NCBI RefSeq assembly: GCF_009192745.1
Contig: NZ_VTFV01000002.1
Span: 310,001-374,000, forward strand
Direction of reading: 5' to 3'
Origin: Arthrobacter citreus
GTDB lineage: Bacteria > Actinomycetota > Actinomycetes > Actinomycetales > Micrococcaceae
DNA: 64,000 nt
Part shown: piece by piece, positions 1-64,000 of the stretch
Position numbering within the stretch: the stretch's first letter is position 1
Layout: each line of letters opens with the position of its first letter
Notes under the pieces: generated by a model
Database searches by the model: none
Told to the model about the DNA's origin: nothing
What the model saw: the letters and a program-made list of their open reading frames with translations, nothing else
Position numbers and translations under genes: made by a program

Positions 1-797
1 GCTATGACCTGAACGCCTTGATGATCGGGTCCGAAGGCACGCTGGGGATCGTCGTGGAGGCAACGCTGCGGCTGCGGCCGCTGCCCGTGCAGACCGCCAC
101 GGTTGCCGCCTTCTTCCCGAACGTTGAACAGGCGGCCCGGGCAGCTTCGGCGGTGGTTGCGGCGCGGATCCAGCCCTCCATGATGGAACTGATGGACGGC
201 CAGACCCTGGAAGCAGTCGATGCCGCGCTTGGCACGGACTACCGCTCCCGTGGCGCGTCCTTCCTGCTGGTGCAGACAGACGGCCATGGCGCGTTCCTGG
301 AACAGGACGTGGTCATGGACGCCGTGTCACCTTTCGGGATCTGTGAACGGGCGGTCGACGACGAGCAGGCTGCCGCACTGGTAACGGCACGTCGGGAGGC
401 CATCCCGTCCCTGGAAAAGCTCGGCCGGGTATCGATCGGGGACATCGGCGTTCCACGCGGGAAGCTGGCCGACGTCGTCGCGGGGCTGGAAGACATCGCC
501 GAACGCACCGGGGTGCGGATCTTCACCATCGCCCATGCCTCGGACGGCAACCTGCACCCGATGATCGTGATGGACCTGGAGGACTCCGTGACCGAGGGGC
601 CGCCAAAGGTGGCGCTGGGTGAGATGTTCCACCTGGCCAAGTCCCTGGGCGGCACGCTCACCGGGGAACACGGAATTGGCCTGCTGAAGCGGGACTGGTT
701 GCAGGAGGAGCTGGGGGACGTCTCGCTGGAGGTCATGCACACCATCCGGGCAGCCCTGGACCCCATGGGCATCCTGAACCCCGGCAAGGCTATCTAG
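1..797 (+). CDS. FAD-linked oxidase, C-terminal part (glycolate/D-lactate dehydrogenase type), cut by window start
   Basis: The reading frame is already open at the left edge, so the N-terminal FAD-binding half lies outside the window. The visible part begins inside the FAD-binding domain with the segment LMIGSEGTLGIV, then runs through the FAD-oxidase C-terminal domain. Family hallmarks are the histidines of AHASDGNLHP and TGEHGIGLLK and the terminal LDPMGILNPGKAI. Such enzymes (GlcD, D-lactate dehydrogenase, D-2-hydroxyacid dehydrogenases) oxidise 2-hydroxy acids to 2-oxo acids. It converges on the collagen-like gene with a 12 bp gap. Glycolate oxidation would suit a neighbourhood that degrades purines, but the substrate cannot be read from this fragment. 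Confidence 0.88.
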   Translation, partial: YDLNALMIGSEGTLGIVVEATLRLRPLPVQTATVAAFFPNVEQAARAASAVVAARIQPSMMELMDGQTLEAVDAALGTDYRSRGASFLLVQTDGHGAFLEQDVVMDAVSPFGICERAVDDEQAAALVTARREAIPSLEKLGRVSIGDIGVPRGKLADVVAGLEDIAERTGVRIFTIAHASDGNLHPMIVMDLEDSVTEGPPKVALGEMFHLAKSLGGTLTGEHGIGLLKRDWLQEELGDVSLEVMHTIRAALDPMGILNPGKAI

Positions 798-809
798 GAG
801 CCGGCTGCC

Positions 810-1886
810 CTACTCGAAGAGCAGTGAGACGCGCAGGTTCTCAATGGGGGCGGGTCCCACGCCGCGAACCCACAGGACGAGTTTCTGGTTCTGCGCCACG
901 GCCAGCGATCCAGTGCGCCCACATTGGGAGGTAGTAGTGCAGGACATGGCGGGTTGGAACAGGCCGTCACGGACGAGGTACACGTCGATGCTGCTGCTCC
1001 GTTCCGTCATCTCGACTCTCATCTCGGTGATGGTCCCGGCGCGCGGCACTCGAATTTCGTTAGCGGCTCGCGAGCTGGAGGGAGCCACCGAGCCGGAGAT
1101 CGGGAAGTAAGCCGCACCGTCGGCGAAAGCTGCGGGATCTATGGTGCCGGGCAGGAAACTGACGAAGACCGTCCCGGCCCCTGCCGGTCCCTGGGGCCCC
1201 TGCGGTCCTGCCGGCCCGACCGGTCCTGCCGGTCCCTGTGGTCCGGCTGGCCCGATGGGTCCGGTATCGCCGGTGTCGCCCTTAACTCCCTGTAATCCTT
1301 CGGCGCCTGCAGGCCCCTGGATGCCCGGCGCCCCTTGGGCGCCCATCGGCCCCTGTGGTCCCACCAGACTTTGTGTGCCGAGCGGCCACGCCCCGCCGGT
1401 CTTGGGCCCGTAGACCACGAAGCTGGCGGTATCGAGGTAAAAATCACCGTCGATACCCAGAGCTGCGGCGGGCAGTCCGGAACCGCTGCGGATGCTGTTT
1501 CCATCCCGTCCCGGAAGCCCTGCTGCCCCTGCCGGGCCGGAAGGGCCGGTGAGACTGTTCTGTCCGGGGGCGCCGTCGTCACCTTTTTCTCCCGGTTCGC
1601 CTTTCTCCCCTCTTTCCGGGCCCGCTGGCTTGGCAGTGGCGTCCACCTGCGGCGCATCGTCCGCCGGGCCGGCCGCCAGCCAGGACACGGGCACTTCGTC
1701 CGGGCCGCAGGACAGTTCGCCGGCGTCCGTGGAGATCCCTGTGAACTGCAGCGAAGACCCGTCAAGGCAGGCGTGGAAGGCGCCGGCGTCGTCGGGTGAT
1801 GAGGCGGGGGTGCAGGCGCTGAGCAGCAAAGCGGCGGCAGTCGCTGCGGCAAGGGCCGGCACGCGCGCGTAGAGGGGGCGGTTCAC
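810..1886 (-). CDS. Collagen-like Gly-X-Y repeat lipoprotein
   Basis: A predicted 358-residue surface lipoprotein. I chose the GTG start because it follows AGGAG at good spacing and gives a clean lipoprotein signal ending in LLLSAC. An open frame extends 62 codons further upstream but lacks these signs. After a short Cys-containing N-terminal region come two Gly-X-Y blocks (GEKGEPGEKGDDGAPG and, later, GPAGPQGPAGPVGPAGPQG). They are separated by a segment containing GDFYLDTASFVVYGPK, a module seen between collagen-like tracts in other bacteria. A non-repetitive C-terminal domain of about 110 residues ends LRVSLLFE. Gly-X-Y tracts normally form triple helices, so a trimeric cell-surface stalk is likely. 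Its function is unknown. Confidence 0.85.
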   Translation of the reverse strand: MNRPLYARVPALAAATAAALLLSACTPASSPDDAGAFHACLDGSSLQFTGISTDAGELSCGPDEVPVSWLAAGPADDAPQVDATAKPAGPERGEKGEPGEKGDDGAPGQNSLTGPSGPAGAAGLPGRDGNSIRSGSGLPAAALGIDGDFYLDTASFVVYGPKTGGAWPLGTQSLVGPQGPMGAQGAPGIQGPAGAEGLQGVKGDTGDTGPIGPAGPQGPAGPVGPAGPQGPQGPAGAGTVFVSFLPGTIDPAAFADGAAYFPISGSVAPSSSRAANEIRVPRAGTITEMRVEMTERSSSIDVYLVRDGLFQPAMSCTTTSQCGRTGSLAVAQNQKLVLWVRGVGPAPIENLRVSLLFE

Positions 1887-1982
1887 GGTACGTATCTCCT
1901 GGATAAGCGGCGGGGGACCGGCTGGAGGTTGAATCCGGCACCGCGCTGATCTCCCCGGGATGCGGCTGCGCCTTGAACTTCC

Positions 1983-2046
1983 TTGGACTGGAGTCATTGA
2001 TGGACTTAATCCAATTAACATGCTGGGGGATCTTGGACTGAGTCCA
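1983..2046. repeat. Triple TGGACT repeat with a 13 bp palindrome upstream of the collagen-like gene
   Basis: TGGACT occurs at 1984-1989, 2001-2006 and 2034-2039. The last copy is the left arm of a perfect inverted repeat, TGGACT-G-AGTCCA (2034-2046). The cluster lies about 100-160 bp upstream of the collagen-like lipoprotein start. It is a plausible operator array for that gene, although no regulator is identified. Confidence 0.4.
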
Positions 2047-2081
2047 TAATATGTTGCGGGAATATGACGCACGCCAAATAA

Positions 2082-2122
2082 AAACAGCAGCTGTCCCGGC
2101 CGGGCCGGGACAGCTGCTGTTT
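2082..2122 (-). terminator. Rho-independent terminator after the MMPL gene
   Basis: Perfect 20 bp arms at 2082-2101 and 2103-2122 around a single G. On the minus strand the hairpin is followed by a T-rich run (TTTTTATTT). It sits just after the MMPL stop codon and ends the TetR-MMPL transcript. Confidence 0.85.
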
Positions 2123-2134
2123 GGAGTTGACCGG

Positions 2135-4636
2135 TTAACCGCTGTGGTTCGCGGGTTCCGGTTCGCGGTGCTCCACGTGCGGGTGGCGGCGCTCAAGGGA
2201 GGAGCCTTCGACGTCGACATCCGGCAGGATCCGCTCCAGCCACTTAGGCAGCCACCATGCCTTGTCTCCGGCCAGGTGCATCAGCGCCGGGATCAGCAGC
2301 ATGCGGACCACAAATGCGTCCAGCAGCACACCGAATGCCAGCGCGAAGCCGATCGGCCGGATCATGGCGCTGTGGGAGAAGACGAAACCACCAAAAACGG
2401 AGACCATGATGATCGCCGCGGCTGTCACCACGGCACGTCCGGCACGGACACCCTGAACCACGGCAACCCGTGACGGAGCGCCGTGCGCGTAAGCCTCGCG
2501 CATGCCGGAGCCGATGAAGAGCATGTAGTCCATGGCCAGGCCAAACAGGATGCCCACAAGGATGGTCGGCAGGAAGTTCAGGATCGGGCCGGGGGACTCC
2601 ACATTGAAGATCCCGGACAGCCAGCCCCACTGGTAGATGGCCACGACGCCGCCCAGTGCACCGAAGTAGGAGAGCACAAAGCCAAGCGTAGCGATGACGG
2701 GAACGTAGATGGACCGGAACACCAGGATGAGGATCAGCAGGGACAGGCCCACCACCACGCCGAGGTAAATCGGCAGGGCGTCGGAGAGCTTGTCCGAGAT
2801 GTCGATGTTGCCGGAAGCGGTTCCAGCCACGCCGATCTCATATTCACCGTTCAGCGGGGACATGTCCCGGAGCGTGTGGACCAGGTTCTCGGTGGACTCA
2901 CTCGTGGGTCCCTGTTCTGGAACCACCTGGAACGCGACGGTGCTGCCGTCCTCGGATGAACCGATGGGCGCAACGGCGGAAACGCCGTCCTGCTCGAAGA
3001 GGATCCCGGCGATCTCGGCCTGGATTTCGGTTGCTTCGGCTTCGGTGGGTTCGGAGTCAAGTTCCGCCACCACCAACAGGGTGCCGTTCTGGCCCTCGCC
3101 AAACTTCTCCGAAAGGGTGGAATAGGCGCGGTACTGCGTGGAGTCGTGGGCTTCGGAAGACCCGTCCGGCAGGCCGGTGCGCAGGTCCAGGGCAGGGATG
3201 GCGATGACCAGCAGTGCCGCGATTGAAACCAGTGCGGTGAGCACGGCGCTCATGGTGGACATCGGCTTGGCAGTGGTGGGGGCAGGTGCCGGTGACGCTG
3301 CTTCCGCGGCCTGCGTGACAGCGGCGCGTTCCTTCTTGCTCAGGATGCGCATGCCGGTCAGTTTCAGAAGTGCCGGGGTGAGGGTCACTGCGATCATCAC
3401 GGCGATGGCGATGCAGGCTGCACCCACGGTGCCCATGAGGCCAAGGAACGGGATGCCGGTGATGTTCAGGGCCAGCAGTGCAATCAGCACGGTGGAACCA
3501 GCGAAGACGACGGCGTTGCCGGAGGTGCCGTTGGCCAAGCCAATTGACTCCTCCAGCTCGTAACCCGCCTTCAGCTGGCGCCGGTGCCGGTTCACGATGA
3601 ACAGCGCATAGTCGATGCCTACGGCCAGGCCCAGCATCAGGCCCAGGACCGGCGTTACGGAGACCATTTCGACGACGCCGGAGAACGCCAGGGCGCCCAG
3701 GGCGCCAATACCGACGCCGATCATCGCGGTGATCAGCGGCAGTCCTGCCCCGATAAGGGTGCCGAGCATGACCACCAAAACCACTGCGGCCACAACCAGG
3801 CCGATGACCTCGCCGATGCCGAAGATAGAGGGGATGCCCTGGGCGATGTCCGTGGAGAAATCAGTGGTCACACCGTTTACGGGGGCGTCATTGAAGACAG
3901 CCACCAGTGCGTCCTTGGTTTCCTGGGTGACTTCCATCTGGGTGTCTTCGAAGACAACGGTCACAATGGCGGCGCTGCCGTCCTCGGAGACCATGCGGAT
4001 GTTCTGGGCCATGTTGAGCAGTGCGGCACCCTGTTCCAGCTGCGGTGCCTGCTCTTCCGCGGCGGCGGCCTGCGCCTCGAGTTCGGCGCGGCCCGCGTCG
4101 ATCTGGGCCTGCTGGGCGTCGAGCTGCGGCTGGGCAGCGGCCAGGGCGCCGGCGGCCTCGGCTTGGGCGCGGGCGGCATCGAGCTGCTGCTGGCCCGCGT
4201 CGAGCTCGGCGCGGGCGGCTTCCAGCTGGGCGCGGCCGGCGTCGAGCTGTGCCTGGCCTTCCTCCAGCTGGGCGCGCTGCGCTTCCCGCTCGGCTTCGGT
4301 GGCGAAGGGGTCGACGGCGTTTTCCACGCCGTCCACCTCGGACGCATCGGTCACCAGGGCGGCGATGGCGTCCTTCTGCTCCTGGGTGAAGGGTGAGCCG
4401 TCCTCGGTCTGGAAGACCACCGAACCGGTGCCTCCGGAGGCTTCCGGCAGTTCCTGCTGGAGCCGGTCCGTGACCTGGGTGGTGGGGGTGCCGGGAATGG
4501 AGATGGCGGTGGAGAGAGTGCCGCCGAAGAGCGCGAAGGCAATGCCGGCAACTGCCAGCACCGCTATCCACACGCCCAGCACGGTGCGGGCGCGGCGTGC
4601 GGCACCCTGCCCCAGGCGGTAGAGGAATTCAGCCAT
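2135..4636 (-). CDS. MMPL/RND-family transporter with coiled-coil external domain
   Basis: An 833-residue MMPL (RND superfamily) protein. An N-terminal membrane helix is followed by a large extracytoplasmic domain, then a block of helices containing GLMLGLAVGIDYALFIVNR. A second external domain is followed by a final helix block with GLAMDYMLFIGSGMREAY. The two GxxxDY motifs are the family's proton-relay region. The first external domain (about residues 110-200) carries an Ala/Gln-rich heptad-like repeat (QLDAGRAQLEAARAELDAGQ), predicted to be a long coiled coil. The start has AAGGA upstream. The gene lies 74 bp behind a TetR gene on the same strand, which suggests regulated export of a lipid or hydrophobic toxicant. 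The substrate is unknown. Confidence 0.93.
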   Translation of the reverse strand: MAEFLYRLGQGAARRARTVLGVWIAVLAVAGIAFALFGGTLSTAISIPGTPTTQVTDRLQQELPEASGGTGSVVFQTEDGSPFTQEQKDAIAALVTDASEVDGVENAVDPFATEAEREAQRAQLEEGQAQLDAGRAQLEAARAELDAGQQQLDAARAQAEAAGALAAAQPQLDAQQAQIDAGRAELEAQAAAAEEQAPQLEQGAALLNMAQNIRMVSEDGSAAIVTVVFEDTQMEVTQETKDALVAVFNDAPVNGVTTDFSTDIAQGIPSIFGIGEVIGLVVAAVVLVVMLGTLIGAGLPLITAMIGVGIGALGALAFSGVVEMVSVTPVLGLMLGLAVGIDYALFIVNRHRRQLKAGYELEESIGLANGTSGNAVVFAGSTVLIALLALNITGIPFLGLMGTVGAACIAIAVMIAVTLTPALLKLTGMRILSKKERAAVTQAAEAASPAPAPTTAKPMSTMSAVLTALVSIAALLVIAIPALDLRTGLPDGSSEAHDSTQYRAYSTLSEKFGEGQNGTLLVVAELDSEPTEAEATEIQAEIAGILFEQDGVSAVAPIGSSEDGSTVAFQVVPEQGPTSESTENLVHTLRDMSPLNGEYEIGVAGTASGNIDISDKLSDALPIYLGVVVGLSLLILILVFRSIYVPVIATLGFVLSYFGALGGVVAIYQWGWLSGIFNVESPGPILNFLPTILVGILFGLAMDYMLFIGSGMREAYAHGAPSRVAVVQGVRAGRAVVTAAAIIMVSVFGGFVFSHSAMIRPIGFALAFGVLLDAFVVRMLLIPALMHLAGDKAWWLPKWLERILPDVDVEGSSLERRHPHVEHREPEPANHSG

Positions 4637-4710
4637 TGGTGGTCCTTATCGAAATCATGGGTTCTGCTGCGGACGGGGGCGGCGGAGGTGAACCGCTGCG
4701 AGCGAAAACT

Positions 4711-5355
4711 TTAGGACCGGCCCGGGGGTGTGCCCGCCCCGGTGCCGGTTCGGAGGGCCGTGACGAGACGCTGGAGCAGCTCTATCCACGCGGTCCGGGA
4801 TTCAGGGCTGTCAACAGCGCCTGTCTGCGCACACCAGCGTTCGTAGAGCACGCTGATGCCACCGGCAAAGGTGCCCACCAGCAGCTGGATGTCTTCAGGA
4901 TCCGCTTCAGGGTGCCGGGCGGCCAGGGCCGCCATCACCTGGTCCCCGGCCATGGTCACGGAACGGAAAGCCATAATTGCCTGCTGGGGAGAGGAACGGG
5001 AATCGGCGCGGCCAAGGACCTGGGTGAGGTAAGAGACCGCTTCGATGAACCTGGGTGAACTCACCAGGTCCACGAGGTCATCCAGGGGTGAATAGCCTTC
5101 CGGGGCAGTGCCTTCCGGCAGCATCAGGGACGAAGCGACGACGTCGGTCCCCACCTCGGTGACAACGTCATCCAGGGAGGCAAAGTGGTTGAAGACGGTA
5201 CGCCGGGAGACGTCGGCCCGCTGCGCGAGCTCGTCTACGGAAAAATCGGTTCCACGGCGCTCGGACAGCAGGGCGGCGCAGGCGTTCACTATCGCCTGGC
5301 GGTGCCGGCTTTTGATGGCGGACCTGCGGTCGGGAGCGGTACTGGCGGGAAGCAC
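4711..5355 (-). CDS. TetR-family repressor of the MMPL operon
   Basis: A 214-residue TetR regulator. The N-terminal helix-turn-helix reads FSVDELAQRADVSRRTVFNHF (about residues 38-58), and a divergent ligand-binding C-terminal domain follows. The start is GTG at 5355. AGGAG lies only one base from it, too close for a ribosome site, whereas a TAGTGT -10 box (5362-5367) ends six bases before the GTG, so a leaderless mRNA is likely. The operator-like palindromes at 5369-5392 overlap the promoter, which implies autoregulation. The MMPL gene follows on the same strand. The effector is unknown. Confidence 0.9.
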   Translation of the reverse strand: MLPASTAPDRRSAIKSRHRQAIVNACAALLSERRGTDFSVDELAQRADVSRRTVFNHFASLDDVVTEVGTDVVASSLMLPEGTAPEGYSPLDDLVDLVSSPRFIEAVSYLTQVLGRADSRSSPQQAIMAFRSVTMAGDQVMAALAARHPEADPEDIQLLVGTFAGGISVLYERWCAQTGAVDSPESRTAWIELLQRLVTALRTGTGAGTPPGRS

Positions 5356-5361
5356 ACTCCT

Positions 5362-5392
5362 ACACTAAGTGCATCGTTGCACCCGGTGCAAC
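5362..5392 (-). promoter_or_regulatory. TetR promoter with overlapping double palindromic operator
   Basis: A perfect 17 bp inverted repeat, GTTGCACC-C-GGTGCAAC (5376-5392), overlaps a second one, GTGCA-TCGT-TGCAC (5369-5382). On the minus strand a -35 box TTGCAC (5386-5391) and a -10 box TAGTGT (5362-5367) are 18 bp apart, so repressor bound here would cover the promoter. The outer palindrome also includes the first base of the neighbouring gene's stop codon. Confidence 0.6.
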
Positions 5393-5673
5393 TAATCCCG
5401 CTCGGGTTCCGATGCTTCCGGGGTGCGGCTGGTGGCAGCGGACCTCCGCGATCCCAGGAAATGCACCAGCACGCCAGCGCCGATCAGGGTGAGTGCCGCG
5501 CCTCCGTACACAGTGGCCAAGGAGTACACGCCGTCCGGGGCGCCTGAGAACAACCTGCTCAGGAGTCCTGGAATCTGCGGGCCGGCGAACAGGAGCACCG
5601 TCAGCAGCGGCCCTCCGGTCAGCCAGCCGCTGCGGCCGGGCTGCGTGTTTTTCCCGCTGCTCTGCTCACTCAT
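5392..5673 (-). CDS. Small two-helix membrane protein of unknown function
   Basis: A 93-residue protein with a polar N-terminus, two hydrophobic segments (LTVLLFAGPQIPGLLSRLF and VYGGAALTLIGAGVLVHFL) and a charged C-terminal tail. I do not recognise a family. It lies directly upstream of the TetR gene on the same strand, and its TAG stop (5392-5394) touches the TetR operator. Read-through from this gene into tetR is possible. Confidence 0.6.
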   Translation of the reverse strand: MSEQSSGKNTQPGRSGWLTGGPLLTVLLFAGPQIPGLLSRLFSGAPDGVYSLATVYGGAALTLIGAGVLVHFLGSRRSAATSRTPEASEPERD

Positions 5674-5727
5674 GGCTTAAGTCTTCCAGATTTCCGGCCG
5701 GTCCGTTTCCGCAGCTGCCGGCTGTGT

Positions 5728-8493
5728 TCACTGAACTGTGAGTGGGCGCGCTGGAACACCGGCTTCGCGCAGCGCCAGGTATACCCGGTCGCGGGCAAAC
5801 GGAGGCCGGGTGAACCGCAGCCCGGTGGCATCCCGGAGGGCATTGGCCAGTGCCGGTACTACGGGATTGAACGGACTCTCGCTCATCGATTTGGCGCCGA
5901 GGGGACCCAGTGAATCGCTGGTGGAGGCAAAGAGGACTTCAGTGTGCGGCACATCGGCGAAAGCAGGTACGTGGTACTGGCGCAGCACCCTGGTCTGGAC
6001 TTCTCCGGAGCCGTCCACCAGCACTTCCTCGAACAGTGCCGCACCGATCGCCTGCGCCACGCCGCCTTCGACCTGGCCGCGGCACTGCAGCGGGTTCACC
6101 ACCACTCCGGCGTCGGCGGCCTGCACACTCTGCAGGATCCGGATCTCCCCGGTGGACGGGTCAACGGCCACGCGGAAGCCCTGCACGTTGAACGCCACGG
6201 AGCGCGGTGTGCCGCCCCAGCGTCCTTCGGCAGCAAGCTCGACGCCGGCCTCCCGTGCCCGCAGATACACCTCCGCCAGCGGCACGCGTTCGTCCCCGCA
6301 GGCCACGGCGTCCGCCTCAAGACTGACCTGGGCAGAGGTGTTCCGGAACAGCGACGCCGCGAAGCCCTGCAGTTTCGTTGCCAGATCAGCGGCTGCCGCC
6401 AGCGTTGCCTTGCCCGCTACAACGGTGCCGGTGGAGCCGTACGCGCCCGTGTCATGGTCCACCAGGTCCGTGTCCGACTGGCGGATCACCACGTTCTGCG
6501 GCTGCGTGGACAAGGCGCTGCAGGCCAGCTGGGTGTGGACCGTCGTGGTGCCGTTGCCGAACTCGGCGGTGCCGACGTCGAGCCCGTACCTGCCGTCCGG
6601 GCGCAGCGCGATCCGGGTGTGGGCAACGTGCCCGCGCGGCGGCACGGTGTCGATCATGGCGACAGCGGTGCCCTCGCCCACCAGCCAGCCCGGGGCAAGG
6701 CGTGCTCCGGAGCGCTGCGGATCCCGCGACCCGGTTTCCAGTGAAGTGCGAACCAGGTCCACGCATTCATCCAGGCCGTAGCTGCCGTAGAGCACGTCCC
6801 CGGCCGCTTCCGGCGACGTGGAAAGCATTGGGTCGCCCTCAACCACCAAATTCCGGCGTTTGAACTCGAGCGGATCAAGGTCCAGCGTCCGGGCCAGTTC
6901 GTCCAGCGCCGACTCGATCGCGAAGATCATCTGGCTCAGCCCGTAGCCGCGGAAGGCGCCTGCCGGAACTGTGTTGGTATAGACAGCGCGGGCGTCCACT
7001 TTCTTGTTCGCACACCGGTAGACCGCCACGGACTCACCGCAGCCGTGGAACATCACGCCCGGCCCGTGGTTTCCGTAGGCACCGGTGTTGGTGGTGACGT
7101 CCACGGCCAGTGCGGTCAGCATGCCCTGCGCGTCAGCCCCGGCCTTGACCCGGACCCGGAAGGGATGCCGGGTGGTGGAGGCGGTGAACTGCTCCTCCCG
7201 GCTCAGCTCAATCTGCACCGGCCTGCCCAGCCGAAGGGCAGCCAGCACCGCTACGTCCTCCACGAGGACCTCCTGCTTTCCCCCAAAGCCGCCGCCCACC
7301 CGCCCGGAAACCACCCGCACCTTCTCCAGCTGAAGGTCGAACACCCGGCTGAGGGTGCGCCGAACCAGGAACGGCACCTGGGTGGACGTCCGCACAACCA
7401 GCCGTCCGTGCTCATCGAAGGAAGCGATTGCCGCATGGGTCTCCAAAGCCACGTGCTGCAGGCGCTGGCTGTAGTAGGTCCCCTCATGCACTGCCACGGC
7501 CGCGGCGAACCCGGCCTCCGGATTGCCCAGTTCAGCATGCAGTTCGGCGACGATGTTGCTGGGAGCCGGAGTGCCGACGCCGGGTTCCGCCGCCGCGGCC
7601 GCATGCAGCAGCGGTGCCCCGGGCGCCAGAGCCTCGTCCGGTTCGAACACTGCGGGCAGGATTTCGTAGTCGATCCGCAGTGCCCGGACCCCGGCCTCAG
7701 CAGCGGCCACCGAGGCTGCCGCCACCACAGCCACGCGCTGCCCCTTGAACCGCACGACGTCGTCCAGCACCCGGGTGTCCGCCGGGTCATCCGTGTGCAG
7801 CTCATGCTGGGCGGAGGAAAACCGGAGCGCCGGGGCGTCCTCGTGTGTAAACACGGCCTCGACGCCTGGGACGGCCAGGGCAGCTTCGGTGTCGATCGAT
7901 ACGATCCGGGCGTGGGCATGCGGTGACCGGGCCAGTGCCAGATGCAGCAGGTCCGGGTGGATTCCGGGAGGCAGGTCAAGGGCGTAACGGGCAGTGCCGG
8001 TGACGATTGCCGGCCCGGCAGGCGCGGCAACGCTGTCTCCCACCCCGTGGCCGCCGTCGTCAACGCGCTGCGTGCCGGCTATGGCGTCTTCCACGGCCCG
8101 GTAGCCCGTGCAGCGGCAGAGGTTGCCTTTCAGCGCACGGGGAAGATTGGCCCGATCGGCCGGGCCGAATGCTGCCGCGGTCATGATCATCCCTGCGGTA
8201 CAGAAGCCGCACTGGAATCCCTGGGCGGCCAGGAACTGCTGCTGCATCGGATGGAGGGTGCCGCCGTCGGCCAGCCCCTCGATAGTCGTCACGTCCCGGC
8301 CCTCTGCCCGGCGGGCAGGGAAAATGCAGCTGTGGACCGGTATCCCGTCAACGTGGACTGTGCATGCTCCGCAGTCGCCCGCGTCGCATCCCTTCTTCAC
8401 ACCGGTGTTGCCCAGTTCGCGCAGGAACGTGCGCAGGCACTGTCCCGGCGCGGGTTCCGCCGAAACTGGCTGTCCGTTGACGGTATAGCTCAC
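5728..8493 (-). CDS. Xanthine dehydrogenase, fused 2Fe-2S and molybdopterin subunits
   Basis: A 921-residue protein joining the iron-sulfur and molybdenum subunits of a xanthine-oxidase-family hydroxylase. Residues 1-150 carry both 2Fe-2S cysteine sets (GCDAGDCGACTV, then CGFCTAG and NLCRCTGYRA). The remainder is the aldehyde oxidase/xanthine dehydrogenase fold, with GGGFGGKQEV, GAFRGYGLSQ and, near the C-terminus, GAKSMSESPFNP. The Glu of the last motif sits where the catalytic glutamate normally is. The GTG start overlaps the stop of the FAD-subunit gene (GTGA) and follows GGAGGAG. An in-frame extension 26 codons upstream is disfavoured. With urate-degrading genes divergent next door, hypoxanthine/xanthine to urate is the likely reaction. 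The Mo-cofactor maturation gene xdhC is not in the window. Confidence 0.9.
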   Translation of the reverse strand: MSYTVNGQPVSAEPAPGQCLRTFLRELGNTGVKKGCDAGDCGACTVHVDGIPVHSCIFPARRAEGRDVTTIEGLADGGTLHPMQQQFLAAQGFQCGFCTAGMIMTAAAFGPADRANLPRALKGNLCRCTGYRAVEDAIAGTQRVDDGGHGVGDSVAAPAGPAIVTGTARYALDLPPGIHPDLLHLALARSPHAHARIVSIDTEAALAVPGVEAVFTHEDAPALRFSSAQHELHTDDPADTRVLDDVVRFKGQRVAVVAAASVAAAEAGVRALRIDYEILPAVFEPDEALAPGAPLLHAAAAAEPGVGTPAPSNIVAELHAELGNPEAGFAAAVAVHEGTYYSQRLQHVALETHAAIASFDEHGRLVVRTSTQVPFLVRRTLSRVFDLQLEKVRVVSGRVGGGFGGKQEVLVEDVAVLAALRLGRPVQIELSREEQFTASTTRHPFRVRVKAGADAQGMLTALAVDVTTNTGAYGNHGPGVMFHGCGESVAVYRCANKKVDARAVYTNTVPAGAFRGYGLSQMIFAIESALDELARTLDLDPLEFKRRNLVVEGDPMLSTSPEAAGDVLYGSYGLDECVDLVRTSLETGSRDPQRSGARLAPGWLVGEGTAVAMIDTVPPRGHVAHTRIALRPDGRYGLDVGTAEFGNGTTTVHTQLACSALSTQPQNVVIRQSDTDLVDHDTGAYGSTGTVVAGKATLAAAADLATKLQGFAASLFRNTSAQVSLEADAVACGDERVPLAEVYLRAREAGVELAAEGRWGGTPRSVAFNVQGFRVAVDPSTGEIRILQSVQAADAGVVVNPLQCRGQVEGGVAQAIGAALFEEVLVDGSGEVQTRVLRQYHVPAFADVPHTEVLFASTSDSLGPLGAKSMSESPFNPVVPALANALRDATGLRFTRPPFARDRVYLALREAGVPARPLTVQ

Positions 8494-9332
8494 GGGCTCC
8501 GCTCCTCCGGTTCTCCGGCCAGCTCGGACCGGATCTCCTCGCTGAACTGTTCGGTCATGAACCGCCGCCACTCGGGCAGCCCGTGTACGTCATCGTGATA
8601 GAGCGAAGAATCAATCGCGGTGTCCAGTGCACGCCGCAGTTCCGGTGCGTCAGGCAGCTGGTCAAAACGCAGCTGGATCGGCCGGATGGTTGCGGCGGTA
8701 ACGGTGAGGACAAACGCTCCGTCCGGATCAACCCGGCCGATGAGAAGCACGGCGGAACGTCCCAGGGTGGTTAGCGACTGGCGGCGCATGGCGGTACGTG
8801 ATGCCAGGGCATGCGCAGGCAAGCTGATGCTGCGCAGCAGCTCGCCGCAGGTAAGTGCGGTCTGCCCGTCGCCGGTGACGAGTTCGGTCACGGCAAGGGT
8901 CCGCCGGGTGCCGGCAGGGGAGAGGAGCAGCGCCCGGCCGTCCAGTGCTGCCGCGAGGGCGGTCATGGGTCCGGCAGGCAGCGCGGTGCAGAGGTTGCCG
9001 CCCACGGTGGAGACGTTCCAGACCTTGTGCGAGGCAACGAACGCGTCGCAGCACGGGTGAACCAGGTCCAGGGCCGGCCAGCCGGCTGCGGCCGGAGGCC
9101 GGGCCGCCGCGAAGCCGTGAAGCTGGGTAATGGTGCAGGTGGCGGCGATCTCCAAGCCGTGTCCGCTCACCGTCAGTGGTTCCCAGCCGGCACCGCTAAG
9201 GTCCAGCAGCCGGCGCAGGGTTGAACTGCCGTTGGAAAAGAGCACCGTGCCGCCGGCCAGCCACGCGTCCCCTGCGCGGTAGTCGGAAGGGTCGGAGGTG
9301 GGAACCAGTTCTTCCACCGTGTTCAGATCCAC
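8490..9332 (-). CDS. Xanthine dehydrogenase FAD-binding subunit
   Basis: A 280-residue CO-dehydrogenase flavoprotein-type subunit. The FAD-binding segments are AGDAWLAGGTVLF near the N-terminus and HKVWNVSTVGGNLCTALPAGPM in the middle. It passes electrons from the 2Fe-2S clusters of the fused partner downstream to the acceptor. It is the first gene of a two-gene minus-strand operon coupled to the partner by a GTGA overlap. The start is GTG at 9332 with only a weak GGAG-like site. Confidence 0.9.
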   Translation of the reverse strand: MDLNTVEELVPTSDPSDYRAGDAWLAGGTVLFSNGSSTLRRLLDLSGAGWEPLTVSGHGLEIAATCTITQLHGFAAARPPAAAGWPALDLVHPCCDAFVASHKVWNVSTVGGNLCTALPAGPMTALAAALDGRALLLSPAGTRRTLAVTELVTGDGQTALTCGELLRSISLPAHALASRTAMRRQSLTTLGRSAVLLIGRVDPDGAFVLTVTAATIRPIQLRFDQLPDAPELRRALDTAIDSSLYHDDVHGLPEWRRFMTEQFSEEIRSELAGEPEERSP

Positions 9333-9748
9333 TCCAGCTCGCTTTCCTCGCTACCGGCCCTGCCGGACGGTTTTCCCACCTATATTCCGGGAATAGCGGC
9401 AACCGTCAAATGACCGGAGCGTAGGAGACGCACCGGGGTAAACGAGCCATAGAATCCCTGCATTCTGCTGTGTCCGGGTCCGTAAATTGGATGGAGCTTA
9501 CCATGCCGGGCCGCAGCTGGAACGGGTTTGCGCCAGGCCGCCTGAGCAACAGGAGAAACGGGCTGGAGACCGTGGAATGAACCCATGCCGCAGCCTTGAC
9601 ACTGCCTTCGCGGGAACTGAACAATGGGCGGACCGTAAATGCGGCAGAGCACAACATTGTGCGGAAACACCGAAACAAAAACCGTGCCGCAGCCGCTGCC
9701 GGAAAATGCGGCAACGGTGGTGAACGGCCTATTGAAAGACGGACATTC
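9333..9748. promoter_or_regulatory. Divergent control region between xanthine dehydrogenase and uraD operons
   Basis: A 416 bp non-coding gap between divergent purine-catabolic operons. It contains a perfect 13 bp palindrome, TATTCC-G-GGAATA (9383-9395), about 50 bp before the FAD-subunit start. On the plus strand a consensus -35 TTGACA (9596-9601) lies 18 bp from AACAAT (9620-9625), a candidate promoter for uraD-uraH-urate oxidase. The open frame upstream of uraD here looks like noise. Confidence 0.45.
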
Positions 9749-10264
9749 ATGGACGCAGTTCCCCGGCGGGATTTTCTCGCCGAGTTCAACCAAGCTCCTT
9801 TCGCCCGGGCCGAAGAGATGCTCAAGCCCTGTGTGGACCTGCCGCGCTGGACCTCGGAAATCTCCTTCGCCAGGCCGTTTGGGACCGGTGCGGAACTGGT
9901 CTCCTTCGCCGAACTTGCGGCTCCGGACTGGACTGAAGCCGAGATAGCTGCCGCACTGGTAAGCCACCCCCGCATCGGTGAGCGCTCCTCAGGTGCCGGG
10001 CGCGAGGCGGAATTGTCCCGGGGCGAACAATCCGGGATTGCGCTTTCCGCTGGCATTCGGGAGCAGCTGGAGGAAGGCAACCGGCGCTACGAAGAGCGGT
10101 TCGGGCGGGTCTTCCTGATCCGTGCTGCCGGGCGCAGCGCGGAGGAAATCCTGGCGGTCCTTTCCGAACGGCTTGAAAACACCGACGAAGCCGAACTCGC
10201 TGCCACGGCGGCCGCCCTGCGGGAGATTGCGGTCCTTCGGCTGGAAGGACTGCTGAACCGATGA
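9749..10264 (+). CDS. uraD: OHCU decarboxylase
   Basis: A 171-residue 2-oxo-4-hydroxy-4-carboxy-5-ureidoimidazoline decarboxylase, which gives S-allantoin in the third step from urate. The family signature HPRIGER is present, preceded by WTEAEIAAALVS, and the C-terminal half is helical as in other UraD proteins. The start is the ATG before DAVPRRDFLAEFN. A 51-codon in-frame upstream extension has low-quality composition and is rejected. The stop overlaps the uraH start (ATGA). Confidence 0.93.
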   Translation: MDAVPRRDFLAEFNQAPFARAEEMLKPCVDLPRWTSEISFARPFGTGAELVSFAELAAPDWTEAEIAAALVSHPRIGERSSGAGREAELSRGEQSGIALSAGIREQLEEGNRRYEERFGRVFLIRAAGRSAEEILAVLSERLENTDEAELAATAAALREIAVLRLEGLLNR

Positions 10265-10596
10265 CAAGCCGAATCACCACCCACGTACTGGACACCTCCA
10301 CCGGGCGCCCGGCGCCCGGCATTCCGGTTTCCCTCCAGATCCGCGGAGACCTGGACTGGGAGGAGCTGGGAACCGGCACCACCGACGCCGACGGCCGGAT
10401 TCCGGACCTGGGGCCGCAGGACCTGCCCTCCGGGTCCTATCGGCTTGAGTTCGCAACCGAAACGTACTTCGCCGCGGCGGGCACGCCGTCGTTCTTCCCA
10501 TCCGTCACCGTGACGTTTACTGTCGCGGAGCAGGAGCACTACCACGTGCCCCTCTTGATCAGCCCGTTCGCCTACTCCACCTACCGGGGAAGCTGA
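10261..10596 (+). CDS. uraH: 5-hydroxyisourate hydrolase (transthyretin-like)
   Basis: A 111-residue transthyretin-like hydrolase converting 5-hydroxyisourate to OHCU. It begins ITTHVLDTSTGRPAPGIPV, the N-terminal family motif with the active-site His. It ends with the C-terminal signature (YHVPLLISPFAYSTYRGS). Length is normal for the family. It overlaps uraD by four bases, and the urate oxidase gene starts two bases downstream. Confidence 0.96.
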   Translation: MTSRITTHVLDTSTGRPAPGIPVSLQIRGDLDWEELGTGTTDADGRIPDLGPQDLPSGSYRLEFATETYFAAAGTPSFFPSVTVTFTVAEQEHYHVPLLISPFAYSTYRGS

Positions 10597-10598
10597 GC

Positions 10599-11513
10599 AT
10601 GGAATCCACCGAAAGCGCTGCCGTTGCGTCCCCGCGAATCATCCTGGGGCCGAACCAGTACGGGAAGGCTGAAGTCCGCCTGGTCAAAACCACCCGGGAC
10701 ACCGCGCGGCACAGCCTGGAGGACCTCAGCATCACCTCCCAGCTGCACGGTGATTTTGCTGCCGCGCACACCGAGGGGGACAACGCCCACGTCGTGGCGA
10801 CTGATACGCAGAAGAACACCATCTACGCGTTCGCCCGGGACGGGGTTGGTTCCCCGGAGGCGTTCCTGCTCCGCCTGGCGGATCACTTCACCTCGAGCTT
10901 CGACTGGGTCAGCGGCGGGCGCTGGGCCGCCGAGCAGTACTTCTGGAACCGGATTCACGGACACGACCACGCCTTCAGCAAGGACAAATCCGAGGTCCGT
11001 ACCGCGGGGCTGCTTGTGGACGGAGCCGGCCGGCACCTGGTGGCAGGCATCAGCGGCCTCACCGTGCTGAAGACGACCGGCTCGGAGTTCCACGGTTTTC
11101 CGCGGGACCGCTACACAACCCTTGCCGAAACCACGGACCGGATCCTGGCCACGGACGTCACCGCCAAGTGGCGGTACTCGGATGTGGACGTACCGGATTT
11201 CAATGCCGCCTATGCCTCCGTGCGGTCCGCGCTGCTGGACGCGTTTGCGGATACACATTCCCTGGCCCTGCAGCAGAGTATGTTCCAGATGGGCCGCGCC
11301 GTGCTCGAAGCCCATCCGGGCATTGACGAAGTGCGGCTCTCGCTGCCTAACAACCACCATTTCCTGGTCGATCTGGAACCTTTTGGACTGGATAACCCCG
11401 GCGAGGTCTTTTTCGCCGCCGACCGTCCCTACGGGCTGATCGAGGCTGCTGTCCTGCGGGAAGGCGCTGAAGAAAACAACCCGGTGTGGAATACCATCGC
11501 GGGATTCTGCTGA
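10599..11513 (+). CDS. Urate oxidase (uricase)
   Basis: A 304-residue cofactor-free uricase oxidising urate to 5-hydroxyisourate. It contains the tandem T-fold markers: LGPNQYGKAEVRLVKTTRD near the N-terminus, VVATDTQKNTIYAFARDG (active-site Thr region), and NNHHFLVDLEPFGLDNPGEV near the C-terminus. It completes the urate-to-allantoin set with uraD and uraH in one operon. Allantoinase and later genes are not in the window. Confidence 0.96.
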   Translation: MESTESAAVASPRIILGPNQYGKAEVRLVKTTRDTARHSLEDLSITSQLHGDFAAAHTEGDNAHVVATDTQKNTIYAFARDGVGSPEAFLLRLADHFTSSFDWVSGGRWAAEQYFWNRIHGHDHAFSKDKSEVRTAGLLVDGAGRHLVAGISGLTVLKTTGSEFHGFPRDRYTTLAETTDRILATDVTAKWRYSDVDVPDFNAAYASVRSALLDAFADTHSLALQQSMFQMGRAVLEAHPGIDEVRLSLPNNHHFLVDLEPFGLDNPGEVFFAADRPYGLIEAAVLREGAEENNPVWNTIAGFC

Positions 11514-11566
11514 GCAACCCGGGGGGCTTGAGGAAAGTAACGGTGGTCACACCTCGGGCCCCTGCA

Positions 11567-11604
11567 TTGGGGTATCGCCGGGCCGGAAAGTAGGCTCGAC
11601 CGTA
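11567..11604 (+). promoter_or_regulatory. Candidate leaderless promoter of the CitE-like gene
   Basis: TTGGGG (11567-11572) and TAGGCT (11591-11596) are separated by 18 bp. The -10 box ends seven bases before the ATG at 11604, and there is no Shine-Dalgarno sequence. Transcription would therefore start at or next to the start codon. Confidence 0.4.
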
Positions 11605-12449
11605 TGGCTCCCTTCCGAAACAGCCGCGCTGCGGCGCTGCCCGCGAAACTGTCCCGTTCCTGGTTGCTGGCTTCTGCCGCGGACGAAGCGAATTTTGCTC
11701 CCGCGCTGGCCTCGGAAGCGGACTCTGTCGTGTTCGACATGGAGGATGCGGTACCCGCCGAAGGCAAGGCCGAAGCGCGTGAGCGCGTGGTGGAGGCACT
11801 CTCCACCGGCATGACCGCCTGGGTACGCGTCAACGGCATCGAAACCGACTACTGGGCCGATGACCTGGCTGCCCTTTCAAAGGCCCCCGGCCTGCGCGGC
11901 GTCATGCTGGCCATGACCGAAAAGCCGGAGCAGGTCACGCACACCGCCATGCGGCTGCAGGCCGGCACCCCGGTGCTCGCGCTGGTCGAATCCGCGCTGG
12001 GCATCGAAAATGCGACGGCGATTGCCAGCGCGCCGGGCACGTTCCGGCTGGCATTCGGCGTCGGCGACTTCCGCCGTGACACCGGTGCCTCGGATGACCC
12101 CATGGCCCTGGCCTACGCGCGCTCCAAGCTGGTGGTGGCCTCCCGTGTGGGGCAGCTGCCCGGCCCGATCGACGGGCCGACGCCGGGAACGCTGGGTGAG
12201 AAGCTGCTTGATGCCTGCAAGGTGACGGCCTCGATGGGCATGACCGGCAAGCTCTGCCTGATGCCCGAAGCAGCGGACACCATTAACAAGGGCCTGTCGC
12301 CGAGCGAATCCGAAATCGTCTGGGCACACGAGCTGCTGGAGGCACACGCGGCCGGCGCAGTGGTGGGCGACGGCTCCTACCTGCCCCGCCTGGCCCGTGC
12401 CCAGAAGATTTCTTCCCTCGCGGACTCCTACGGTCTCTGGAACGCCTAG
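11604..12449 (+). CDS. HpcH/HpaI-family CoA ester lyase (CitE-like)
   Basis: A 281-residue citrate-lyase-beta-like protein. Typical CitE features are SWLLASAADEANFAPALASEADSVVFDMEDAVP at the N-terminus (the ED pair binds metal) and VRVNG. Next come LALVESALGIENA (catalytic/metal Glu) and LAFGVGDFRRDTG. Stand-alone relatives cleave malyl-CoA, citramalyl-CoA or similar esters. Here it is monocistronic between the purine operon and an RraA-like gene that converges on it. The substrate is unknown. I see no ribosome site, in line with the leaderless promoter candidate. Confidence 0.85.
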   Translation: MAPFRNSRAAALPAKLSRSWLLASAADEANFAPALASEADSVVFDMEDAVPAEGKAEARERVVEALSTGMTAWVRVNGIETDYWADDLAALSKAPGLRGVMLAMTEKPEQVTHTAMRLQAGTPVLALVESALGIENATAIASAPGTFRLAFGVGDFRRDTGASDDPMALAYARSKLVVASRVGQLPGPIDGPTPGTLGEKLLDACKVTASMGMTGKLCLMPEAADTINKGLSPSESEIVWAHELLEAHAAGAVVGDGSYLPRLARAQKISSLADSYGLWNA

Positions 12450-12470
12450 CTCCGGACTGAACCGGCCGGG

Positions 12471-12938
12471 CTAGCGTTCGACCAGGATGCCGTCCTCGTC
12501 GGCGTAGAGCACGGCGCCGGGGCGGAACTTCACGCCGCCGAACTCCACCGGAACGTCCACTTCGCCCACTGAGTCCTTCGCGCTCTTGCGTGGATTCGAG
12601 CCGAGTGCCTTCACGCCCAGCGGCAGCTTGGCGACGGCGGCACGGTCGCGGATCGGGCCGTGAATGACGACGCCGGCCCACCCGTTGGCGACTGCGGCCT
12701 CGGCAATCATGTCCCCCATGAGGGCGGTGTTCAGTGAGCCTCCGCCGTCGACCACCAGCACGGAGCCGTTGCCCGGTGAATTCAGGGTGGACTTCACCAG
12801 GCCATTGTCCTCATGGCAGCGGATGGTGCGCACTGGGCCGCTGAAGCGGGTGCGGCCGCCCAGGTCCTGGAACTGGAGGGAGACCGAAGCCAGCGCTTCG
12901 CCGTGTTCGTCATAGAGGTCTGCTGTGCTCTTTTCCAT
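12471..12938 (-). CDS. RraA-like protein (possible HMG/oxaloacetate aldolase)
   Basis: About 155 residues from the second ATG. Family markers are GNGSVLVVDGGGSLNTALMGDMIAEAAVANGWAGVVIHGPIRD (glycine-rich ligand loop and the R-D pair) and the C-terminal FRPGAVLYADEDGILVER. Proteins of this fold are annotated either as the RNase E inhibitor RraA or as class II 4-hydroxy-4-methyl-2-oxoglutarate/oxaloacetate aldolase. The metal and pyruvate-binding motif GPIRD suits aldolase or decarboxylase activity, but the sequence does not decide. The alternative start eight codons upstream lies beyond the palindrome covering the chosen ATG. Confidence 0.85.
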   Translation of the reverse strand: MEKSTADLYDEHGEALASVSLQFQDLGGRTRFSGPVRTIRCHEDNGLVKSTLNSPGNGSVLVVDGGGSLNTALMGDMIAEAAVANGWAGVVIHGPIRDRAAVAKLPLGVKALGSNPRKSAKDSVGEVDVPVEFGGVKFRPGAVLYADEDGILVER

Positions 12939-12954
12939 GGCACATACTGTGCCA
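12938..12954. promoter_or_regulatory. Perfect palindrome overlapping the rraA-like start codon
   Basis: TGGCACA-TAC-TGTGCCA has seven-base perfect arms. Its left edge includes one base of the ATG of the rraA-like gene. The position fits an operator that blocks transcription or translation initiation. The TetR gene just upstream on the same strand is a candidate regulator, with no direct evidence. Confidence 0.45.
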
Positions 12955-12992
12955 CAGGGCACATCGATGGGACGGCAGGTGCTGCGCAGCTC

Positions 12993-13559
12993 TCAGGCGT
13001 GCTTCACCGCAGCCTGGGCCTTGAGCAGGTCCACAACCTCCAGCAGTTCCTCCACGGACCCGGAGGTGGGGGAGTTCTCTTCCTGCGGCCAGCCGCCGGG
13101 GAGGCCCTCGTTGTAGTAGAGTCCGTCGCCCAGCAGCATGATGGCGCGGGCAATGGCACGGTCTCCGACTTCGCCCAGAACCAGGTCGAACCAGTCGCGG
13201 TGGATCTGCTGCAGCAGTTCGGAGGCAGCGGCGTCGTTGGCCTGCGCCAGCCGGACCGCTGCAATCAGGGCACGGTCCAGGCCGCTGTCCACGTAGACGG
13301 AGGTGCGGACCAGGAAGCGCGCCGGGCCCTCGGCATCGGTGCGCATGCGCTCGAGGTCGGCGGCGGCGAGGATCCGCAGCCGGTCCAGCAGGCCTGTTGC
13401 CAGGGCTTCCTTGTTTTTGAAGTGGTAGAGCAGCCCGCCCTTGGAGACGCCGGCAAGTGCTGTCACGGCGTCGAGAGTTGCCCCGCGGGGACCTTCATTG
13501 ATCAGCAGTTCCTCGTAGGCGGAGAGGACGCGCTCCCTGGCGGGTGTCTGTTCAGGCAT
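12993..13559 (-). CDS. TetR-family regulator, divergent from a DHA2 efflux gene
   Basis: A 188-residue TetR protein with the DNA-binding segment ATLDAVTALAGVSKGGLLYHFKNKEALATGLL near the N-terminus. The C-terminal half resembles the ligand domain of TetR regulators of drug pumps. It is divergent from the MFS pump gene across a 138 bp gap holding a 22 bp palindrome. TAGCGT (13566-13571) ends six bases before the ATG, so the transcript is probably leaderless. Likely role: repressor of itself and of the efflux pump. Confidence 0.9.
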   Translation of the reverse strand: MPEQTPARERVLSAYEELLINEGPRGATLDAVTALAGVSKGGLLYHFKNKEALATGLLDRLRILAAADLERMRTDAEGPARFLVRTSVYVDSGLDRALIAAVRLAQANDAAASELLQQIHRDWFDLVLGEVGDRAIARAIMLLGDGLYYNEGLPGGWPQEENSPTSGSVEELLEVVDLLKAQAAVKHA

Positions 13560-13583
13560 GGCTTTACGCTACGCCATCCAGTG

Positions 13584-13605
13584 CTGTACAGTCTAGACGG
13601 TACAG
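13584..13605. promoter_or_regulatory. Near-perfect 22 bp operator between tetR and the efflux gene
   Basis: The stretch starts CTGTACAGTC, is centred on TCTAGA and ends GGTACAG. It is symmetric at 20 of 22 positions. It lies in the divergent promoter gap, over the expected -35 of the tetR gene, which fits a TetR-family operator controlling both genes. Confidence 0.6.
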
Positions 13606-13697
13606 TAACGTACGGGTTGGCCCCGGCGGTTGCTGGCATGTCTTTTTAACCCACCAGTTTTCGGCAGGCGGAGCCCTGCCAAGTCCAAGGAGGAATT

Positions 13698-15401
13698 GTG
13701 CCTGCGGTACAGGAACGGCCCGCGCTTCAGCGGGCCGGAAAGCGTGAATGGCTGGGACTGGCGGTGCTGATGCTCGCCGTCCTGCTGGTAGCGGTAGACA
13801 ACACCGTGCTCAGCTTTGCCGTCCCGTCCCTGTCCCGTGCCCTGGCGCCGACCGGGACGGAACTGCTCTGGATCATCGACATTTATGCGTTGATCCTGGC
13901 TGGCCTGCTGGTCCCGATGGGCAGCCTGGGGGACAGGCTGGGACGGCGGAAGCTGCTGATGATCGGTACGGCCGGTTTTGGCTTGGTATCGGTCGCGGCG
14001 GCGTTCGCACCCACGGCCGGCGCCTTGATTGGGGCCCGCGCCCTGCTCGGCTTCTTCGGCGCCATGCTGATGCCCGCCACACTGTCCATCATCCGGAACA
14101 TGTTCGTGGTGCCCGGCCAGCGCCGCATCGCGATCGCCGTGTGGGCTGCCGGGTTCTCCGGCGGCGCAGCGCTTGGGCCGATTGTGGGCGGAACCCTGCT
14201 GGAACACTTCTGGTGGGGCTCGGTCTTCCTGCTCGCCGTGCCGGTGCTGATTCCGCTGCTGGTCTTCGGGCCGAAACTCCTGCCCGAATCCCGTGACCCC
14301 AAGCCGGGCAAGGTTGATCCGATCAGCATCCTGCTGGTCATGGCCACCATGTTCCCGCTGGTCTACGGCATCAAGTCCATCTCCACGCATGGACTCGATG
14401 CGTACGCCCTGGTTCCGATGGCCGCCGGCCTGCTCTTTGGCTTTGCGTTCGTGCGGCGCCAGCTCAGCCGTTCCGAGCCCATGCTGGATGTGCGGCTGTT
14501 CCGCAACCCCGTCTTCACCGGGTCCATCTCCGCGAACCTGCTCAGCGTCTTCGCGCAGGTGGGCTTCATCCTCTTCCTCTCCCAGCACCTGCAGCTCGTG
14601 CTGGGGCAAACCCCGCGTGAAGCCGGACTGATGATGCTTCCGGGCCTGATGCTCACCGTGGTTGCCGGCCTCGCCGTCGTTCGCGTGGTCCGCAGGGTCC
14701 GCCCGGCCTATGCCGTTGCCGCCGGCCTGGTGTTCAGCGCCGTCGGCTACACCGTGGTGCTGCTGACAGGCCATGATGAGAGTCCGCTGGGACTCGTGAT
14801 CGCGTTCATGATCCTGGGCATCGGAGTCGGCTCCGCGGAGACCATCTCCAACGACCTGATCCTGGGGTCTGTCCCGCCGGCCAAGGCGGGAGCGGCGTCG
14901 GCCATTTCCGAAACCGCGTATGAAGTGGGCGCAGTTCTCGGCACGGCCGTGCTGGGAAGCATCCTGACCGCCGGCTACCGGAACGGCATTGTGCTGCCGG
15001 ACGGTATGGATCCGGCCGCTGCGTCAGCTGCCTCGGAAACACTGGGCGGCGCCGTCGAGGCAGCCAAGACCCTGCCCGCCCCGCAGGCTGCGGATCTGCT
15101 GTCCTCAGCCCAGTCCGCGTTCGATTCGGGCGTGGTGGCGACGTCGCTGATCGGCATTGTGCTGATGGTGGCGGCAGCAGTGGGTGCCCTGTTTATGCTG
15201 CGCCGCGTGGCCGCGGACAACGATGCGGCGTCCAACGGCGGCGCCCCGGCCGAGCCTTCCGCTGCGCCGGAAGCGGCGCTCGCCGCGTCCGGTACAGCCA
15301 TCGAAGATACGGCTGCTGAAGAGCACTCCACGGGGAAGATCGACAGCGCGGACCTCCAGACGGAACTGGCGGAGCAGGATGCCTGCCCCGCCCGCCGCTA
15401 G
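13698..15401 (+). CDS. DHA2-family MFS drug efflux pump (14 TM)
   Basis: A 567-residue major facilitator of the QacA/EmrB type. The first helix has LLVAVDNTVLSFAVPSLSRAL, followed by the loop motif MGSLGDRLGRRKLL and motif C-like ALGPIVGGTLLE, with about 14 helices in all. The acidic C-terminal tail of some 60 residues is longer than usual and cytoplasmic. The GTG start is preceded by AAGGAGGAA. The divergent TetR gene and the palindrome between them indicate inducible export of cationic or lipophilic compounds. Confidence 0.93.
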   Translation: MPAVQERPALQRAGKREWLGLAVLMLAVLLVAVDNTVLSFAVPSLSRALAPTGTELLWIIDIYALILAGLLVPMGSLGDRLGRRKLLMIGTAGFGLVSVAAAFAPTAGALIGARALLGFFGAMLMPATLSIIRNMFVVPGQRRIAIAVWAAGFSGGAALGPIVGGTLLEHFWWGSVFLLAVPVLIPLLVFGPKLLPESRDPKPGKVDPISILLVMATMFPLVYGIKSISTHGLDAYALVPMAAGLLFGFAFVRRQLSRSEPMLDVRLFRNPVFTGSISANLLSVFAQVGFILFLSQHLQLVLGQTPREAGLMMLPGLMLTVVAGLAVVRVVRRVRPAYAVAAGLVFSAVGYTVVLLTGHDESPLGLVIAFMILGIGVGSAETISNDLILGSVPPAKAGAASAISETAYEVGAVLGTAVLGSILTAGYRNGIVLPDGMDPAAASAASETLGGAVEAAKTLPAPQAADLLSSAQSAFDSGVVATSLIGIVLMVAAAVGALFMLRRVAADNDAASNGGAPAEPSAAPEAALAASGTAIEDTAAEEHSTGKIDSADLQTELAEQDACPARR

Positions 15402-15410
15402 CGGAACCTG

Positions 15411-15851
15411 CTAGTCCGCTTCCGGAGGATGAACGATCAGCACCGGGCAGTGGGCGTGGGCTGCGGCGGCGGAACTGACTGAACCAAGCAGCAGTCCCGC
15501 AAAGCCGCCCCTGCCCCGGCTGCCGACAACCAGCATTTCCGCGCTCTTGCTGGCTTCCACCAGCACCTGCACCGGCTGCCCGGACACCACGGTCTTCTTG
15601 AGTCCTTCCGGAATGTCCTGGCCGAAGGCAGCCTGCAGGGTTTCTTCCAGCGCGTTGTCCGCCTCAACCCGCGGCGACCACTCGGTGGACGGAATGGGCA
15701 CGGCCAGGGCGATCGGGTAGGACCAGACCGTCACCGCCTCCATCCGGCAGTGCAGCAGGTCGGCGAGCCGCCGCGCTGTTCGCAGCGCTACCAGTGAGAG
15801 TTCCGAGCCGTCCACGCCGACGACGATTCGCTTGCGATTGTCCTTCGCCAT
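15411..15851 (-). CDS. Universal stress protein (UspA family)
   Basis: A 146-residue single-domain Usp. It begins KRIVVGVDGSELSLVALRTA and ends with the ATP-binding pattern VVGSRGRGGFAGLLLGSVSSAAAAHAHCPVLIV (G-2X-G-9X-G-S/T). I chose the internal ATG at 15851 because homologues begin just before this first strand. The longer frame adds 23 unstructured residues. It converges on the DHA2 gene and is divergent from the Bcr/CflA gene. Confidence 0.9.
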   Translation of the reverse strand: MAKDNRKRIVVGVDGSELSLVALRTARRLADLLHCRMEAVTVWSYPIALAVPIPSTEWSPRVEADNALEETLQAAFGQDIPEGLKKTVVSGQPVQVLVEASKSAEMLVVGSRGRGGFAGLLLGSVSSAAAAHAHCPVLIVHPPEAD

Positions 15852-15951
15852 GGCCCTGATCCTGTCTGTCCGCTGCCAATGTTTCCTGCAAGAAGTCTGC
15901 GGCCCGGGTCCCGTTTTCACTAGAGGCGGGCATTGTTCGTACTATCAGCAG

Positions 15952-17154
15952 GTGCCAGCCAACGAGTCCAAGCTCCGTGCCGACGCCCCGATAGGCGCCG
16001 GCCTGCTGCTGGTGCTCGCGTTCCTGGCAGCCACCGGGCCGTTCACCACGGACCTGTATCTCCCCTCTTTCCCGGGCATCGCCGCGGACCTGGATGTCTC
16101 GGCGTCGGGCGTGCAGCTGACCCTGACGGCGTTCCTCATTGGCATGGCGGCCGGCCAGCTGGGATTCGGCCCCCTCTCCGACCGTTACGGCCGCACCCGC
16201 CCCCTGTTGCTCGGGACCGGAGCCTTCGTCCTCGCCTCCATTGCCTGTGCAGCCGCACCGAACCTGGGCGTGCTGATCGCCGCCCGCTTTGTGCAGGGAC
16301 TGTGCGCAGCTGCCGGGCCGGTCATTGCCCGCGCCGTGGCCGCCGACCTTACCTCCGGACCGGCCGCTGCCAGGACGTTCAGCCTGCTCATGACCATTGG
16401 CGGCGTTGCCCCGGTGGTGGCTCCCGTCATTGGCGGCGTGCTCACCGGGTTCTGGGGCTGGCGCGGTGTGCTGTGGACTTTGGCCGGAATTGCGGCGCTG
16501 ATGTTCATCTGTGCAGCCGGTGCAGTCAGGGAGAGCCTGCCCGCCGCCCGCCGCTCCACCGGACCGCCCTTTGCGGGATTGGGAGTAGTGCTGCGCCGCG
16601 GAAGGTTCCTGGGCTACGTACTGCTGTTCGCGAGCTCCTTTGGGGTGCTGATGAGCTACATCTCTGCATCCCCTTTCGTCTACCAGAGCATCATGGGCCT
16701 GGGCCCGGAAGCCTACGGCCTGATGTTCGGCCTGAATGCAGCAGGGATGGTCACCTCAGGGTTCATTGCCGCCCGGCTGAGCCGCCGGGTGCCGCCCCGG
16801 CGCACCGTCCTGCGGGCTGTGGCGGTGCTGGTGGGGTTCGCCGTCGTTCTGCTGGTCCTGGTGCTCGCGGCCGTTCCTGCGCTGCTGCTGGCCGTACCGC
16901 TTTTCTGCATGGTCTCTTCTCTGGGATTCATCATGGGAAACACGACGGCGCTGGCACTCGCGCAGGCCGAGGGCGCAACCGGCAGCGGCAGCGCAGTGCT
17001 CGGCGGAGCGCAGTTCCTGATGGGTGCGGTTGTTTCGCCGCTGACCGGACTGGGCGGAGAGTTCACCGCGCTGCCGCTGGCGCTGGTGATGACGGGTTCG
17101 GCCCTGCTGGCGGCAACGGCACTGTTCCTCACCCGGGAACTGCAATCCGCGTAG
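15952..17154 (+). CDS. Bcr/CflA-type MFS multidrug transporter
   Basis: A 400-residue, 12-helix major facilitator. The segments TGPFTTDLYLPSFPGIAADL and QLTLTAFLIGMAAGQLGFGPLSDRYGRTRPLL are typical of Bcr/CflA proteins (motif A included). The start is taken at GTG 15952, just before the first helix. The longer frame overlaps the divergent Usp gene. A nearly full-length frame in another register is only a shadow. Expected function is drug:proton antiport of unknown specificity. Confidence 0.9.
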   Translation: MPANESKLRADAPIGAGLLLVLAFLAATGPFTTDLYLPSFPGIAADLDVSASGVQLTLTAFLIGMAAGQLGFGPLSDRYGRTRPLLLGTGAFVLASIACAAAPNLGVLIAARFVQGLCAAAGPVIARAVAADLTSGPAAARTFSLLMTIGGVAPVVAPVIGGVLTGFWGWRGVLWTLAGIAALMFICAAGAVRESLPAARRSTGPPFAGLGVVLRRGRFLGYVLLFASSFGVLMSYISASPFVYQSIMGLGPEAYGLMFGLNAAGMVTSGFIAARLSRRVPPRRTVLRAVAVLVGFAVVLLVLVLAAVPALLLAVPLFCMVSSLGFIMGNTTALALAQAEGATGSGSAVLGGAQFLMGAVVSPLTGLGGEFTALPLALVMTGSALLAATALFLTRELQSA

Positions 17155-17166
17155 ACTGTGCAGACC

Positions 17167-17265
17167 ATGCGACACATGAACAAGTTCCGCACGCCCATTG
17201 TCTGGCTCCTGATTATCGGCCTGGTTGGCAGCATCAGCGTCGGCTTCCTCGGCCTCTTTTTCTAG
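17167..17265 (+). CDS. Possible 32-residue single-helix membrane peptide
   Basis: An ATG-initiated short frame 12 bp after the transporter stop encodes MRHMNKFRTPIVWLLIIGLV followed by GSISVGFLGLFF. It has a basic N-terminus, one hydrophobic helix with small residues, then a TAG stop. It may be translated from the transporter mRNA. Composition looks like a genuine small membrane protein, but nothing else supports it. Shorter initiation at the second ATG is possible. Confidence 0.45.
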   Translation: MRHMNKFRTPIVWLLIIGLVGSISVGFLGLFF

Positions 17266-17302
17266 GCCCCACCCCCACTCTCCGTCCGGTCCGCGCCCGG
17301 GT

Positions 17303-17346
17303 TTGCCCGGTGCCGCTGTTCCGCAATAGGATACTAAGCATGCTTA
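17303..17346 (+). promoter_or_regulatory. Candidate promoter and palindrome upstream of the SDR gene
   Basis: TTGCCC (17303-17308) and TAGGAT (17327-17332) are 18 bp apart. A perfect 12 bp palindrome, TAAGCATGCTTA (17335-17346), covers the expected transcription start. It would give an mRNA leader of about 70 bases and a place for repressor binding. Confidence 0.45.
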
Positions 17347-17410
17347 CCTAACGTAGGCGGCCGCGAGTTGCGGCTCCATATCCATGAACAATGGGAAGTG
17401 GGGAAACTTA

Positions 17411-18319
17411 ATGGCCAGCGAAAACACTTCGGACCAGTACACATTCCAGGACCCGGTCAACCGGTATCCCTCCGTCAGTCCGCCCAAGCAGGACCAGCCC
17501 GAACCCGGCCTCGACGCCGACCTCGAGCCCAAGACCGACCGCGGCGAAGATTCCTACCGCGGAACCGGGCGGCTCGAAGGGCGCAAGGCGCTGATCACCG
17601 GCGCGGACTCCGGCATCGGCGCGGCAGTCGCCATCGCCTTCGCCAGGGAAGGCGCCGACGTCGCTCTCTCCTACCTCCCGGAGGAAGAGGAAGACGCCGC
17701 CAAGGTCATCCAGCTCATCAAGGATGCCGGCCGCACCGCCGTCGGGCTTCCCGGTGACCTCAAGGATCGCGAATACTGCATCCAGCTGGTGCAGGACGCA
17801 GTTGACGGCCTGGGGGGCCTGGACATCCTGGTCAACAACGCCGGCAAGCAGGTTGCCGTGGAGAACCTTGAGGACCTCAGCGACGAACAGCTCGATGACA
17901 CCTTCAAGACGAACATCTACTCGTTCTTCCGGGTGACCAAGGCTGCGCTTCCGCACCTGCCGGCCGGATCGAGCATCATCAATTCGACCTCGATCCAGGC
18001 CTACAGCCCCTCTCCGCACCTGCTGGACTACGCCAGCACCAAGGCGGCGATCAACAACTTCACCAAGGGCCTGGCCCAGCAGCTGGCACCCAAGGGCATC
18101 CGCGTGAATGCCGTGGCTCCCGGTCCGTTCTGGACTCCACTCCAGGTGTCCGACGGCCAGCCTAAGGACGCCCTGCCCGAGTTCGGCAAGGACACTCCGC
18201 TTGGCCGTGCAGGACAGCCCACGGAGCTTGCCCCGGCCTACGTCTTCCTGGCGTCCCCGGAGTCCAGCTACGTGGTTGGTGAAACGCTGAACGTCAACGG
18301 CGGTATGCCTTCGCCCTAA
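17411..18319 (+). CDS. SDR-family oxidoreductase with N-terminal extension
   Basis: A 302-residue short-chain dehydrogenase. After a polar extension of about 45 residues comes the cofactor loop TGADSGIG. It is followed by LVNNAGKQ, the Ser of NSTSIQ, and the catalytic YASTK. It resembles the YghA/general-stress-type NADP-dependent reductases in length and extension. The ATG at 17411 is preferred to one nine codons upstream. A strong terminator follows. The substrate is unknown; carbonyl detoxification is a reasonable guess. Confidence 0.9.
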   Translation: MASENTSDQYTFQDPVNRYPSVSPPKQDQPEPGLDADLEPKTDRGEDSYRGTGRLEGRKALITGADSGIGAAVAIAFAREGADVALSYLPEEEEDAAKVIQLIKDAGRTAVGLPGDLKDREYCIQLVQDAVDGLGGLDILVNNAGKQVAVENLEDLSDEQLDDTFKTNIYSFFRVTKAALPHLPAGSSIINSTSIQAYSPSPHLLDYASTKAAINNFTKGLAQQLAPKGIRVNAVAPGPFWTPLQVSDGQPKDALPEFGKDTPLGRAGQPTELAPAYVFLASPESSYVVGETLNVNGGMPSP

Positions 18320-18333
18320 ACTCCTCCCACAAG

Positions 18334-18378
18334 AAACCGGCCCCGCACTTGCGCGGGGCCGGTTTTTTTGCGCTCTGG
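18334..18378 (+). terminator. Terminator after the SDR gene; left copy of an island-flanking repeat
   Basis: A 13 bp stem (AAACCGGCCCCGC) with loop ACTTGC is followed by seven T. The hairpin and the following GCGCTC recur almost exactly at 36303-36348, at the far end of the catabolic island, in the same orientation. Confidence 0.88.
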
Positions 18379-18436
18379 GGGCACAGCAGCTTGTCCATGA
18401 ATAACAGGCAACACGATTCACGTTCCCATCGGCTTA

Positions 18437-18444
18437 TCTAAACG
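18437..18444 (+). promoter_or_regulatory. TCTAAAYG motif, site 1 (before monooxygenase operon)
   Basis: TCTAAACG lies about 160 bp upstream of the first catabolic gene. The same motif appears as TCTAAATG at 24851-24858 and inverted at 24731-24738, in front of the second transcription unit. It is a possible binding site for the PucR-type regulator encoded in the cluster. Only three sites are seen. Confidence 0.3.
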
Positions 18445-18604
18445 GAGGGCTCAGGTTGGGCGTTACAGCCAAAGACAGCCCAATCGCCCGGTCCTAGTGT
18501 GATGCATAGATCGGCTGCACCACCGGTCACGCGCAACCGGCAATGTGGCCGTTACTTGCCTTCCGGATGCGGCCCGCTGCACAACCCACGTGAGAGGACT
18601 TGGC

Positions 18605-19867
18605 ATGCACGCCACCTTAGGAACCATTGAGACGGAACCTGTCCGTAACGGGCAGGGTGCTGGCCATGACGAGTACGCCCGGCGCGCGTACGAAGCCGGC
18701 GCCAACTACCTTAGCGCCGTCGACGACATCCTGGATATCATCCGGAACGGACGTGCAGAGACCGAACGAATCGGGCAGGTTCCGACGGTCACGGTGGAGG
18801 CTATGCGCCGCGCCGGTGTATTCCGGGCGCTGACGCCCAGGCGTTACGGAGGCCTCGAAATGGCGCCCGACTGCTTCTTCGAAGGCATCATGAAGATCGC
18901 CGGTGCTGAATCCTCCGCCGGCTGGATTGGCGGGCAGCTCAATGTGCACTCGTTCGAGATCGCGCTTATGGACAAGCGGCTCCAGGACGAGTTCTGGCAG
19001 GACGGCCCGGACACGCGCGCTTCGAGTTCGTATGCCCCTACCGGCAAGTGGACGGAGGTCGAAGGCGGATACATCGTGAGCGGCACGTGGGGATTCTCCA
19101 GCGGCGTCGACCATGCCGACTGGGTCATTCTTGGTGGCGGCGACCGCAACTTCGTCATCCCGCGCACCGACTTTTCTGTGGCACAGGACAGCTGGGACGT
19201 TGCCGGCCTCAAGGGCACCGGAAGTAAATCCGTGACAGTGAACGACGCGTTTGTTCCCGACTACAGGGTTCATTTGCTGAGCAACACCTACAGTGACCAG
19301 AATCCCGGCTGGGAGGTCAACGACGGACCTCTTTACCGGGTCTCGTTTATGTCCATCTTCAACTCCACCATGGCTAACTCCGCCATCGGCGCGACACTGG
19401 GCGGCCTGGAGGAGTTCATTACCGAAAGCAAGGTCCGACGGGCCCGGCGAGGCACAGGGGTGTCGGTCACCGAAAACCCTCATTTGCTGGTCCGCCTGGC
19501 GGGGGCAATCTCGATGGTGGAGACGGTGAAGAAACGGCATCTCCAAAACTGGCGAAGCCTGTTCGCAATCGCCTGCGACGGTGGAGTGGCGGATCCGGAA
19601 CAACGCATGAAGGTGAGGTTTGAGGCGGCGGATTCCATTGCCATCAGTCTCAACGCCCTGCAGGAGATCTGGCCGGTGGCCGGAGCGGGCGCGATCCTCT
19701 CGACCAACCACCTGCAGACGGTTGTCCGGGATTTGCACGCAATGCGCGTGCACGGTTCGGCCGGCAGGGAGGCCGCAGCGACCTTGTATTCACAGTGTTT
19801 GCTGGGCTTGCCGGGGCCGAGCTTTGAAGACAGCCCGTCCATGCGCACCCTGGCGTACCACCGATGA
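18605..19867 (+). CDS. Group D flavin monooxygenase, oxygenase component (C2-HpaH/HsaA-like)
   Basis: A 420-residue reduced-flavin-dependent hydroxylase with the acyl-CoA dehydrogenase fold. Segments typical of this group are PTVTVEAMRRAGVFRALTPRRYGGLE, the Ser-rich ASSSYAPTGKWTEVEGGYIVSGTWGFSSGVDHADWVILG, DSWDVAGLKGTGSKSVTVNDAFVP, and RDLHAMRVHGSAG near the C-terminus. Relatives ortho-hydroxylate phenols (4-hydroxyphenylacetate 3-hydroxylase C2, HsaA) using FMNH2/FADH2 from a separate reductase, which is the next gene (ATGA overlap). The start is the second in-frame ATG, preceded by GAGAGGA. Expected product: a catechol for the downstream dioxygenase. The aromatic substrate is unknown. Confidence 0.88.
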   Translation: MHATLGTIETEPVRNGQGAGHDEYARRAYEAGANYLSAVDDILDIIRNGRAETERIGQVPTVTVEAMRRAGVFRALTPRRYGGLEMAPDCFFEGIMKIAGAESSAGWIGGQLNVHSFEIALMDKRLQDEFWQDGPDTRASSSYAPTGKWTEVEGGYIVSGTWGFSSGVDHADWVILGGGDRNFVIPRTDFSVAQDSWDVAGLKGTGSKSVTVNDAFVPDYRVHLLSNTYSDQNPGWEVNDGPLYRVSFMSIFNSTMANSAIGATLGGLEEFITESKVRRARRGTGVSVTENPHLLVRLAGAISMVETVKKRHLQNWRSLFAIACDGGVADPEQRMKVRFEAADSIAISLNALQEIWPVAGAGAILSTNHLQTVVRDLHAMRVHGSAGREAAATLYSQCLLGLPGPSFEDSPSMRTLAYHR

Positions 19868-20865
19868 GCGTCGTGGCGGCTCCGGGAGCCGAATACCACA
19901 TCAGTGATCCCGTTCAGGACCGAAGGGCGTTCCGCAGTGCGCTGGGCCAGTACGGCACGGGCGTCGCCGTGATTACCACCCTCAACGGAGGCCTGCCTGT
20001 TGGCATGACCGTCAATTCGTTTGCCGCAGTGTCACTGGACCCGCCGCTCATCCTCTGGTCCGTGCAGAACACCTCGGGGAGGGCTCCAGCGTTCGTTGGA
20101 GCACAGCATTTTGCCGTCAATGTGCTCTCTGCCGATCAGGTGGATGTCTCTCGAATCGTCGCCTCTCCGCAGGGAGGGACCGGTGCTTTCGAGCAGATCG
20201 AGTGGACCGAAGGCCTGGCCGGGGTTCCGTTGATCGAAGGAGCCATCGCCCGCTTTGAATGCCGGACCTACGATGTCCTGCCCGGCGGTGATCACCAGAT
20301 CCTGGTCGGACACGTAGAGCGCTGCGCCGTGGCCGAGGGGGAGCCGCTGCTGTTCGTCCAAGGAGGCTACGCGGCATCAGCTCCCTTCCCTTCCTCTGGT
20401 CCCGGGAGCGAAGCCACCACGGAAGAGACCTCGCCGGAGAGCGAGCCTGCTCCCTTCGCCCAGCTCGTGACCGCGGTGAATCACCGGCTTTCACGGGAAT
20501 TCGATGAGCACAGGTCCCGTTTCGGCCTCAGCGCGGGCAGCAGCCGGGTGCTTAAGAGGCTCTCAACGGGGCCGCAGACCGTCGATGAACTTGTGTCTTC
20601 GGCGTTCCTGGGGCCGCAGGCCATCGAGGACGCGTTGAGCGAGCTCATCGAGGAGAACCTCGTCGAAGTCACCGGTTCGGGTTTCCGGCAGACACCTCAG
20701 GGCCGCACCCTCCGCCGGCAGGTAGCCGAGAATGCCCGCCGCTTCAACGAAGCCGCACTCTCAGGCATCCCGGAAGCCGACGTCGAAGCAGCCCACCGGG
20801 TGCTGACTGCGCTTGCCCGCAGCGATCAACCTATTCGGTTTCACCACACAAAGGAGAATGCATAA
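19864..20865 (+). CDS. Flavin reductase fused to a MarR-like C-terminal domain (C1-type)
   Basis: A 333-residue two-domain protein. Residues about 10-165 are a flavin-reductase-like split barrel (FRSALGQYGTGVAVITT, GMTVNSFAAVSLDPPLILW). Residues about 195-330 resemble a winged-helix MarR domain (FGLSAGSSRVLKRLSTGPQTVDELVSSAFLGPQAIEDALSELIEENLVE). The reductase C1 of Acinetobacter 4-hydroxyphenylacetate hydroxylase has this architecture, and its C-terminal domain senses the phenolic substrate and relieves autoinhibition. The same substrate-gated flavin reduction is inferred here. It overlaps both neighbours (ATGA before, TAATG after). Confidence 0.88.
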   Translation: MSVVAAPGAEYHISDPVQDRRAFRSALGQYGTGVAVITTLNGGLPVGMTVNSFAAVSLDPPLILWSVQNTSGRAPAFVGAQHFAVNVLSADQVDVSRIVASPQGGTGAFEQIEWTEGLAGVPLIEGAIARFECRTYDVLPGGDHQILVGHVERCAVAEGEPLLFVQGGYAASAPFPSSGPGSEATTEETSPESEPAPFAQLVTAVNHRLSREFDEHRSRFGLSAGSSRVLKRLSTGPQTVDELVSSAFLGPQAIEDALSELIEENLVEVTGSGFRQTPQGRTLRRQVAENARRFNEAALSGIPEADVEAAHRVLTALARSDQPIRFHHTKENA

Positions 20866-21809
20866 TGATTGGTCTTGGCTTGGCATGTTCCCATGCGGCT
20901 GGAATGTTCCGTCCCCCGGAGCATTGGCAGAAGTGGATGACTGACAGGGTTGCTCCCGGCGTCTTTGAACGCTACCCGGAGGCGGCACGGCAGCGGGACA
21001 GCCTGGAGTACTGCAAAGAGCTCTATGCGCGGATCCACGAAGATTTCGCAGACATGCGCAAAGCGGTCGAGGAATACGAGCCTGACGTACTGGTCTTCAT
21101 TGGCGATGACCAAGGCGATCTGTTCAACCTCTCGAACAACCCCACGCTGGCCATCTATACAGGCGAGGAAGAGATGTGGGGGCATCAGGCGTACGAGTGG
21201 GACGTTCCCATGAAAGACCGCGCAACCATTACCTTCAAGAACGACGTCGAGGTTGCCAAAGCCCTTGCGCACGGCCTGGTCAAGCGGAACTTCGATATCG
21301 CTACCCTGAACCGGTTCAACCCCCAGGGCCGGGACGGCTACGGGCTGCCTCACATGGCTGCCCGGATTGCTCCCGAGCTCGACCCGTCGCGTGAGATCCC
21401 GATCGTCTGCATCCTGATCAATGAGTACTACACCCCCCTGGCCGGAGGGGAACGGTGTGCCGACCTTGGCCGCGCGATCGCCGAGATCCTGAACATGCGG
21501 GAGGAAAAGATCGTTCTGGTCGCCTCTGGCGGACTGAGCCACTTCCCTTCTGATAAGGACTTCAACCGAGGCGACATCGATGTCCCGCTCGATAAGTGGG
21601 TCTTGGAGCGCGTCGAGCGGAACGACGTTGATGCTCTGGCCAAGCTGTTCAGTTTCGACTCGGACACCATGCGATCGGGTACAGGAGAGATCCGTGCCTG
21701 GATTTCGCTGGCTGCGGCGATGAACCGCCCCGGTGAGGTCATCGACTACCTGCCTGTCCACGCCTGTTTCACAGGTATTGGTTTCGCCAAATGGCCAGTC
21801 CTAGCCTGA
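20865..21809 (+). CDS. LigB-type (class III) extradiol ring-cleavage dioxygenase
   Basis: A 314-residue protein of the LigB/DODA-type extradiol family, which opens catechols next to the diol with Fe(II) and O2. His10 in LACSHAAG and the later SGGLSHFP histidine match the metal and catalytic histidines of the family. The central strand reads FIGDDQGDLF (about residues 78-87), where characterised LigB proteins have a second histidine ligand. Here the position holds Gln83. It acts after the two-component monooxygenase and before the C-C hydrolase. The ring-cleavage substrate is unknown. Confidence 0.85.
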   Translation: MIGLGLACSHAAGMFRPPEHWQKWMTDRVAPGVFERYPEAARQRDSLEYCKELYARIHEDFADMRKAVEEYEPDVLVFIGDDQGDLFNLSNNPTLAIYTGEEEMWGHQAYEWDVPMKDRATITFKNDVEVAKALAHGLVKRNFDIATLNRFNPQGRDGYGLPHMAARIAPELDPSREIPIVCILINEYYTPLAGGERCADLGRAIAEILNMREEKIVLVASGGLSHFPSDKDFNRGDIDVPLDKWVLERVERNDVDALAKLFSFDSDTMRSGTGEIRAWISLAAAMNRPGEVIDYLPVHACFTGIGFAKWPVLA

Positions 21810-21819
21810 ACGGTTAACA

Positions 21820-22776
21820 ATGCGCGCAGATGATTCTTCACTCATTGCCGAGTACTTCGGCTACGAATCCCGTTGGCTCTCCACCCGTCCGGGTGAGCAC
21901 ATTCATTACTTGGATGAGGGACGCCCGGACGGCGTCCCGGTGGTCCTGCTCCACGGCTCGGCCATCGGCATCACAGCAGCAGCGAACTTCTACCTCACCA
22001 TCCCGGCCCTCGTAGCCGCAGGCCACCGGGTTATCGCCCCGGACCTCTACGGCTATGGCTTCACGGAGACACCCGGGGATGTTCCGGCAGTTCGGCCCAA
22101 CCAGGTTGACCTGGTCGTCCGGCTCCTTGATGCCCTCGAGCTGCCAAAAGCCTACGTAGTCGGCAACTCACTCGGCGGAATGGTGCTCTCCAGCCTGGTA
22201 CTGGAACATCCTGAACGGGTGGCAGGGGGAGTGGTGGTCGGGACCGGCGGAGCGAGATGGGAATCCGGATCACGGTTCGAGCCGAATCTGACTTCCCACA
22301 AGGACATGGGAGGGTACTCCCCGGCCATGGTCCGTCGGTCAATGGAACACCTTGTACATGATCCGCGCATGATTCCGGAGCCGCTGGTGGAGTTCCGAAC
22401 ACGAATGGCGGAACGTCCCGGGGCATATGAACAGCACCAGGAGTCCACTCGGCTAAGGGAAGCCAGCAAAGTGGACTATCCGTTTGCGGTGGACCGGGCC
22501 GGGGCCTGCCAGGTGCCAATGCTGTTCCTCTTTGGGAGGGAAGACAGGGTGAATCCGCCTGAAGACGCGCTGGCGGGAATGGAATCCTTCGCTCACGCGG
22601 ATCTGGTGGTCTTCGGGCAGTGTGGTCACTGGACCATGGTTGAGCGAGCAGACGAGTTCAACCATTTTGTCCTCCGTTTCATCGCTGGATGGGACCGCCG
22701 AATCGTGGCACCCCCGCTGCAAGGGGATGCCTTGCGGATGTCCGGGTCGACGTCGGGCCAGCATGCTGACGTATGA
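21820..22776 (+). CDS. Alpha/beta-hydrolase, meta-cleavage-product C-C hydrolase type
   Basis: A 318-residue alpha/beta-hydrolase with an intact triad: Ser117 in GNSLGG, Asp242 in FGREDRVNP and His270 in QCGHW. The oxyanion region is LLHGSAIG. Serine hydrolases of the MhpC/BphD group cut the C-C bond of extradiol cleavage products to give a 2-hydroxydienoate and an acid. Placement right after the dioxygenase supports that role. It lies ten bases downstream of the dioxygenase and overlaps the next hydrolase-like gene by 14 bases. Confidence 0.88.
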   Translation: MRADDSSLIAEYFGYESRWLSTRPGEHIHYLDEGRPDGVPVVLLHGSAIGITAAANFYLTIPALVAAGHRVIAPDLYGYGFTETPGDVPAVRPNQVDLVVRLLDALELPKAYVVGNSLGGMVLSSLVLEHPERVAGGVVVGTGGARWESGSRFEPNLTSHKDMGGYSPAMVRRSMEHLVHDPRMIPEPLVEFRTRMAERPGAYEQHQESTRLREASKVDYPFAVDRAGACQVPMLFLFGREDRVNPPEDALAGMESFAHADLVVFGQCGHWTMVERADEFNHFVLRFIAGWDRRIVAPPLQGDALRMSGSTSGQHADV

Positions 22777-23620
22777 CACGACCTCCCGGTTTGCCCAGGC
22801 TGGCAGGGTCCGTGTCCATTACCACGAGGCCGGTGAAGGTCCTGTGCTGCTCTGCATCCACGGCGGTGCCCCGGGGGCTTTCGGCTGGGGTAATTTCGGC
22901 CGCAATATGGAAGAACTCTCGCGGCACTTCCGGGTGATCGTCGTGGATCTGCCCGGGTACGGAAAATCAGACAAGCCCGACGTCGTGAGCGGGCGTAATG
23001 CGATGTACGCCGAGGTCATGGTGGCATTCCTTGAGTCTTTGGGAATCGACCGTGCACATGTCCTGGGGATGGCCACAGGAGGAGCTGTAGGCATCCGGCT
23101 GGCTGTGGAACATCCGGCCCTGGTAGACCGGCTGGTACTGGTTAGTTCCGCTGGTGGGCAGACCATGTTCGGCCTGCGCCGAAAGGTAACCGCCAGCCAG
23201 GTTTATTACGGGGGCAACGGGCCGACGCCGGAAAAGATGCGTGATTACCTTTCCCAACTGCTTTACGATCCGTCCCTTATCACTGAGGACGTGGTGCGTG
23301 AGCGGTATGAAGCCAGCGTTGAACCGGAGTTTATGGAACAGGCGCCGGAGGGGAGGACAACCACCCGGCACACGCCGGAGGACTTGTGGAAGCGGCTGGA
23401 TGAGATCCAGGCCCAGACGCTGATCGTCTGGGGCAGGGAGAACCGGGCCCAGTCGTATGAGAATGCGGTTTTTATGCTCAGCCGTATTCCACGGGCTCAA
23501 CTCCACGTTTTCGGCGAATGTGGTTTGTGGGTGCCCTTCGAAAAGCCGTCAGAGTTTAATTCGCTTGTGACCGGCTTCATACAGGGTAAAAAGGCTGGAG
23601 CTTATCCTGGCGGCGACTAG
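22763..23620 (+). CDS. Alpha/beta-hydrolase-fold protein lacking the whole catalytic triad
   Basis: A 285-residue paralogue of the preceding hydrolase with a complete fold but no catalytic residues. The nucleophile elbow reads LGMATGG (Ala104 instead of Ser). The acid position reads GRENRAQ (Asn227 instead of Asp). The histidine motif reads ECGLW (Leu255 instead of His). The oxyanion segment IHGGAPGAFGWGNF is kept, and the frame has no stop or shift, so it is not a decaying pseudogene by appearance. It may be a regulatory or structural partner of the active hydrolase, or have a new non-hydrolytic activity. I place the start at 22763, since upstream codons overlap the neighbour in a different frame. 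Confidence 0.88.
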   Translation: MLTYDTTSRFAQAGRVRVHYHEAGEGPVLLCIHGGAPGAFGWGNFGRNMEELSRHFRVIVVDLPGYGKSDKPDVVSGRNAMYAEVMVAFLESLGIDRAHVLGMATGGAVGIRLAVEHPALVDRLVLVSSAGGQTMFGLRRKVTASQVYYGGNGPTPEKMRDYLSQLLYDPSLITEDVVRERYEASVEPEFMEQAPEGRTTTRHTPEDLWKRLDEIQAQTLIVWGRENRAQSYENAVFMLSRIPRAQLHVFGECGLWVPFEKPSEFNSLVTGFIQGKKAGAYPGGD

Positions 23621-23633
23621 TCTCGGAGAGGTC

Positions 23634-24719
23634 ATGGACACTTCTCAATTGGCATACGTGGACCTAGTCCGCGCCTCGGGGTCTAAATACCCGATCTCTG
23701 CAATACTCACCTGCCTTACCGACAACAGTGCCGCGTGGGCAGCTCTGGTTACTACCAGCGGCCGGCTAATCGAGTCTGTGCAGTCCGGAACCTCAGGGGA
23801 GGTAGACCAGGAAACGCTCGCTGAAGCAGTGTCCATCATTCCCCGGCCATCGCTTAAGCCGGCCACCGGCCGATCGGCTGCCGGGCAGGAGCTGATGACG
23901 TTCCCTGTGGGTGCGGAGGGGCGGGCAACGGCGGTTCTGATTGTGGCCTGCGATGCCCCGCTGCATCCGGAGATGCACAGATTCGGCGGTAGTGCTGCCA
24001 TGCTTCTGCGGCTGCTGCTGCGGGACATGCGCCGGCTTCAGACAGCGTCTCGCATGGTACGGGACTCAATTACCCGGCTGATCTTTTCCCAGCGGATAGA
24101 CAGCGCCTTGGAGCTCGCGGCGGAGATGGGCCTGGCAACACCTCCCAGTCGCCCCCACATTGTCTGTGTCCGAGGCGTGTCGGCATGGGATCCGGACGAT
24201 CTCCTGGATTTGCTCGAAGCGGCAGTGCCGCCCGACGCGCGCCAGTTGCTGGCGTATATCGACGACGACGAGCTGTGGCTCCTGCTGAACCGCGTCCAAT
24301 TCCAGGCTATGGCGCCCGAACTCGTGGCGCTCGTTGACAGGCACCCCGCTCTGAGGGTGCTGCTGACCGAGCAGGTGCCCGCGAACAAGCTTTCACATCG
24401 ATGGCAGCACTGGATGAACGACATCCGAAAGGCGCCAGCCGGCACCGTGGTGGACCGCTCCCACTACCAGGGCGAAACTCCCAGTGACTGGGTGCACAAA
24501 CTCCAGCGGGACGGGAGCCCCCAGGTGGTGGAAGCGGTGGTCGAATACCTGCGCTGCCGCGGGCGCTGGGAAGCGGCAGCGGAGTCCTTGGAGCTCCACC
24601 GGAATACCCTGCGGTACCGTGTCTCTTCGGCAGAAAAGATGCTTGGCCTGGACTTGACGGACCCTACGACGTCCAGCCGCCTTTGGCTTGCCCTCCGCAG
24701 TGAAGGGCTTGCTGACTGA
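23634..24719 (+). CDS. PucR/CdaR-type transcriptional regulator
   Basis: A 361-residue regulator whose C-terminal 60 residues are the PucR helix-turn-helix (LRCRGRWEAAAESLELHRNTLRYRVSSAEKMLGLDL). The N-terminal part shows no clear motif and probably binds the inducer. It is the last gene of the first transcription unit, 13 bp after the hydrolase-like gene, with GGAGAGG before the ATG, and a terminator follows. It is the only regulator in the catabolic island and so the likely activator of both units. Confidence 0.88.
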   Translation: MDTSQLAYVDLVRASGSKYPISAILTCLTDNSAAWAALVTTSGRLIESVQSGTSGEVDQETLAEAVSIIPRPSLKPATGRSAAGQELMTFPVGAEGRATAVLIVACDAPLHPEMHRFGGSAAMLLRLLLRDMRRLQTASRMVRDSITRLIFSQRIDSALELAAEMGLATPPSRPHIVCVRGVSAWDPDDLLDLLEAAVPPDARQLLAYIDDDELWLLLNRVQFQAMAPELVALVDRHPALRVLLTEQVPANKLSHRWQHWMNDIRKAPAGTVVDRSHYQGETPSDWVHKLQRDGSPQVVEAVVEYLRCRGRWEAAAESLELHRNTLRYRVSSAEKMLGLDLTDPTTSSRLWLALRSEGLAD

Positions 24720-24730
24720 GGCCCGTTGAA

Positions 24731-24738
24731 CATTTAGA
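24731..24738 (-). promoter_or_regulatory. TCTAAAYG motif, site 2 (inverted)
   Basis: TCTAAATG read on the minus strand, just after the PucR gene stop. The nine-base ACATTTAGA (24730-24738) is the exact inverse of TCTAAATGT at 24851-24859, about 110 bp downstream across the terminator. Confidence 0.3.
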
Positions 24739-24743
24739 CAATT

Positions 24744-24777
24744 GCAGCCCCCGAATAACTTCGGCCGGGCTGCTTTT
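24744..24777 (+). terminator. Terminator after the PucR gene
   Basis: The outer stem GCAGCCC/GGGCTGC and inner stem CCGAA/TTCGG have loop TAAC and are followed by TTTT. It divides the island into two transcription units. Confidence 0.8.
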
Positions 24778-24850
24778 GCGTCCAAGGGGGTCATAAATAC
24801 CACCCTCTGTCCATTCCAGCAAGGGGCGTCCTGACGTAATGGTCCATTCA

Positions 24851-24941
24851 TCTAAATGTGCGGAAGTGCTTGGTTAGGCTGTCCCGAGACGTAATTCACC
24901 AGACGCAGATAGTGTCCTATGACCCAGTGACAGCCGTCACA
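24851..24941 (+). promoter_or_regulatory. Candidate control region of the importer-aldolase operon
   Basis: TCTAAATG (24851-24858) is followed by a possible promoter TTGGTT (24870-24875), 16 bp, TAATTC (24892-24897). Next comes a CRP/GlxR-like palindrome AGTGA-N6-TCACA (24926-24941), matching nine of ten conserved bases. The arrangement suggests control both by the pathway regulator and by catabolite status. All three elements are pattern matches. Confidence 0.35.
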
Positions 24942-24990
24942 TTGTTGGAATCCCGCCACAGTGCAGTGGCGACACCTTTTGGAGCAATCG

Positions 24991-26025
24991 ATGAACTCTG
25001 CGTTTAGCACCATTCTCCCTCGAGTCGCCTGTCTTGCTTTGGCTGCCGGCGCTCTGACCGCCTGCGGAGGCCAGAGCGCAGCATCAGAGCTTGGTACCGA
25101 CTTCACCGATGTTGAGCAGCGCGCGGCAGCCGAAGGGGAGCTGGTCGTCTACTCGGCGGCTACCGAGGACGTCAACGCGGCACTTGTTGAGGCATTCAAC
25201 CAGGAGTATCCGGACATCTCCGTAACCATGACCCGCCTCTCCACCGGTGATCTGCGCAGCCGGTTCGCCTCGGAAACGTCAATTGGCGCCCAAAGCGCCG
25301 ATGCCGTGATCGTCACGGACCCGCTTATGTTCAACCAGGATCCCGACTGGTTCCTGGGCCTGAACGAGGACGTGGTGCCGAACCTTGCCGATGTCCGGGA
25401 AGGATTCGCCCATGATGCCCACGTGGGTTTGGTGACGTCTCCCTGGGTGCTTACGTACAACACGAACAAGATTTCTTCTGCACCCCAGAGCTGGAAGGAA
25501 TTGGAGAATCCTGAGTTTCTAAAGGACGCCACCTTGACGGATCCGCAGGTGGCCTCTGACAGCGTCCTCTCCTTCTATCAGCTCCTACTGGATGAATACG
25601 GCGCCGGCTATCTCAAGAATCTTGGAGACGGGAACGACGATTGGTTCGATTCATCGGTTTCGGCCATCCAGAAGGTGGCCGCCGGGCAAGTCGCCCTTTC
25701 GGCCCCGGGAGCGAAAGGCCACTCCCAGACACTGGTCAATTCGGGTGCCCCGCTGGGAGTAGTTATCCCGGAACCGGTGTTTGCCTTTACCAATCAGCTT
25801 GGTGTGGCCGCAGACGCCACCCACCCCAATGCCGCATTGGTTTTCACGAACTTCATGCTGAGTGCTGCGGGCCAGTCCGCGTTCTGCGGGGATGGCTTGT
25901 ACCTCTCACTGGTTGTGGGGGACGTCGAAGGCTGCAGCCCCACACCGGATGACGCACGCATTGCAGACCCACTGCGCGCAGTAAATGAGCGCGACACCAT
26001 CCTCAGCGCGTTCGAACTCGACTAA
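24991..26025 (+). CDS. ABC importer substrate-binding lipoprotein (Fe3+/AfuA-like fold)
   Basis: A 344-residue lipoprotein. The signal MNSAFSTILPRVACLALAAG ends with the lipobox LTAC. The mature part starts ELVVYSAATEDVNAALVEAFNQEYPDISVTMTRLSTGDL, a pattern of the family 1/AfuA-type binding proteins. That family takes iron(III) but also phosphonates and small organic anions. TTGGAG precedes the ATG. I see no tyrosine cluster proving iron binding. Position between ring-cleavage genes and aldolases suggests uptake of the aromatic substrate or a related acid. Confidence 0.85.
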   Translation: MNSAFSTILPRVACLALAAGALTACGGQSAASELGTDFTDVEQRAAAEGELVVYSAATEDVNAALVEAFNQEYPDISVTMTRLSTGDLRSRFASETSIGAQSADAVIVTDPLMFNQDPDWFLGLNEDVVPNLADVREGFAHDAHVGLVTSPWVLTYNTNKISSAPQSWKELENPEFLKDATLTDPQVASDSVLSFYQLLLDEYGAGYLKNLGDGNDDWFDSSVSAIQKVAAGQVALSAPGAKGHSQTLVNSGAPLGVVIPEPVFAFTNQLGVAADATHPNAALVFTNFMLSAAGQSAFCGDGLYLSLVVGDVEGCSPTPDDARIADPLRAVNERDTILSAFELD

Positions 26026-26056
26026 GTCCAACTCTTCCCCCAGAAGGAGGCCACCT

Positions 26057-27238
26057 GTGAGCCTTACCCAGATTCAGCCCCTTGCCCAAGGCGCCCCGGC
26101 AGCCGCTGAGGCCAAGCCAATCCGTCTCTCCGTTCAGAGAGTCGTGAAGGAATTCCAGCGGCATGAAGGAGAGTTCGTCAACGCCGTCGACGATGTGTCC
26201 TTTGAAGTGCGAACCGGCGAACTGCTTGTCCTGCTTGGCCCAAGTGGCTGCGGTAAGTCCACGCTGCTCCGGTGCATCGCCGGCCTGGAGTCACCGACCA
26301 GCGGTTCCATAAGCATCAGCGGACAGCCCGCCTATGATTCCGCCACCGGGATCTCCCTCGCCCCCAACGACCGGGACGTCAACATGATGTTCCAGTCCTA
26401 TGCTCTGTGGCCGCACATGAACCTGCTTGAGAACGTGGCCTATCCGCTGCGTACGGCCGGGGTGAAGAAATCAGCGGCGCTCAGCCGGGCCGCGGAGTAT
26501 CTCGATCTTGTCAGCCTCGGAGGGCTGGGCAAGCAGCACCCGGGAATGATTAGCGGCGGCCAGCAGCAGCGTGTTGCGCTGGCGCGCACCCTCATCTCGG
26601 AGCCGTCAGTCGTATTGTTCGACGAACCGCTCTCCAACGTGGACGCGAGAATCCGGGTAAAGCTCAGGTCGCTGCTGGTTCGGCTTCACAAGCAGTTGGA
26701 GTTCGCCGCTGTCTACGTCACCCACGACCAGGTTGAGGCTATGGGCCTTGGCACCAGAATTGCAGTAATGCGGCACGGAAGAGTCGACCAGCTCGCTTCG
26801 CCGGTGGCAGTCTACGAACGTCCGAGCAACCGCTCGACAGCGGAATTCATCGGCGAGGCCAATTTTATGGAGGCCACCGTAAGCGAGCAGTCGGCGGACA
26901 GCATGCTGGTGAAGCTGTGCGGCAGGGAAATGCAGGTAAGCCGGCGTGCCGACGACCCCGCGTTTGAAGCTGCGCCCGGCGACACAGTGACAGTGATGAT
27001 CCGTCCGGAGAAGTGCCGGATTGCGCCAGCAGCAGCCGGAACCGGCGACGACGCGGCCTGGCATGGCGTGGTTATGTCCAGGACCTTCTCCGGGTCGCAC
27101 ACCGAATACCAGTGCCAGTTGGGTGAGCAGGTTGTGACCGTGTGGGCTTTCGGCGCCCCGGACCCGCAGTTACGGGAACTTAGCGAGATCGAAGTGAGCA
27201 TTCCCTCGGAGTTCCTGCGGGTGGTAACCGATGACTAG
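26057..27238 (+). CDS. ABC importer ATPase (PotA/FbpC type)
   Basis: A 393-residue ATPase. Walker A GPSGCGKST, signature SGGQQQRVALARTL, Walker B VVLFDEPLSNVD and the His switch YVTHDQVEAMGLG are all present, followed by a C-terminal TOBE-like region. The GTG start has AGAAGGAGG upstream. It lies 31 bases after the binding-protein stop and overlaps the permease gene by eight bases. Confidence 0.93.
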   Translation: MSLTQIQPLAQGAPAAAEAKPIRLSVQRVVKEFQRHEGEFVNAVDDVSFEVRTGELLVLLGPSGCGKSTLLRCIAGLESPTSGSISISGQPAYDSATGISLAPNDRDVNMMFQSYALWPHMNLLENVAYPLRTAGVKKSAALSRAAEYLDLVSLGGLGKQHPGMISGGQQQRVALARTLISEPSVVLFDEPLSNVDARIRVKLRSLLVRLHKQLEFAAVYVTHDQVEAMGLGTRIAVMRHGRVDQLASPVAVYERPSNRSTAEFIGEANFMEATVSEQSADSMLVKLCGREMQVSRRADDPAFEAAPGDTVTVMIRPEKCRIAPAAAGTGDDAAWHGVVMSRTFSGSHTEYQCQLGEQVVTVWAFGAPDPQLRELSEIEVSIPSEFLRVVTDD

Positions 27239-28991
27239 CAGCTCAACCCTTTCAAAGCCGCAGGCGGAAGACCCGCAGCAGACACAGGTAAATCCTCCCG
27301 CTCCCAGAAGCTGGGGAAAGCTGCTGCGAAGCCGCGCGTTTGGTGGATTACTGCTCGTGCTTTCGGCCTTGGTGGTCTTCCTGGTTGCATACCCGCTGTT
27401 CCAGATGTTCCAAAGGGCCGGCGGGCCGCTGGAGGCCTGGATCGAGCTGGTAAGCGAGCCGTGGTTCCCCGGGATGATCCGGGACACTGCGGTGGTGGTA
27501 GGCATCAGCGCTTTCCTGTCCCTGGCAATCGGTGCCCTCCTGGCCTGGGTCAACGAGCGCACGGACGCGGGTCTGGGTTCGGTAGGTGATTCCTTGCCGC
27601 TGATCCCGCTGTTCCTGCCGGCGGTAGCCCTGGCAGTTGGGTGGGTGGTCCTGGCCAGCCCTGAGGTCGGCCTGTTGTCGGCTGTGCTGGAACCCATGGG
27701 GTTCCAGATCTACTCGGCCGCCGGAATGATTCTTGTGTACGTGCTGCTCACCGTCCCTTACACCTACCTTCCAATCGTTGCGGCGATGCGGTCCCTCGAC
27801 CCATCACTGGAGGAAGCAGCACGCGCCTCAGGCGCGAGCACCCTGCGGGTCATCCGAACCATTTCGCTTCCGGCAGTAGCCCCGTCGCTTCTCTCCGGAT
27901 TCATCCTGGCCACAATCATCGGGGCGGGAGTGTATTCCGTTCCTGCCATTATTGGCAGCGGAACGGATCTGGACATCATGTCCGTGCGGATCGTCCGCTC
28001 TATCCAGAATTCCTACCCAGTGGACTATGGCACCGCTGTGCGCCTGAGTGTCCTGCTGCTGGTCGTGCTGCTGGTTCTGTACTATCTCCAGCACTCCGTG
28101 ATCTCAAAGCAGCGTTTTGCGCGAATGGGCGGCCAGGCGCCGAAGGTGGCCAAGATCGCGCTTGGCCGCTGGCGTTGGCCGGTGCGGATGGTGGGACTGG
28201 CTTACATCCTCTGCGCCGCCGTACTTCCACTAGCTGCGGTGATCTACCTGAGCCTGCAGCGCTACTGGCAGCCGGACATCTTTGCCTCGAACTGGACGCT
28301 GGAGAATTTCAAGGTAATGGCCTCCGGCGCCGGCGGGGCACTTGAAGGAATTGGCAACTCAGTTTTCCTGGGAGTGACGGCCGGCTTTGTGGTTGTCATG
28401 GCCGCAACTCTGATTTTGACGTATGCCCGCCAATCCAATAACTGGGTCTCGAAAGCAGCCGGTGCGGCGGCAAAGTTTCCCGGAGTTGTCCCTGGTGCAG
28501 TCCTGGCAGCGGCGTTCATTTTCGCGTTTGCCGCTGCCCCGTTCAACCTCGGCGGCACACTGCTGATTATGGGCATGGCGTACTTCGTTTCGTTCCTGCC
28601 CTACGCCGTGATCTCCCTTGAAGGTACCTCCGCTCAAATTGACGGCAGCTTGGAAGACGCCTCCCGTCTCTGCGGGGCGGGAGCCGGGCGGACCTTTGGA
28701 CAGATTGTGCTCCCGCTGCTGCGTCCTGGCATTTTTGCCACCTTTGCCCTCGTGTTCGTGCGGATCATCGGCGACCTCGAGGTGGCAGTGCTCCTTGGCA
28801 CCGGTCAAACCCCGATGGTCAGTGCCTTGCTGTTCCAGGTATGGGGCGAAGGGCTGTTCACCCAGGTGGCAGCTGTCGCGGTGATGATGACAGCGGTTTC
28901 CGCCGTCGTCGTGATCCTGATGATGTGGCTCTCGCGTCCTGCTTGGGTGCGGAAGATGCACGCCCGAAACCGAAAGGCTCTGAAGCGTTGA
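27231..28991 (+). CDS. ABC importer permease, two fused membrane domains
   Basis: A 586-residue permease with two homologous six-helix domains in one chain, as in FbpB/ThiP-type systems. Both coupling loops are visible: EEAARASGASTLRVIRTISLP in the first half and EDASRLCGAGAGRTFGQIVLPLLRPG in the second. With the preceding ATPase and lipoprotein it makes a complete importer. Confidence 0.92.
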   Translation: MTSSSTLSKPQAEDPQQTQVNPPAPRSWGKLLRSRAFGGLLLVLSALVVFLVAYPLFQMFQRAGGPLEAWIELVSEPWFPGMIRDTAVVVGISAFLSLAIGALLAWVNERTDAGLGSVGDSLPLIPLFLPAVALAVGWVVLASPEVGLLSAVLEPMGFQIYSAAGMILVYVLLTVPYTYLPIVAAMRSLDPSLEEAARASGASTLRVIRTISLPAVAPSLLSGFILATIIGAGVYSVPAIIGSGTDLDIMSVRIVRSIQNSYPVDYGTAVRLSVLLLVVLLVLYYLQHSVISKQRFARMGGQAPKVAKIALGRWRWPVRMVGLAYILCAAVLPLAAVIYLSLQRYWQPDIFASNWTLENFKVMASGAGGALEGIGNSVFLGVTAGFVVVMAATLILTYARQSNNWVSKAAGAAAKFPGVVPGAVLAAAFIFAFAAAPFNLGGTLLIMGMAYFVSFLPYAVISLEGTSAQIDGSLEDASRLCGAGAGRTFGQIVLPLLRPGIFATFALVFVRIIGDLEVAVLLGTGQTPMVSALLFQVWGEGLFTQVAAVAVMMTAVSAVVVILMMWLSRPAWVRKMHARNRKALKR

Positions 28992-29025
28992 ACGAGTTGG
29001 AAACAGCCGCTGCGGGGCCGCTCTC

Positions 29026-29796
29026 ATGACCCTGAAGGATCAGCTGGCATCCGGCGAACCCCAGTATGGGCTGTGGATGGGGCTCGCGAATCCGTACTCA
29101 GCCGAGATCTGTGCCGGATCAGGTGCGGACTGGGTGCTGATCGACGGTGAGCACGCGCCCAACACCCTGACAACTGTTCTGGGACAGGTACAGTCGGCCC
29201 GCGGCGTCGTGGAGGTTGTGGCGCGAACTCCGGACCGCGATCCGACGCCAATTAAGCAGTACCTCGACCTGGGTGTGCGGAACCTGCTGGTGCCGGGAGT
29301 CGAGACTTCACAACAGGCAGCTGAGGTGGTTGCAGCGACACGCTACCCGCCGGCGGGTAACCGGGGCGTCGCGAGCACCCTGAACAGGGCAGCCGGCTTC
29401 GGGCGCCACACCGATTACCTCAGGACAGCCCACGAGTCCATCTGTCTTTTCGTGCAGATCGAATCGGCTGCCGGATTGGAGTCGGTCAAGGAAATCGCCC
29501 AGGTCCAGGGCATCGACGGTGTTTTCGTTGGGACGGGAGACCTGGCGGCCTCACTTGGCCACCTCGGGAACCCAAGGCACCCGCAGGTTCGTGAAGCGCT
29601 GGGCCATGTCCTTGAGACAGTCCAGGGTGTGGGCGGGCACTTTGGACTCTACGCAAGCTCCCCCGCTGACAGTCGTGAGTGGGCGATGAAGGGCGCCGCC
29701 CTGGTTGCGGTCGGCAGCGACGTCGGTGTCCTTCAGCGGGGGACCCGCCAACTCTTTCAGCAGGTGCGAGGGGACGCCATCCGGACCGGATGGTGA
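29026..29796 (+). CDS. HpaI-family class II aldolase, diverged copy
   Basis: A 256-residue pyruvate aldolase of the HpaI family. It keeps the catalytic His in IDGEHAPN, the Arg of VVARTPD, the metal Glu of FVQIESA and the Asp of GTGDLAASLG. It departs from the usual GPADL (here GTGDL) and from the usual ARAARW motif (here NRAAGF). This hints at a changed aldehyde acceptor compared with the second copy at 30619. Expected reaction: retro-aldol cleavage of a 4-hydroxy-2-oxo acid to pyruvate and an aldehyde. Confidence 0.85.
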   Translation: MTLKDQLASGEPQYGLWMGLANPYSAEICAGSGADWVLIDGEHAPNTLTTVLGQVQSARGVVEVVARTPDRDPTPIKQYLDLGVRNLLVPGVETSQQAAEVVAATRYPPAGNRGVASTLNRAAGFGRHTDYLRTAHESICLFVQIESAAGLESVKEIAQVQGIDGVFVGTGDLAASLGHLGNPRHPQVREALGHVLETVQGVGGHFGLYASSPADSREWAMKGAALVAVGSDVGVLQRGTRQLFQQVRGDAIRTGW

Positions 29797-29848
29797 AGCC
29801 CATGCCCCCCGCGCCATCAAACCCTCACCCTCAATTGAAAGGCTGACC

Positions 29849-30634
29849 ATGCTCAGTGAGGAGACCATCACTGCCATAGCCGACGAGCTCGTCGAAGCAG
29901 GTCGGACCCGCGTTCCGATTGAACGGCTGACTGCACGGTATCCGGACATGAATGTCCAGGATTCGTACCGGGTGCAAGACCTCTGGCGCAGGCGCTCTGA
30001 AGCTAACGGGCGCCGGCTTGCCGGTCGCAAGATCGGTCTGACATCCAGGGCAATGCAGGCGGCCGTCGGGATTACGGAACCGGATTACGGGATCATTTTT
30101 GATGACATGGTGCTGGAAAACGGCAGCAGCATCCCGTGGGACGAATTCACCCATCCGCGCGTGGAAGTGGAGCTGGCATTTGTCCTGGGCAACGATATCC
30201 GTGGGCCCGGGGCCACAATCTTCGATGTCCTGCAGGCCACGAAATACGTGGTTCCGGCGTTGGAGATCCTGGATTCGCGCATCGAAATGGACGGTCGGAC
30301 CATCGTCGACACCATTAGCGACAATGCCGCAATGGGAGCAATGGTTGTTGGCGGGAACCCCGTCGACCCCCATGACGTGGATTTGCGCTGGATCTCGGCG
30401 ATTCTTTATAAGAACCAGATCGTCGAAGAAACGGGTGTAGCAGCGGGCGTCCTTAACCACCCGGCAGCCGGAGTCTACTGGCTGGCAAACGCGATCGCTG
30501 CTCACGGCGAAGGGCTTGGAGCCGGAGAAATAATCCTGGCCGGGTCCTTCACCCGCCCGCTGTGGGTCCAGAGAGGTGACACCGTCGCCGTGGACTACGG
30601 AAGGCTCGGGACGATTACATGCCGTTTCGAATAG
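29849..30634 (+). CDS. hpaH: 2-oxo-3-enoate hydratase (HpaH/MhpD family)
   Basis: A 261-residue hydratase. KIGLTSRAMQAAVGITEPDYGIIFDDM and HPRVEVELAFVLG (metal-binding Glu residues) are the family core, followed by VPALEILDSRI and DTISDNAAMGAMVVGG. These enzymes add water to 2-hydroxydienoates to give 4-hydroxy-2-oxo acids, the substrate of HpaI aldolases. The motif wording is nearer HpaH than MhpD, which would favour a dicarboxylic intermediate. The start is the ATG preceded by GAAAGG. It lies between the two aldolases and overlaps the second. Confidence 0.87.
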   Translation: MLSEETITAIADELVEAGRTRVPIERLTARYPDMNVQDSYRVQDLWRRRSEANGRRLAGRKIGLTSRAMQAAVGITEPDYGIIFDDMVLENGSSIPWDEFTHPRVEVELAFVLGNDIRGPGATIFDVLQATKYVVPALEILDSRIEMDGRTIVDTISDNAAMGAMVVGGNPVDPHDVDLRWISAILYKNQIVEETGVAAGVLNHPAAGVYWLANAIAAHGEGLGAGEIILAGSFTRPLWVQRGDTVAVDYGRLGTITCRFE

Positions 30635-31431
30635 ATCCGCCTATGTCCTTCAAGGAGCTCTTCAAAGACGGCGGCACTGCCGCAGGCATGTTCCTGAATT
30701 CGGGCGATGCCGGCGTCGCTGAGATCTGTGCAGGTGCCGGACTGGACTATCTGCTCATCGACGGAGAGCACGGGCCCGTTGGCATCGAATCCGTCCTGGA
30801 CCAACTCCGGGCGATCGCTGGCTACCCGCCGGTGGCCGTGGTCCGGGTCCCGGCCAACGACCCGGTGGTGATCAAGCAGTTCCTGGACATCGGCGCCCAG
30901 TCGCTGATTGTGCCCATGGTCCACAACGCTGATCAGGCGCGGCAGGCAGTTCAGGCAACGCAATACCCTCCGGAGGGCGTGCGCGGTGTCGGTGCCGCAC
31001 TGGCGCGTTCAGCCCGCTGGAACCGCGTCCCCGACTATCTGGCCCGGGCGAATGACTTCATCTCGCTGCTTGTGCAGGTTGAGTCTGTTGAAGCGGTAGA
31101 CAACGCCGCTGCGATCGCTGCCACGGAAGGGATCGACGGCATCTTTATCGGACCAGCGGATATGGCAGCCACGATGGGCCTGCTCGGGCAGCAGGACCAC
31201 CCCGATGTCATCGAATCGGTGATGCGTGTTATCCGGACCGTTAAGGCTCAAGGCAAGATCGCGGGCGTCAATGCCTTCCAGGAGCCGCAGGCCCGTGCCT
31301 ATACCGAGGCCGGTGCGGATTTCATCAACGTTGGTGCCGATGTAGCCATCCTTGCCCGCGGTGCTGAAGCGCTTGCCGGCAAGTACAGCCGGAGGGCAGC
31401 ACGGGCCGCCTCGGCGCCGTCGAGCTACTAG
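30619..31431 (+). CDS. hpaI: HpaI-family class II aldolase, canonical copy
   Basis: A 270-residue aldolase with canonical HpaI motifs: LLIDGEHGPV, VVRVPANDPVVIKQFLDIGAQSLIVPMV, YPPEGVRGVGAALARSARW, LVQVESVEA and IGPADMAATMG. It splits a 4-hydroxy-2-oxo acid to pyruvate plus a semialdehyde or aldehyde. The start at 30619 overlaps hpaH by 16 bases. The ATG at 30643 is also possible, and neither has a good ribosome site. The C-terminal extension is polar and variable. Confidence 0.87.
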   Translation: MPFRIDPPMSFKELFKDGGTAAGMFLNSGDAGVAEICAGAGLDYLLIDGEHGPVGIESVLDQLRAIAGYPPVAVVRVPANDPVVIKQFLDIGAQSLIVPMVHNADQARQAVQATQYPPEGVRGVGAALARSARWNRVPDYLARANDFISLLVQVESVEAVDNAAAIAATEGIDGIFIGPADMAATMGLLGQQDHPDVIESVMRVIRTVKAQGKIAGVNAFQEPQARAYTEAGADFINVGADVAILARGAEALAGKYSRRAARAASAPSSY

Positions 31432-31478
31432 CCGTTTTCATGCAGCGTGTAACCCTTGATCAGGGAAGTCAGGACAAG

Positions 31479-32657
31479 ATGCCTCAGCCCTTAAACAACA
31501 TCAGGATCGTCGACCTCTCGCGGATCCTGGCCGGACCCCTGGCCTCGATGATGCTTGCGGATTTCGGAGCAGACGTCCTCAAGGTTGAAAGCCCGTATGG
31601 GGACGAAACCCGCAGCTGGTGCCCGCCGGTAACACCGGACGGAACGAGCACGTACTTCACCGCACTCAATCGGAACAAGCGTTCCGTGGTGGTCGATTTC
31701 AATAATCCGGACGACTTGGCTGCCCTGATGACGCACATCAGGAAAGCCGATGTCGTAATCGAGAACTTCAGGCCCGGCGTTCTCACCAAATTCGGTCTCG
31801 GCTACGAGCAACTCAGGAGCCATAACCCCAAGCTGATTTACTGCTCCATTTCAGGTTTTGGGGACAGGCACGGCGCCCACCTGCCGGGGTTCGACCTTCT
31901 GGTCCAGGCGCTGGGAGGACTCATGAGTATCACCGGGGAGCCGGATGGCCCACCCAGCAAGGTTGGAGTGGCGCTTGTAGACGTGCTCGCCGCACAGAAC
32001 GCAATATCTGGAATTCTTCTGGCGCTGCGGGAGCGGGAACAGTCAGGGGAAGGCCAGCAGGTTGGGATTTCGTTGCTCACTTCGCTGCTTGCCGGGCTGA
32101 CGAACCAGGCCAGCGGGACACTCGCCACAGGGGAGCCGCCGGCCCGTCTTGGCAACGCCCATCCAAGCATCGCGCCGTATGAAACGTTCAACACGGCTGA
32201 CGGCGTACTCGCGGTGGGAGTGGGAAACGACAGGCAGTTTGCCTCTCTGATCGGTGAGCTTCGGCTTCAGGACCTGGTCCGGGACGCCCGCTTCGCTACG
32301 AATGCCCTGAGGGTGAAGCACAGACAGGAGTTGAAAGTGCTGATCGAGGAAGCGCTTCAAAGCCGGACTGCCGCGGAATGGCAAGGTCAGCTGATGTCAG
32401 CCGGCGTACCGGCCGGCAAGGTGAACTCCGTGCTGGAGGCCATCGAATTTGCCGGGTCCCTGGGCCTGGAACCGGTTGTTGCCATAACCGACGAATCGAA
32501 CGGGCGAACCACACGCCATATTGCTAATCCCATCGGGCTCTCCCGGACGCCCGCACGCTACACCCGGGTGCCCCCGGAGTTGGGCGAACATCAAAATCTT
32601 CTTTGCACTGCAGACACCATCCACCATTCGAACCAGGCCAATAAGGGAAACAGATGA
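31479..32657 (+). CDS. CaiB/BaiF (class III) CoA-transferase
   Basis: A 392-residue formyl-CoA-transferase-fold protein. VDLSRILAGPLASMMLADFGADVLKVE is the N-terminal signature. Asp139 in LPGFDLLVQALGG is the expected covalent catalytic residue. The stop overlaps the glutaryl-CoA dehydrogenase start. Succinyl-CoA:glutarate CoA-transferases are in this family and occur next to glutaryl-CoA dehydrogenases, so glutarate activation is the leading inference. A start 13 codons upstream is possible. Confidence 0.87.
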   Translation: MPQPLNNIRIVDLSRILAGPLASMMLADFGADVLKVESPYGDETRSWCPPVTPDGTSTYFTALNRNKRSVVVDFNNPDDLAALMTHIRKADVVIENFRPGVLTKFGLGYEQLRSHNPKLIYCSISGFGDRHGAHLPGFDLLVQALGGLMSITGEPDGPPSKVGVALVDVLAAQNAISGILLALREREQSGEGQQVGISLLTSLLAGLTNQASGTLATGEPPARLGNAHPSIAPYETFNTADGVLAVGVGNDRQFASLIGELRLQDLVRDARFATNALRVKHRQELKVLIEEALQSRTAAEWQGQLMSAGVPAGKVNSVLEAIEFAGSLGLEPVVAITDESNGRTTRHIANPIGLSRTPARYTRVPPELGEHQNLLCTADTIHHSNQANKGNR

Positions 32658-33832
32658 CTACCCACCCACTCGTCACCGAACCGAGCGACCTCATCGATTT
32701 CGATGATCTCCTCTCCGCCAGCGAACTGGAATTGCGGAACCAAGTCCGGGAATTTGTCCAGGCGGAAATAAAACCGTACATCGCAGCTTGGTACGAAGAC
32801 GCGCACTTTCCGCTCGAGATCGTCCCCAAGATGGCCGAGCTTGGCCTGCTGGGAATGCATCTGGACGGTTATGGCTGCGCCGGGCGTTCCGCGGTGGAGT
32901 ACGGATTGGCCGGGGCGGAACTGGAAGCCGGTGACTCAGGGCTGCGGACGTTCGTCTCGGTCCAGGGCTCGCTTGCCATGTCCGCCATCCACAAACACGG
33001 TTCGGAAGAACACAAGAAGCAGTGGCTGCCGGCCATGGCTGCGGGCAAGGCCATCGGGTGCTTCGGCCTCACTGAACCCACAGCGGGCTCCGACCCCTCC
33101 AGCATGACCACCTTTGCCCGCCGCGACGGCGAAGACTGGGTGCTCAACGGAACAAAGCGGTGGATCGGCCTGGCGTCAGTGGCGCAAGTAGCAGTCATCT
33201 GGGCGCAGACCGACGGCGGGATCCGCGGATTCGTGGTCCCCACCGAAACCCACGGATTCACTGCCACCCCGATCGAACCCAAACTCTCCATGAGGGCCTC
33301 GATCCAGTGTGAAATCGAAATGACAGATGTGCGCCTGCCAGCTGATGCGGTGCTCCCCGGAGTCGTAGGACTGAGAGGCCCCTTTTCCTGCTTGAACGAG
33401 GCCCGATACGGCATCATCTGGGGTGCGATGGGCGCGGCGCGGGATGCTTTCGAAGACGCCCTGGCCTATGCCCAGACGCGAATGCAGTTCGATAAACCGC
33501 TGGCCGGGTACCAGCTGACCCAGCAGAAGCTGGTGGACATGGCTCTGGAGATCAATAAGGGCTTCCTCCTGGCCCTGCACCTAGGACGAAAGAAAGATGC
33601 CGGGACGCTGGACCTGCATCAGATCTCCGTGGGCAAGCTGAACAACTGCCGGGAAGCCATAGCCATCTGCCGGGAAGCCCGGACGATATTGGGCGGGAAC
33701 GGCATTACGTTGGACTACTCCCCGCTGCGGCACGCGAACAACCTTGAGTCAGTTCGAACCTACGAAGGAACGGATGAGGTTCACACATTGATTTTGGGCA
33801 ACAAGCTCACCGGTGTCCCGGCCTTCCGTTAG
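32654..33832 (+). CDS. gcdH: Acyl-CoA dehydrogenase, glutaryl-CoA dehydrogenase type
   Basis: A 392-residue flavoprotein. CFGLTEPTAGSDPSSM and WVLNGTKRWIGLA are the FAD/substrate region. The C-terminal RTYEGTDEVHTLILG contains the catalytic Glu. Overall wording matches glutaryl-CoA dehydrogenases, which convert glutaryl-CoA to crotonyl-CoA and CO2. It overlaps the CoA-transferase gene by four bases. The 3-hydroxyacyl-CoA dehydrogenase two genes downstream would work after hydration of crotonyl-CoA. No enoyl-CoA hydratase is encoded in the cluster. Confidence 0.88.
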   Translation: MTTHPLVTEPSDLIDFDDLLSASELELRNQVREFVQAEIKPYIAAWYEDAHFPLEIVPKMAELGLLGMHLDGYGCAGRSAVEYGLAGAELEAGDSGLRTFVSVQGSLAMSAIHKHGSEEHKKQWLPAMAAGKAIGCFGLTEPTAGSDPSSMTTFARRDGEDWVLNGTKRWIGLASVAQVAVIWAQTDGGIRGFVVPTETHGFTATPIEPKLSMRASIQCEIEMTDVRLPADAVLPGVVGLRGPFSCLNEARYGIIWGAMGAARDAFEDALAYAQTRMQFDKPLAGYQLTQQKLVDMALEINKGFLLALHLGRKKDAGTLDLHQISVGKLNNCREAIAICREARTILGGNGITLDYSPLRHANNLESVRTYEGTDEVHTLILGNKLTGVPAFR

Positions 33833-33844
33833 GGATCTCCGGCT

Positions 33845-35389
33845 GTGCCAGCTGACGAAATGAACAGGAATATGGAAACGACCACCGACCTTGTGCAGGA
33901 ACCGCCCGTTGATCCAGTGGCGCTGCGGATTTACGTTAACGGCGAATGGAACGAGGGCAGGGGTGCCGCGCTGGTCTCTGCGAATCCCTCACGGCCCGGA
34001 GAAACTGTTGCGCACGGGTCGGAAGCGATCCCGTCCGATGTAGGCGCGGCGATGGCGGCAGCCCGGTCAGCCGCGCGTGGCTGGGCCCGCACTCCTATGC
34101 ATGAGCGTGGAGCGGTGCTTATACGGGCTGCAGAGCACCTCGAAACCAACACCGAGGCGTGGGGACTCGAGCTGGCACGCGAGGAGGGAAAGACCCTGGC
34201 GGAAGGTATTGGGGAGGTAGCGCGGGCCGCCCAAATCCTCCGGTATTACGGCAATGAGGGTGACAGGCCGGTTGGAGAGGTTTTCTCGTCTCCGCGCCGG
34301 GGTGAACGTATCCTCGTTGCGCGCAGGCCCTTGGGGGTTGTTGGGGTAATAACGCCGTTCAACTTTCCGATCGCCATCCCGGCGTGGAAGATCGCGCCCG
34401 CACTCGTTTATGGGAACACCGTGGTGTTCAAACCCGCGAGCCTGGTGCCGCTCCTGGCCATGCGGCTGGTGCAGGCGCTGGACGCGGCCGGGCTGCCGCC
34501 CGGTGTCCTAAACCTGGTGTTTGGCCCGGGTGAACTTGGCAACGAATTGCTTGAGCACCCCGAGCTGGACGGCGTAACCTTCACTGGATCCACACGCGTG
34601 GGCCGTGCCATTTCCGGAAAAGCCGCACAAAGGGGAATCCCGGTTCAGGCGGAGTTGGGCGGAAAGAATGCGGCCATCGTCCTGGCCGATGCGGATCTTG
34701 AGCTCGCCGTTGAACAGGTCCTTTCCGGAGCGTTCCGCTCCAGTGGGCAGAAATGCACCGCGACGTCCCGATTGATCCTCCAGGAAGAAATCGCAGACGA
34801 ATTCCTGGAACGGCTCCAGGCCCGTCTGCGGCACTGGGTCGTTGGCGACCCGGTGGATCCTGCCACTCACATGGGCCCGGTGGTATCCGCTTCGGCCGCC
34901 GAGGAAATACGCGCCGGTATCCGTACCGCTCTGGACCAGGGCGCCAAGCTGGTCTGCGGAAGCACCCCGGACCCCGCTGAAAGCGAAACATGCCAGGCCG
35001 CAGGCAGTTTCCTGGCGCCTTCGGTCTTGGAGGTGCCGGCGGGGACCATGGCCCGGAAGAATACTGCATGGCGGGAGGAACTATTCGGACCAGTGCTGGC
35101 CGTACGCCGTGCAGCGGATGCTCAGGACGCCTTCGACCTTGCCAACGAAAGTGAATTCGGACTGAGCGCCGCAGTATTTACCCAGGACACCACCCTCGTC
35201 CTGGCCGCCATGGATGATCTGGACGTCGGCATTCTGCACATAAACTCCGAATCGGCAGGGGCGGATCCGCACGTTCCCTTCGGGGGAACGAAAAAGTCCG
35301 GATACGGCCCCAAGGAACAGGGCGGCGCTGCCCGGGAGTTCTTCACCCACACCACTACTGTCTATCTGCGCGGAGGTATTCCGGCATGA
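33845..35389 (+). CDS. NAD(P)-dependent aldehyde dehydrogenase
   Basis: A 514-residue aldehyde dehydrogenase. The cofactor motif is FTGSTRVGRAI, the general base Glu lies in AELGGKNAAIVL, and the nucleophile is the Cys in SGQKCTATSRLI. The C-terminal PFGGTKKSGYGPKEQG is also typical. It resembles semialdehyde dehydrogenases (succinate, glutarate or 2-oxoglutarate semialdehyde) and benzaldehyde dehydrogenases. It most likely oxidises the aldehyde released by the aldolases. The GTG start is tentative; the ATG at 33860 is an alternative. The stop overlaps the next start. Confidence 0.88.
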   Translation: MPADEMNRNMETTTDLVQEPPVDPVALRIYVNGEWNEGRGAALVSANPSRPGETVAHGSEAIPSDVGAAMAAARSAARGWARTPMHERGAVLIRAAEHLETNTEAWGLELAREEGKTLAEGIGEVARAAQILRYYGNEGDRPVGEVFSSPRRGERILVARRPLGVVGVITPFNFPIAIPAWKIAPALVYGNTVVFKPASLVPLLAMRLVQALDAAGLPPGVLNLVFGPGELGNELLEHPELDGVTFTGSTRVGRAISGKAAQRGIPVQAELGGKNAAIVLADADLELAVEQVLSGAFRSSGQKCTATSRLILQEEIADEFLERLQARLRHWVVGDPVDPATHMGPVVSASAAEEIRAGIRTALDQGAKLVCGSTPDPAESETCQAAGSFLAPSVLEVPAGTMARKNTAWREELFGPVLAVRRAADAQDAFDLANESEFGLSAAVFTQDTTLVLAAMDDLDVGILHINSESAGADPHVPFGGTKKSGYGPKEQGGAAREFFTHTTTVYLRGGIPA

Positions 35390-36285
35390 GCTCCGCTGTG
35401 CACACGGACCCTGGGCTTCGGAACATCCGCGTCATGGTCGTGGGGGCTGGGACCATGGGCGGGCAGATTGCCATGACGGCCGCGCTCGCGGGATTCCCAA
35501 CCATCCTTCAGGACATCTCAGCTGAGGGCCTGACCGCAGCGGAACACGATTTGGCGCGCTGGGCCAAGGGCCGGGTGGGCAAGCAAAAGTTGAGGGAGGA
35601 GGACGCGTCAGCGGCGCTGGGCCGCATCGAGTATGCAGGCGACCTGTCCGCAGCGGCCCGTGCCGACGTCGTCATCGAAGCCGCTACTGAGCGGCTGGAA
35701 ATCAAGCGGGACATTTTCGCGGAACTTGGGCGCATTTGCCCGCCCCATACGATCCTTGTCACCAATTCCTCGACGCTGGGGTCCTCCAAGATCGCGGGGG
35801 AGTCAGGCCGGCCCGACAAAGTCTGCAACATGCACTTCTTTAATCCGGCCCTGGTGATGAAGTGCGTCGAGGTGGTGCGCAATGACGCCACTTCGCAGCA
35901 GACTGTGGAGGCGGTCATGGCGCTGGCGCGAGCGTTCGGCAAGGAACCTGTGCTGATTAACCGGGAGGTTCCCGGGTTTATTGCCAACCGCCTGATGGGG
36001 GCGGTTCAACGGGAGGCCCTGGCGCTGGCAGAGGCCGGCGTGGCCTCCCGTGAGGACATTGATTCCACCGCCCGGACTGCCCTCGGCCATCCCCTGGGCC
36101 CGTTCGAGCTCATGGACATGGTGGGACTCGACGTCATTCACTTCATCGCCGAGTGCACCTACGCGGAGACGGGGGATACCGCGGATAAACCGAATGCCGC
36201 GGTTGCTGCGCTGGTGGAACAGGGGCGCCTGGGCCGGAAAACGGGGGCAGGGTTCTACGAGTACGCGCGGGCCGCTGCCGGCTAG
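35386..36285 (+). CDS. 3-hydroxyacyl-CoA dehydrogenase (3-hydroxybutyryl-CoA type)
   Basis: A 299-residue NAD-dependent dehydrogenase. The Rossmann motif VVGAGTMGGQIAMTAA is near the N-terminus, followed by TNSSTLGSSKIA and the catalytic His region MHFFNPALVMKCVEVV. EVPGFIANRLM and a helical C-terminal domain complete it. The one-domain length fits 3-hydroxybutyryl-CoA dehydrogenase, giving acetoacetyl-CoA. It is the last gene of the island and is followed by the repeated terminator. Confidence 0.92.
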   Translation: MSSAVHTDPGLRNIRVMVVGAGTMGGQIAMTAALAGFPTILQDISAEGLTAAEHDLARWAKGRVGKQKLREEDASAALGRIEYAGDLSAAARADVVIEAATERLEIKRDIFAELGRICPPHTILVTNSSTLGSSKIAGESGRPDKVCNMHFFNPALVMKCVEVVRNDATSQQTVEAVMALARAFGKEPVLINREVPGFIANRLMGAVQREALALAEAGVASREDIDSTARTALGHPLGPFELMDMVGLDVIHFIAECTYAETGDTADKPNAAVAALVEQGRLGRKTGAGFYEYARAAAG

Positions 36286-36302
36286 CAGTGTTCAAGACGC
36301 GA

Positions 36303-36348
36303 AAACCGGCCCCGCACTTGCGCGGGGCCGGTTTTTTCTGCGCTCCGG
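36303..36348. terminator. Terminator at the end of the catabolic island; right copy of the flanking repeat
   Basis: The same hairpin as at 18334, with a 13 bp stem and loop ACTTGC. Six T, CT, then GCGCTCCGG follow. It differs from the left copy by one inserted base and one substitution over about 45 bp. It separates the island from a convergent gene and probably works in both directions. Confidence 0.88.
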
Positions 36349-36349
36349 A

Positions 36350-37354
36350 CTAGGCCGGAACCGGAGTGAACTTGGCACGGTCCACCCGGCGGTGGAAGCG
36401 CATGCCTGCCAGCCCGCCGAGGATAGCGCCGACCAGGCTGACCACCACGGTGGCCAGCAGTGCCAGCCAGGAACCGGCGCTGACGTCACCAAGATCCTGC
36501 GGCAGCGGTGCGACGGAGTTGAGCTGGGTAAGACTGCGGATGTCGTCGTTGAAGATCAGGCCAAGGATTATGACGACGGCGGCGGCCACCAGGGCCCACA
36601 GCCAGACGGCGACCCCCTGCTTGGCTCCGTTGAAGCGGGCCATCCGTCCGGCGACGTAGCCGCCGGCGTAGTAGGCCAGCAGCAGGACTATCAGGGTGAT
36701 GATCGCGCCGATCAGCCCGGAGGACTGGTTGGCGGCGGCCTGGTCCAGGGCGGCCCCCAGGTCCGTATCGGTGGAGACACCGACGGCGGCGCCAATGGCG
36801 GCAGCAAGCGCGGAGAGCAGCACCACCATTCCGGTGGCGGTCAGCCAGCCAAAGAACGCTGCGCCAAACTTGATGCCGCCAAAACGCTCGCGTTCGGCTG
36901 CCAGGAGTGCCTCCCGGTTCGGCATCACGGGCTCTTCGGCCGTCCGGGCAGAGCCGGTGTGCTCGGCGGCGGCCGCGGCGCGTACGTCACCGTTTTCGCG
37001 GTGCGTGGCCCGCCGGGTGCTCCCTGCGGGTGCGTCCCCGCTCCGGTAGGCGGCGTCGTTCGGGTCCCTGGTTCCGGTGATGCCGGTGTTCAGGACTTCC
37101 GTGTCGTTGCTGCGCGACCCGGCCCGGTGTCCGGTGGGATCCGCATACTCGGTGGAGCCGGCACGGCCGGCGGATCCCGCACGGCCGGTGGTTTCGGCCT
37201 GCGGCGGGGTTTCCAGCCGGCGGGTGACGTCGGGTTCCTGCGGGGTGTGGTTCGCCTGCGGTGCCGCGGCGTCCGCGTTTCCACCGGCAGGCACGTCCTC
37301 TGCCTGGCGGCGTCGGGGTTCGCCCGCTGCGGTGCTGCCTGAATCGGTACTCAT
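36350..37354 (-). CDS. Membrane protein with long polar N-terminal region
   Basis: A 334-residue protein. Residues 1-150 are low-complexity, rich in Ala, Gly, Arg, Thr and Asp, and probably disordered. Four to five hydrophobic segments follow (for example FGWLTATGMVVLLSALAAAI, GAIITLIVLLLAYYAGGYVAG, ALVAAAVVIILGLIF). The glycine-rich GGYVAGRMARFNGAKQG resembles YrzE/TIGR04086-like membrane proteins, though I am not certain. The start is fixed by AGGAG six bases before the ATG. The function is unknown. Confidence 0.75.
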   Translation of the reverse strand: MSTDSGSTAAGEPRRRQAEDVPAGGNADAAAPQANHTPQEPDVTRRLETPPQAETTGRAGSAGRAGSTEYADPTGHRAGSRSNDTEVLNTGITGTRDPNDAAYRSGDAPAGSTRRATHRENGDVRAAAAAEHTGSARTAEEPVMPNREALLAAERERFGGIKFGAAFFGWLTATGMVVLLSALAAAIGAAVGVSTDTDLGAALDQAAANQSSGLIGAIITLIVLLLAYYAGGYVAGRMARFNGAKQGVAVWLWALVAAAVVIILGLIFNDDIRSLTQLNSVAPLPQDLGDVSAGSWLALLATVVVSLVGAILGGLAGMRFHRRVDRAKFTPVPA

Positions 37355-37492
37355 CTGTTTCTCCTGTTGCCGTTGGGGGTGCCGGACTGAAGGTGATGAC
37401 TTCATAAGTAACCTTACTGTAGCGTCAGCGGCGCCGGTTCAGCCGGATTCGGCGGTCCTGTGCCTGGCACACCGCGTGGAAGACTGGGCAGC

Positions 37493-37993
37493 ATGGACAC
37501 GGACCTGATTATCACCATCGTCGCCGGCCTGCTGATCGCGGTAGGTGTGGCCGGCATCGTGGTGCCTGTGCTGCCTGGCAGCATCCTGATCCTGCTGGCC
37601 TTCCTGGGCTGGGCCATCGGCGTCAGCAGCGGCGCGGGCTGGTGGTCCTTCGCTTTCGGAGCGCTGTTCGCCCTGAGCGGGCTTTCCGCCAGCGCCGTCC
37701 TGACCGGCCGGAAACTGAAGCAGCGGCAGATCCCCAACCGGTCCGTCCTCATTGGCCTGGCCGCAGGAATCGCCGGGATGTTCTTTATTCCGGTGGTGGG
37801 GCTGATCGTCGGTTTTGCGGGCGGCCTGCTGCTCAGCGAGTTCGCGCGGCAGCGCAGCTTCCCGGCAGCGGCGTCCTCGTCCTGGGCGGCACTGAAGGCC
37901 ACCGGGCTGGGCATGCTGGTGGAACTTGGGCTGGCGCTCGCGGCCGGAACCGCGTGGATTATCGGCGTCTGGATCCACTTCGCCACGCGCTAG
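37493..37993 (+). CDS. DUF456 family membrane protein
   Basis: A 166-residue hydrophobic protein with about five helices. The segments VGVAGIVVPVLPGSILILLAFLGWA and IPVVGLIVGFAGGLLLSEFAR match DUF456 proteins. The ATG before DTDLIITIVAG is used, since the upstream extension is unlike membrane protein sequence. It converges with the DHFR-like gene. The function is unknown. Confidence 0.85.
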   Translation: MDTDLIITIVAGLLIAVGVAGIVVPVLPGSILILLAFLGWAIGVSSGAGWWSFAFGALFALSGLSASAVLTGRKLKQRQIPNRSVLIGLAAGIAGMFFIPVVGLIVGFAGGLLLSEFARQRSFPAAASSSWAALKATGLGMLVELGLALAAGTAWIIGVWIHFATR

Positions 37994-38002
37994 CGCAGCA
38001 GC

Positions 38003-38575
38003 TCACTGGCGGGCGGCCCGTTTTGGCCGGTAGGTCCGGCCAAAGCTCCGCTCCGCCCCCGCAATGATGCCGGTCAGTTCCCAGTCATAGCGCCGGCCGC
38101 CGGGGAAATCGAAGATGCGGATCCCGTCACCCAGCATCACCGGAGCCACGAACACCTGCAGCTCATCAATGAGGCCGTGCTCCAGCGCCTGGCGGGCTAT
38201 GTCCGCGCTGATGATCTGCACGTCTTGCTCCCCGGCAATCTCCCGGGCCCGGCGGACAGCCTCCGCCACGTCACAGTTCAGTGCGGTCACGGTTGGATCC
38301 CCGGCCAGTTCCTCCGGGCGGTGCGTCAGGATGAACTCCGTCCCGGACCAGGCGCCCCCGTATGCCTCAGCGGTGGCCCCCTCCCGCTCATCCTGCTGGG
38401 CCTTGGCGGCGTCATACCCGTTACGGCCGGAGATGATCACGCCCACCGCCTCGGCCATCCGCCCGGTGAGCCCCGGCGGCAGCGGTTCCAGTGCGTCGAA
38501 CCACGCCATGTCGTGGCCGGGTCCGGCAATGAACCCGTCGATCGAACTGGTGAATCCCCATGCGACCTTGCCCAT
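38003..38575 (-). CDS. Dihydrofolate-reductase-like (RibD C-terminal domain) protein
   Basis: A 190-residue protein with the DHFR-like fold: VAWGFTSSIDGFIAGPGHDMAWFD at the N-terminus, GVIISGRNGYD, and IDELQVFVAPVMLGDGIRIFD at the C-terminus. Related to YwjB/YyaP-type putative NADPH reductases. The ATG has GGGAGG six bases upstream. An in-frame extension of 37 codons is rejected. The substrate is unknown; a role in folate synthesis is unlikely. Confidence 0.88.
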   Translation of the reverse strand: MGKVAWGFTSSIDGFIAGPGHDMAWFDALEPLPPGLTGRMAEAVGVIISGRNGYDAAKAQQDEREGATAEAYGGAWSGTEFILTHRPEELAGDPTVTALNCDVAEAVRRAREIAGEQDVQIISADIARQALEHGLIDELQVFVAPVMLGDGIRIFDFPGGRRYDWELTGIIAGAERSFGRTYRPKRAARQ

Positions 38576-38746
38576 GCCCTGCCTCCCGTGCCGTGCCACA
38601 CGCCAGCCGTGTGCAGGCGAAGCTATCCAAGGGACCGGCGGCCCGCAAGGATGCCCACCAGGCCTGCGGACATAAGCTGTCCCCAATCTGGGGAATACTC
38701 AAGGGATGCCGCCCCGGCCAGCTTCCCCGCCCCAAGGACATCGCCA

Positions 38747-39331
38747 ATGACTGAACGAGCCGCCCCGCCCGAACTGGTTGTTGCCGACGCCGCCGCCTGG
38801 CGGGCCTGGCTCCAGGAGAATGATGACGTGAGCGACGGCGTCTGGTTGATCCTGGCGAAAAAGGGGACCCGGATTCCTACGTCGCTCACCTATGCCGAAG
38901 CGCTGGAGGAAGCGCTGTGCAGCGGCTGGATTGACGGCCGGAGGAACACTGTGGATTCCGCAACGTTCCGGCAGCACTTCACGCCCAGGCGGGCGCGGTC
39001 CCTGTGGTCGAAGCGGAACGTGGAACTGGTCGCCGGACTGATCCAGGCGGGCCGCATGCGGGTGCGGGGGCAGGCCGAAATTGACCGGGCCCAGGCAGAC
39101 GGCCGATGGGACCGGGCCTACGGAGGACCCGCGGCGCTTGAAGTTCCAGCTGAGCTCGACGCTGCACTGGCGGCTGCCCCGGACGCGGCTGCGGCTTTCG
39201 CGGACCTGGGCCGCTCAGCCCGGTATCCGATCCTCCACCAGGTTGTCACGGCGCCCAACGATGCCGTGCGGGCCGCTCGAATCGCCAGGCAGGTGGCCAG
39301 GCTGGCCGACGGGCCACTCTCGGCCGATTAG
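38747..39331 (+). CDS. YdeI/OmpD-associated family protein
   Basis: A 194-residue protein. The core ELVVADAAAWRAWLQENDDVSDGVWLILAKKGT, TYAEALEEALCSGWIDGRR and HFTPRRARSLWSKRNVE is characteristic of YdeI-like proteins. AAGGA precedes the ATG. The long open frame further upstream is antisense to the DHFR-like gene and not real. Its stop overlaps the stop of the convergent S10 peptidase gene. The molecular function is not established for the family. Confidence 0.85.
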   Translation: MTERAAPPELVVADAAAWRAWLQENDDVSDGVWLILAKKGTRIPTSLTYAEALEEALCSGWIDGRRNTVDSATFRQHFTPRRARSLWSKRNVELVAGLIQAGRMRVRGQAEIDRAQADGRWDRAYGGPAALEVPAELDAALAAAPDAAAAFADLGRSARYPILHQVVTAPNDAVRAARIARQVARLADGPLSAD

Positions 39332-40854
39332 TCCGCGGGCGGTGCTACGAACTCGGCCAAGGCGGCAAGCTGCCCCAGCCGTGCTTCGGGCTGCAGGTAC
39401 ATCATGTGCCCGGCCTCGTAATAGTGGTGCGTGAACCGTGAGCGGGCCGCGTCGGACAAACGCAGGTGCGCCCAAACGTACTCGGCCGCGAAATGGGGCG
39501 TGGCGCCGTCGTAATAGCCGTAGTCAACGTGCACCCGCAGGCTCGGGTTGTGTGCCATCAGCCGTTCAAGGGTCTTTGTGACATCAATGGGTACGCCCTC
39601 GAACTCCTTGTAGCTCCACGGCTGGACCCTGCCGGTGAGGACTTCGTACGGCAGGTCGTTCTCGTAGCCGAGCTCGGCGCGGACGTAGTGGTTGATCGCT
39701 GCAGCGTAGGGGCCGTTGATGGCGGCGAGGCTGGGATCGTCCCAGTTGACCGAGGCCTGCGGGTCCTCCGCGGGAGCGGTGAAGCGCCCATCGATCCGCC
39801 CTACGGCCAGTCCCTGGTCCCGGAGCAGCTCGGCGGAGAACTGGGCATAGTCCCAGCGCAGGTTGGTGCGGCGGATAAACCCGGGGTCCAGGGTGGTGAG
39901 TTCGGCAAGGCGCTGGACAGCGGCGTCGTACTCCTCCGTGGTGAGCCGGGAGCCCTGGCTGAGCGCATAGCCGTAGTCCCTCGCCGCATACTCCTCTGCC
40001 TCACGCACCACATCGGCCAGTTCACGGTCCGGATGCCGCCCGTGGAAGTGCGCTATCGCCGCGTAGGTGGGCAGGTGAAGGGCGTACGGCGTGTCCACAC
40101 CCGGTGCGAACATGACGGTGCCCAGGTTCAGGACGGTGGAGATCAGCCCAAGCCCGTTGACAGACATGCCGTACGCGTCAAAGAGGCGCCCGGCGACGGC
40201 GACGGCACGCAGGGTGCCGTAGGACTCTCCCACCAGGTATTTCGGGCTCAGCCAGCGGTTGTTGCGGGTGGTCCAGAGCCGGATCACTTCCGCCACCAGG
40301 TCCCGGTCCTGCTCGAAGGCGTGGAATTCATCCGCGGTGTTGCCGTCCACAACCCGGGAGAAGCCGGTGTTCACGGGATCGATCATCACCAGGTCGGCAT
40401 GCTCCAGCAGTGTCTGCGGGTTGTCGACCAGGCCGTACGGGGGAGGGGTGAGGTTCCCGGCATCGCCGGAGTTCACGAGCCGGGGACCCAGCAGGCCAAG
40501 GTGCAGCCACACGGAGGATGAGCCGGGTCCGCCGTTGAACGCGAAGACCACCGGGCGGGGGTTCGGAGTTTCTTCCGCGGCGTGGTTGGCCGTGTAAGCG
40601 GTCAGGAAGATCTCTGCCTTGGGCTTGAATCCGTCTGCCTTGCCGTCGGAAGTTTCCTCCCGGCGGAACACCACACGGCCGGTAGTGGAGGTGTATTCCA
40701 GGCCGGAGGGCAGCCGGTGGCTGCGCTGCACCAGGTCATCGGCCACTTCCGCAGGGCTGCCGGTGTCCGACGCCGATGCTGCGGACGGTGTCCCGGTGGG
40801 CGGTGCGCTCGTGGGTTCCGAAGCGGGGCTGGTCTCTGCGGGCTGTGAAGGCAT
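39328..40854 (-). CDS. Serine carboxypeptidase-like (S10) protein
   Basis: A 508-residue alpha/beta-hydrolase of the S10 family. The oxyanion motif is FAFNGGPGSSSVWLHLGLLGP, the nucleophile lies in LVGESYGTLRA, an Asp in RVHVDYGYYDGATP, and the catalytic His in YYEAGHMMYL. The first 40 residues are Ser/Thr/Ala/Pro-rich and show no clear signal peptide, so location is uncertain. TAGGCT ends six bases before the ATG, which suggests a leaderless mRNA. A CRP-like site lies about 38 bp upstream of the presumed start. Confidence 0.88.
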   Translation of the reverse strand: MPSQPAETSPASEPTSAPPTGTPSAASASDTGSPAEVADDLVQRSHRLPSGLEYTSTTGRVVFRREETSDGKADGFKPKAEIFLTAYTANHAAEETPNPRPVVFAFNGGPGSSSVWLHLGLLGPRLVNSGDAGNLTPPPYGLVDNPQTLLEHADLVMIDPVNTGFSRVVDGNTADEFHAFEQDRDLVAEVIRLWTTRNNRWLSPKYLVGESYGTLRAVAVAGRLFDAYGMSVNGLGLISTVLNLGTVMFAPGVDTPYALHLPTYAAIAHFHGRHPDRELADVVREAEEYAARDYGYALSQGSRLTTEEYDAAVQRLAELTTLDPGFIRRTNLRWDYAQFSAELLRDQGLAVGRIDGRFTAPAEDPQASVNWDDPSLAAINGPYAAAINHYVRAELGYENDLPYEVLTGRVQPWSYKEFEGVPIDVTKTLERLMAHNPSLRVHVDYGYYDGATPHFAAEYVWAHLRLSDAARSRFTHHYYEAGHMMYLQPEARLGQLAALAEFVAPPAD

Positions 40855-41207
40855 CCGTTCAGCCTAACGGCCAAAACCCGGGCTTGTGTGCTGTATCACA
40901 CGTCATCTATAGTTCCACTAGTTCGCTATCAGAAACAGATGTTCAATTATCGAACACATCGTTTTTGGACACGAAGTGGTGGGGAAGCGCGGGTGAGATC
41001 CATTTCGCCGCTCCGCCGCCGCCCGGCCCGGGATGTTGGGATTGCTGGATTTCTGGCTGTGCGCCAGGGCAGCGACATTTTCCTGCGGCCACTTGTCATA
41101 AATGGAACATAGTGTGTTCCCGGTCACAGATCAGGGTATCTTGAGGCGACAGGTTACCGACCGTTCTTTCAGTAATGTTTCCCCAGTCAAAAAATAATGG
41201 AGTTTCA
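40855..41207. promoter_or_regulatory. Control region between the S10 peptidase and MHS transporter genes
   Basis: A 353 bp divergent gap with no gene. On the minus side TAGGCT (40861-40866) lies next to the S10 start, and a CRP/GlxR-like site TGTGT-N6-TCACA (40885-40900) is placed near the class II activator position. Between them and the transporter is GTTCAATTATCGAAC (40941-40955). Its reverse complement matches 13 of 15 bases of the GTTCGATAATCGCAC palindrome recognised by PcaU/PobR-type IclR regulators, as I recall it. TGTTC/GAACA arms (40940-40956) make it symmetric. A second, weaker copy may start at 40921. Confidence 0.4.
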
Positions 41208-42554
41208 ATGACTACTAAAAGCGCGTCTGCTGCGCCGTCCCAGCGGATGAGCCGGGAGGAACGCAAGGTACTTGCGGGCACCCTGGTTGGTACCACCATC
41301 GAGTGGTACGACTTCTTCATCTACGCCCAGGCCGCAGGCTTCGTCCTGGCTACCCTTTACTTCGCGCCCGTCGGTGAAGGCACTGCCCTGGCGCAGATCG
41401 TTTCCTTCGCCTCCATCGGCATCAGCTTCCTGTTCCGTCCGCTGGGCGCCATCGTCGCCGGCCACCTGGGCGACAAGCTCGGCCGCAAGCAGATGCTTGT
41501 GTTCACCCTGATCATGATGGGTGCCGCTACTGCCCTGATCGGCGTGCTGCCCACCTACGCGCAGATCGGCGTCGCAGCACCGATCCTGCTGCTGGTCCTG
41601 CGTATCCTGCAGGGCTTCTCCGCCGGTGGCGAATGGGGCGGTGCTGCTCTGCTCTCCGTTGAGCACGCACCCGTGAACAAGCGCGGCTTCTTCGGTGCCT
41701 ACCCGCAGATCGGCGTTCCCGTCGGCATGATCCTGGCAACGTTCGTCATGTTTGTCATCTCCAGCACCCTCAGCGAAGAGGCCTTCCTGGAGTGGGGCTG
41801 GCGCATTCCGTTCCTGTTCTCCGTTGTCCTGATCTTCGTGGGCTACTTCATCCGCCGCTCGGTCGATGAAAGCCCGGTCTTCAAGGAGATGCAGCAGCGC
41901 AAGAAGGAATCCTCAGCTCCGCTGGGACAGCTGTTCAAGTACAACTCCCGCGAGGTCATCCTTGCCGCACTGATCTTCATCGCCAACAACGCAGCCGGCT
42001 ACCTGGTTATCGCGTTCTTCGCCTCCTACGCCGGCAAGGCGCTGGGCATGGAACGTCCGGCCGTGCTGCTGGCCACCACCGTAGGCTCCTTCGGCTGGCT
42101 GATCTTCACGATGTACGGCGGCATGCTCTCTGACAAGATCGGCCGGGTGCGCACCTTCCAGATCGGCTACGCCTGGGTGTTCCTGTGGGCCATTCCGATG
42201 TTCCTGCTGATCGACACCGCCAACGTGTTCCTGTTCGGCCTGTCCATCTTTGTGCTGACCATCGGCCTGGGCCTCTCCTACGGACCGCAGTCGGCGCTGT
42301 ACGCCGAGATGTTCCCGGCCCGTGTCCGCTACTCCGGCGTCTCCATCGGCTACGCGCTCGGTGCCATCCTGGGCGGCGCATTTGCGCCCATGATTGCCGA
42401 GATGCTGCTGAACGCGACCGGCTGGTCCGGCTCCATCGGCATCTACATCATGGTGCTCTGCGTGATCTCCTTCGTGGCAGTGACCATGGTCAAGGAAACC
42501 AAGGGCGCCGATCTTGGCGTCGAGGAATCGCACCGGGCTCCGCAGCCCAAGTAG
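41208..42554 (+). CDS. MHS-family MFS transporter (organic acid/osmolyte:H+ symporter)
   Basis: A 448-residue, 12-helix member of the metabolite:H+ symporter family. Hallmarks are TLVGTTIEWYDFFIYAQAAGFV, FLFRPLGAIVAGHLGDKLGRKQMLV, LRILQGFSAGGEWGGAALLSVEHAP and, late, YGPQSALYAEMFPARVRYSGVSIGY. Members carry proline/betaine, shikimate, citrate, 2-oxoglutarate or aromatic acids. An IclR-like operator upstream hints at aromatic or dicarboxylic acid, but the substrate is unknown. GGAG precedes the ATG. Confidence 0.92.
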   Translation: MTTKSASAAPSQRMSREERKVLAGTLVGTTIEWYDFFIYAQAAGFVLATLYFAPVGEGTALAQIVSFASIGISFLFRPLGAIVAGHLGDKLGRKQMLVFTLIMMGAATALIGVLPTYAQIGVAAPILLLVLRILQGFSAGGEWGGAALLSVEHAPVNKRGFFGAYPQIGVPVGMILATFVMFVISSTLSEEAFLEWGWRIPFLFSVVLIFVGYFIRRSVDESPVFKEMQQRKKESSAPLGQLFKYNSREVILAALIFIANNAAGYLVIAFFASYAGKALGMERPAVLLATTVGSFGWLIFTMYGGMLSDKIGRVRTFQIGYAWVFLWAIPMFLLIDTANVFLFGLSIFVLTIGLGLSYGPQSALYAEMFPARVRYSGVSIGYALGAILGGAFAPMIAEMLLNATGWSGSIGIYIMVLCVISFVAVTMVKETKGADLGVEESHRAPQPK

Positions 42555-42578
42555 TTCTCTCTCACCCCCAACGAGATA

Positions 42579-42620
42579 ACAGAAACTGCCCGTATGAAGC
42601 TTCATACGGGCAGTTTCTGT
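42579..42620. terminator. Perfect 42 bp palindrome, bidirectional terminator
   Basis: Two 21-base arms, ACAGAAACTGCCC...GAAG and its exact complement, meet at AAGCTT with no gap. It lies between the convergent MHS and META-lipoprotein genes and has TTTCTGT/ACAGAAA ends. It most likely terminates both transcripts. Confidence 0.75.
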
Positions 42621-42642
42621 CATTTCGGTGAAGGGGAGGAGG

Positions 42643-43074
42643 CTACCGGGTGAGGGAGCCGATCTCGTTGCCTTCGCCGTCGTACACCAGCAGTGTCTGC
42701 TCAGAGGGAACCGCAGTGGCCGCCGAGGCCAGCCACTGATCGACGTCGGGACAGGCCATCATGGTCATGGCCACTTCCTGGAAGCGGACCGTCCCGTCCT
42801 CCAGGACCCAGCGGCCCATCAGGCGGTTGCACCCGTCGGTGCCGGTCAGGCGCCCGTCCCCATGCAGCTCCAGGGACGGCTCGCGGGTGTTCTCCGGGTT
42901 CCCCCAGACGCCTTCGGGTGCGGACGGCGCCGCATTCGGTGATGCGGATGACGACGGCGTGTCCCCGGCAGTCCCGGAATCGTCCGGGGAGGTGCCGGGA
43001 GCGCCGGGATCCGTGGCGCAGGCAGCTACGCCGAGCAGCACGGCCAAGGCCAGGAACGTGATCCGGGTGCGCAT
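42643..43074 (-). CDS. META-domain (HslJ-like) lipoprotein
   Basis: A 143-residue lipoprotein. The signal ends LGVAAC, and a Ser/Pro/Ala/Gly linker of about 30 residues follows. A META-type domain follows, with LELHGDGRLTGTDGCNRLMGRWVLEDGTVRFQEVAMTMMACPD (both Cys kept). GTAGGAGG precedes the ATG. It lies 11 bp after corA on the same strand. HslJ relatives are linked to heat and antibiotic tolerance; its role here is unknown. Confidence 0.88.
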   Translation of the reverse strand: MRTRITFLALAVLLGVAACATDPGAPGTSPDDSGTAGDTPSSSASPNAAPSAPEGVWGNPENTREPSLELHGDGRLTGTDGCNRLMGRWVLEDGTVRFQEVAMTMMACPDVDQWLASAATAVPSEQTLLVYDGEGNEIGSLTR

Positions 43075-43085
43075 AGCGGGGCCTC

Positions 43086-44081
43086 CTACAGCCAGTTGTT
43101 TCGTTTAAAAGCTGCATAAAGCAGGATGCCGAGCACCACCATCAGGGCCAGGGCCATCGGATAGCCCAGCGGCCAGTCGAGCTCCGGCATGTTCTTGAAA
43201 TTCATACCGTACACGGTGCCCACCAGGGTGGGAGCAAACAGGATTGCGGCCCAGGCGGAGATCTTCTTGGTCTGCTCGTTCTGGGCGATGGACGTCTCCG
43301 CCAGGCGGTTCGAGGCCAGGGTGGAGCTGAGCGCCAGGGCGTTGTCCAGCAGGGAGCGGTAGGCGGTGATCCGGTCGATGAGGCGCAGGACGTGGTCCAG
43401 CACATCGCCGAGCCGGTCCCTGAGCTCGGGCGGGACGGCGTACTTGTCCGGATTTCGCTGCAGCTGGCCCACTACGGTTTCCAGCGGGCTGATGGCACGC
43501 TGGCAGCCAATGACTTCGCGCGAGAGTTCGTAGATTCTTCGTGAGACCTCGCCGTCGCCGCCGAAGAGCTGGTCTTCGATTTCATCGATGTCGTTCTCGA
43601 GCCCGGCGGAAACCGGTGCGTATTCGTCGACCACCTGGTCCAGGATGGCGTAGAGCACCGCCTGCGGACCCAGGGACAGCAGGTCGACCTCGTGCTCCAT
43701 CCGGGTTCGGACCCGCGCCAGGTCCGGAGACTCGGCGTGCCGGACGGTCACCACGAAGTTGGGGCCCACAAAGAGGTGCAGCTCGCCGATTTCAACGCGT
43801 TCGACGTCGTCAAGATAGCGGGCGGGCCGCAGCACCACAAAAAGCTGGTCGCCGTACTGTTCCAGCTTGGAACGCTGGTGCCCGGCGAGGGCGTCCTCCA
43901 CGATCAGCAGGTTCAGCCCGAATTCCTCGGCGACGGCCAGCAGCTCAATGTCGTCTGGGCGGTAGAGCCCGATCCAGGCCATGCCGCCCGTCTCCCGGGT
44001 GAGGTCGAAGGTCTCCTCAAGGGTTTCCGGGCTGTGCAGGCGTTTGCCGTCCACATACACGGCGTTGTCCACCAAAGTCAC
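43086..44081 (-). CDS. corA: CorA-family magnesium/cobalt channel
   Basis: A 331-residue CorA protein: cytoplasmic domain, long helix, then two C-terminal helices. The ion-selectivity signature YGMNF lies at the end of the first helix (LVGTVYGMNFKNMPEL), and the chain ends FKRNNWL. The GTG start has GAGGAG upstream. It transports Mg2+, perhaps Co2+ or Ni2+, through a homopentamer. Confidence 0.96.
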   Translation of the reverse strand: MTLVDNAVYVDGKRLHSPETLEETFDLTRETGGMAWIGLYRPDDIELLAVAEEFGLNLLIVEDALAGHQRSKLEQYGDQLFVVLRPARYLDDVERVEIGELHLFVGPNFVVTVRHAESPDLARVRTRMEHEVDLLSLGPQAVLYAILDQVVDEYAPVSAGLENDIDEIEDQLFGGDGEVSRRIYELSREVIGCQRAISPLETVVGQLQRNPDKYAVPPELRDRLGDVLDHVLRLIDRITAYRSLLDNALALSSTLASNRLAETSIAQNEQTKKISAWAAILFAPTLVGTVYGMNFKNMPELDWPLGYPMALALMVVLGILLYAAFKRNNWL

Positions 44082-44157
44082 TGCTGCTCCTCACACTGCC
44101 AAGCCTGCTTACCTGATGAGCCTACGTCGCCGAGCCGCCCGGAGCGGCCATGGGTCC

Positions 44158-44802
44158 TCAGCCGGTTTCGACGACGTCCCGATTGCGGGGCAGCCACGGC
44201 GTACCCGTTCCCGGATGCCGGAATGCCAGCGGCAGGCCGCGGGCCCGCTCCCAGTCCATGGAATCGCAGACCTGGAGGTGGACGTGCGGTTCGGTGCTGT
44301 TGCCCGAGTTGCCGCATTCGCCCAGTTGCGTACCCGGCCGGACAGTATCCCCGACTGCCACGGCGGTGGAGCCGCGCCGCAGGTGGGCCAGCAGGATGTA
44401 GGCCGGAGCCGCCCCGGAGCCGGTGGCGAGGACGACGTGGTTGCCCGCGATCCCCGCCGGACCCTGCCGGACCCGTTGACGCTGGGTGAGTGCGTACCCG
44501 GCCAGCGCGAACGGTGAGCGCCGCGCCTTATGGTCCGGTTCGCCGTCGTGCACTGCCGCCACCGTGCCCGCAGCAGGAGCCAGCACCGGAACGCCGAACC
44601 CCGTGAACGCCTCCGGCGCCTCGGTGCCGAAAACTGCCCGGAACGACGGCGGAGCGGAGCGGCCGTGTGCATCGACGGCCACAAAGTCGATGGCGTAGGT
44701 GGTCCCGAGCAGGTGGGTTCCGTGGCTCGGCACCCGGTTGGCCGGGCTGTTCTGCACCGTCCAGCGGCCGGTGAAGGGGAAGTCCAGCAGCACGGGGTCC
44801 AT
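44158..44802 (-). CDS. M23-family peptidase-like protein without signal peptide
   Basis: A 214-residue LytM/M23 domain. The first zinc motif lies in SHGTHLLGTTYAIDF (H, D), the second in EPHVHLQV, with VLAPAAGTVAAVHDG, LLAHLRRGS and GECGNSGNS between. No export signal or membrane helix is visible, which is unusual for a cell-wall peptidase. TAGCCT ends six bases before the ATG and overlaps the stop of the alcohol dehydrogenase gene, so a leaderless transcript is possible. Confidence 0.85.
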   Translation of the reverse strand: MDPVLLDFPFTGRWTVQNSPANRVPSHGTHLLGTTYAIDFVAVDAHGRSAPPSFRAVFGTEAPEAFTGFGVPVLAPAAGTVAAVHDGEPDHKARRSPFALAGYALTQRQRVRQGPAGIAGNHVVLATGSGAAPAYILLAHLRRGSTAVAVGDTVRPGTQLGECGNSGNSTEPHVHLQVCDSMDWERARGLPLAFRHPGTGTPWLPRNRDVVETG

Positions 44803-44811
44803 GGGTTCAGG

Positions 44812-45831
44812 CTAGGGCGTCAGCAGCACTTTGACGGCACGCCGCTCATCCATGGCGCGGTAGCCTTCCGCCGCGTCCTCCAGTGGAAGGGTGAGGTCGA
44901 AGACGCGGCCCGGGTCGATTTGCCGGTCCCAGATGCGCTGGATCAGGTTCGGCAGGAAGCGCCGTACCGGTGCCGGACCGCCGAGCATGTTGATTTCGGC
45001 GAAGAAGAGTTCCATGCCGGGCAACGCCACCTCATGGGTGACTCCCACAAAGCCCAGGTGTCCTCCGGGGCGGGTGGAGCGGATGGCCTGCAGCATCGAT
45101 TCCTGGGTGCCCACTGCTTCGACGACGGAGTGCGCGCCCACGCCGCCGGTCAGTTCCTTCACCGCCTCAACGCCCTCGTCGCCGCGCTGGGGGAGGATGT
45201 CGGTGGCGCCAAAGTGGCGGGCGAGTTCCTGGCGCCGGGGATTGCGGCTCATGGCAATGATCCGCTCAGCCCCGAGTTCTTTGGCAGCCAGGACCGCCAT
45301 CAGCCCGACGGCGCCGTCGCCCACCACTACTGAGGTTTTCCCCGGGCCGGCCTGGGCTGCGGTGGCACCAAACCAGCCGGTGCCCAGCACATCGGATGCC
45401 GCCATCAGTGAAGGAATAAGCTCCGGCGGGGGAGTCCCGGGCGTGGCTACGAGGGTTCCGTCGGCCAGCGGGATGCGGGCACGCTGGGCCTGCGTGCCGA
45501 TGGCTCCCATCGGCACGGCGTTCACACAGCGGCTCTGGAAGCCCGCCCGGCAGATCACGCAGGTGTTGTCCGACGCCCAGAAGGAACCGACGACGAAGTC
45601 TCCGGGCTTGATGGTCCGCACCTCGGTGCCGACCTCCTCGACCACCCCGATGTACTCGTGGCCCATGGGGGAGTCCTGGACTTTCTCGATGCCCCGGTAC
45701 GGCCACAGGTCCGAGCCGCAGATGCAGGTCGCTGCCAGCCGGATGACGGCGTCGGTGGGTTCTTCGATGGCGGGATCGGGCCGGTCCTCCGTGCGGACCT
45801 CTCCAGGTGCATGCATTACTACGCCGCGCAT
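44812..45831 (-). CDS. Zinc-dependent alcohol dehydrogenase
   Basis: A 339-residue medium-chain dehydrogenase. The catalytic zinc site is in CICGSDLWPYRG and GHEYIGVVEEVG. The next cysteines (CVICRAGFQSRCVN) show a reduced structural-zinc set compared with the usual four. The Rossmann motif is VVVGDGAVGLMAVLAAKELGAE. AAGGAGAG precedes the ATG at 45831. A 27-codon upstream extension runs into the terminator and is rejected. The substrate is unknown. Confidence 0.92.
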   Translation of the reverse strand: MRGVVMHAPGEVRTEDRPDPAIEEPTDAVIRLAATCICGSDLWPYRGIEKVQDSPMGHEYIGVVEEVGTEVRTIKPGDFVVGSFWASDNTCVICRAGFQSRCVNAVPMGAIGTQAQRARIPLADGTLVATPGTPPPELIPSLMAASDVLGTGWFGATAAQAGPGKTSVVVGDGAVGLMAVLAAKELGAERIIAMSRNPRRQELARHFGATDILPQRGDEGVEAVKELTGGVGAHSVVEAVGTQESMLQAIRSTRPGGHLGFVGVTHEVALPGMELFFAEINMLGGPAPVRRFLPNLIQRIWDRQIDPGRVFDLTLPLEDAAEGYRAMDERRAVKVLLTP

Positions 45832-45891
45832 GGGTCTCTCCTTGGGGTGGGGGGTCCACCAAGGACAGCACTTTTGCTGCTGTTGGAACAG

Positions 45892-45944
45892 CCCCAAAAG
45901 GCGAGGGGCCATCCCGGTTGTCCGGGATGGCCCCTCGCTTGGGG
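45892..45944 (-). terminator. Strong hairpin between the Tat-exported isomerase and the alcohol dehydrogenase
   Basis: Perfect 17 bp arms (45901-45917 and 45922-45938) with loop TTGT, extended outward by CCCCAA/TTGGGG. On the minus strand it is followed by CTTTTGGGG. It ends the upstream isomerase transcript. Confidence 0.8.
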
Positions 45945-45959
45945 TGTCAGGGGACTGCG

Positions 45960-46934
45960 TTAGAAGCGCACGCTCCGGAGATACCGGTAGCCCACCTCTG
46001 CGGTCTGCAGTGGAGTGACATCCGGCTGGTCGTTCTCGACGATGTATTCCTTGGGCTGGTGTGCCCGGAAGATGCGCGGAAAATCGATGGTTCCGGTACC
46101 CAGGTCCGCAAAATCCCCGCTCGGTTCCCGATCCTTCACGTGATACTGGAGGACCTCCTGCGGAGCTTCCTGGATCGTGTCGATGGCGAACTGGACCGGG
46201 TCGGCAGCGCCGACTCCCACACCGCCCGTGACCGCCCAGTAAAGGTCCACTTCCAGATGGACCAGCTTCGGATCCAGGCGGCTGGTGAAGATGTCCCAGG
46301 GAGTCAGCCCGCCGCCAAGGTCCGTCGTGAACTCGTGGGCGTGGTTGTGGTAGCCGTACTTGATTCCGGCCCGGCGAACTACGGCTGCTTCGGCATTCAT
46401 CTGGTCTGCCCAGCGGTACCAGTCGTCTGCGCTGGTCGAAGCGAGGTACGGAACCACCATGTACGTCTGGCCGAGGGTGAGGGCATTGGAGATCTTGGCC
46501 TGCAGGGCTTCCGGCGTGGCGCTGATCCCTTCGTGGCTGGAGGAAGCCCGGATTCCCACTCGGTCCAGGGTTTTCCGCATGTCCTTGGCGGTGCGCCCAT
46601 ACAGGCCGGCCAGTTCCACCCGGTTGTATCCGTATTGGGCCAGCCGGGTGAAGTTCTTATCAATCTCCGCGCCGTTCATGATGGAGCGCAAGGTGTACAT
46701 CTGGATGCTGATTTGGCCCGGAGGGACCGGACGGTTGCCCTTGTGGCCGGGTTTTCCGTGGTGGTCGGGTTTGCCGTTCTTGCCGGGGTGGGCCACTGCA
46801 GGCACCGCCCCGAGTCCTGCGAGGCCGACGCCGACGCCGGCGGCAAATGCTCCGCGGATGAAATTGCGCCGGTCAACACCCTTCTTTTCAAGAGAACGGC
46901 TTAGCGCACCTGTTGCGTCAAATCCGAAGCACAT
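45960..46934 (-). CDS. Tat-exported sugar phosphate isomerase/epimerase-like protein
   Basis: A 324-residue TIM-barrel protein of the xylose-isomerase-like superfamily. A twin-arginine signal (DRRNFIRGAFAAG, ending AVPAVAH) is followed by a His/Gly/Lys-rich linker. The barrel begins ISIQMYTLRSIM and contains YGYHNHAHEF, VHLEVDLYWA and QYHVKDREP, the metal-binding residues of the family. GGAAGG precedes the ATG. Such secreted isomerases often accompany secreted sugar dehydrogenases in related genomes, like the one at 56157. The substrate is unknown. Confidence 0.88.
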   Translation of the reverse strand: MCFGFDATGALSRSLEKKGVDRRNFIRGAFAAGVGVGLAGLGAVPAVAHPGKNGKPDHHGKPGHKGNRPVPPGQISIQMYTLRSIMNGAEIDKNFTRLAQYGYNRVELAGLYGRTAKDMRKTLDRVGIRASSSHEGISATPEALQAKISNALTLGQTYMVVPYLASTSADDWYRWADQMNAEAAVVRRAGIKYGYHNHAHEFTTDLGGGLTPWDIFTSRLDPKLVHLEVDLYWAVTGGVGVGAADPVQFAIDTIQEAPQEVLQYHVKDREPSGDFADLGTGTIDFPRIFRAHQPKEYIVENDQPDVTPLQTAEVGYRYLRSVRF

Positions 46935-47314
46935 ACTGTTGCCTTCCTGACAGTTGGACGCGTTTTCGCTGCCTTCGTCGGCAGTGCGAAAACCCGTGCG
47001 GGGTCACTGGGGAATTCACTGGGCTTATGCGGATAGCTCATCGTCGCCGGCGGGCTATCCACGTTGATCAGCACCAGCATTTAGGTAGCTATGTTCGTTT
47101 TTGTTGTCTGAAACCACTACCAGGCGCCCGGGCGTACCTTAGGGGGTTAGGTCAGGAAAGCATCCCTGCTGTCCGTCGTTTCCTCCGGAGGCTGCGAGTG
47201 TGAAGTAAGAGCGGTGACTGGAAATGAGTCCGTCGCATGAGGCTATGGCGGACTTTTGGTGTCTGTCAAGCAAAAGTCGCCGACAGGGGTGATTAAGTTC
47301 GGTGAGTTTCCCGG
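46935..47314. other. Intergenic region between the exported isomerase and the first ROK gene
   Basis: 380 bp without a gene. It holds a bulged hairpin (arms 47247-47258 and 47271-47281) just after the ROK stop, which may end that transcript without a T-run. On the minus strand a consensus -35 TTGACA (47264-47269) overlaps the hairpin loop, but no good -10 follows. Otherwise I see nothing definite. The isomerase promoter should be here. Confidence 0.3.
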
Positions 47315-48514
47315 TCAGGCGTTGCTCAGGCCGGACACCATGGCGTCAATCCGCTGGGGAGACATGGCATGGTGAATCGCCAGCATGCTGGCGCCCAGTA
47401 CTCCGGCGTCGAGGCCGGAGCTGGAATGGACTATCTGCAGGTGCTGGGTGGCAAGCGGAATGGTGCGCGAATACACGGTCTCCCGGATCCCGGCGATAAA
47501 GTGCTCACCGGTCAGTGCCATGGATCCGCCAATGACTATCACCGAGGGGTTGATCAGGCTGATGCACGCGGAGAGGACGTCCCCCACGTCGCGCCCGGCC
47601 TGCCGCACGGCGTGGATGGCTTCGGTGCTTCCGGCGCGGACCAGCGCCACAACATCCTCGCTGCCGCTGGCATCAAGGCCCAGCTGCCGCAGCTTGGCGG
47701 CGATCGCCGGTCCGGAAGCGATGGCTTCCAGGCAATCGGTATTTCCGCAGTGGCAGGGCACTCCCGTGCCGCCGTGCACGCGGATGTGCCCAATGTCCCC
47801 GGCCACGCCGTCTGCCCCGCGCTGGAGCATTCCGCTGGAGACGATGCCGGAGCCGATCCCGGTGGCAACCTTGACGAACAGCAGGTCATCCACCTCCGGC
47901 CAGGCCATATTCCGCTCGCCCAGGGCCATGATGTTCACATCGTTGTCGACCAGCACGGGGACGTGGAACTGCGACTGCAGGAATCCGGGCACGTCGTAGG
48001 CGTTCCAGCCCGGCATGATGGGCGGATTGATGGGGCGTCCGGTGCGGTGTTCCACAGGCCCGGGCAGCCCGATGCCCACCGCCAGAAGGTCTTCGGGCGA
48101 CCGCCCGGTCTCGGCGAGCAGCTCGGAGCCGATTTCCACCACGGCTTCGAGGACGGCCTCCGGCCCCAGGGTAATTTCCAGGGCCCGTGCGGACTGGGAC
48201 AGCAGGTGGCCGGTCAGGTCGGTGACGGCCACCTGGAGGTGCGATGCTCCGATGTCCACGCCCAGCACAACCCGGCTGCCGGCCTTTAGCGCGATGCGTG
48301 AGGAGGGGCGGCCGCCCGTGGAGACGGCGTCTTGGACAAATCCCACGAGTCCCAGGTCCATAAGCGCTTCGATCCGGAGAGTGACTGTGGAACGCGCCAG
48401 TCCCATCTGCTCCGCCAGCTCGGATCTGGTCCTGGGCTTCCCGTCGCGAAGGATTTGGAAGAGCTCGCTCGCTCCGGATGAGGCCAGCCCGCTGACGTTA
48501 CTTATGTCACTCAC
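47315..48514 (-). CDS. ROK-family transcriptional regulator (divergent from the ebo-type operon)
   Basis: A 399-residue ROK repressor. The winged helix (SELAEQMGLARSTVTLRIEALMDLGLV) is near the N-terminus. The sugar-kinase-like body has GVDIGASHLQVAVTDL, the zinc site CHCGNTDCLE preceded by GDIGHIRV, and LINPSVIVIGGS. The usual effector of ROK regulators is a sugar or sugar phosphate. It is divergent from the inositol-phosphate-synthase-like gene, so it is the natural candidate repressor of the ebo-type operon. The GTG start has a weak ribosome site. Confidence 0.9.
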   Translation of the reverse strand: MSDISNVSGLASSGASELFQILRDGKPRTRSELAEQMGLARSTVTLRIEALMDLGLVGFVQDAVSTGGRPSSRIALKAGSRVVLGVDIGASHLQVAVTDLTGHLLSQSARALEITLGPEAVLEAVVEIGSELLAETGRSPEDLLAVGIGLPGPVEHRTGRPINPPIMPGWNAYDVPGFLQSQFHVPVLVDNDVNIMALGERNMAWPEVDDLLFVKVATGIGSGIVSSGMLQRGADGVAGDIGHIRVHGGTGVPCHCGNTDCLEAIASGPAIAAKLRQLGLDASGSEDVVALVRAGSTEAIHAVRQAGRDVGDVLSACISLINPSVIVIGGSMALTGEHFIAGIRETVYSRTIPLATQHLQIVHSSSGLDAGVLGASMLAIHHAMSPQRIDAMVSGLSNA

Positions 48515-48838
48515 CGACTCATTACAGCACAGATGGCGACGGAACTATTGACTTCAATCACTCCGCGTGCCATAGGTCCACCTTGGTTCGGTTGATGCGT
48601 CTCCAGCCGTCCCGCAAACCTGAGGCGCTGGGGATCATCACAACTCCCACGCTGGATTGTAAACATTCGACTGAATGACGGTACCGCTAAGCACAGATAT
48701 ATCGGAATACCTCATAAGTCCGTTGTTGCCTGACATTACCTATGTTAGGTTCCCTGTGACGGGCGTCTCACCCGAAGGTTTCGAATCCTGGGTCTGGCGC
48801 AGGCCCGCCGACGGTTCGTAAAACTTCGAGGAGGAAGT
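48515..48838. promoter_or_regulatory. Divergent promoter region of the ROK gene and the ebo-type operon
   Basis: A 324 bp gap. On the plus strand TTGTTG (48723-48728), 17 bp, TAGGTT (48746-48751) is a credible promoter, giving a leader of about 80 bases. A small inverted repeat CATTC-GACT-GAATG (48664-48677) lies upstream. Before the TTG start is AGGAGG, a strong ribosome site. No riboswitch fold was recognised. Confidence 0.4.
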
Positions 48839-50104
48839 TTGATCAGGGACACCCATGAGGGACTGAAAGCTGAGCCGGGCGGAAGAGCCGCTTCCGGCGG
48901 CCCGCCTGCCGGCGGCAGTTACGGAAAGACGGGCATCTGGCTCATCGGAGCACGGGGCTCGGTGGCAACGACGGCGGTGACGGGCCTGGCAGCCATCGCA
49001 TCACGCCTGGTGAAACCACTGGGGTGCGTCACCGAACAGGACGCCTTCCACGGCGTCAGCCTCCCGGATTACGCAGACCTGGTGGTAGGCGGCCATGACA
49101 TCAGCGGTGTTTCAATCCTCAAACGGGCAGAGAAACTTGCCGAGGCCGGGATGATTCCCGGGCATCTGCTTGAATCCGTCCGGTCCCAGCTCCAGGACGC
49201 TGACGGGCGGGTGCGTCCCGGGTACGATCCCGCCGGTGCCCCGGAACCACAGTCCGAAGCCATAAGGCGGCTGTCCGGAGACATCCTTGCGTTCAAGGAA
49301 GCGCACGGGCTGCGCCGGGTGATTGTCCTGGATGTCGCTTCCACGGAAGCGCCGCCGGTCCAGCTCGACGAATACTCGGATCCCGGTCTCCTGGAAAAAG
49401 CCCTCAACGATCCCGAACGGTCTGTGCTTCCCGCCAGCTCGGTAGCTGCCGGCGCGGCGGTCCTGGCCGGATCTCCGTATATATGTTTCACCCCGTCAAC
49501 GGCCCTCAACATTCCTGCCCTGTATGAACTCGCGGGAGCCTCCCGGGTGCCCACGGCAGGACAGGACGGCAAGACGGGCCAAACCTGGCTGCGCTCGGTG
49601 CTGGCCCCGGCACTTTCTGCACGCGGACTCCACGTCCTTTCCTGGGCCGGCACCAACCTGCTGGGCGGTGGAGACGGAGCCACTCTGGCAGACAGCCGGG
49701 CGGTCTCGGGAAAGCTGCTGTCGAAGAACCGGGGACTGCGGGAGCTCACCGGCGGCGCTGTCACGCCGCTGCACATTGACAACGTGCCCGACCTGGGTGA
49801 AACCAAGGTGGCGTGGGACCACATCCATGTGGAAGGGTTCCTGGGTTCCCGGCTGACCATCCAGACAACCTGGACCGCCTACGATTCAATGCTGGCCGCT
49901 CCCATGGTGCTGGACCTCGCCCGCCTGATGGCGCTCGCGGACGCCGCCGGAGAAACAGGCCATGTTGGCGCCCTCGGGTTCTTCTTCAAGGATCCCTGGG
50001 GCAGCGCGGAGCATTCCTTCGCGCAGCAGGCAGGCAACCTGGTGCAGTGGGCGCACGAAGCCAGCAGCAGGATCCCCTCCACGACGGGGGGTGGCAGGCA
50101 GTGA
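48839..50104 (+). CDS. Inositol-3-phosphate-synthase-like sugar phosphate cyclase
   Basis: A 421-residue protein of the myo-inositol-1-phosphate synthase family. The NAD-binding GIWLIGARGSVATT is at residues 33-45. Later motifs are LDVASTEAPP, GQDGKTGQTWLRSVLAP (catalytic Lys region), LSWAGTNLLGGGDGATLAD and VAWDHIHVEGFLGSRLTIQ. The family turns glucose-6-phosphate into inositol-3-phosphate by NAD-dependent cyclisation. It starts with TTG after AGGAGG and ends in a GTGA overlap with the UbiA gene. The length and its place heading an ebo-type operon suggest a dedicated paralogue rather than the housekeeping Ino1. Confidence 0.88.
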   Translation: MIRDTHEGLKAEPGGRAASGGPPAGGSYGKTGIWLIGARGSVATTAVTGLAAIASRLVKPLGCVTEQDAFHGVSLPDYADLVVGGHDISGVSILKRAEKLAEAGMIPGHLLESVRSQLQDADGRVRPGYDPAGAPEPQSEAIRRLSGDILAFKEAHGLRRVIVLDVASTEAPPVQLDEYSDPGLLEKALNDPERSVLPASSVAAGAAVLAGSPYICFTPSTALNIPALYELAGASRVPTAGQDGKTGQTWLRSVLAPALSARGLHVLSWAGTNLLGGGDGATLADSRAVSGKLLSKNRGLRELTGGAVTPLHIDNVPDLGETKVAWDHIHVEGFLGSRLTIQTTWTAYDSMLAAPMVLDLARLMALADAAGETGHVGALGFFFKDPWGSAEHSFAQQAGNLVQWAHEASSRIPSTTGGGRQ

Positions 50105-50982
50105 GCGCGGCCGGTGATTACCTGGAGCTGGTACGGGCCCCGGCCGTCCTGACCGTGCTGGGGGACACGGTGGCCGGCGGCGCTGCCGCCGGGCGTGCCC
50201 TCAGCGGGCGGCGGGCACTGATGCCGCTGGCCAGCGCCTGCCTGTATGCCGGCGGAATGGCCCTGAACGACTACGCGGACAGGGATCTCGACGCCGAGGA
50301 GCGGCCCGAGCGGCCCATCCCTTCCGGGCGGATTAGCGCGCGCAGTGCCCTGGCCGCGGCATCTGCCCTCACGGCCGCGGGCCTTGGCTTGTGCGCTGCG
50401 GCCGGCGGCCGCGGTGCCCTGGTTGTGGGAGTTCCACTTGCCCTCTCAATCTGGACATACGACCTTGTGGCCAAGAACCATGCCCTGCCGGGCGCCGTCT
50501 CGATGGGAACCTGCCGGGCCCTTGACGTCCTGATGGGCGCGGGCGCCGGACATCTCAGGCAGGCGCTGGGGGCAGCAGGAATCATGGGGGGCCATACGGC
50601 AGCCGTAACCCTCCTCTCCCGCGGAGAGGTTAACGGCACGGACGCCGCCACCGCTTCCGGCGCCGCGGCAACCACAGGGTTCCTGGCCGCATCGGTTGTC
50701 GCAGGGACCGCAGGGCCGCCGGCCAGGACGCTCGCCGTCGTGGGAGCCGCAGCCGCCTATGCCCTGAGATGCGCACCGGCTCAGATGCAGGCAGCGCGCA
50801 ACCCGGCCGCCGGCAACGCACTGAACGCGACTAAGGCAGGCATCCGTGCGATGGTTCCGCTGCAGGCAGCGCTCACGCTGCGCCATGGGCAGCCGGTGGC
50901 CGCAGCCGCGCTGATCGGCGTGGACATCGTGGGCAGGATCATCCGTTCCCGCCCCAGGGGCAGGAGAGTGAGCGAGTCATGA
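50101..50982 (+). CDS. eboC: UbiA-family prenyltransferase (EboC-like)
   Basis: A 293-residue membrane protein with seven to nine hydrophobic segments. The diphosphate-binding motif is NDYADRDLD (residues 56-64), followed by ERPIPSG as in UbiA proteins. A second polar motif YDLVAKNH follows. It should attach a polyprenyl group to a small polar acceptor at the membrane. GTG overlaps the preceding stop (GTGA), and the stop overlaps the next ATG. A polyprenyl diphosphate synthase gene at 59824 could supply its donor. Confidence 0.88.
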   Translation: MSAAGDYLELVRAPAVLTVLGDTVAGGAAAGRALSGRRALMPLASACLYAGGMALNDYADRDLDAEERPERPIPSGRISARSALAAASALTAAGLGLCAAAGGRGALVVGVPLALSIWTYDLVAKNHALPGAVSMGTCRALDVLMGAGAGHLRQALGAAGIMGGHTAAVTLLSRGEVNGTDAATASGAAATTGFLAASVVAGTAGPPARTLAVVGAAAAYALRCAPAQMQAARNPAAGNALNATKAGIRAMVPLQAALTLRHGQPVAAAALIGVDIVGRIIRSRPRGRRVSES

Positions 50983-52502
50983 CCACCACACCGTCTGCAC
51001 CGCCGTTCAGCATCGGGTACGGCACCAACGGGTTCACGGACCATCCGCTGCCGGCGGCGCTGGAGCTGCTGCACGAATGTGGCTACGGCGCCGTGGCCCT
51101 CACCCTTGGCCATCCGCACCTGGACCCGTTCGCCCCGGATCTGGATGCCCGCCTCAGCCGGCTGCGCCGCAGGCTCGATGAACTGGATTTCCGGGTGGTG
51201 ATCGAAACCGGAACCAGGTTCCTCTTGAACCCCCGGGAAAAGCACCGTCCGGCGCTGGTTGATGACGACGCCGCGGCCCGCGTGGATTTCCTGCACCGTG
51301 CGGTGGACATCGCAGCAGCGTTGAAGGCCGAATGCGTGTCCTTCTTTTCCGGCATCCTGCCGCCCGGCACCGGTCCTGAAACCGCATGGCACCGTCTCGA
51401 AGAGCGCGTGGGCGAAGTGCTGGGCCATGCTGCGGAGAAGGGGGTTGTGCTGGCGCTTGAACCGGAACCCGGCATGTTCGTGGAGACTGTCGCGCAGGCG
51501 CTTGAGCTCCGGGCCCGGCTCGGTGAGCCGGAAGGGCTCCGGCTCACCGTGGACATTGGACACTGCGTGGTGGTGGAACCTGGCGGGATCCGGGGTGCGC
51601 TGATGGAGGCCGGGCCGCTGCTGGCTAACGTCCAGCTGGATGACATGCGGTCCACTGCACATGAGCACCTGCCGTTCGGGGAGGGGGAGGTCGACCTGCC
51701 GCTGGCCCTTGCCACACTGGCGGAACTGGAATACCGCGGAGTGGCCGCCGTCGAACTCCCCCGGCACTCCTTTGACGCGCCGGGCCTGGCCTCGCGGAGC
51801 ATGGCTGCGCTCCAGGGCGCCTGGCAGGACGTGCAGGCAGAACGCGTGGTGGAACAGTGGCTGCAGCAGGCCGTAGCGCGTGTCGCTGCGGATCCCGGTG
51901 CGCTTCCGGCAGTCTTCGCGTCAGCAGGCCGCAGTGTTGGCCGGAGCCCGCTGAAGCCTGCCGCCGATCCCACGGCAGTGCTGCATGGCAGCAGGAGCGA
52001 CTACGCCCGCAGCGAGTTCCTCCGGCGGCTGGCCGGGTTCCTGACTCCCGCGGAGCTGGCAGAAACTCTGGTGGAGCTTTACAACGGGGGCGACTCCGCA
52101 GAACGGCGCGGAGTGCTCCGGGGTCTGGGAGCGCTGGCCAGCCGCGAGCCGGGTCTTCCTGCTCCGGTGGTCGCGGCGGGCCTGCAGGTGACGGCGGAGG
52201 CGCTCCGGACCAACGAGACCGGACTGGTTGCCGCCGCTGCCGGCCCCTTCGCCGCCGCCCACCTTGACCAGCACAACTGGCGGCATGCAGTCCTGAAACT
52301 CATCTTCATGGGCGTCAGCATTGCCGCCGTGACCGACCTCAGTCACCGTGCCGACGACGAACTGGCGCGCATGGCTGCCGACTTCGCCGCCGAACGGCGG
52401 GCAGCGGGCCGCCCTGTACCGGACGACGTCGTCCTCCTGCTGCGCAGCGCAGCCGGCAGTGCAGCCACCCCCTCCACATCCCTCAAGGAGTCCCAGGCAT
52501 GA
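50979..52502 (+). CDS. eboA: Sugar phosphate isomerase domain fused to EboA domain
   Basis: A 507-residue fusion. Residues about 10-275 form a xylose-isomerase-like TIM barrel (GYGTNGFTDHPLPAALELL, VVIETGTRFLLNPREKHRP, LALEPEPGMFVE, TVDIGHCVVVEPGG, VQLDDMRSTAHEHLPFGEGE). Residues about 340-495 match the EboA domain: LYNGGDSAERRGVLRGLGAL, NWRHAVLKLIFMGVSIAAV and ELARMAADFAAERRAAGRPVPDDV. EboA is normally a separate protein of unknown activity. The fusion predicts that the two act together. Both ends overlap the neighbouring genes by four bases. Confidence 0.85.
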   Translation: MTTTPSAPPFSIGYGTNGFTDHPLPAALELLHECGYGAVALTLGHPHLDPFAPDLDARLSRLRRRLDELDFRVVIETGTRFLLNPREKHRPALVDDDAAARVDFLHRAVDIAAALKAECVSFFSGILPPGTGPETAWHRLEERVGEVLGHAAEKGVVLALEPEPGMFVETVAQALELRARLGEPEGLRLTVDIGHCVVVEPGGIRGALMEAGPLLANVQLDDMRSTAHEHLPFGEGEVDLPLALATLAELEYRGVAAVELPRHSFDAPGLASRSMAALQGAWQDVQAERVVEQWLQQAVARVAADPGALPAVFASAGRSVGRSPLKPAADPTAVLHGSRSDYARSEFLRRLAGFLTPAELAETLVELYNGGDSAERRGVLRGLGALASREPGLPAPVVAAGLQVTAEALRTNETGLVAAAAGPFAAAHLDQHNWRHAVLKLIFMGVSIAAVTDLSHRADDELARMAADFAAERRAAGRPVPDDVVLLLRSAAGSAATPSTSLKESQA

Positions 52503-53377
52503 GAATTTTCGACCCGCACATCCACATGACCAGCCGCACCACCGACGACTACGCGGCGATGTATGAAGCCGGGGTCCGCGCCCTGGTTGAGCCCGCCTTC
52601 TGGCTGGGGCAGCCGCGGACCAGCGTCGGATCCTTCATCGACTACTTCGATGCCCTCCTGGGCTGGGAGCGGTTCAGGGCAGCGCAGTACGGAATCCGGC
52701 ACCACGCGACCATCGCCCTGAATCCCAAGGAAGCGAACGATCCCAGGTGCGTGCCTGTCCTGGATGAGATTCCGCGCTATCTCGCCAAGGAAGGTGTGGT
52801 TGCCGTTGGCGAGATCGGCTTCGATTCAATGACCCCGGCTGAGGACAAGGCGTTCACCAGGCAGCTGGAGCTGGCTGCCGAGCACAACCTCCCGGCACTG
52901 GTGCACACCCCGCACCGGGAGAAACTCCGGGGCACGCAGCGGACACTGGACATAGTCCGGGAGTCGAACCTTGACCCGTCCATGGTTGTGGTCGACCACC
53001 TGAACGAAACCAACGTGGCCATGGTGAAAGACGCGGGCGCCTGGATGGGCTTTTCCATCTACCCGGACACCAAAATGGACGAAGAACGCCTGGTTGCCAT
53101 CCTGCACGAGTACGGAACCGCCCAAGTGCTGGTTAATTCGGCTGCAGACTGGGGCAAATCCGACCCGCTGAAGACAGCGAGCACGGCAAAAGCCATGCTT
53201 GCGGGCGGATTCTCGGAAGAGGACGTGGACCGCGTCCTCTGGCGGAATCCGGTGGAGTTCTACGGCCAAAGCGGCGCCCTGATCCTGGATCCGATTCCCG
53301 GCTTCGACGAAGTGGAACTCGGCGGAGCCGGAGCCACGTTCGAGGGAAACTCGCTGCTGCGGGGGGTCCGTGCCTGA
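52499..53377 (+). CDS. eboB: TatD-family metal-dependent hydrolase (EboB-like)
   Basis: A 292-residue TIM-barrel hydrolase of the TatD type. The metal motif is FDPHIHM (His7, His9), with a Glu in AVGEIGFDS, His in LVHTPHREK, and VVVDHLNETN. An Asp in VNSAADWGKSD completes a typical set. TatD relatives are nucleases or amidohydrolase-like enzymes; the ebo member's substrate is unknown. The start overlaps eboA (ATGA), and the stop overlaps eboE (TGATG). Confidence 0.88.
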   Translation: MRIFDPHIHMTSRTTDDYAAMYEAGVRALVEPAFWLGQPRTSVGSFIDYFDALLGWERFRAAQYGIRHHATIALNPKEANDPRCVPVLDEIPRYLAKEGVVAVGEIGFDSMTPAEDKAFTRQLELAAEHNLPALVHTPHREKLRGTQRTLDIVRESNLDPSMVVVDHLNETNVAMVKDAGAWMGFSIYPDTKMDEERLVAILHEYGTAQVLVNSAADWGKSDPLKTASTAKAMLAGGFSEEDVDRVLWRNPVEFYGQSGALILDPIPGFDEVELGGAGATFEGNSLLRGVRA

Positions 53378-54522
53378 TGCGGCTTTCCTACTGCACCAAC
53401 GTCCATCCGGCAGAGGACCTGGACGGGGTGATCCGCCAGCTTCGTGAATACGCCGGTCCGGTCCGCCGCCGCGCGGGGCTGGACGTCCTGGGCGTGGGGC
53501 TTTGGCTGCCTGCCGGGCTGGCTGGCCGGTTGGCCGACAGTGACACGGATCTGGCACTGCTGCGGGAGGTCCTGTCCGAGCAGGGGCTGCAAATCCATAC
53601 TCTGAATGCGTTTCCCTATGGCGGGTTCCACAATGAGGTAGTCAAGACCGACGTCTACATCCCCACCTGGGCGCAGCGCGAGCGGCTGCAGTACACGCTG
53701 GAGTGCGCCCACGTCCTTGCCGCACTGCTTCCCGACGGCGTTCCCGGGTCCATTTCCACGCTGCCGCTGGCCTGGCGCACTCCCTGGGGCAGGGAGAACG
53801 ACGAGGCAGCCGTGCGAGCGTTCGCCATCCTGTCCGACGGGCTCAGGACGCTGAAGGAGTACACCGGGAAAACGGTCCGGATCGCCGTGGAACCTGAACC
53901 GGGCTGTGTCCTGGATACCGTCTCGGATGTCACCGCGTGGCTCGCAGCCGGGGTCCCTCGAGGGATTGATCCCGAGTACATCGGCCTGTGCGTCGACACC
54001 TGCCACCTGGCAGTCTCCTTCGCGGACCCGGCGGCGGCCGTCCGGGGCATCGGAACGGCCGGCCTGCGCGTCGTGAAGGTCCAGGCATCCGCCGCACTGC
54101 ACGTGTCCGCGCCCTCCGGAAACTCGGCCCGCCGTGCGCTCGAAGCGTTCGCGGAGCCGAGGTACCTGCACCAGGTCAGGGAACTGGAGCCCGGCGGAAC
54201 GGTCCTGATGGCGGACGACCTGCCGCAGGCGCTCGGCGAGCTTCCGGGCAGGGGGCCATGGCGGATCCATTTCCACATGCCGCTGCACCTGGTGCCGGAG
54301 CATCCCCTGGAGACGACGGCAGATGTGCTCCAAGCGGCCGTGGCCGAAGTGAGCACCCTGCCGTACGCGGAGGACGTGCACCTGGACATCGAAACGTACA
54401 CCTGGAGCGTCCTGCCCGGGAACCACACGGACCTGGTTGAAGGGATTTCCGGGGAGATCGCCTGGGCGCAATCCCATCTGCTGGCCCACGCTCGGTCCTG
54501 GCCCGCGTTGCCCCAAACCTAA
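53377..54522 (+). CDS. eboE: EboE, metabolite traffic/isomerase-like TIM-barrel protein
   Basis: A 381-residue protein. LSYCTNVHPAEDLDGVI, IHTLNAFPYGGFHNEVVK followed by TDVYIPTW, VRIAVEPEPGCVLDTV and IGLCVDTCHLAVSFADP are diagnostic of EboE. FHMPLHLV and HLDIETYTWSVLP also fit. The fold is xylose-isomerase-like, with several conserved His, Glu and Asp for metals. In cyanobacteria the ebo genes are linked to delivery of a scytonemin precursor to the periplasm; the chemistry of EboE is unsettled. It follows eboB without a gap and lies nine bases before eboF. Confidence 0.92.
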   Translation: MRLSYCTNVHPAEDLDGVIRQLREYAGPVRRRAGLDVLGVGLWLPAGLAGRLADSDTDLALLREVLSEQGLQIHTLNAFPYGGFHNEVVKTDVYIPTWAQRERLQYTLECAHVLAALLPDGVPGSISTLPLAWRTPWGRENDEAAVRAFAILSDGLRTLKEYTGKTVRIAVEPEPGCVLDTVSDVTAWLAAGVPRGIDPEYIGLCVDTCHLAVSFADPAAAVRGIGTAGLRVVKVQASAALHVSAPSGNSARRALEAFAEPRYLHQVRELEPGGTVLMADDLPQALGELPGRGPWRIHFHMPLHLVPEHPLETTADVLQAAVAEVSTLPYAEDVHLDIETYTWSVLPGNHTDLVEGISGEIAWAQSHLLAHARSWPALPQT

Positions 54523-54531
54523 GGAGAGCCC

Positions 54532-55932
54532 TTGAAACCGGTATTGCTGCTCGACGTCGTGGGACTCACGGGACAGTCACTGCGCCACATGCCCCATTTG
54601 TCCAGGCTCGCTGCCGGGGGATGGTCGTCCGAACTGGCCACCGTCCTTCCGGCGGTGACCTGCACTGTGCAGTCCACCATGCTGACCGGCCTGCCGCCGT
54701 CCGAGCACGGGATTGTTGGCAACGGCTGGTACTTCCGTGAACTCGGGGAAGTGTTCCTCTGGCGCCAGCACAACAAGCTGGTCAGCGGGGAGAAAATCTG
54801 GGAGAGCGCCCGCCGCAAGGAACCGGACTACCGGGCAGGCAACGTCTGCTGGTGGTACGCCATGGGCATGTCCACGGACCTGACGGTCACGCCCCGCCCG
54901 ATTTACCACGCGGACGGCAGGAAATCCCCGGATGCGTACATCCGGCCCTCGGAACTGCATGACGAACTGGTGGCCAGGTTCGGCGAGTTTCCGCTGTTCC
55001 AGTACTGGGGGCCCACTGCGGCCATCGCGTCGACCCAGTGGATTGCGGAGTCCACCAGGCACATCATGCGGACCCAGGCACCCGACCTCCTGATGGCCTA
55101 CCTGCCGCACCTCGACTACGACCTCCAGCGCTTTGGGCCCAGCCATCCCCGGGCAGCCGCCGCGGCCGCAGAACTCGACGCCGCACTGGTTCCGCTGCTG
55201 GGGGAGGCCGTGTCCCGCGGATACGCGGTGATAGCCGTATCTGAATACGGCATTGAAGAGGCGCACCTGCCGGTGGACATCAACCGCGTCCTGCGCAGGG
55301 AGGGCCTGCTGGAGGTCTATGTGCAGGACGGAAAAGAGCAGCTGGACACGTGGACGTCCCGCGCCTTTGCGGTTGCGGATCACCAGGTGGCACATGTTTA
55401 CGTTTCGAACCCCGGTGACGTCGCCCGGACGGCCGCGATCCTGAAGGAAACCAGCGGAGTTGACGAAGTCCTGGACCGGAACGCGCAGGCGAAGTACGGG
55501 CTGGACCATGAGCGGTCCGGTGAGCTGGTGGTGATTGCCGAGCCCGGCGCCTGGTTTACCTACTATTTCTGGCTGGACGATGCACGTGCGCCCGAGTACG
55601 CGCGCGGCGTGGACATCCACAGGAAGCCCGGCTACGACCCGAGTGAGCTGTTCTTCAACCCGGAGGACCGGCTGGCCAAGGCCAAGGCCGGCCTGAACCT
55701 GGTGCGGAAGAAGGCAGGCCTGCGCTACGCCATGAGTACGGTGCCGCTCGACGCCCGCCATGTGCGCGGTACCCACGGCCGGCTTCCGGGGTCCCGGGAG
55801 AGCACGCCGCTGGTCATCTCTTCCGAGCAGGCCATGCCGCCGTTCGCCGAAGAACTGATGCGGCTCGGGAAACAGATTCCGGCAGCCGCGGTGAAATCGC
55901 TTGTGCTGCAGACCCAGGGGTTGCCTGAATGA
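54532..55932 (+). CDS. eboF: Type I phosphodiesterase/nucleotide pyrophosphatase family (EboF-like)
   Basis: A 466-residue alkaline-phosphatase-superfamily protein. LLLDVVGLT holds the first metal Asp and PAVTCTVQSTMLTG the nucleophile (Thr43 likely). PPSEHGIVGNGWYFRE, YLPHLDYDLQRFGP and AVADHQVAHVYV (His ligand) complete the pattern. It should cleave a phosphodiester or pyrophosphate, perhaps releasing a product from a nucleotide or prenyl phosphate carrier. TTG start with AAGGAGAG. No signal peptide is seen, so action is probably cytoplasmic. It is the last gene of the operon, followed by a hairpin. Confidence 0.9.
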   Translation: MKPVLLLDVVGLTGQSLRHMPHLSRLAAGGWSSELATVLPAVTCTVQSTMLTGLPPSEHGIVGNGWYFRELGEVFLWRQHNKLVSGEKIWESARRKEPDYRAGNVCWWYAMGMSTDLTVTPRPIYHADGRKSPDAYIRPSELHDELVARFGEFPLFQYWGPTAAIASTQWIAESTRHIMRTQAPDLLMAYLPHLDYDLQRFGPSHPRAAAAAAELDAALVPLLGEAVSRGYAVIAVSEYGIEEAHLPVDINRVLRREGLLEVYVQDGKEQLDTWTSRAFAVADHQVAHVYVSNPGDVARTAAILKETSGVDEVLDRNAQAKYGLDHERSGELVVIAEPGAWFTYYFWLDDARAPEYARGVDIHRKPGYDPSELFFNPEDRLAKAKAGLNLVRKKAGLRYAMSTVPLDARHVRGTHGRLPGSRESTPLVISSEQAMPPFAEELMRLGKQIPAAAVKSLVLQTQGLPE

Positions 55933-55970
55933 CGCCGAACTGACTTTCGCTCTGCATACAACAAACTGCC

Positions 55971-56003
55971 GATAGGCCTCTGTGTCGCCCTCGGCCTATT
56001 TTG
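55971..56003 (+). terminator. Terminator after the ebo-type operon
   Basis: Stem ATAGGCC/GGCCTAT, with the right arm running into TTTTG. It lies about 40 bases after the eboF stop. Confidence 0.65.
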
Positions 56004-56156
56004 CTCCGCCCTTGTATTCCGGGAGTTGTAGAAAGTTTTTAGAAAGGAGGCCTTTGTTTTTTCAAACCACTAGCGGTTCCTGAAAGCCTCAATTAGCGTT
56101 CTATCTGACCTGACTCCGGCTGGTCCGGGTCCTCAATGGCGAGAAGAGAGAGAGCG

Positions 56157-58352
56157 ATGACAGTCAAAAGACACGGGTTAGCGCAATCACCCGGGCATCA
56201 GGCGGATGCCAAAACCTCCGCCAGGCGTACACGGCGGACCGGGGCAGCACTTGCACTGGCCGCGCTGATGGCAGTTTCCCTGGCAGCAGTTCCGGCGCAG
56301 GCTAAACCGAAGCCCGCTCCGCCCACAGCCCCGCCGGACTCCGCGTTCCAGAAGGTGACGCTTAATGACTACCCGGGCGAGCCCGTTGACCTTGCCGTGC
56401 TCCCCAACAGCGACGTCCTGCACACCACCCGCCAGGGCGAAGTGTGGCTCAATGACGCCGAGTCCGGTCTGAACACCCTGGCCGCAACGGTGGACGTCTA
56501 TGAGCATGACGAAGAAGGCCTGCAGAGCATTGCCGTTGACCCGAACTTCGGAAAGAAGGGCAACAACTGGGTCTACATGTACTACTCCCCGCCGCTGGAC
56601 ACGCCGGTGGATGACCCCGCTACACCGGGCATCAACGAGGGCGATGCGCCAACAACCGGCACGGCTGAGGACTTTGAGCCGTTCAAGGGATATCTCCAGC
56701 TCTCACGGTTCCAGTTCGATGGAAGCACCATCAACATGGACAGTGAACAGCGGATGCTGCAGGTCCCGGTGGACCGCGGAACCTGCTGCCACGTCGGCGG
56801 AGATATTGTTTTCGACGCCAAGGGCAACCTGTATCTCTCCACGGGTGACGACACCAACCCCTTCTCCTCCGGAGGCTACACTCCGATCGATGAGCGGCCG
56901 GAAGTCAACCCGGCGTTCGATGCGCAGCGCACTTCCGCGAACACGAACGACCTCCGCGGAAAGGTGCTTCGCATAACCCCCACGAAGGACGGCGGCTACA
57001 CGATTCCGAAGGGCAACCTCTTCGCTCCGGGAACACCGCTGACGCGTCCCGAGATTTATGTGATGGGGCTCCGCAATCCGTTCCGCATTGAATTGAACCA
57101 AAAGACCGGTGAGCTCTTTATTGGGGACTACTCTCCCGACGCCGGCACGGCGGACCCGCTGAGGGGCCCGGCTGGAACCGGCAAGTGGGCAGTGGTCACC
57201 GAACCGTCCAACTACGGATGGCCGTACTGCGCCACGGCCGAGCTGCCGTACGTGGACTACGACTTTGCCACGGGAACGTCCGGAGAACCGTTCAACTGCG
57301 CTGCGCCCGTGAACGAGTCGCCCAACAACACCGGGATGCGCGAGCTGCCGCCGGTGGCACAGCCCCAGGTCTGGTACTCCTACGGGCCGTCTCCGGAGTT
57401 CCCGGAACTTGGAACCGGCGGAATCGGTCCCATGGCCGGTCCGGTCTACCACTTCGACAAGAAGGCCAGCAAGGGACGGGCGCCCGTTGCCTGGCCCGAG
57501 TACTACGACGGAAAGTCCTTCCTGTACGAGTGGACCCGCGACTACATCAAGGCCATGACCACCAAGGGCGGCGCGCTCGTCTCCATTGAAGACGTTGTGG
57601 ATTCCCTCATCGTGGACAACCCCATGGACATGGAGTTCGGCCCCAACGGTGCGCTCTACGTGCTGGAATACGGCGACGGGTACTTTGGCGAGAACCCGGA
57701 CGCCCAGCTCTCCCGCATCGACTTCATTGGCGAGGGCGGAAACCACACGCCGGTCGCCGTTGCCACCGGCACCCCCACAGTGGGCATGTCACCGCTCACC
57801 GTCCAGTTCTCCAGTGCGGGAACCACGGACGCGGACGGCGACAGGCTGCGTTACGCCTGGGACTTCAACTCCGATGGAGTGGTGGACTCGCGCGAGCCCA
57901 ATCCCACCTACACCTACGGGGAAATCGGAACGTACACGGCGAACCTCCAGGTGACAGACCAGGGCGGGAAGCACCGGGGCAAGTACTCCTCGGCAGAGGT
58001 GTTCATTGAAGTGGGCAACCAGGCGCCGGTGGTGGAGTTCGTGACTCCCGTTGCCGGACAGTCCTTCCAGTTCGGTGACACTGTCAGCTACGAAGTCCGG
58101 GTGACGGATGACCAGCCGGTTGACTGCTCGCGTGTCCAGGTGACCTACATCCTGGGCCATGACAACCACGGCCACCCGCAGACCACCACCACCGGCTGCA
58201 CCGGATCCATCGTCACCACAGTGCCTGAGGGGCATGATCCCGCTACCGACAATCTGTCGGGCGTTTTCAGCGCCTCCTACACTGACTCGGGCGACGGCGG
58301 CACAGGTCCGCTCACGGGAACCGCGGAAGTTGTGCTGGTCCCCGGCAACTAA
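56157..58352 (+). CDS. Secreted PQQ-type sugar (glucose/sorbosone) dehydrogenase with PKD domain
   Basis: A 731-residue secreted protein. The N-terminus has basic residues, then a hydrophobic stretch (AALALAALMAVSLAAVPAQA) as a Sec-type signal. Residues about 60-510 form a GSDH-type beta-propeller (GEPVDLAVLPNSDVLHTTRQGEVWL, DEEGLQSIAVDPNF, RGTCCHVGGDIVFD, VMGLRNPFRIELNQKTGELFIGDYSPDA). A PKD domain follows (VQFSSAGTTDADGDRLRYAWDF), then a C-terminal beta domain. It oxidises or binds an extracellular sugar; the propeller may need PQQ. GAGAGAG precedes the ATG. Together with the Tat-exported isomerase it brackets the ebo-type operon. Confidence 0.9.
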   Translation: MTVKRHGLAQSPGHQADAKTSARRTRRTGAALALAALMAVSLAAVPAQAKPKPAPPTAPPDSAFQKVTLNDYPGEPVDLAVLPNSDVLHTTRQGEVWLNDAESGLNTLAATVDVYEHDEEGLQSIAVDPNFGKKGNNWVYMYYSPPLDTPVDDPATPGINEGDAPTTGTAEDFEPFKGYLQLSRFQFDGSTINMDSEQRMLQVPVDRGTCCHVGGDIVFDAKGNLYLSTGDDTNPFSSGGYTPIDERPEVNPAFDAQRTSANTNDLRGKVLRITPTKDGGYTIPKGNLFAPGTPLTRPEIYVMGLRNPFRIELNQKTGELFIGDYSPDAGTADPLRGPAGTGKWAVVTEPSNYGWPYCATAELPYVDYDFATGTSGEPFNCAAPVNESPNNTGMRELPPVAQPQVWYSYGPSPEFPELGTGGIGPMAGPVYHFDKKASKGRAPVAWPEYYDGKSFLYEWTRDYIKAMTTKGGALVSIEDVVDSLIVDNPMDMEFGPNGALYVLEYGDGYFGENPDAQLSRIDFIGEGGNHTPVAVATGTPTVGMSPLTVQFSSAGTTDADGDRLRYAWDFNSDGVVDSREPNPTYTYGEIGTYTANLQVTDQGGKHRGKYSSAEVFIEVGNQAPVVEFVTPVAGQSFQFGDTVSYEVRVTDDQPVDCSRVQVTYILGHDNHGHPQTTTTGCTGSIVTTVPEGHDPATDNLSGVFSASYTDSGDGGTGPLTGTAEVVLVPGN

Positions 58353-58399
58353 GGCCGCAGGCTGCATCAACAGGACCGACCTATAAATAAGGAACAGGA

Positions 58400-58439
58400 A
58401 AAGGACCCCTGCGCCGGGAAACCGGTGCAGGGGTCCTTC
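58400..58439. terminator. Bidirectional terminator between sugar dehydrogenase and second ROK gene
   Basis: Stem AAGGACCCCTGC/GCAGGGGTCCTT (58401-58412, 58427-58438) with the GC-rich inner part GCCGGGAAACCGGT. It lies between convergent genes. Confidence 0.8.
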
Positions 58440-58461
58440 GCTGTGGGGCAGCAGAGGGCCG

Positions 58462-59697
58462 TTACTGGGCTGCCGGCCGCTGCAGGAAACCGGCCGGGTC
58501 CGCCAGGAGCGGTTCGAAAACCAGCTCCGCGGCTCCTATCAGGATGGGGTCGTCGCCCAGCGGAGCAAGCTCGATCCTCACGTTTTCCCATGGCCCGCGG
58601 GTTCCGGAGCCGGCCAGCGCTTCTTCCAGGGCCCCCGGTGCCGCCCGGACCAGGATGCGAAGGAAACCGCCCAGGACTACCACTGAGGGGTTGATAAGGC
58701 TCATCACCGATTTCAGGCCCACTGCCAGCAGCCCGATTTGCTGCTGGATGACCGAGCGCAGCCGCTCGTTGGCGGACCCGTCCCGGAGTTTCTCCAGGAG
58801 TGCTTCCTCAAGGTCTTCGATTTCGCCGGACGGCAGGCCCACCGCCTCAATCAAAGCCGCCCTGGTGACCTCCGCTTCCAGGCAGCCGAAGGAACCGCAG
58901 GTACAGGCCGCTCCGCCGGTGCGTACGTGGGTGTGCCCAAGCTGTCCGGCAAATCCGGTGGCCCCGCGGATCAGGCGGCCGTCGCTGATGACGCCGCCGC
59001 CGATTCCGCTGGCCCCGCCGTACAGGTACACCAGGTCTGCCACGCCCCGCCCGGCACCAAACGCGGCTTGGGCGCGGGCGCCCACAACGGCGTCGTTCGC
59101 TGTGAAAACCGGCAGCCCCATGGCCTCGCCCAGGCGGGAGCTCAACGGTTCGTCCTGCCATCCCAGGTGCGGCGCGTCGATGACTGTTCCGTCATCAGGG
59201 CGCACCAGCCCGGGTATCGCCAGGCCCACGCCCATGACCCGGTGGCCGTCCGGCAGGGAGGTGCGCATGCCCGCGTAGATGGCGGACACGATGTTGACCA
59301 CCTCAACCCCGGACGGTGCCCGGACAGTATGGAAACGGACAGTATTAACGATGTGCCCGCCGAGCGAGACCAGGGCGACGCTGACGACGTCGACATCCGG
59401 GTTGACGGCCAGCGCCAGGGCGGCGGGGCTTGGCTCGATCATGATGCTGGGGCGGCCGTGCTGCTGCGCTGGATCCAGGTCGCTTTCAACGGCCAGGCCC
59501 AGCTGGGACAGCTCACCGACCAGGGCCGCAATCGTGGAACGGTTCAACCCGGTGGTGCGGGTGAGCTGGGCACGGGAAATCCCGCCGGTGGAGTGGACAA
59601 GCTGCAGGACAGTCGAGAGATTGTGCTGGCGGCTTGAATCCCGGTTGCTGCCCAGATACGTGCGGGCAGGGGTCCTGCCCAAGGCTGAGTCAGTCAT
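58462..59697 (-). CDS. ROK-family transcriptional regulator
   Basis: A 411-residue ROK repressor. The HTH is GGISRAQLTRTTGLNRSTIAALVGELSQLGL. The kinase-like body has the zinc site CTCGSFGCLE preceded by GQLGHTHVRTGG, GASGIGGGVI and LINPSVVVLGGF. It is distinct from the ROK protein at 47315. It lies just downstream of the polyprenyl synthase gene on the same strand, and may control the adjacent sugar importer or dehydrogenase. The ATG at 59697 is chosen over a start five codons upstream. No clear ribosome site. Confidence 0.9.
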   Translation of the reverse strand: MTDSALGRTPARTYLGSNRDSSRQHNLSTVLQLVHSTGGISRAQLTRTTGLNRSTIAALVGELSQLGLAVESDLDPAQQHGRPSIMIEPSPAALALAVNPDVDVVSVALVSLGGHIVNTVRFHTVRAPSGVEVVNIVSAIYAGMRTSLPDGHRVMGVGLAIPGLVRPDDGTVIDAPHLGWQDEPLSSRLGEAMGLPVFTANDAVVGARAQAAFGAGRGVADLVYLYGGASGIGGGVISDGRLIRGATGFAGQLGHTHVRTGGAACTCGSFGCLEAEVTRAALIEAVGLPSGEIEDLEEALLEKLRDGSANERLRSVIQQQIGLLAVGLKSVMSLINPSVVVLGGFLRILVRAAPGALEEALAGSGTRGPWENVRIELAPLGDDPILIGAAELVFEPLLADPAGFLQRPAAQ

Positions 59698-59804
59698 TCG
59701 GCACGGCCGCATTCCACGCAGACATATTCTTCCCCCGTAGTAGGTCCTTCTGGCGGACGGGCCAGAACCGGACTAGTTTCCCATAGTATTCCCGCTCCAG
59801 GCCG

Positions 59805-59821
59805 CCGTCCGCGGCGGACGG
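59805..59821 (-). terminator. Hairpin after the polyprenyl synthase gene
   Basis: CCGTCCGC-G-GCGGACGG sits two bases after the stop codon. There is no T-run, so it may only be a partial terminator or an mRNA-stabilising end. Confidence 0.4.
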
Positions 59822-59823
59822 GC

Positions 59824-60903
59824 TCAGGGGGAGTGAAGCCCGGCGACGAGCGAGTGCATGAGGCTCTCCAGGCTCTCCGCCAGGGCCGCCGGAATCTCTT
59901 CCCCCAGTTGTTTCACGGCAGCATGCGCATGTTCGGATGCCAGCTGCACTGCATGGTCCCGGGCGCCGCACTCCGTGAGCAGGTCCCGGACCTTCTGCAC
60001 CTCTGCCGCTGTCATCCCGGCCCCGCCCATGAGCTCCGAAATCCGGCCCCACTGCGGTTTGGAGGCTGCGTAGGAGAGCAGGACAGTCCGTTTGCCTTCC
60101 CGGAGATCCCCGCTGTTCGTCTTCCCCGTGTCCGCTTCGTCCCCAAATGTCCCGCGGACATCGTCGGCAATCTGGTAGGCAATTCCGGCGTCGCGTCCGA
60201 AGGCAGCCAGCGTTGCAGCCGCGGGGGCTGCGGCGCCTGCCAGCACCGCACCGGCCTGGAGCGGTGCCTCGAAAGAGTAGACGGCGGTCTTCCTGCGGGC
60301 CACCGTCCGCACCTCCCCGGGTGAGGGCATTTCAACTGCCCGGGCGAACTCGACGTCCAGGAGCTCCCCGCCGATTGAAGAGAAGACGGCGTGGTCCAGG
60401 ATCGCACTGAGCTCGGCCCGGACCCCGCTGTCCGCTGCGACGCTTTCATGGAGGCGGTACGCCCCGGCAAGGACCAGGTCTCCGGCCAGCAGTCCGGCAG
60501 CCATGCCGGCATGCTGCGCAGCTTCCTCGGTGGCGCCCGCACGCCGCGACTTGTTCGCGTAGTGCCCGGAGAGGTTGGGAACACCGTGCCTGACTACGTC
60601 CCTGTCAATCACGTCGTCGTGGATGAGGAACGCGTTATGCAGGAGTTCATAGACGGCGGCGAGCCGCGCAGCGGCCGCCGGGTCCCTTCCGCCCAGCTGG
60701 CGGTAGGCGAGCATGAGGAGTCGCGGACGGAACCGCTTGCCGCAGGCAGCGTTCCGTTCAATGGCTTCCCAGAGGCTGAGGTAGGCCGGATGGACGGAGA
60801 CCGCCCGGAGCTTGGCATCCGTGAAGAACTGGTCCAGGACGTCTTCAACCAGTCCCAGCCCGGGGCCGGTTTCCACTGCGTACTCTGCGTCAAGGAATTT
60901 CAC
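59824..60903 (-). CDS. Polyprenyl (geranylgeranyl-type) diphosphate synthase
   Basis: A 359-residue trans-prenyltransferase. The first Asp-rich motif is DDVID (residues 96-100) in NAFLIHDDVIDRD, and the second lies in AYQIADDVRGTFGDE. GKRFRPRLLM is the substrate Lys/Arg loop. The residue five before the first motif is Ala, which allows products of C20 or longer (inference). The GTG start is just downstream of the sugar ABC permease, with 64 bp between them. It is probably co-transcribed with the importer genes and may feed the EboC-like prenyltransferase. Confidence 0.9.
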   Translation of the reverse strand: MKFLDAEYAVETGPGLGLVEDVLDQFFTDAKLRAVSVHPAYLSLWEAIERNAACGKRFRPRLLMLAYRQLGGRDPAAAARLAAVYELLHNAFLIHDDVIDRDVVRHGVPNLSGHYANKSRRAGATEEAAQHAGMAAGLLAGDLVLAGAYRLHESVAADSGVRAELSAILDHAVFSSIGGELLDVEFARAVEMPSPGEVRTVARRKTAVYSFEAPLQAGAVLAGAAAPAAATLAAFGRDAGIAYQIADDVRGTFGDEADTGKTNSGDLREGKRTVLLSYAASKPQWGRISELMGGAGMTAAEVQKVRDLLTECGARDHAVQLASEHAHAAVKQLGEEIPAALAESLESLMHSLVAGLHSP

Positions 60904-60967
60904 TGGTGCGCGCCCTCTGCTTCGTTCTTGATGCCCGGCTGGTGTGCCCGCGGCTGTCCGCGGGCGG

Positions 60968-62026
60968 TTATCCGCCCCGTTTGGACGGCCGCTTGGTAGC
61001 GAAGCGCTGCTGCAGCAGGACCGCGACAACGATGATCGTGCCCTTGACGATGGCCTGGACGGAAGTGTCCAGGTTGTTCTGCGTGAAGATGTTGGTGAGG
61101 GTGGCGAAAATCAGCACGCCCAGGACGGTGCCCGTGATGGTGCCGCGGCCGCCGATCAGCAGGGTGCCGCCCACCACAACGGCGGCAATCGCGTCGAGTT
61201 CCAACAGCAGGCCGTGGGTCGAGGTGCCGGCCGTTGTCCGGCCAAGCATCATGACTGCGCCGATGCCGGCGAAAAGTCCGGACAGGACATACAGCGCTAC
61301 CAGGTGCCGCTTGACCTTGATGCCGGCAAGCCGGGCGGCTTCGCGGTTGCCGCCGATGGCAACGGTCCGCCGCCCAAACGTGGTGCGGTTCAGCAGGAAC
61401 CAGCCCACGGCGGCGGCCAGGATGAAAATCCACACGAGGACCGGAATGCCGAGGAACTCACCGCGCATGGCCTTGGAGAAGTCCCGATTGGTGACGATCT
61501 GCGTGCTGCGCCCTGAGATGAGCTCAGCCAGGCCGCGTGCCCCCACCAGCGTCGCGAGTGTCGCGATGAAGGCAACCACGTTTCCGTAGGCGATCACCAC
61601 GCCGTTGAGCAGTCCGACTCCCGCGCCGACGGCAAGAGCCACCAAAACCATCAGCAGCCACGACGACTGCGTTGCCGCGAGCTGGACGCTGGTGAGGCTG
61701 GCGACCACGGTAGCCAGCCCCAGGACCGAACCCACGGACAGGTCGATGCCCCCGGCCGTAATGACAAAGGTGACGCCAATGCTGACGACGCCAAGGATGG
61801 ACGCGTACCGCAGGATGGTTAGCCAGTTCTCCACATTGAGGAACCGGTCACCGCTGGTGATGGCACCGACGGCGACGAGCAGGCCCAGAGCGACGACGAG
61901 CCCAAGGCTGCGCCCGGCTGAACCACCCAGGGCATTCTTCAGCGGGTTGGTCCCGGAGGAGCTGCTGCTGCTGCCGCCCGGCGGGGTGTTGGTCGGATCA
62001 GCGACCGTGGTGTTTGGCTCGCTCAC
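60968..62026 (-). CDS. Ribose-type ABC importer permease (RbsC-like)
   Basis: A 352-residue membrane protein with eight to ten helices. GLAELISGRSTQIV, FGRRTVAIGGNREAARLAGI and GTLLIGGRGTITGTVLGVLI are RbsC-family signatures. The GTG start overlaps the ATPase gene stop (GTGA). It forms the pore of a CUT2 importer for a pentose, inositol-like or other sugar. The first 35 residues are polar and Ser/Thr/Pro-rich. Confidence 0.93.
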   Translation of the reverse strand: MSEPNTTVADPTNTPPGGSSSSSSGTNPLKNALGGSAGRSLGLVVALGLLVAVGAITSGDRFLNVENWLTILRYASILGVVSIGVTFVITAGGIDLSVGSVLGLATVVASLTSVQLAATQSSWLLMVLVALAVGAGVGLLNGVVIAYGNVVAFIATLATLVGARGLAELISGRSTQIVTNRDFSKAMRGEFLGIPVLVWIFILAAAVGWFLLNRTTFGRRTVAIGGNREAARLAGIKVKRHLVALYVLSGLFAGIGAVMMLGRTTAGTSTHGLLLELDAIAAVVVGGTLLIGGRGTITGTVLGVLIFATLTNIFTQNNLDTSVQAIVKGTIIVVAVLLQQRFATKRPSKRGG

Positions 62027-63540
62027 GCGGCACTTCCCTTCATGATGAGATCGAGCACGCCATGCTCGTCAATGTCGCTTGGATTCTTTTCGGCCAGGAC
62101 GTTGCCGTCGTCGATGATGAGCACCTTGTCCGCAAGCCCCAGCACTTCTTCGATTTCGCTGGAGACGACGATGATGGCTGTCCCGTCGGCTGCGAGCCTT
62201 CGGATCAGGTTGTAGATCTCCGCACGTGCGCCGACGTCGACGCCCCGGGTGGGTTCGTCGAGCAGCAGCACCGGTGTTCCGTGGACAACCCAGCGGGCCA
62301 GGAGGATCTTTTGCTGGTTGCCGCCGGAAAGCGTGCGGGTGGGCCGGTCCGGATCCGCCGGACGCAGTTCCAACGCGGTGATCTGGTCCCGGGCTGCGTC
62401 CCGCTCCGCCTTTTCATTGAGGTAGCCGGCGCGTGCGAACCGTTCGAACGTGGACAGCGTGACGTTCTTGAACAGGGGCTCATCCAGGATGAGGCCCTGG
62501 CTTTTCCGTTCTTCGGGAGAGAGCCCGATTCCTGCTTTGACGGCAGCGGGCACTGAACCCGGGCGGAGGCGTTTTCCGTTGACCGAGATCCTGCCCGAGG
62601 TAGGTTTGCGGACGCCGCAGATGGTCTCCAGGATCTCTGAGCGCTTGGAGCCCACCAGCCCGGCGAATCCCAGGATCTCTCCCGCCCGCAGCTGGAAACT
62701 GACCTTGCTGAACTCTCCCCGCAGCTGGAGGTCCTCCACGTCCAGGACCACCGGAGCATCCGGAGAAACCGGCTTCCGCGGCGGAAAGACGTTTTCGACG
62801 TCCCGTCCGGTCATCAACCGGACCAGTTCCGACCGTGAAGTCTCCGTGACCCGAAGTCCGCTGGCGGTGCTCTTGCCGTCCTTGAGGACCGAAATCCGGT
62901 CACCGATCTGGCGGATTTCCTCCAGGCGGTGGGAGATATACACCACCGCGATTCCCTGCGCAGTGAGCTCCCGAATCACGCGGAAGAGGTTCGCCACCTC
63001 ACCTGAATCGAGGATGGCGCTGGGCTCGTCCATGATGATGAGCTTCGTATCGCGGGACAGGGCACGGGCCAGGCTGACGATCTGCTTGTTCGCAGCGGAC
63101 AGTGTTCCCACCTCAGCCGCCGGCGAGAGCCTGCTGTGTCCGAGCCGCTTCAGCAGGTCACGGGTCAGCCCGCGGGTCTTCCTCACATTGAGGATCCCGC
63201 CCGCCGCCTTTTCATGGCCCAGGAAAATGTTCTCCGCCACGGTGAGTCCGTCCACGACGTCCAGTTCCTGGTACATGGTGGCGATGCCCAGGGCCAGGGC
63301 TTCCGTCGGATGGCGAAGCGAGACTTCCCTGCCCTCCCACAGAATCGCCCCGCCGTCCGGTTCATGCACTCCGGAGAGGGTTTTGATCAGGGTGGACTTG
63401 CCGGCCCCGTTTTGGCCCATCACGCAGTGGACCTCTCCGGGAAGCACCTGGAGGTCCACGCCCTTGAGTACCTGTACGGCGCCAAAGTGCTTCGAGAGGC
63501 CGCGCACCTCGAGCAAAGGGGGCTGATCTTCATCGAACAT
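62023..63540 (-). CDS. Ribose-type ABC importer ATPase, duplicated (RbsA-like)
   Basis: A 505-residue protein with two ABC domains. The first has Walker A GQNGAGKST, signature LSAANKQIVSLARAL and Walker B LIIMDEPSA. The second has a degenerate Walker A (GLVGSKRSE), as is normal for RbsA, and signature LSGGNQQKILLARW. The ATG shows no Shine-Dalgarno sequence, and TAGGTT ends six bases before it, so the transcript may be leaderless. It is the first gene of a minus-strand operon with the permease and prenyl synthase, divergent from the binding protein. Confidence 0.94.
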   Translation of the reverse strand: MFDEDQPPLLEVRGLSKHFGAVQVLKGVDLQVLPGEVHCVMGQNGAGKSTLIKTLSGVHEPDGGAILWEGREVSLRHPTEALALGIATMYQELDVVDGLTVAENIFLGHEKAAGGILNVRKTRGLTRDLLKRLGHSRLSPAAEVGTLSAANKQIVSLARALSRDTKLIIMDEPSAILDSGEVANLFRVIRELTAQGIAVVYISHRLEEIRQIGDRISVLKDGKSTASGLRVTETSRSELVRLMTGRDVENVFPPRKPVSPDAPVVLDVEDLQLRGEFSKVSFQLRAGEILGFAGLVGSKRSEILETICGVRKPTSGRISVNGKRLRPGSVPAAVKAGIGLSPEERKSQGLILDEPLFKNVTLSTFERFARAGYLNEKAERDAARDQITALELRPADPDRPTRTLSGGNQQKILLARWVVHGTPVLLLDEPTRGVDVGARAEIYNLIRRLAADGTAIIVVSSEIEEVLGLADKVLIIDDGNVLAEKNPSDIDEHGVLDLIMKGSAA

Positions 63541-63608
63541 GTGAGGAACCTAACACATTATGTCGGCAGTCGGTATAAGGTCGTCGATTATTTTCAATCT
63601 TCTGTTAT

Positions 63609-63624
63609 TGTGATGCGGGTCACG
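63609..63624. promoter_or_regulatory. CRP/GlxR-like site between the sugar binding protein and ATPase genes
   Basis: TGTGA-N6-TCACG matches nine of ten conserved bases of the CRP/GlxR palindrome. It lies in the 163 bp divergent gap, so it could set both the binding-protein and the ATPase/permease/prenyl-synthase transcripts to catabolite status. Confidence 0.5.
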
Positions 63625-63703
63625 CAAAGTTGCGGCTTTCAGAGGTGGCCGTGTCCTTGCCTAAGACGCAGCGAAGACGCACCGACTCAATGAGGAGACA
63701 CAG

Positions 63704-64000
63704 ATGCCTGCAGTTCTTAAGAAACGGAAAATGCTCATCCACGCCGGTGCCTTCCTGGCAGTAGGCGCCCTGGTCGCCGGGTGTTCATCCGGAGATGACG
63801 GGGGCGACAGCCAGCCCACCAATGCGTCGGTCGAGGGCAACGAAGCCGAGGGTGACACCGTCGTCATCGGATTCTCCGGCCCGGCAGCAGACCACGGCTG
63901 GCTTGGCGCCATCAACAGCGCCGCGATTGCTGCCGCAGAGGACCTCCCTGACGTTGAACTGCGGGTCGCGGAAGGCACCAACGACGCCAACCTCCAGATC
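63704..64000 (+). CDS. Sugar ABC importer substrate-binding lipoprotein, cut by window end
   Basis: The first 99 residues of a binding protein. Its basic N-terminus (MPAVLKKRKM), hydrophobic segment and lipobox VAGC (Cys27) give a lipoprotein. The mature start, after an acidic linker, is VVIGFSGPAADHGWLGAINSAA, typical of periplasmic-binding-protein family 1 (RbsB-like) domains. GAGGAG precedes the ATG. It completes the importer whose other parts are divergent at 60968-63540. The ligand is not readable from this fragment. Confidence 0.88.
   Translation, partial: MPAVLKKRKMLIHAGAFLAVGALVAGCSSGDDGGDSQPTNASVEGNEAEGDTVVIGFSGPAADHGWLGAINSAAIAAAEDLPDVELRVAEGTNDANLQI

Follow-up and report, generated by a model that had tools for sequence, protein, structure and literature searches.

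In actinobacteria the known ebo gene cluster takes a new, lineage-wide form in which the cyclase EboD is missing and a cyclase of the myo-inositol-phosphate synthase (MIPS) family is present instead. Ebo clusters occur in many bacterial phyla and in some algal plastids. The papers found by our literature searches mention actinobacterial ebo genes, but none describes MIPS as part of an ebo cluster or the exchange of the cyclase.

An ebo operon headed by a MIPS-type cyclase

The window, a stretch of 64,000 nucleotides from Arthrobacter citreus, carries six coupled genes at 48839-55932 (Table 1). They encode MIPS, a UbiA prenyltransferase of the SCO3242 family, a fusion of XI, a xylose-isomerase-like TIM barrel, with EboA, and then EboB, EboE and EboF, i.e. 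the order MIPS-C-(XI)A-B-E-F of the actinobacterial form. Because this arrangement is repeated in 95 loci of 15 families it is not a product of chance. The MIPS gene starts with TTG and has AGGAGG just upstream (48829-48834); both are conserved in eight loci of the genus. A preliminary description of this DNA had listed the same genes and coordinates, and these hold except for the start of the EboC-like gene. A start at 49813 was rejected; the gene begins at 50101 in a GTGA overlap with the MIPS stop.

Table 1. Genes and sites of the operon region (positions in the window)
Feature	Position	Strand	Evidence
Tat-signal TIM-barrel protein, weakly IolE-like	45960..46934	-	PF01261 2.9e-9; RRNFIRG signal
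Divergent ROK-family repressor, probable operon regulator	47315..48514	-	PF00480 1.2e-56 + HTH
Conserved block upstream of operon, promoter/operator candidate	48667..48756	.	conservation in genus
MIPS-type NAD-dependent sugar-phosphate cyclase, operon gene 1	48839..50104	+	PF07994/PF01658; nearest PDB A. fulgidus MIPS 5e-52
UbiA-superfamily prenyltransferase, SCO3242 family, EboC sister	50101..50982	+	NF045897; NDxxDxxxD
XI + EboA fusion	50979..52502	+	PF01261 6.4e-37; NF035938 142.7 bits
EboB, TatD-like metal-dependent hydrolase	52499..53377	+	PF01026 2.9e-15; nearest PDB AF_1765 2e-28
EboE, TIM barrel	53377..54522	+	NF035939 416 bits, cut-off 250
EboF, type I phosphodiesterase / nucleotide-pyrophosphatase-like	54532..55932	+	PF01663 1.2e-58
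Secreted glucose/sorbosone dehydrogenase-like protein (GSDH) with PKD domain	56136..58352	+	PF07995 2.4e-26, PF18911; signal sequence
Second ROK-family regulator	58462..59712	-	PF00480 3.1e-43
Polyprenyl diphosphate synthase, possible prenyl-donor supply	59824..61029	-	PF00348 1.5e-43
Sugar-type ABC transporter permease + ATPase, associated, not core	60968..63540	-	PF02653, PF00005

Homologues of EboA, EboB, EboE and EboF are all present together, which marks the operon as ebo. With the EboC-like protein it resembles the described eboA-F cluster, but EboD is absent and a MIPS-type cyclase and XI are present instead (Yurchenko et al., 2016, PMC5133447; Klicki et al., 2018, PMC6282210). EboC had been named as a fifth recognisable family, and this does not stand strictly. 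The UbiA protein passed the SCO3242 family model NF045897 (311 bits, cut-off 260) and failed the EboC model NF035940 (160.7 bits, cut-off 250); therefore it is an EboC sister. It carries PF01040 and the first Asp-rich motif NDxxDxxxD, which it has in common with EboC of EboD-type clusters. At the expected site of the second Asp-rich motif both cluster types have S173-x-x-E176-x-x-G179, a placement that is our reading of the alignment.

The gene taken for EboA contains an EboA domain that passes its curated model (cut-off 50 bits), yet as a whole it is a fusion. XI, an AP_endonuc_2 TIM barrel, covers about residues 1-300 and the EboA alpha-solenoid about residues 330-507. The EboA model (pLDDT 92.7) is all helical and HEAT/ARM-like; because the top Z of 11.8 in the fold search is inside the usual range for helical repeats, we call it an alpha-solenoid only. 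EboA is fused to XI in some families only, and the fusion in Actinobacteria was already noted by Yurchenko et al. (PMC5133447). EboB and EboF matched no curated ebo model. Their counterparts from EboD-type clusters match the proteins of the window, or of the actinobacterial EboD-type locus L029, at about 300-480 bits (EboB) and 510-650 bits (EboF). In the alignments the active-site residues of EboB, EboC, EboE and EboF are common to both cluster types, e.g. H7, H9, E105, H136, H167 and D217 of EboB.

The ROK gene is also divergent at the genus loci L206-L212. The block upstream of the operon is strongly conserved in eight genus loci, whereas the flanking intergenic DNA has diverged. GSDH was present in 64 of the 95 MIPS-type loci versus 3 of 81 loci of the EboD set defined below. 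A homologue of the TIM-barrel protein with the Tat signal was seen in 55 of 99 loci, 47 of these with a Tat-like signal by the twin-arginine pattern; the window protein reached 33 bits with TIGR04379, far under the cut-off.

Exchange of the cyclase across loci and genomes

Actinobacterial loci were picked by EboE in an even sample of genomes and are less biased than the loci of other phyla, which came from one scan. Among the former, 95 had MIPS, one had EboD (L029) and none had both. In the EboD set (81 loci, 80 of them from the EboD-type query of a scan that favours EboD-type clusters because its EboE alignment was led by an EboD-type sequence) EboD was present in 75 and MIPS in none. The two cyclases, whose mutual exclusivity had been named earlier as a supporting observation, were together in 0 of 176 typed loci. 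XI was found in 91 of 95 MIPS-type loci and in 0 of 81 EboD-set loci. Since XI travels with MIPS, the exchange involves two genes. In the EboE tree one change of cluster type suffices (SH-aLRT 98).

The exclusion extended to whole genomes. In the window genome there was a single DHQ-synthase match, at AroB level (161 bits with an EboD profile; true EboD about 570-630), which agrees with the claimed absence of EboD. Scanning 46 MIPS-type genomes with this profile yielded no EboD; the best score was 173 bits, again AroB level, versus 591 bits in the one EboD-type actinobacterium. Additional DHQ-synthase matches in five MIPS-type genomes were rejected as EboD (129-178 versus 573-613 bits). Reciprocally, the MIPS domain was absent from the entire genome in 20 of 28 EboD-set genomes.

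EboD was absent from six loci of the EboD set. For two of them, L053 of Nostoc and L091 of Bryobacterales, EboD lies elsewhere in the genome, and three others (L068, L070, L123) are MAG contigs. Lewinella (L124) has no EboD and no MIPS linked to the locus; its only MIPS lies in a second cluster of the type described below. Actinobacterial ebo loci without an adjacent MIPS were L026 and L140, both second copies, and L148, L174 and L043. The cyclase swap is the rule in actinobacteria and not peculiar to the window genome.

The cyclase and its predicted reaction

From glucose 6-phosphate MIPS makes a phosphate with a C6 ring. Ari2, a protein with the fold of MIPS, gives a cyclitol phosphate with a five-membered ring. 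As described earlier, the cyclase of the window belongs to the MIPS family: it contains both Pfam domains of myo-inositol-phosphate synthase (EC 5.5.1.4; PF07994 4.3e-45, PF01658 1.2e-26), and its AlphaFold model has the fold of A. fulgidus MIPS (1u1i) and Bacteroides BT1526 (7nwr; TM 0.82-0.89). The A. fulgidus residues D225, N255, D261, K274, K278, K306, D332 and K367 align with D243, N273, D279, K292, K296, K323, D349 and K384, a match of eight out of eight. None of these residues varies among 17 ebo MIPS, and in a set of 92 their conservation is 93% or higher. Unlike 1u1i and 7nwr, the enzyme, a MIPS as predicted from sequence, lies in a clade of its own tied to ebo operons; this single ebo clade (support 99) stands apart from related MIPS and also from housekeeping Ino1. 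No NCBIfam model matched, including TIGR03450 of the housekeeping Ino1 type. M. tuberculosis Ino1 (1gr0) has the fold in common (TM 0.55-0.69), yet it is remote in sequence and was not among the PDB matches of ebo MIPS at E<=1e-3.

The separate clade and the lack of NCBIfam matches could indicate an altered reaction, with a keto-inositol or another ring as the product, i.e. a cyclitol different from inositol 1-phosphate. XI follows MIPS here and again in a second cluster, where GT4 and PIG-L accompany a relative of ebo MIPS and a member of this XI family, as if XI processed a keto-cyclitol; Ari2 sets a precedent in the same fold. That the pair recurs there also counts for the two-gene replacement of EboD set out below. 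Considering that all compared catalytic residues are those of A. fulgidus MIPS and that the fold is much closer to this enzyme than to Ari2 (TM 0.59-0.75), we regard an altered reaction as unlikely.

Conversely, the ordinary catalytic residues would suit an enzyme that does no more than provide myo-inositol for phosphoinositides or mycothiol and that lies in the operon by accident or for co-regulation alone. In five genomes of one family (f4) the ebo MIPS is indeed the only MIPS. The window genome and most other MIPS-type genomes, however, carry a separate Ino1-type MIPS; in the window genome it is the sole other MIPS and matches M. tuberculosis Ino1 at 4.6e-181. Moreover, the 95 loci in which MIPS adjoins ebo genes span 15 families, no EboD-set locus has MIPS, and MIPS appears exactly where EboD is missing. 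Mere myo-inositol supply is therefore quite improbable.

That the MIPS-type cyclase functionally replaces EboD is, as a prediction from sequence, well supported because of the mutual exclusivity, the reciprocal absence at genome level, the single switch in the EboE tree, the retained catalytic residues and the unchanged residues of the other enzymes. The preliminary description had proposed such a replacement; what has to be given up is the swap of one gene, as XI is also involved. The observations named there as contrary, an EboD elsewhere in the genome, clusters usually having both cyclases, or ebo MIPS as the sole MIPS, were not made for the window genome.

A proposed pathway and its meaning

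We consider it rather probable that MIPS and XI replace EboD as the source of a cyclitol which the EboC-like enzyme prenylates. MIPS would convert glucose 6-phosphate into inositol 1-phosphate or a closely related cyclitol phosphate. XI, sometimes fused to EboA, and EboE may isomerise or rework a keto or dephosphorylated form, and EboF and EboB, by family metal-dependent hydrolases, would act on substrates along this route. The membrane-bound UbiA enzyme, which has the Asp-rich motif, would then add a prenyl chain, in some genomes presumably from the adjacent polyprenyl diphosphate synthase. This gene adjoins 18 of the 95 MIPS-type loci (6 of the 15 families) and 0 of 81 EboD-set loci; about two loci are expected by chance from the four such genes in 3.55 Mb of the window genome. 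The linkage in six families makes a cyclitol plausible as the acceptor of EboC prenylation. The prenylated cyclitol may be a membrane-bound metabolite, or a carrier behind the export role of ebo in Nostoc. The secreted neighbours, GSDH and the Tat-exported TIM barrel, may act beyond the membrane, and the ROK repressors probably couple expression to sugar supply.

An operon that takes up and degrades a sugar or cyclitol from outside the cell would fit the frequent neighbours, i.e. ROK regulators, the sugar-type ABC transporter, GSDH, ThuA/3-keto-disaccharide hydrolase and the Tat-exported TIM barrel, yet we give this little credence because MIPS is a committed biosynthetic enzyme, the prenyltransferase is without an evident role in sugar catabolism, six families have a linked polyprenyl synthase, and the core ebo genes occur also without these neighbours.

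The literature found reports no activity for any actinobacterial ebo protein. The Ubi-297 study contains the sole assayed EboC-type enzymes found; they derive from flavobacterial or Algoriphagus clusters of the EboD type, unlike the MIPS type here, only aromatic acceptors were tried, and quinoline acids were farnesylated in vitro (PMC9235831). A figure there includes Saccharomonospora ebo loci. Nostoc ebo genes have been assigned a role in exporting the scytonemin monomer (PMC6282210). Both reports and the loci without adjacent MIPS were counted against the prenylated-cyclitol pathway. Relatives of EboD turn sedoheptulose 7-phosphate into a C7 ring that leaves the enzyme without phosphate (PMC5133447), whereas MIPS gives a C6 phosphate. 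By known chemistry the two cyclases make different things, another point against the pathway, and the products of the two cluster types must differ or converge by further steps.

In Streptomyces coelicolor a transferase of the SCO3242 family and a protein named 'myo-inositol phosphate synthase' have neighbouring gene numbers, SCO3242 and SCO3243, and are listed as CDA antibiotic cluster genes, the ebo link not being recognised (PMC3610822). Our data suggest that both may belong to an ebo cluster, and our finding suggests re-reading them in this way. Streptomyces and relatives are tractable hosts which the MIPS-type clusters bring to the study of ebo; enzyme assays of MIPS, labelling with isotopes of inositol or glucose, and deletion of single genes are routine in them. 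Tentatively, the actinobacterial operon may make a new class of prenylated inositol-derived lipids, a membrane metabolite or a carrier, the same need being met twice by unrelated ring-formers, EboD or MIPS with XI. The one enzyme of predictable reaction was non-orthologously replaced while the other five components were kept, which is natural evidence of a need for a sugar-derived carbocycle. The exchange points to a ring-shaped sugar alcohol as the base of the ebo product, and prenylated cyclitols, instead of metabolites of every kind, become the compounds to look for.

Operon in the window and its cyclase

The coupling of six ebo-type genes claimed in the preliminary description was borne out. 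All six lie on one strand; each of genes 2-5 shares 1-4 bases with the end of the gene before it, and gene 6 starts 9 bases after gene 5. Gene 1 has a TTG start preceded by AGGAGG, which is kept in 8/8 loci of the genus. Pfam and NCBIfam matched a myo-inositol-phosphate-synthase (MIPS)-type protein (PF07994 and PF01658), a xylose-isomerase-like TIM barrel (XI) fused to an EboA domain in one protein, TatD-like EboB, and EboF, a type I phosphodiesterase. With NCBIfam, EboE scored far above the model cut-off, and the UbiA prenyltransferase qualified under the SCO3242 model, not under that of EboC.

The closest solved structure to the ebo MIPS is that of A. fulgidus MIPS, on which an AlphaFold model (pLDDT 87) was superposed with TM 0.82-0.89. 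A. fulgidus D225/N255/D261/K274/K278/K306/D332/K367 correspond to D243/N273/D279/K292/K296/K323/D349/K384; none of these varies among 17 ebo MIPS, and across 92 each is at least 93% conserved. N255, K278 and K367 are mutated in PDB entries 3qw2, 3qvw and 3qvx; D225, D261, K274, K306 and D332 we take to be catalytic. XI retains E163, D192, H195 and E259, presumably the residues typical of metal-binding xylose-isomerase-like barrels. The ebo MIPS are remote from housekeeping Ino1. With a solo relative, L256, they group in a single clade (99), apart from related MIPS of Bacteroidota and of a second cluster (see below). Genome G504, the source of L256, also carries an ordinary MIPS-type ebo cluster (L183).

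Distribution of the two cyclases

EboE was present in 98/395 sampled genomes of the class, 19/396 of the phylum and 8/29 of the genus; thus, the ebo cluster is accessory. From the actinobacterial sample 119 EboE loci, mostly of 20 kb, were fetched and classified. MIPS adjoins ebo genes in 95 actinobacterial loci from 15 families, window included. EboD, the cyclase of described clusters, occurred in one locus (L029, another class). The remainder were EboE genes not belonging to ebo clusters, ebo clusters lying at contig ends, and ones without linked MIPS (L026, L140, L148, L174, L043). EboE homologues outside ebo clusters (L213-L224, L161, L190, L193, L204, L205) come from several actinobacterial families, many with a truncated match (profile positions 1-242). 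Scanning with an EboE alignment headed by an EboD-type sequence yielded 80 loci, mostly from Bacteroidota and Cyanobacteriota, 74 with EboD and none with MIPS; as the scan favours EboD-type loci by design, it is evidence of MIPS being absent from EboD clusters, not of type frequencies. Including L029, EboD occurs in 75 of 81 loci (the EboD set). XI was found in 91/95 MIPS-type loci vs 0/81. The anticipated mutual exclusivity held, as no classified locus (119 plus the window, and the scan) carried both cyclases. In a tree of 198 EboE proteins, quickly made with a simple model and showing long branches and compositional warnings, the EboD set is split off from the rest by a single branch (SH-aLRT 98), and the type changes once.

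The absence of EboD extends to the whole genome (3.55 Mb, 100% complete): the sole DHQ-synthase-family match reached 161 bits with the EboD profile vs ~570-630 for true EboD. A second, Ino1-type MIPS is present (4.6e-181 vs M. tuberculosis Ino1). Because of these two results, and with no locus carrying both cyclases, the objections foreseen in the preliminary description (EboD elsewhere, both cyclases in most clusters, the ebo cyclase as only MIPS) do not apply to this genome. In five family f4 genomes the ebo MIPS is the only one.

The EboD profile was run on 49 genomes. It reached at most 173 bits in 46 with MIPS-type clusters and 591 bits in the EboD-type actinobacterium; the other two were G419 (no linked MIPS) and G452 (EboE alone). 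The MIPS domain was absent genome-wide from 20/28 EboD-set genomes. Each cluster type functions without the other's cyclase.

Between the two types (86-95 MIPS-type vs 71-78 EboD-type sequences), EboB, EboC, EboE and EboF agree in most of their strongly conserved residues. EboC of both types has N56-D57-D60-D64, K125 and R139; where we expected the second Asp-rich motif, both have an unusual S-x-x-E-x-x-G. EboF of both types has SEYG at residues 237-240, presumably the position of the metal-binding D-H-G motif of related phosphodiesterases; the metal site may be altered. EboA is a predicted alpha-solenoid. Its fusion to XI, seen in some families, suggests that both cooperate physically.

Gene neighbourhoods and a second cluster

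Features and their coordinates
Locus	Positions	Feature
Window	48839-55932	six-gene ebo operon
Window	54532-55932	EboF
Window	59824-61029	polyprenyl diphosphate synthase
L174	13128-14303	ebo cluster without linked MIPS; Gfo/Idh/MocA oxidoreductase between sugar ABC transporter genes and the prenyltransferase gene, immediately upstream of the latter
L026	13104-15733	second ebo copy without MIPS; FAD-dependent (amine-oxidase-like) oxidoreductase upstream of prenyltransferase
L140	13002-15622	as L026
L256	1402-10496	ebo-clade MIPS next to a sugar-isomerase TIM barrel and a very large protein containing GSDH (called as 2193 aa); no ebo genes nearby
L255	250-11029	MIPS-relative/XI/YcaO cluster
L257	1205-10772	MIPS-relative/XI/YcaO cluster
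L258	8981-18932	MIPS-relative/XI/YcaO cluster
L273 (Lewinella)	1444-11011	MIPS-relative/XI/YcaO cluster

A polyprenyl diphosphate synthase adjoins 18/95 MIPS-type loci (families f1, f4, f7, f8, f16, f96; chance expectation ~2 loci from 4 genes per 3.55 Mb) and 0/81 of the EboD set. A secreted glucose/sorbosone dehydrogenase-like protein (GSDH) accompanies 64/95 MIPS-type loci, and a weakly IolE-like TIM barrel 55/99 loci; 47 of these 55 barrels bear a Tat-type signal. ROK and ABC-transporter genes are common neighbours as well. An export role was proposed for ebo genes in Nostoc (PMC6282210); the secreted neighbours would be compatible with it and are no proof. The L026 and L140 genomes both keep a MIPS-type copy elsewhere; the only ebo-type-related MIPS of the L174 genome sits in the YcaO cluster L255.

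In four loci outside ebo clusters, from actinobacteria and Lewinella, MIPS relatives accompany XI of the same family. Conserved partners are a PIG-L deacetylase, a GT4 glycosyltransferase, YcaO, a metallo-beta-lactamase-fold protein, a Gfo/Idh/MocA oxidoreductase, a methyltransferase and a weakly HD-like protein. GT4 and PIG-L are reminiscent of the mycothiol pathway, and by this likeness an inositol-like acceptor is likely. The cluster looks like an unnamed inositol-glycoside pathway; our literature search found no paper uniting its components. The recurring pair supports an action of XI downstream of the MIPS product.

A possible pathway

Yurchenko et al. predicted cyclitol formation by EboD and described hybrids of XI and EboA from Actinobacteria, inositol being unmentioned (PMC5133447). 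Saccharomonospora ebo loci were shown in the Ubi-297 paper (PMC9235831), and SCO3242/SCO3243 are listed among CDA cluster genes (PMC3610822). The functional replacement of EboD, first ascribed to the MIPS-like cyclase, gained from exclusivity, reciprocal absence and conserved residues; the swap covers MIPS and XI. The two probably replace EboD as cyclitol source. A prenylated cyclitol as product is a tentative proposal. The leading explanation, that MIPS and XI replace EboD and the UbiA enzyme prenylates the resulting cyclitol, is on balance favoured; gene content, exclusivity, conserved residues and linkage are observations, whereas we infer substrates, step order, product and export in MIPS-type clusters. 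No description of a cyclase exchange in ebo clusters was found in the openly accessible literature searched. The ebo cluster was already known; the exchange for a MIPS-type cyclase is a new variant.
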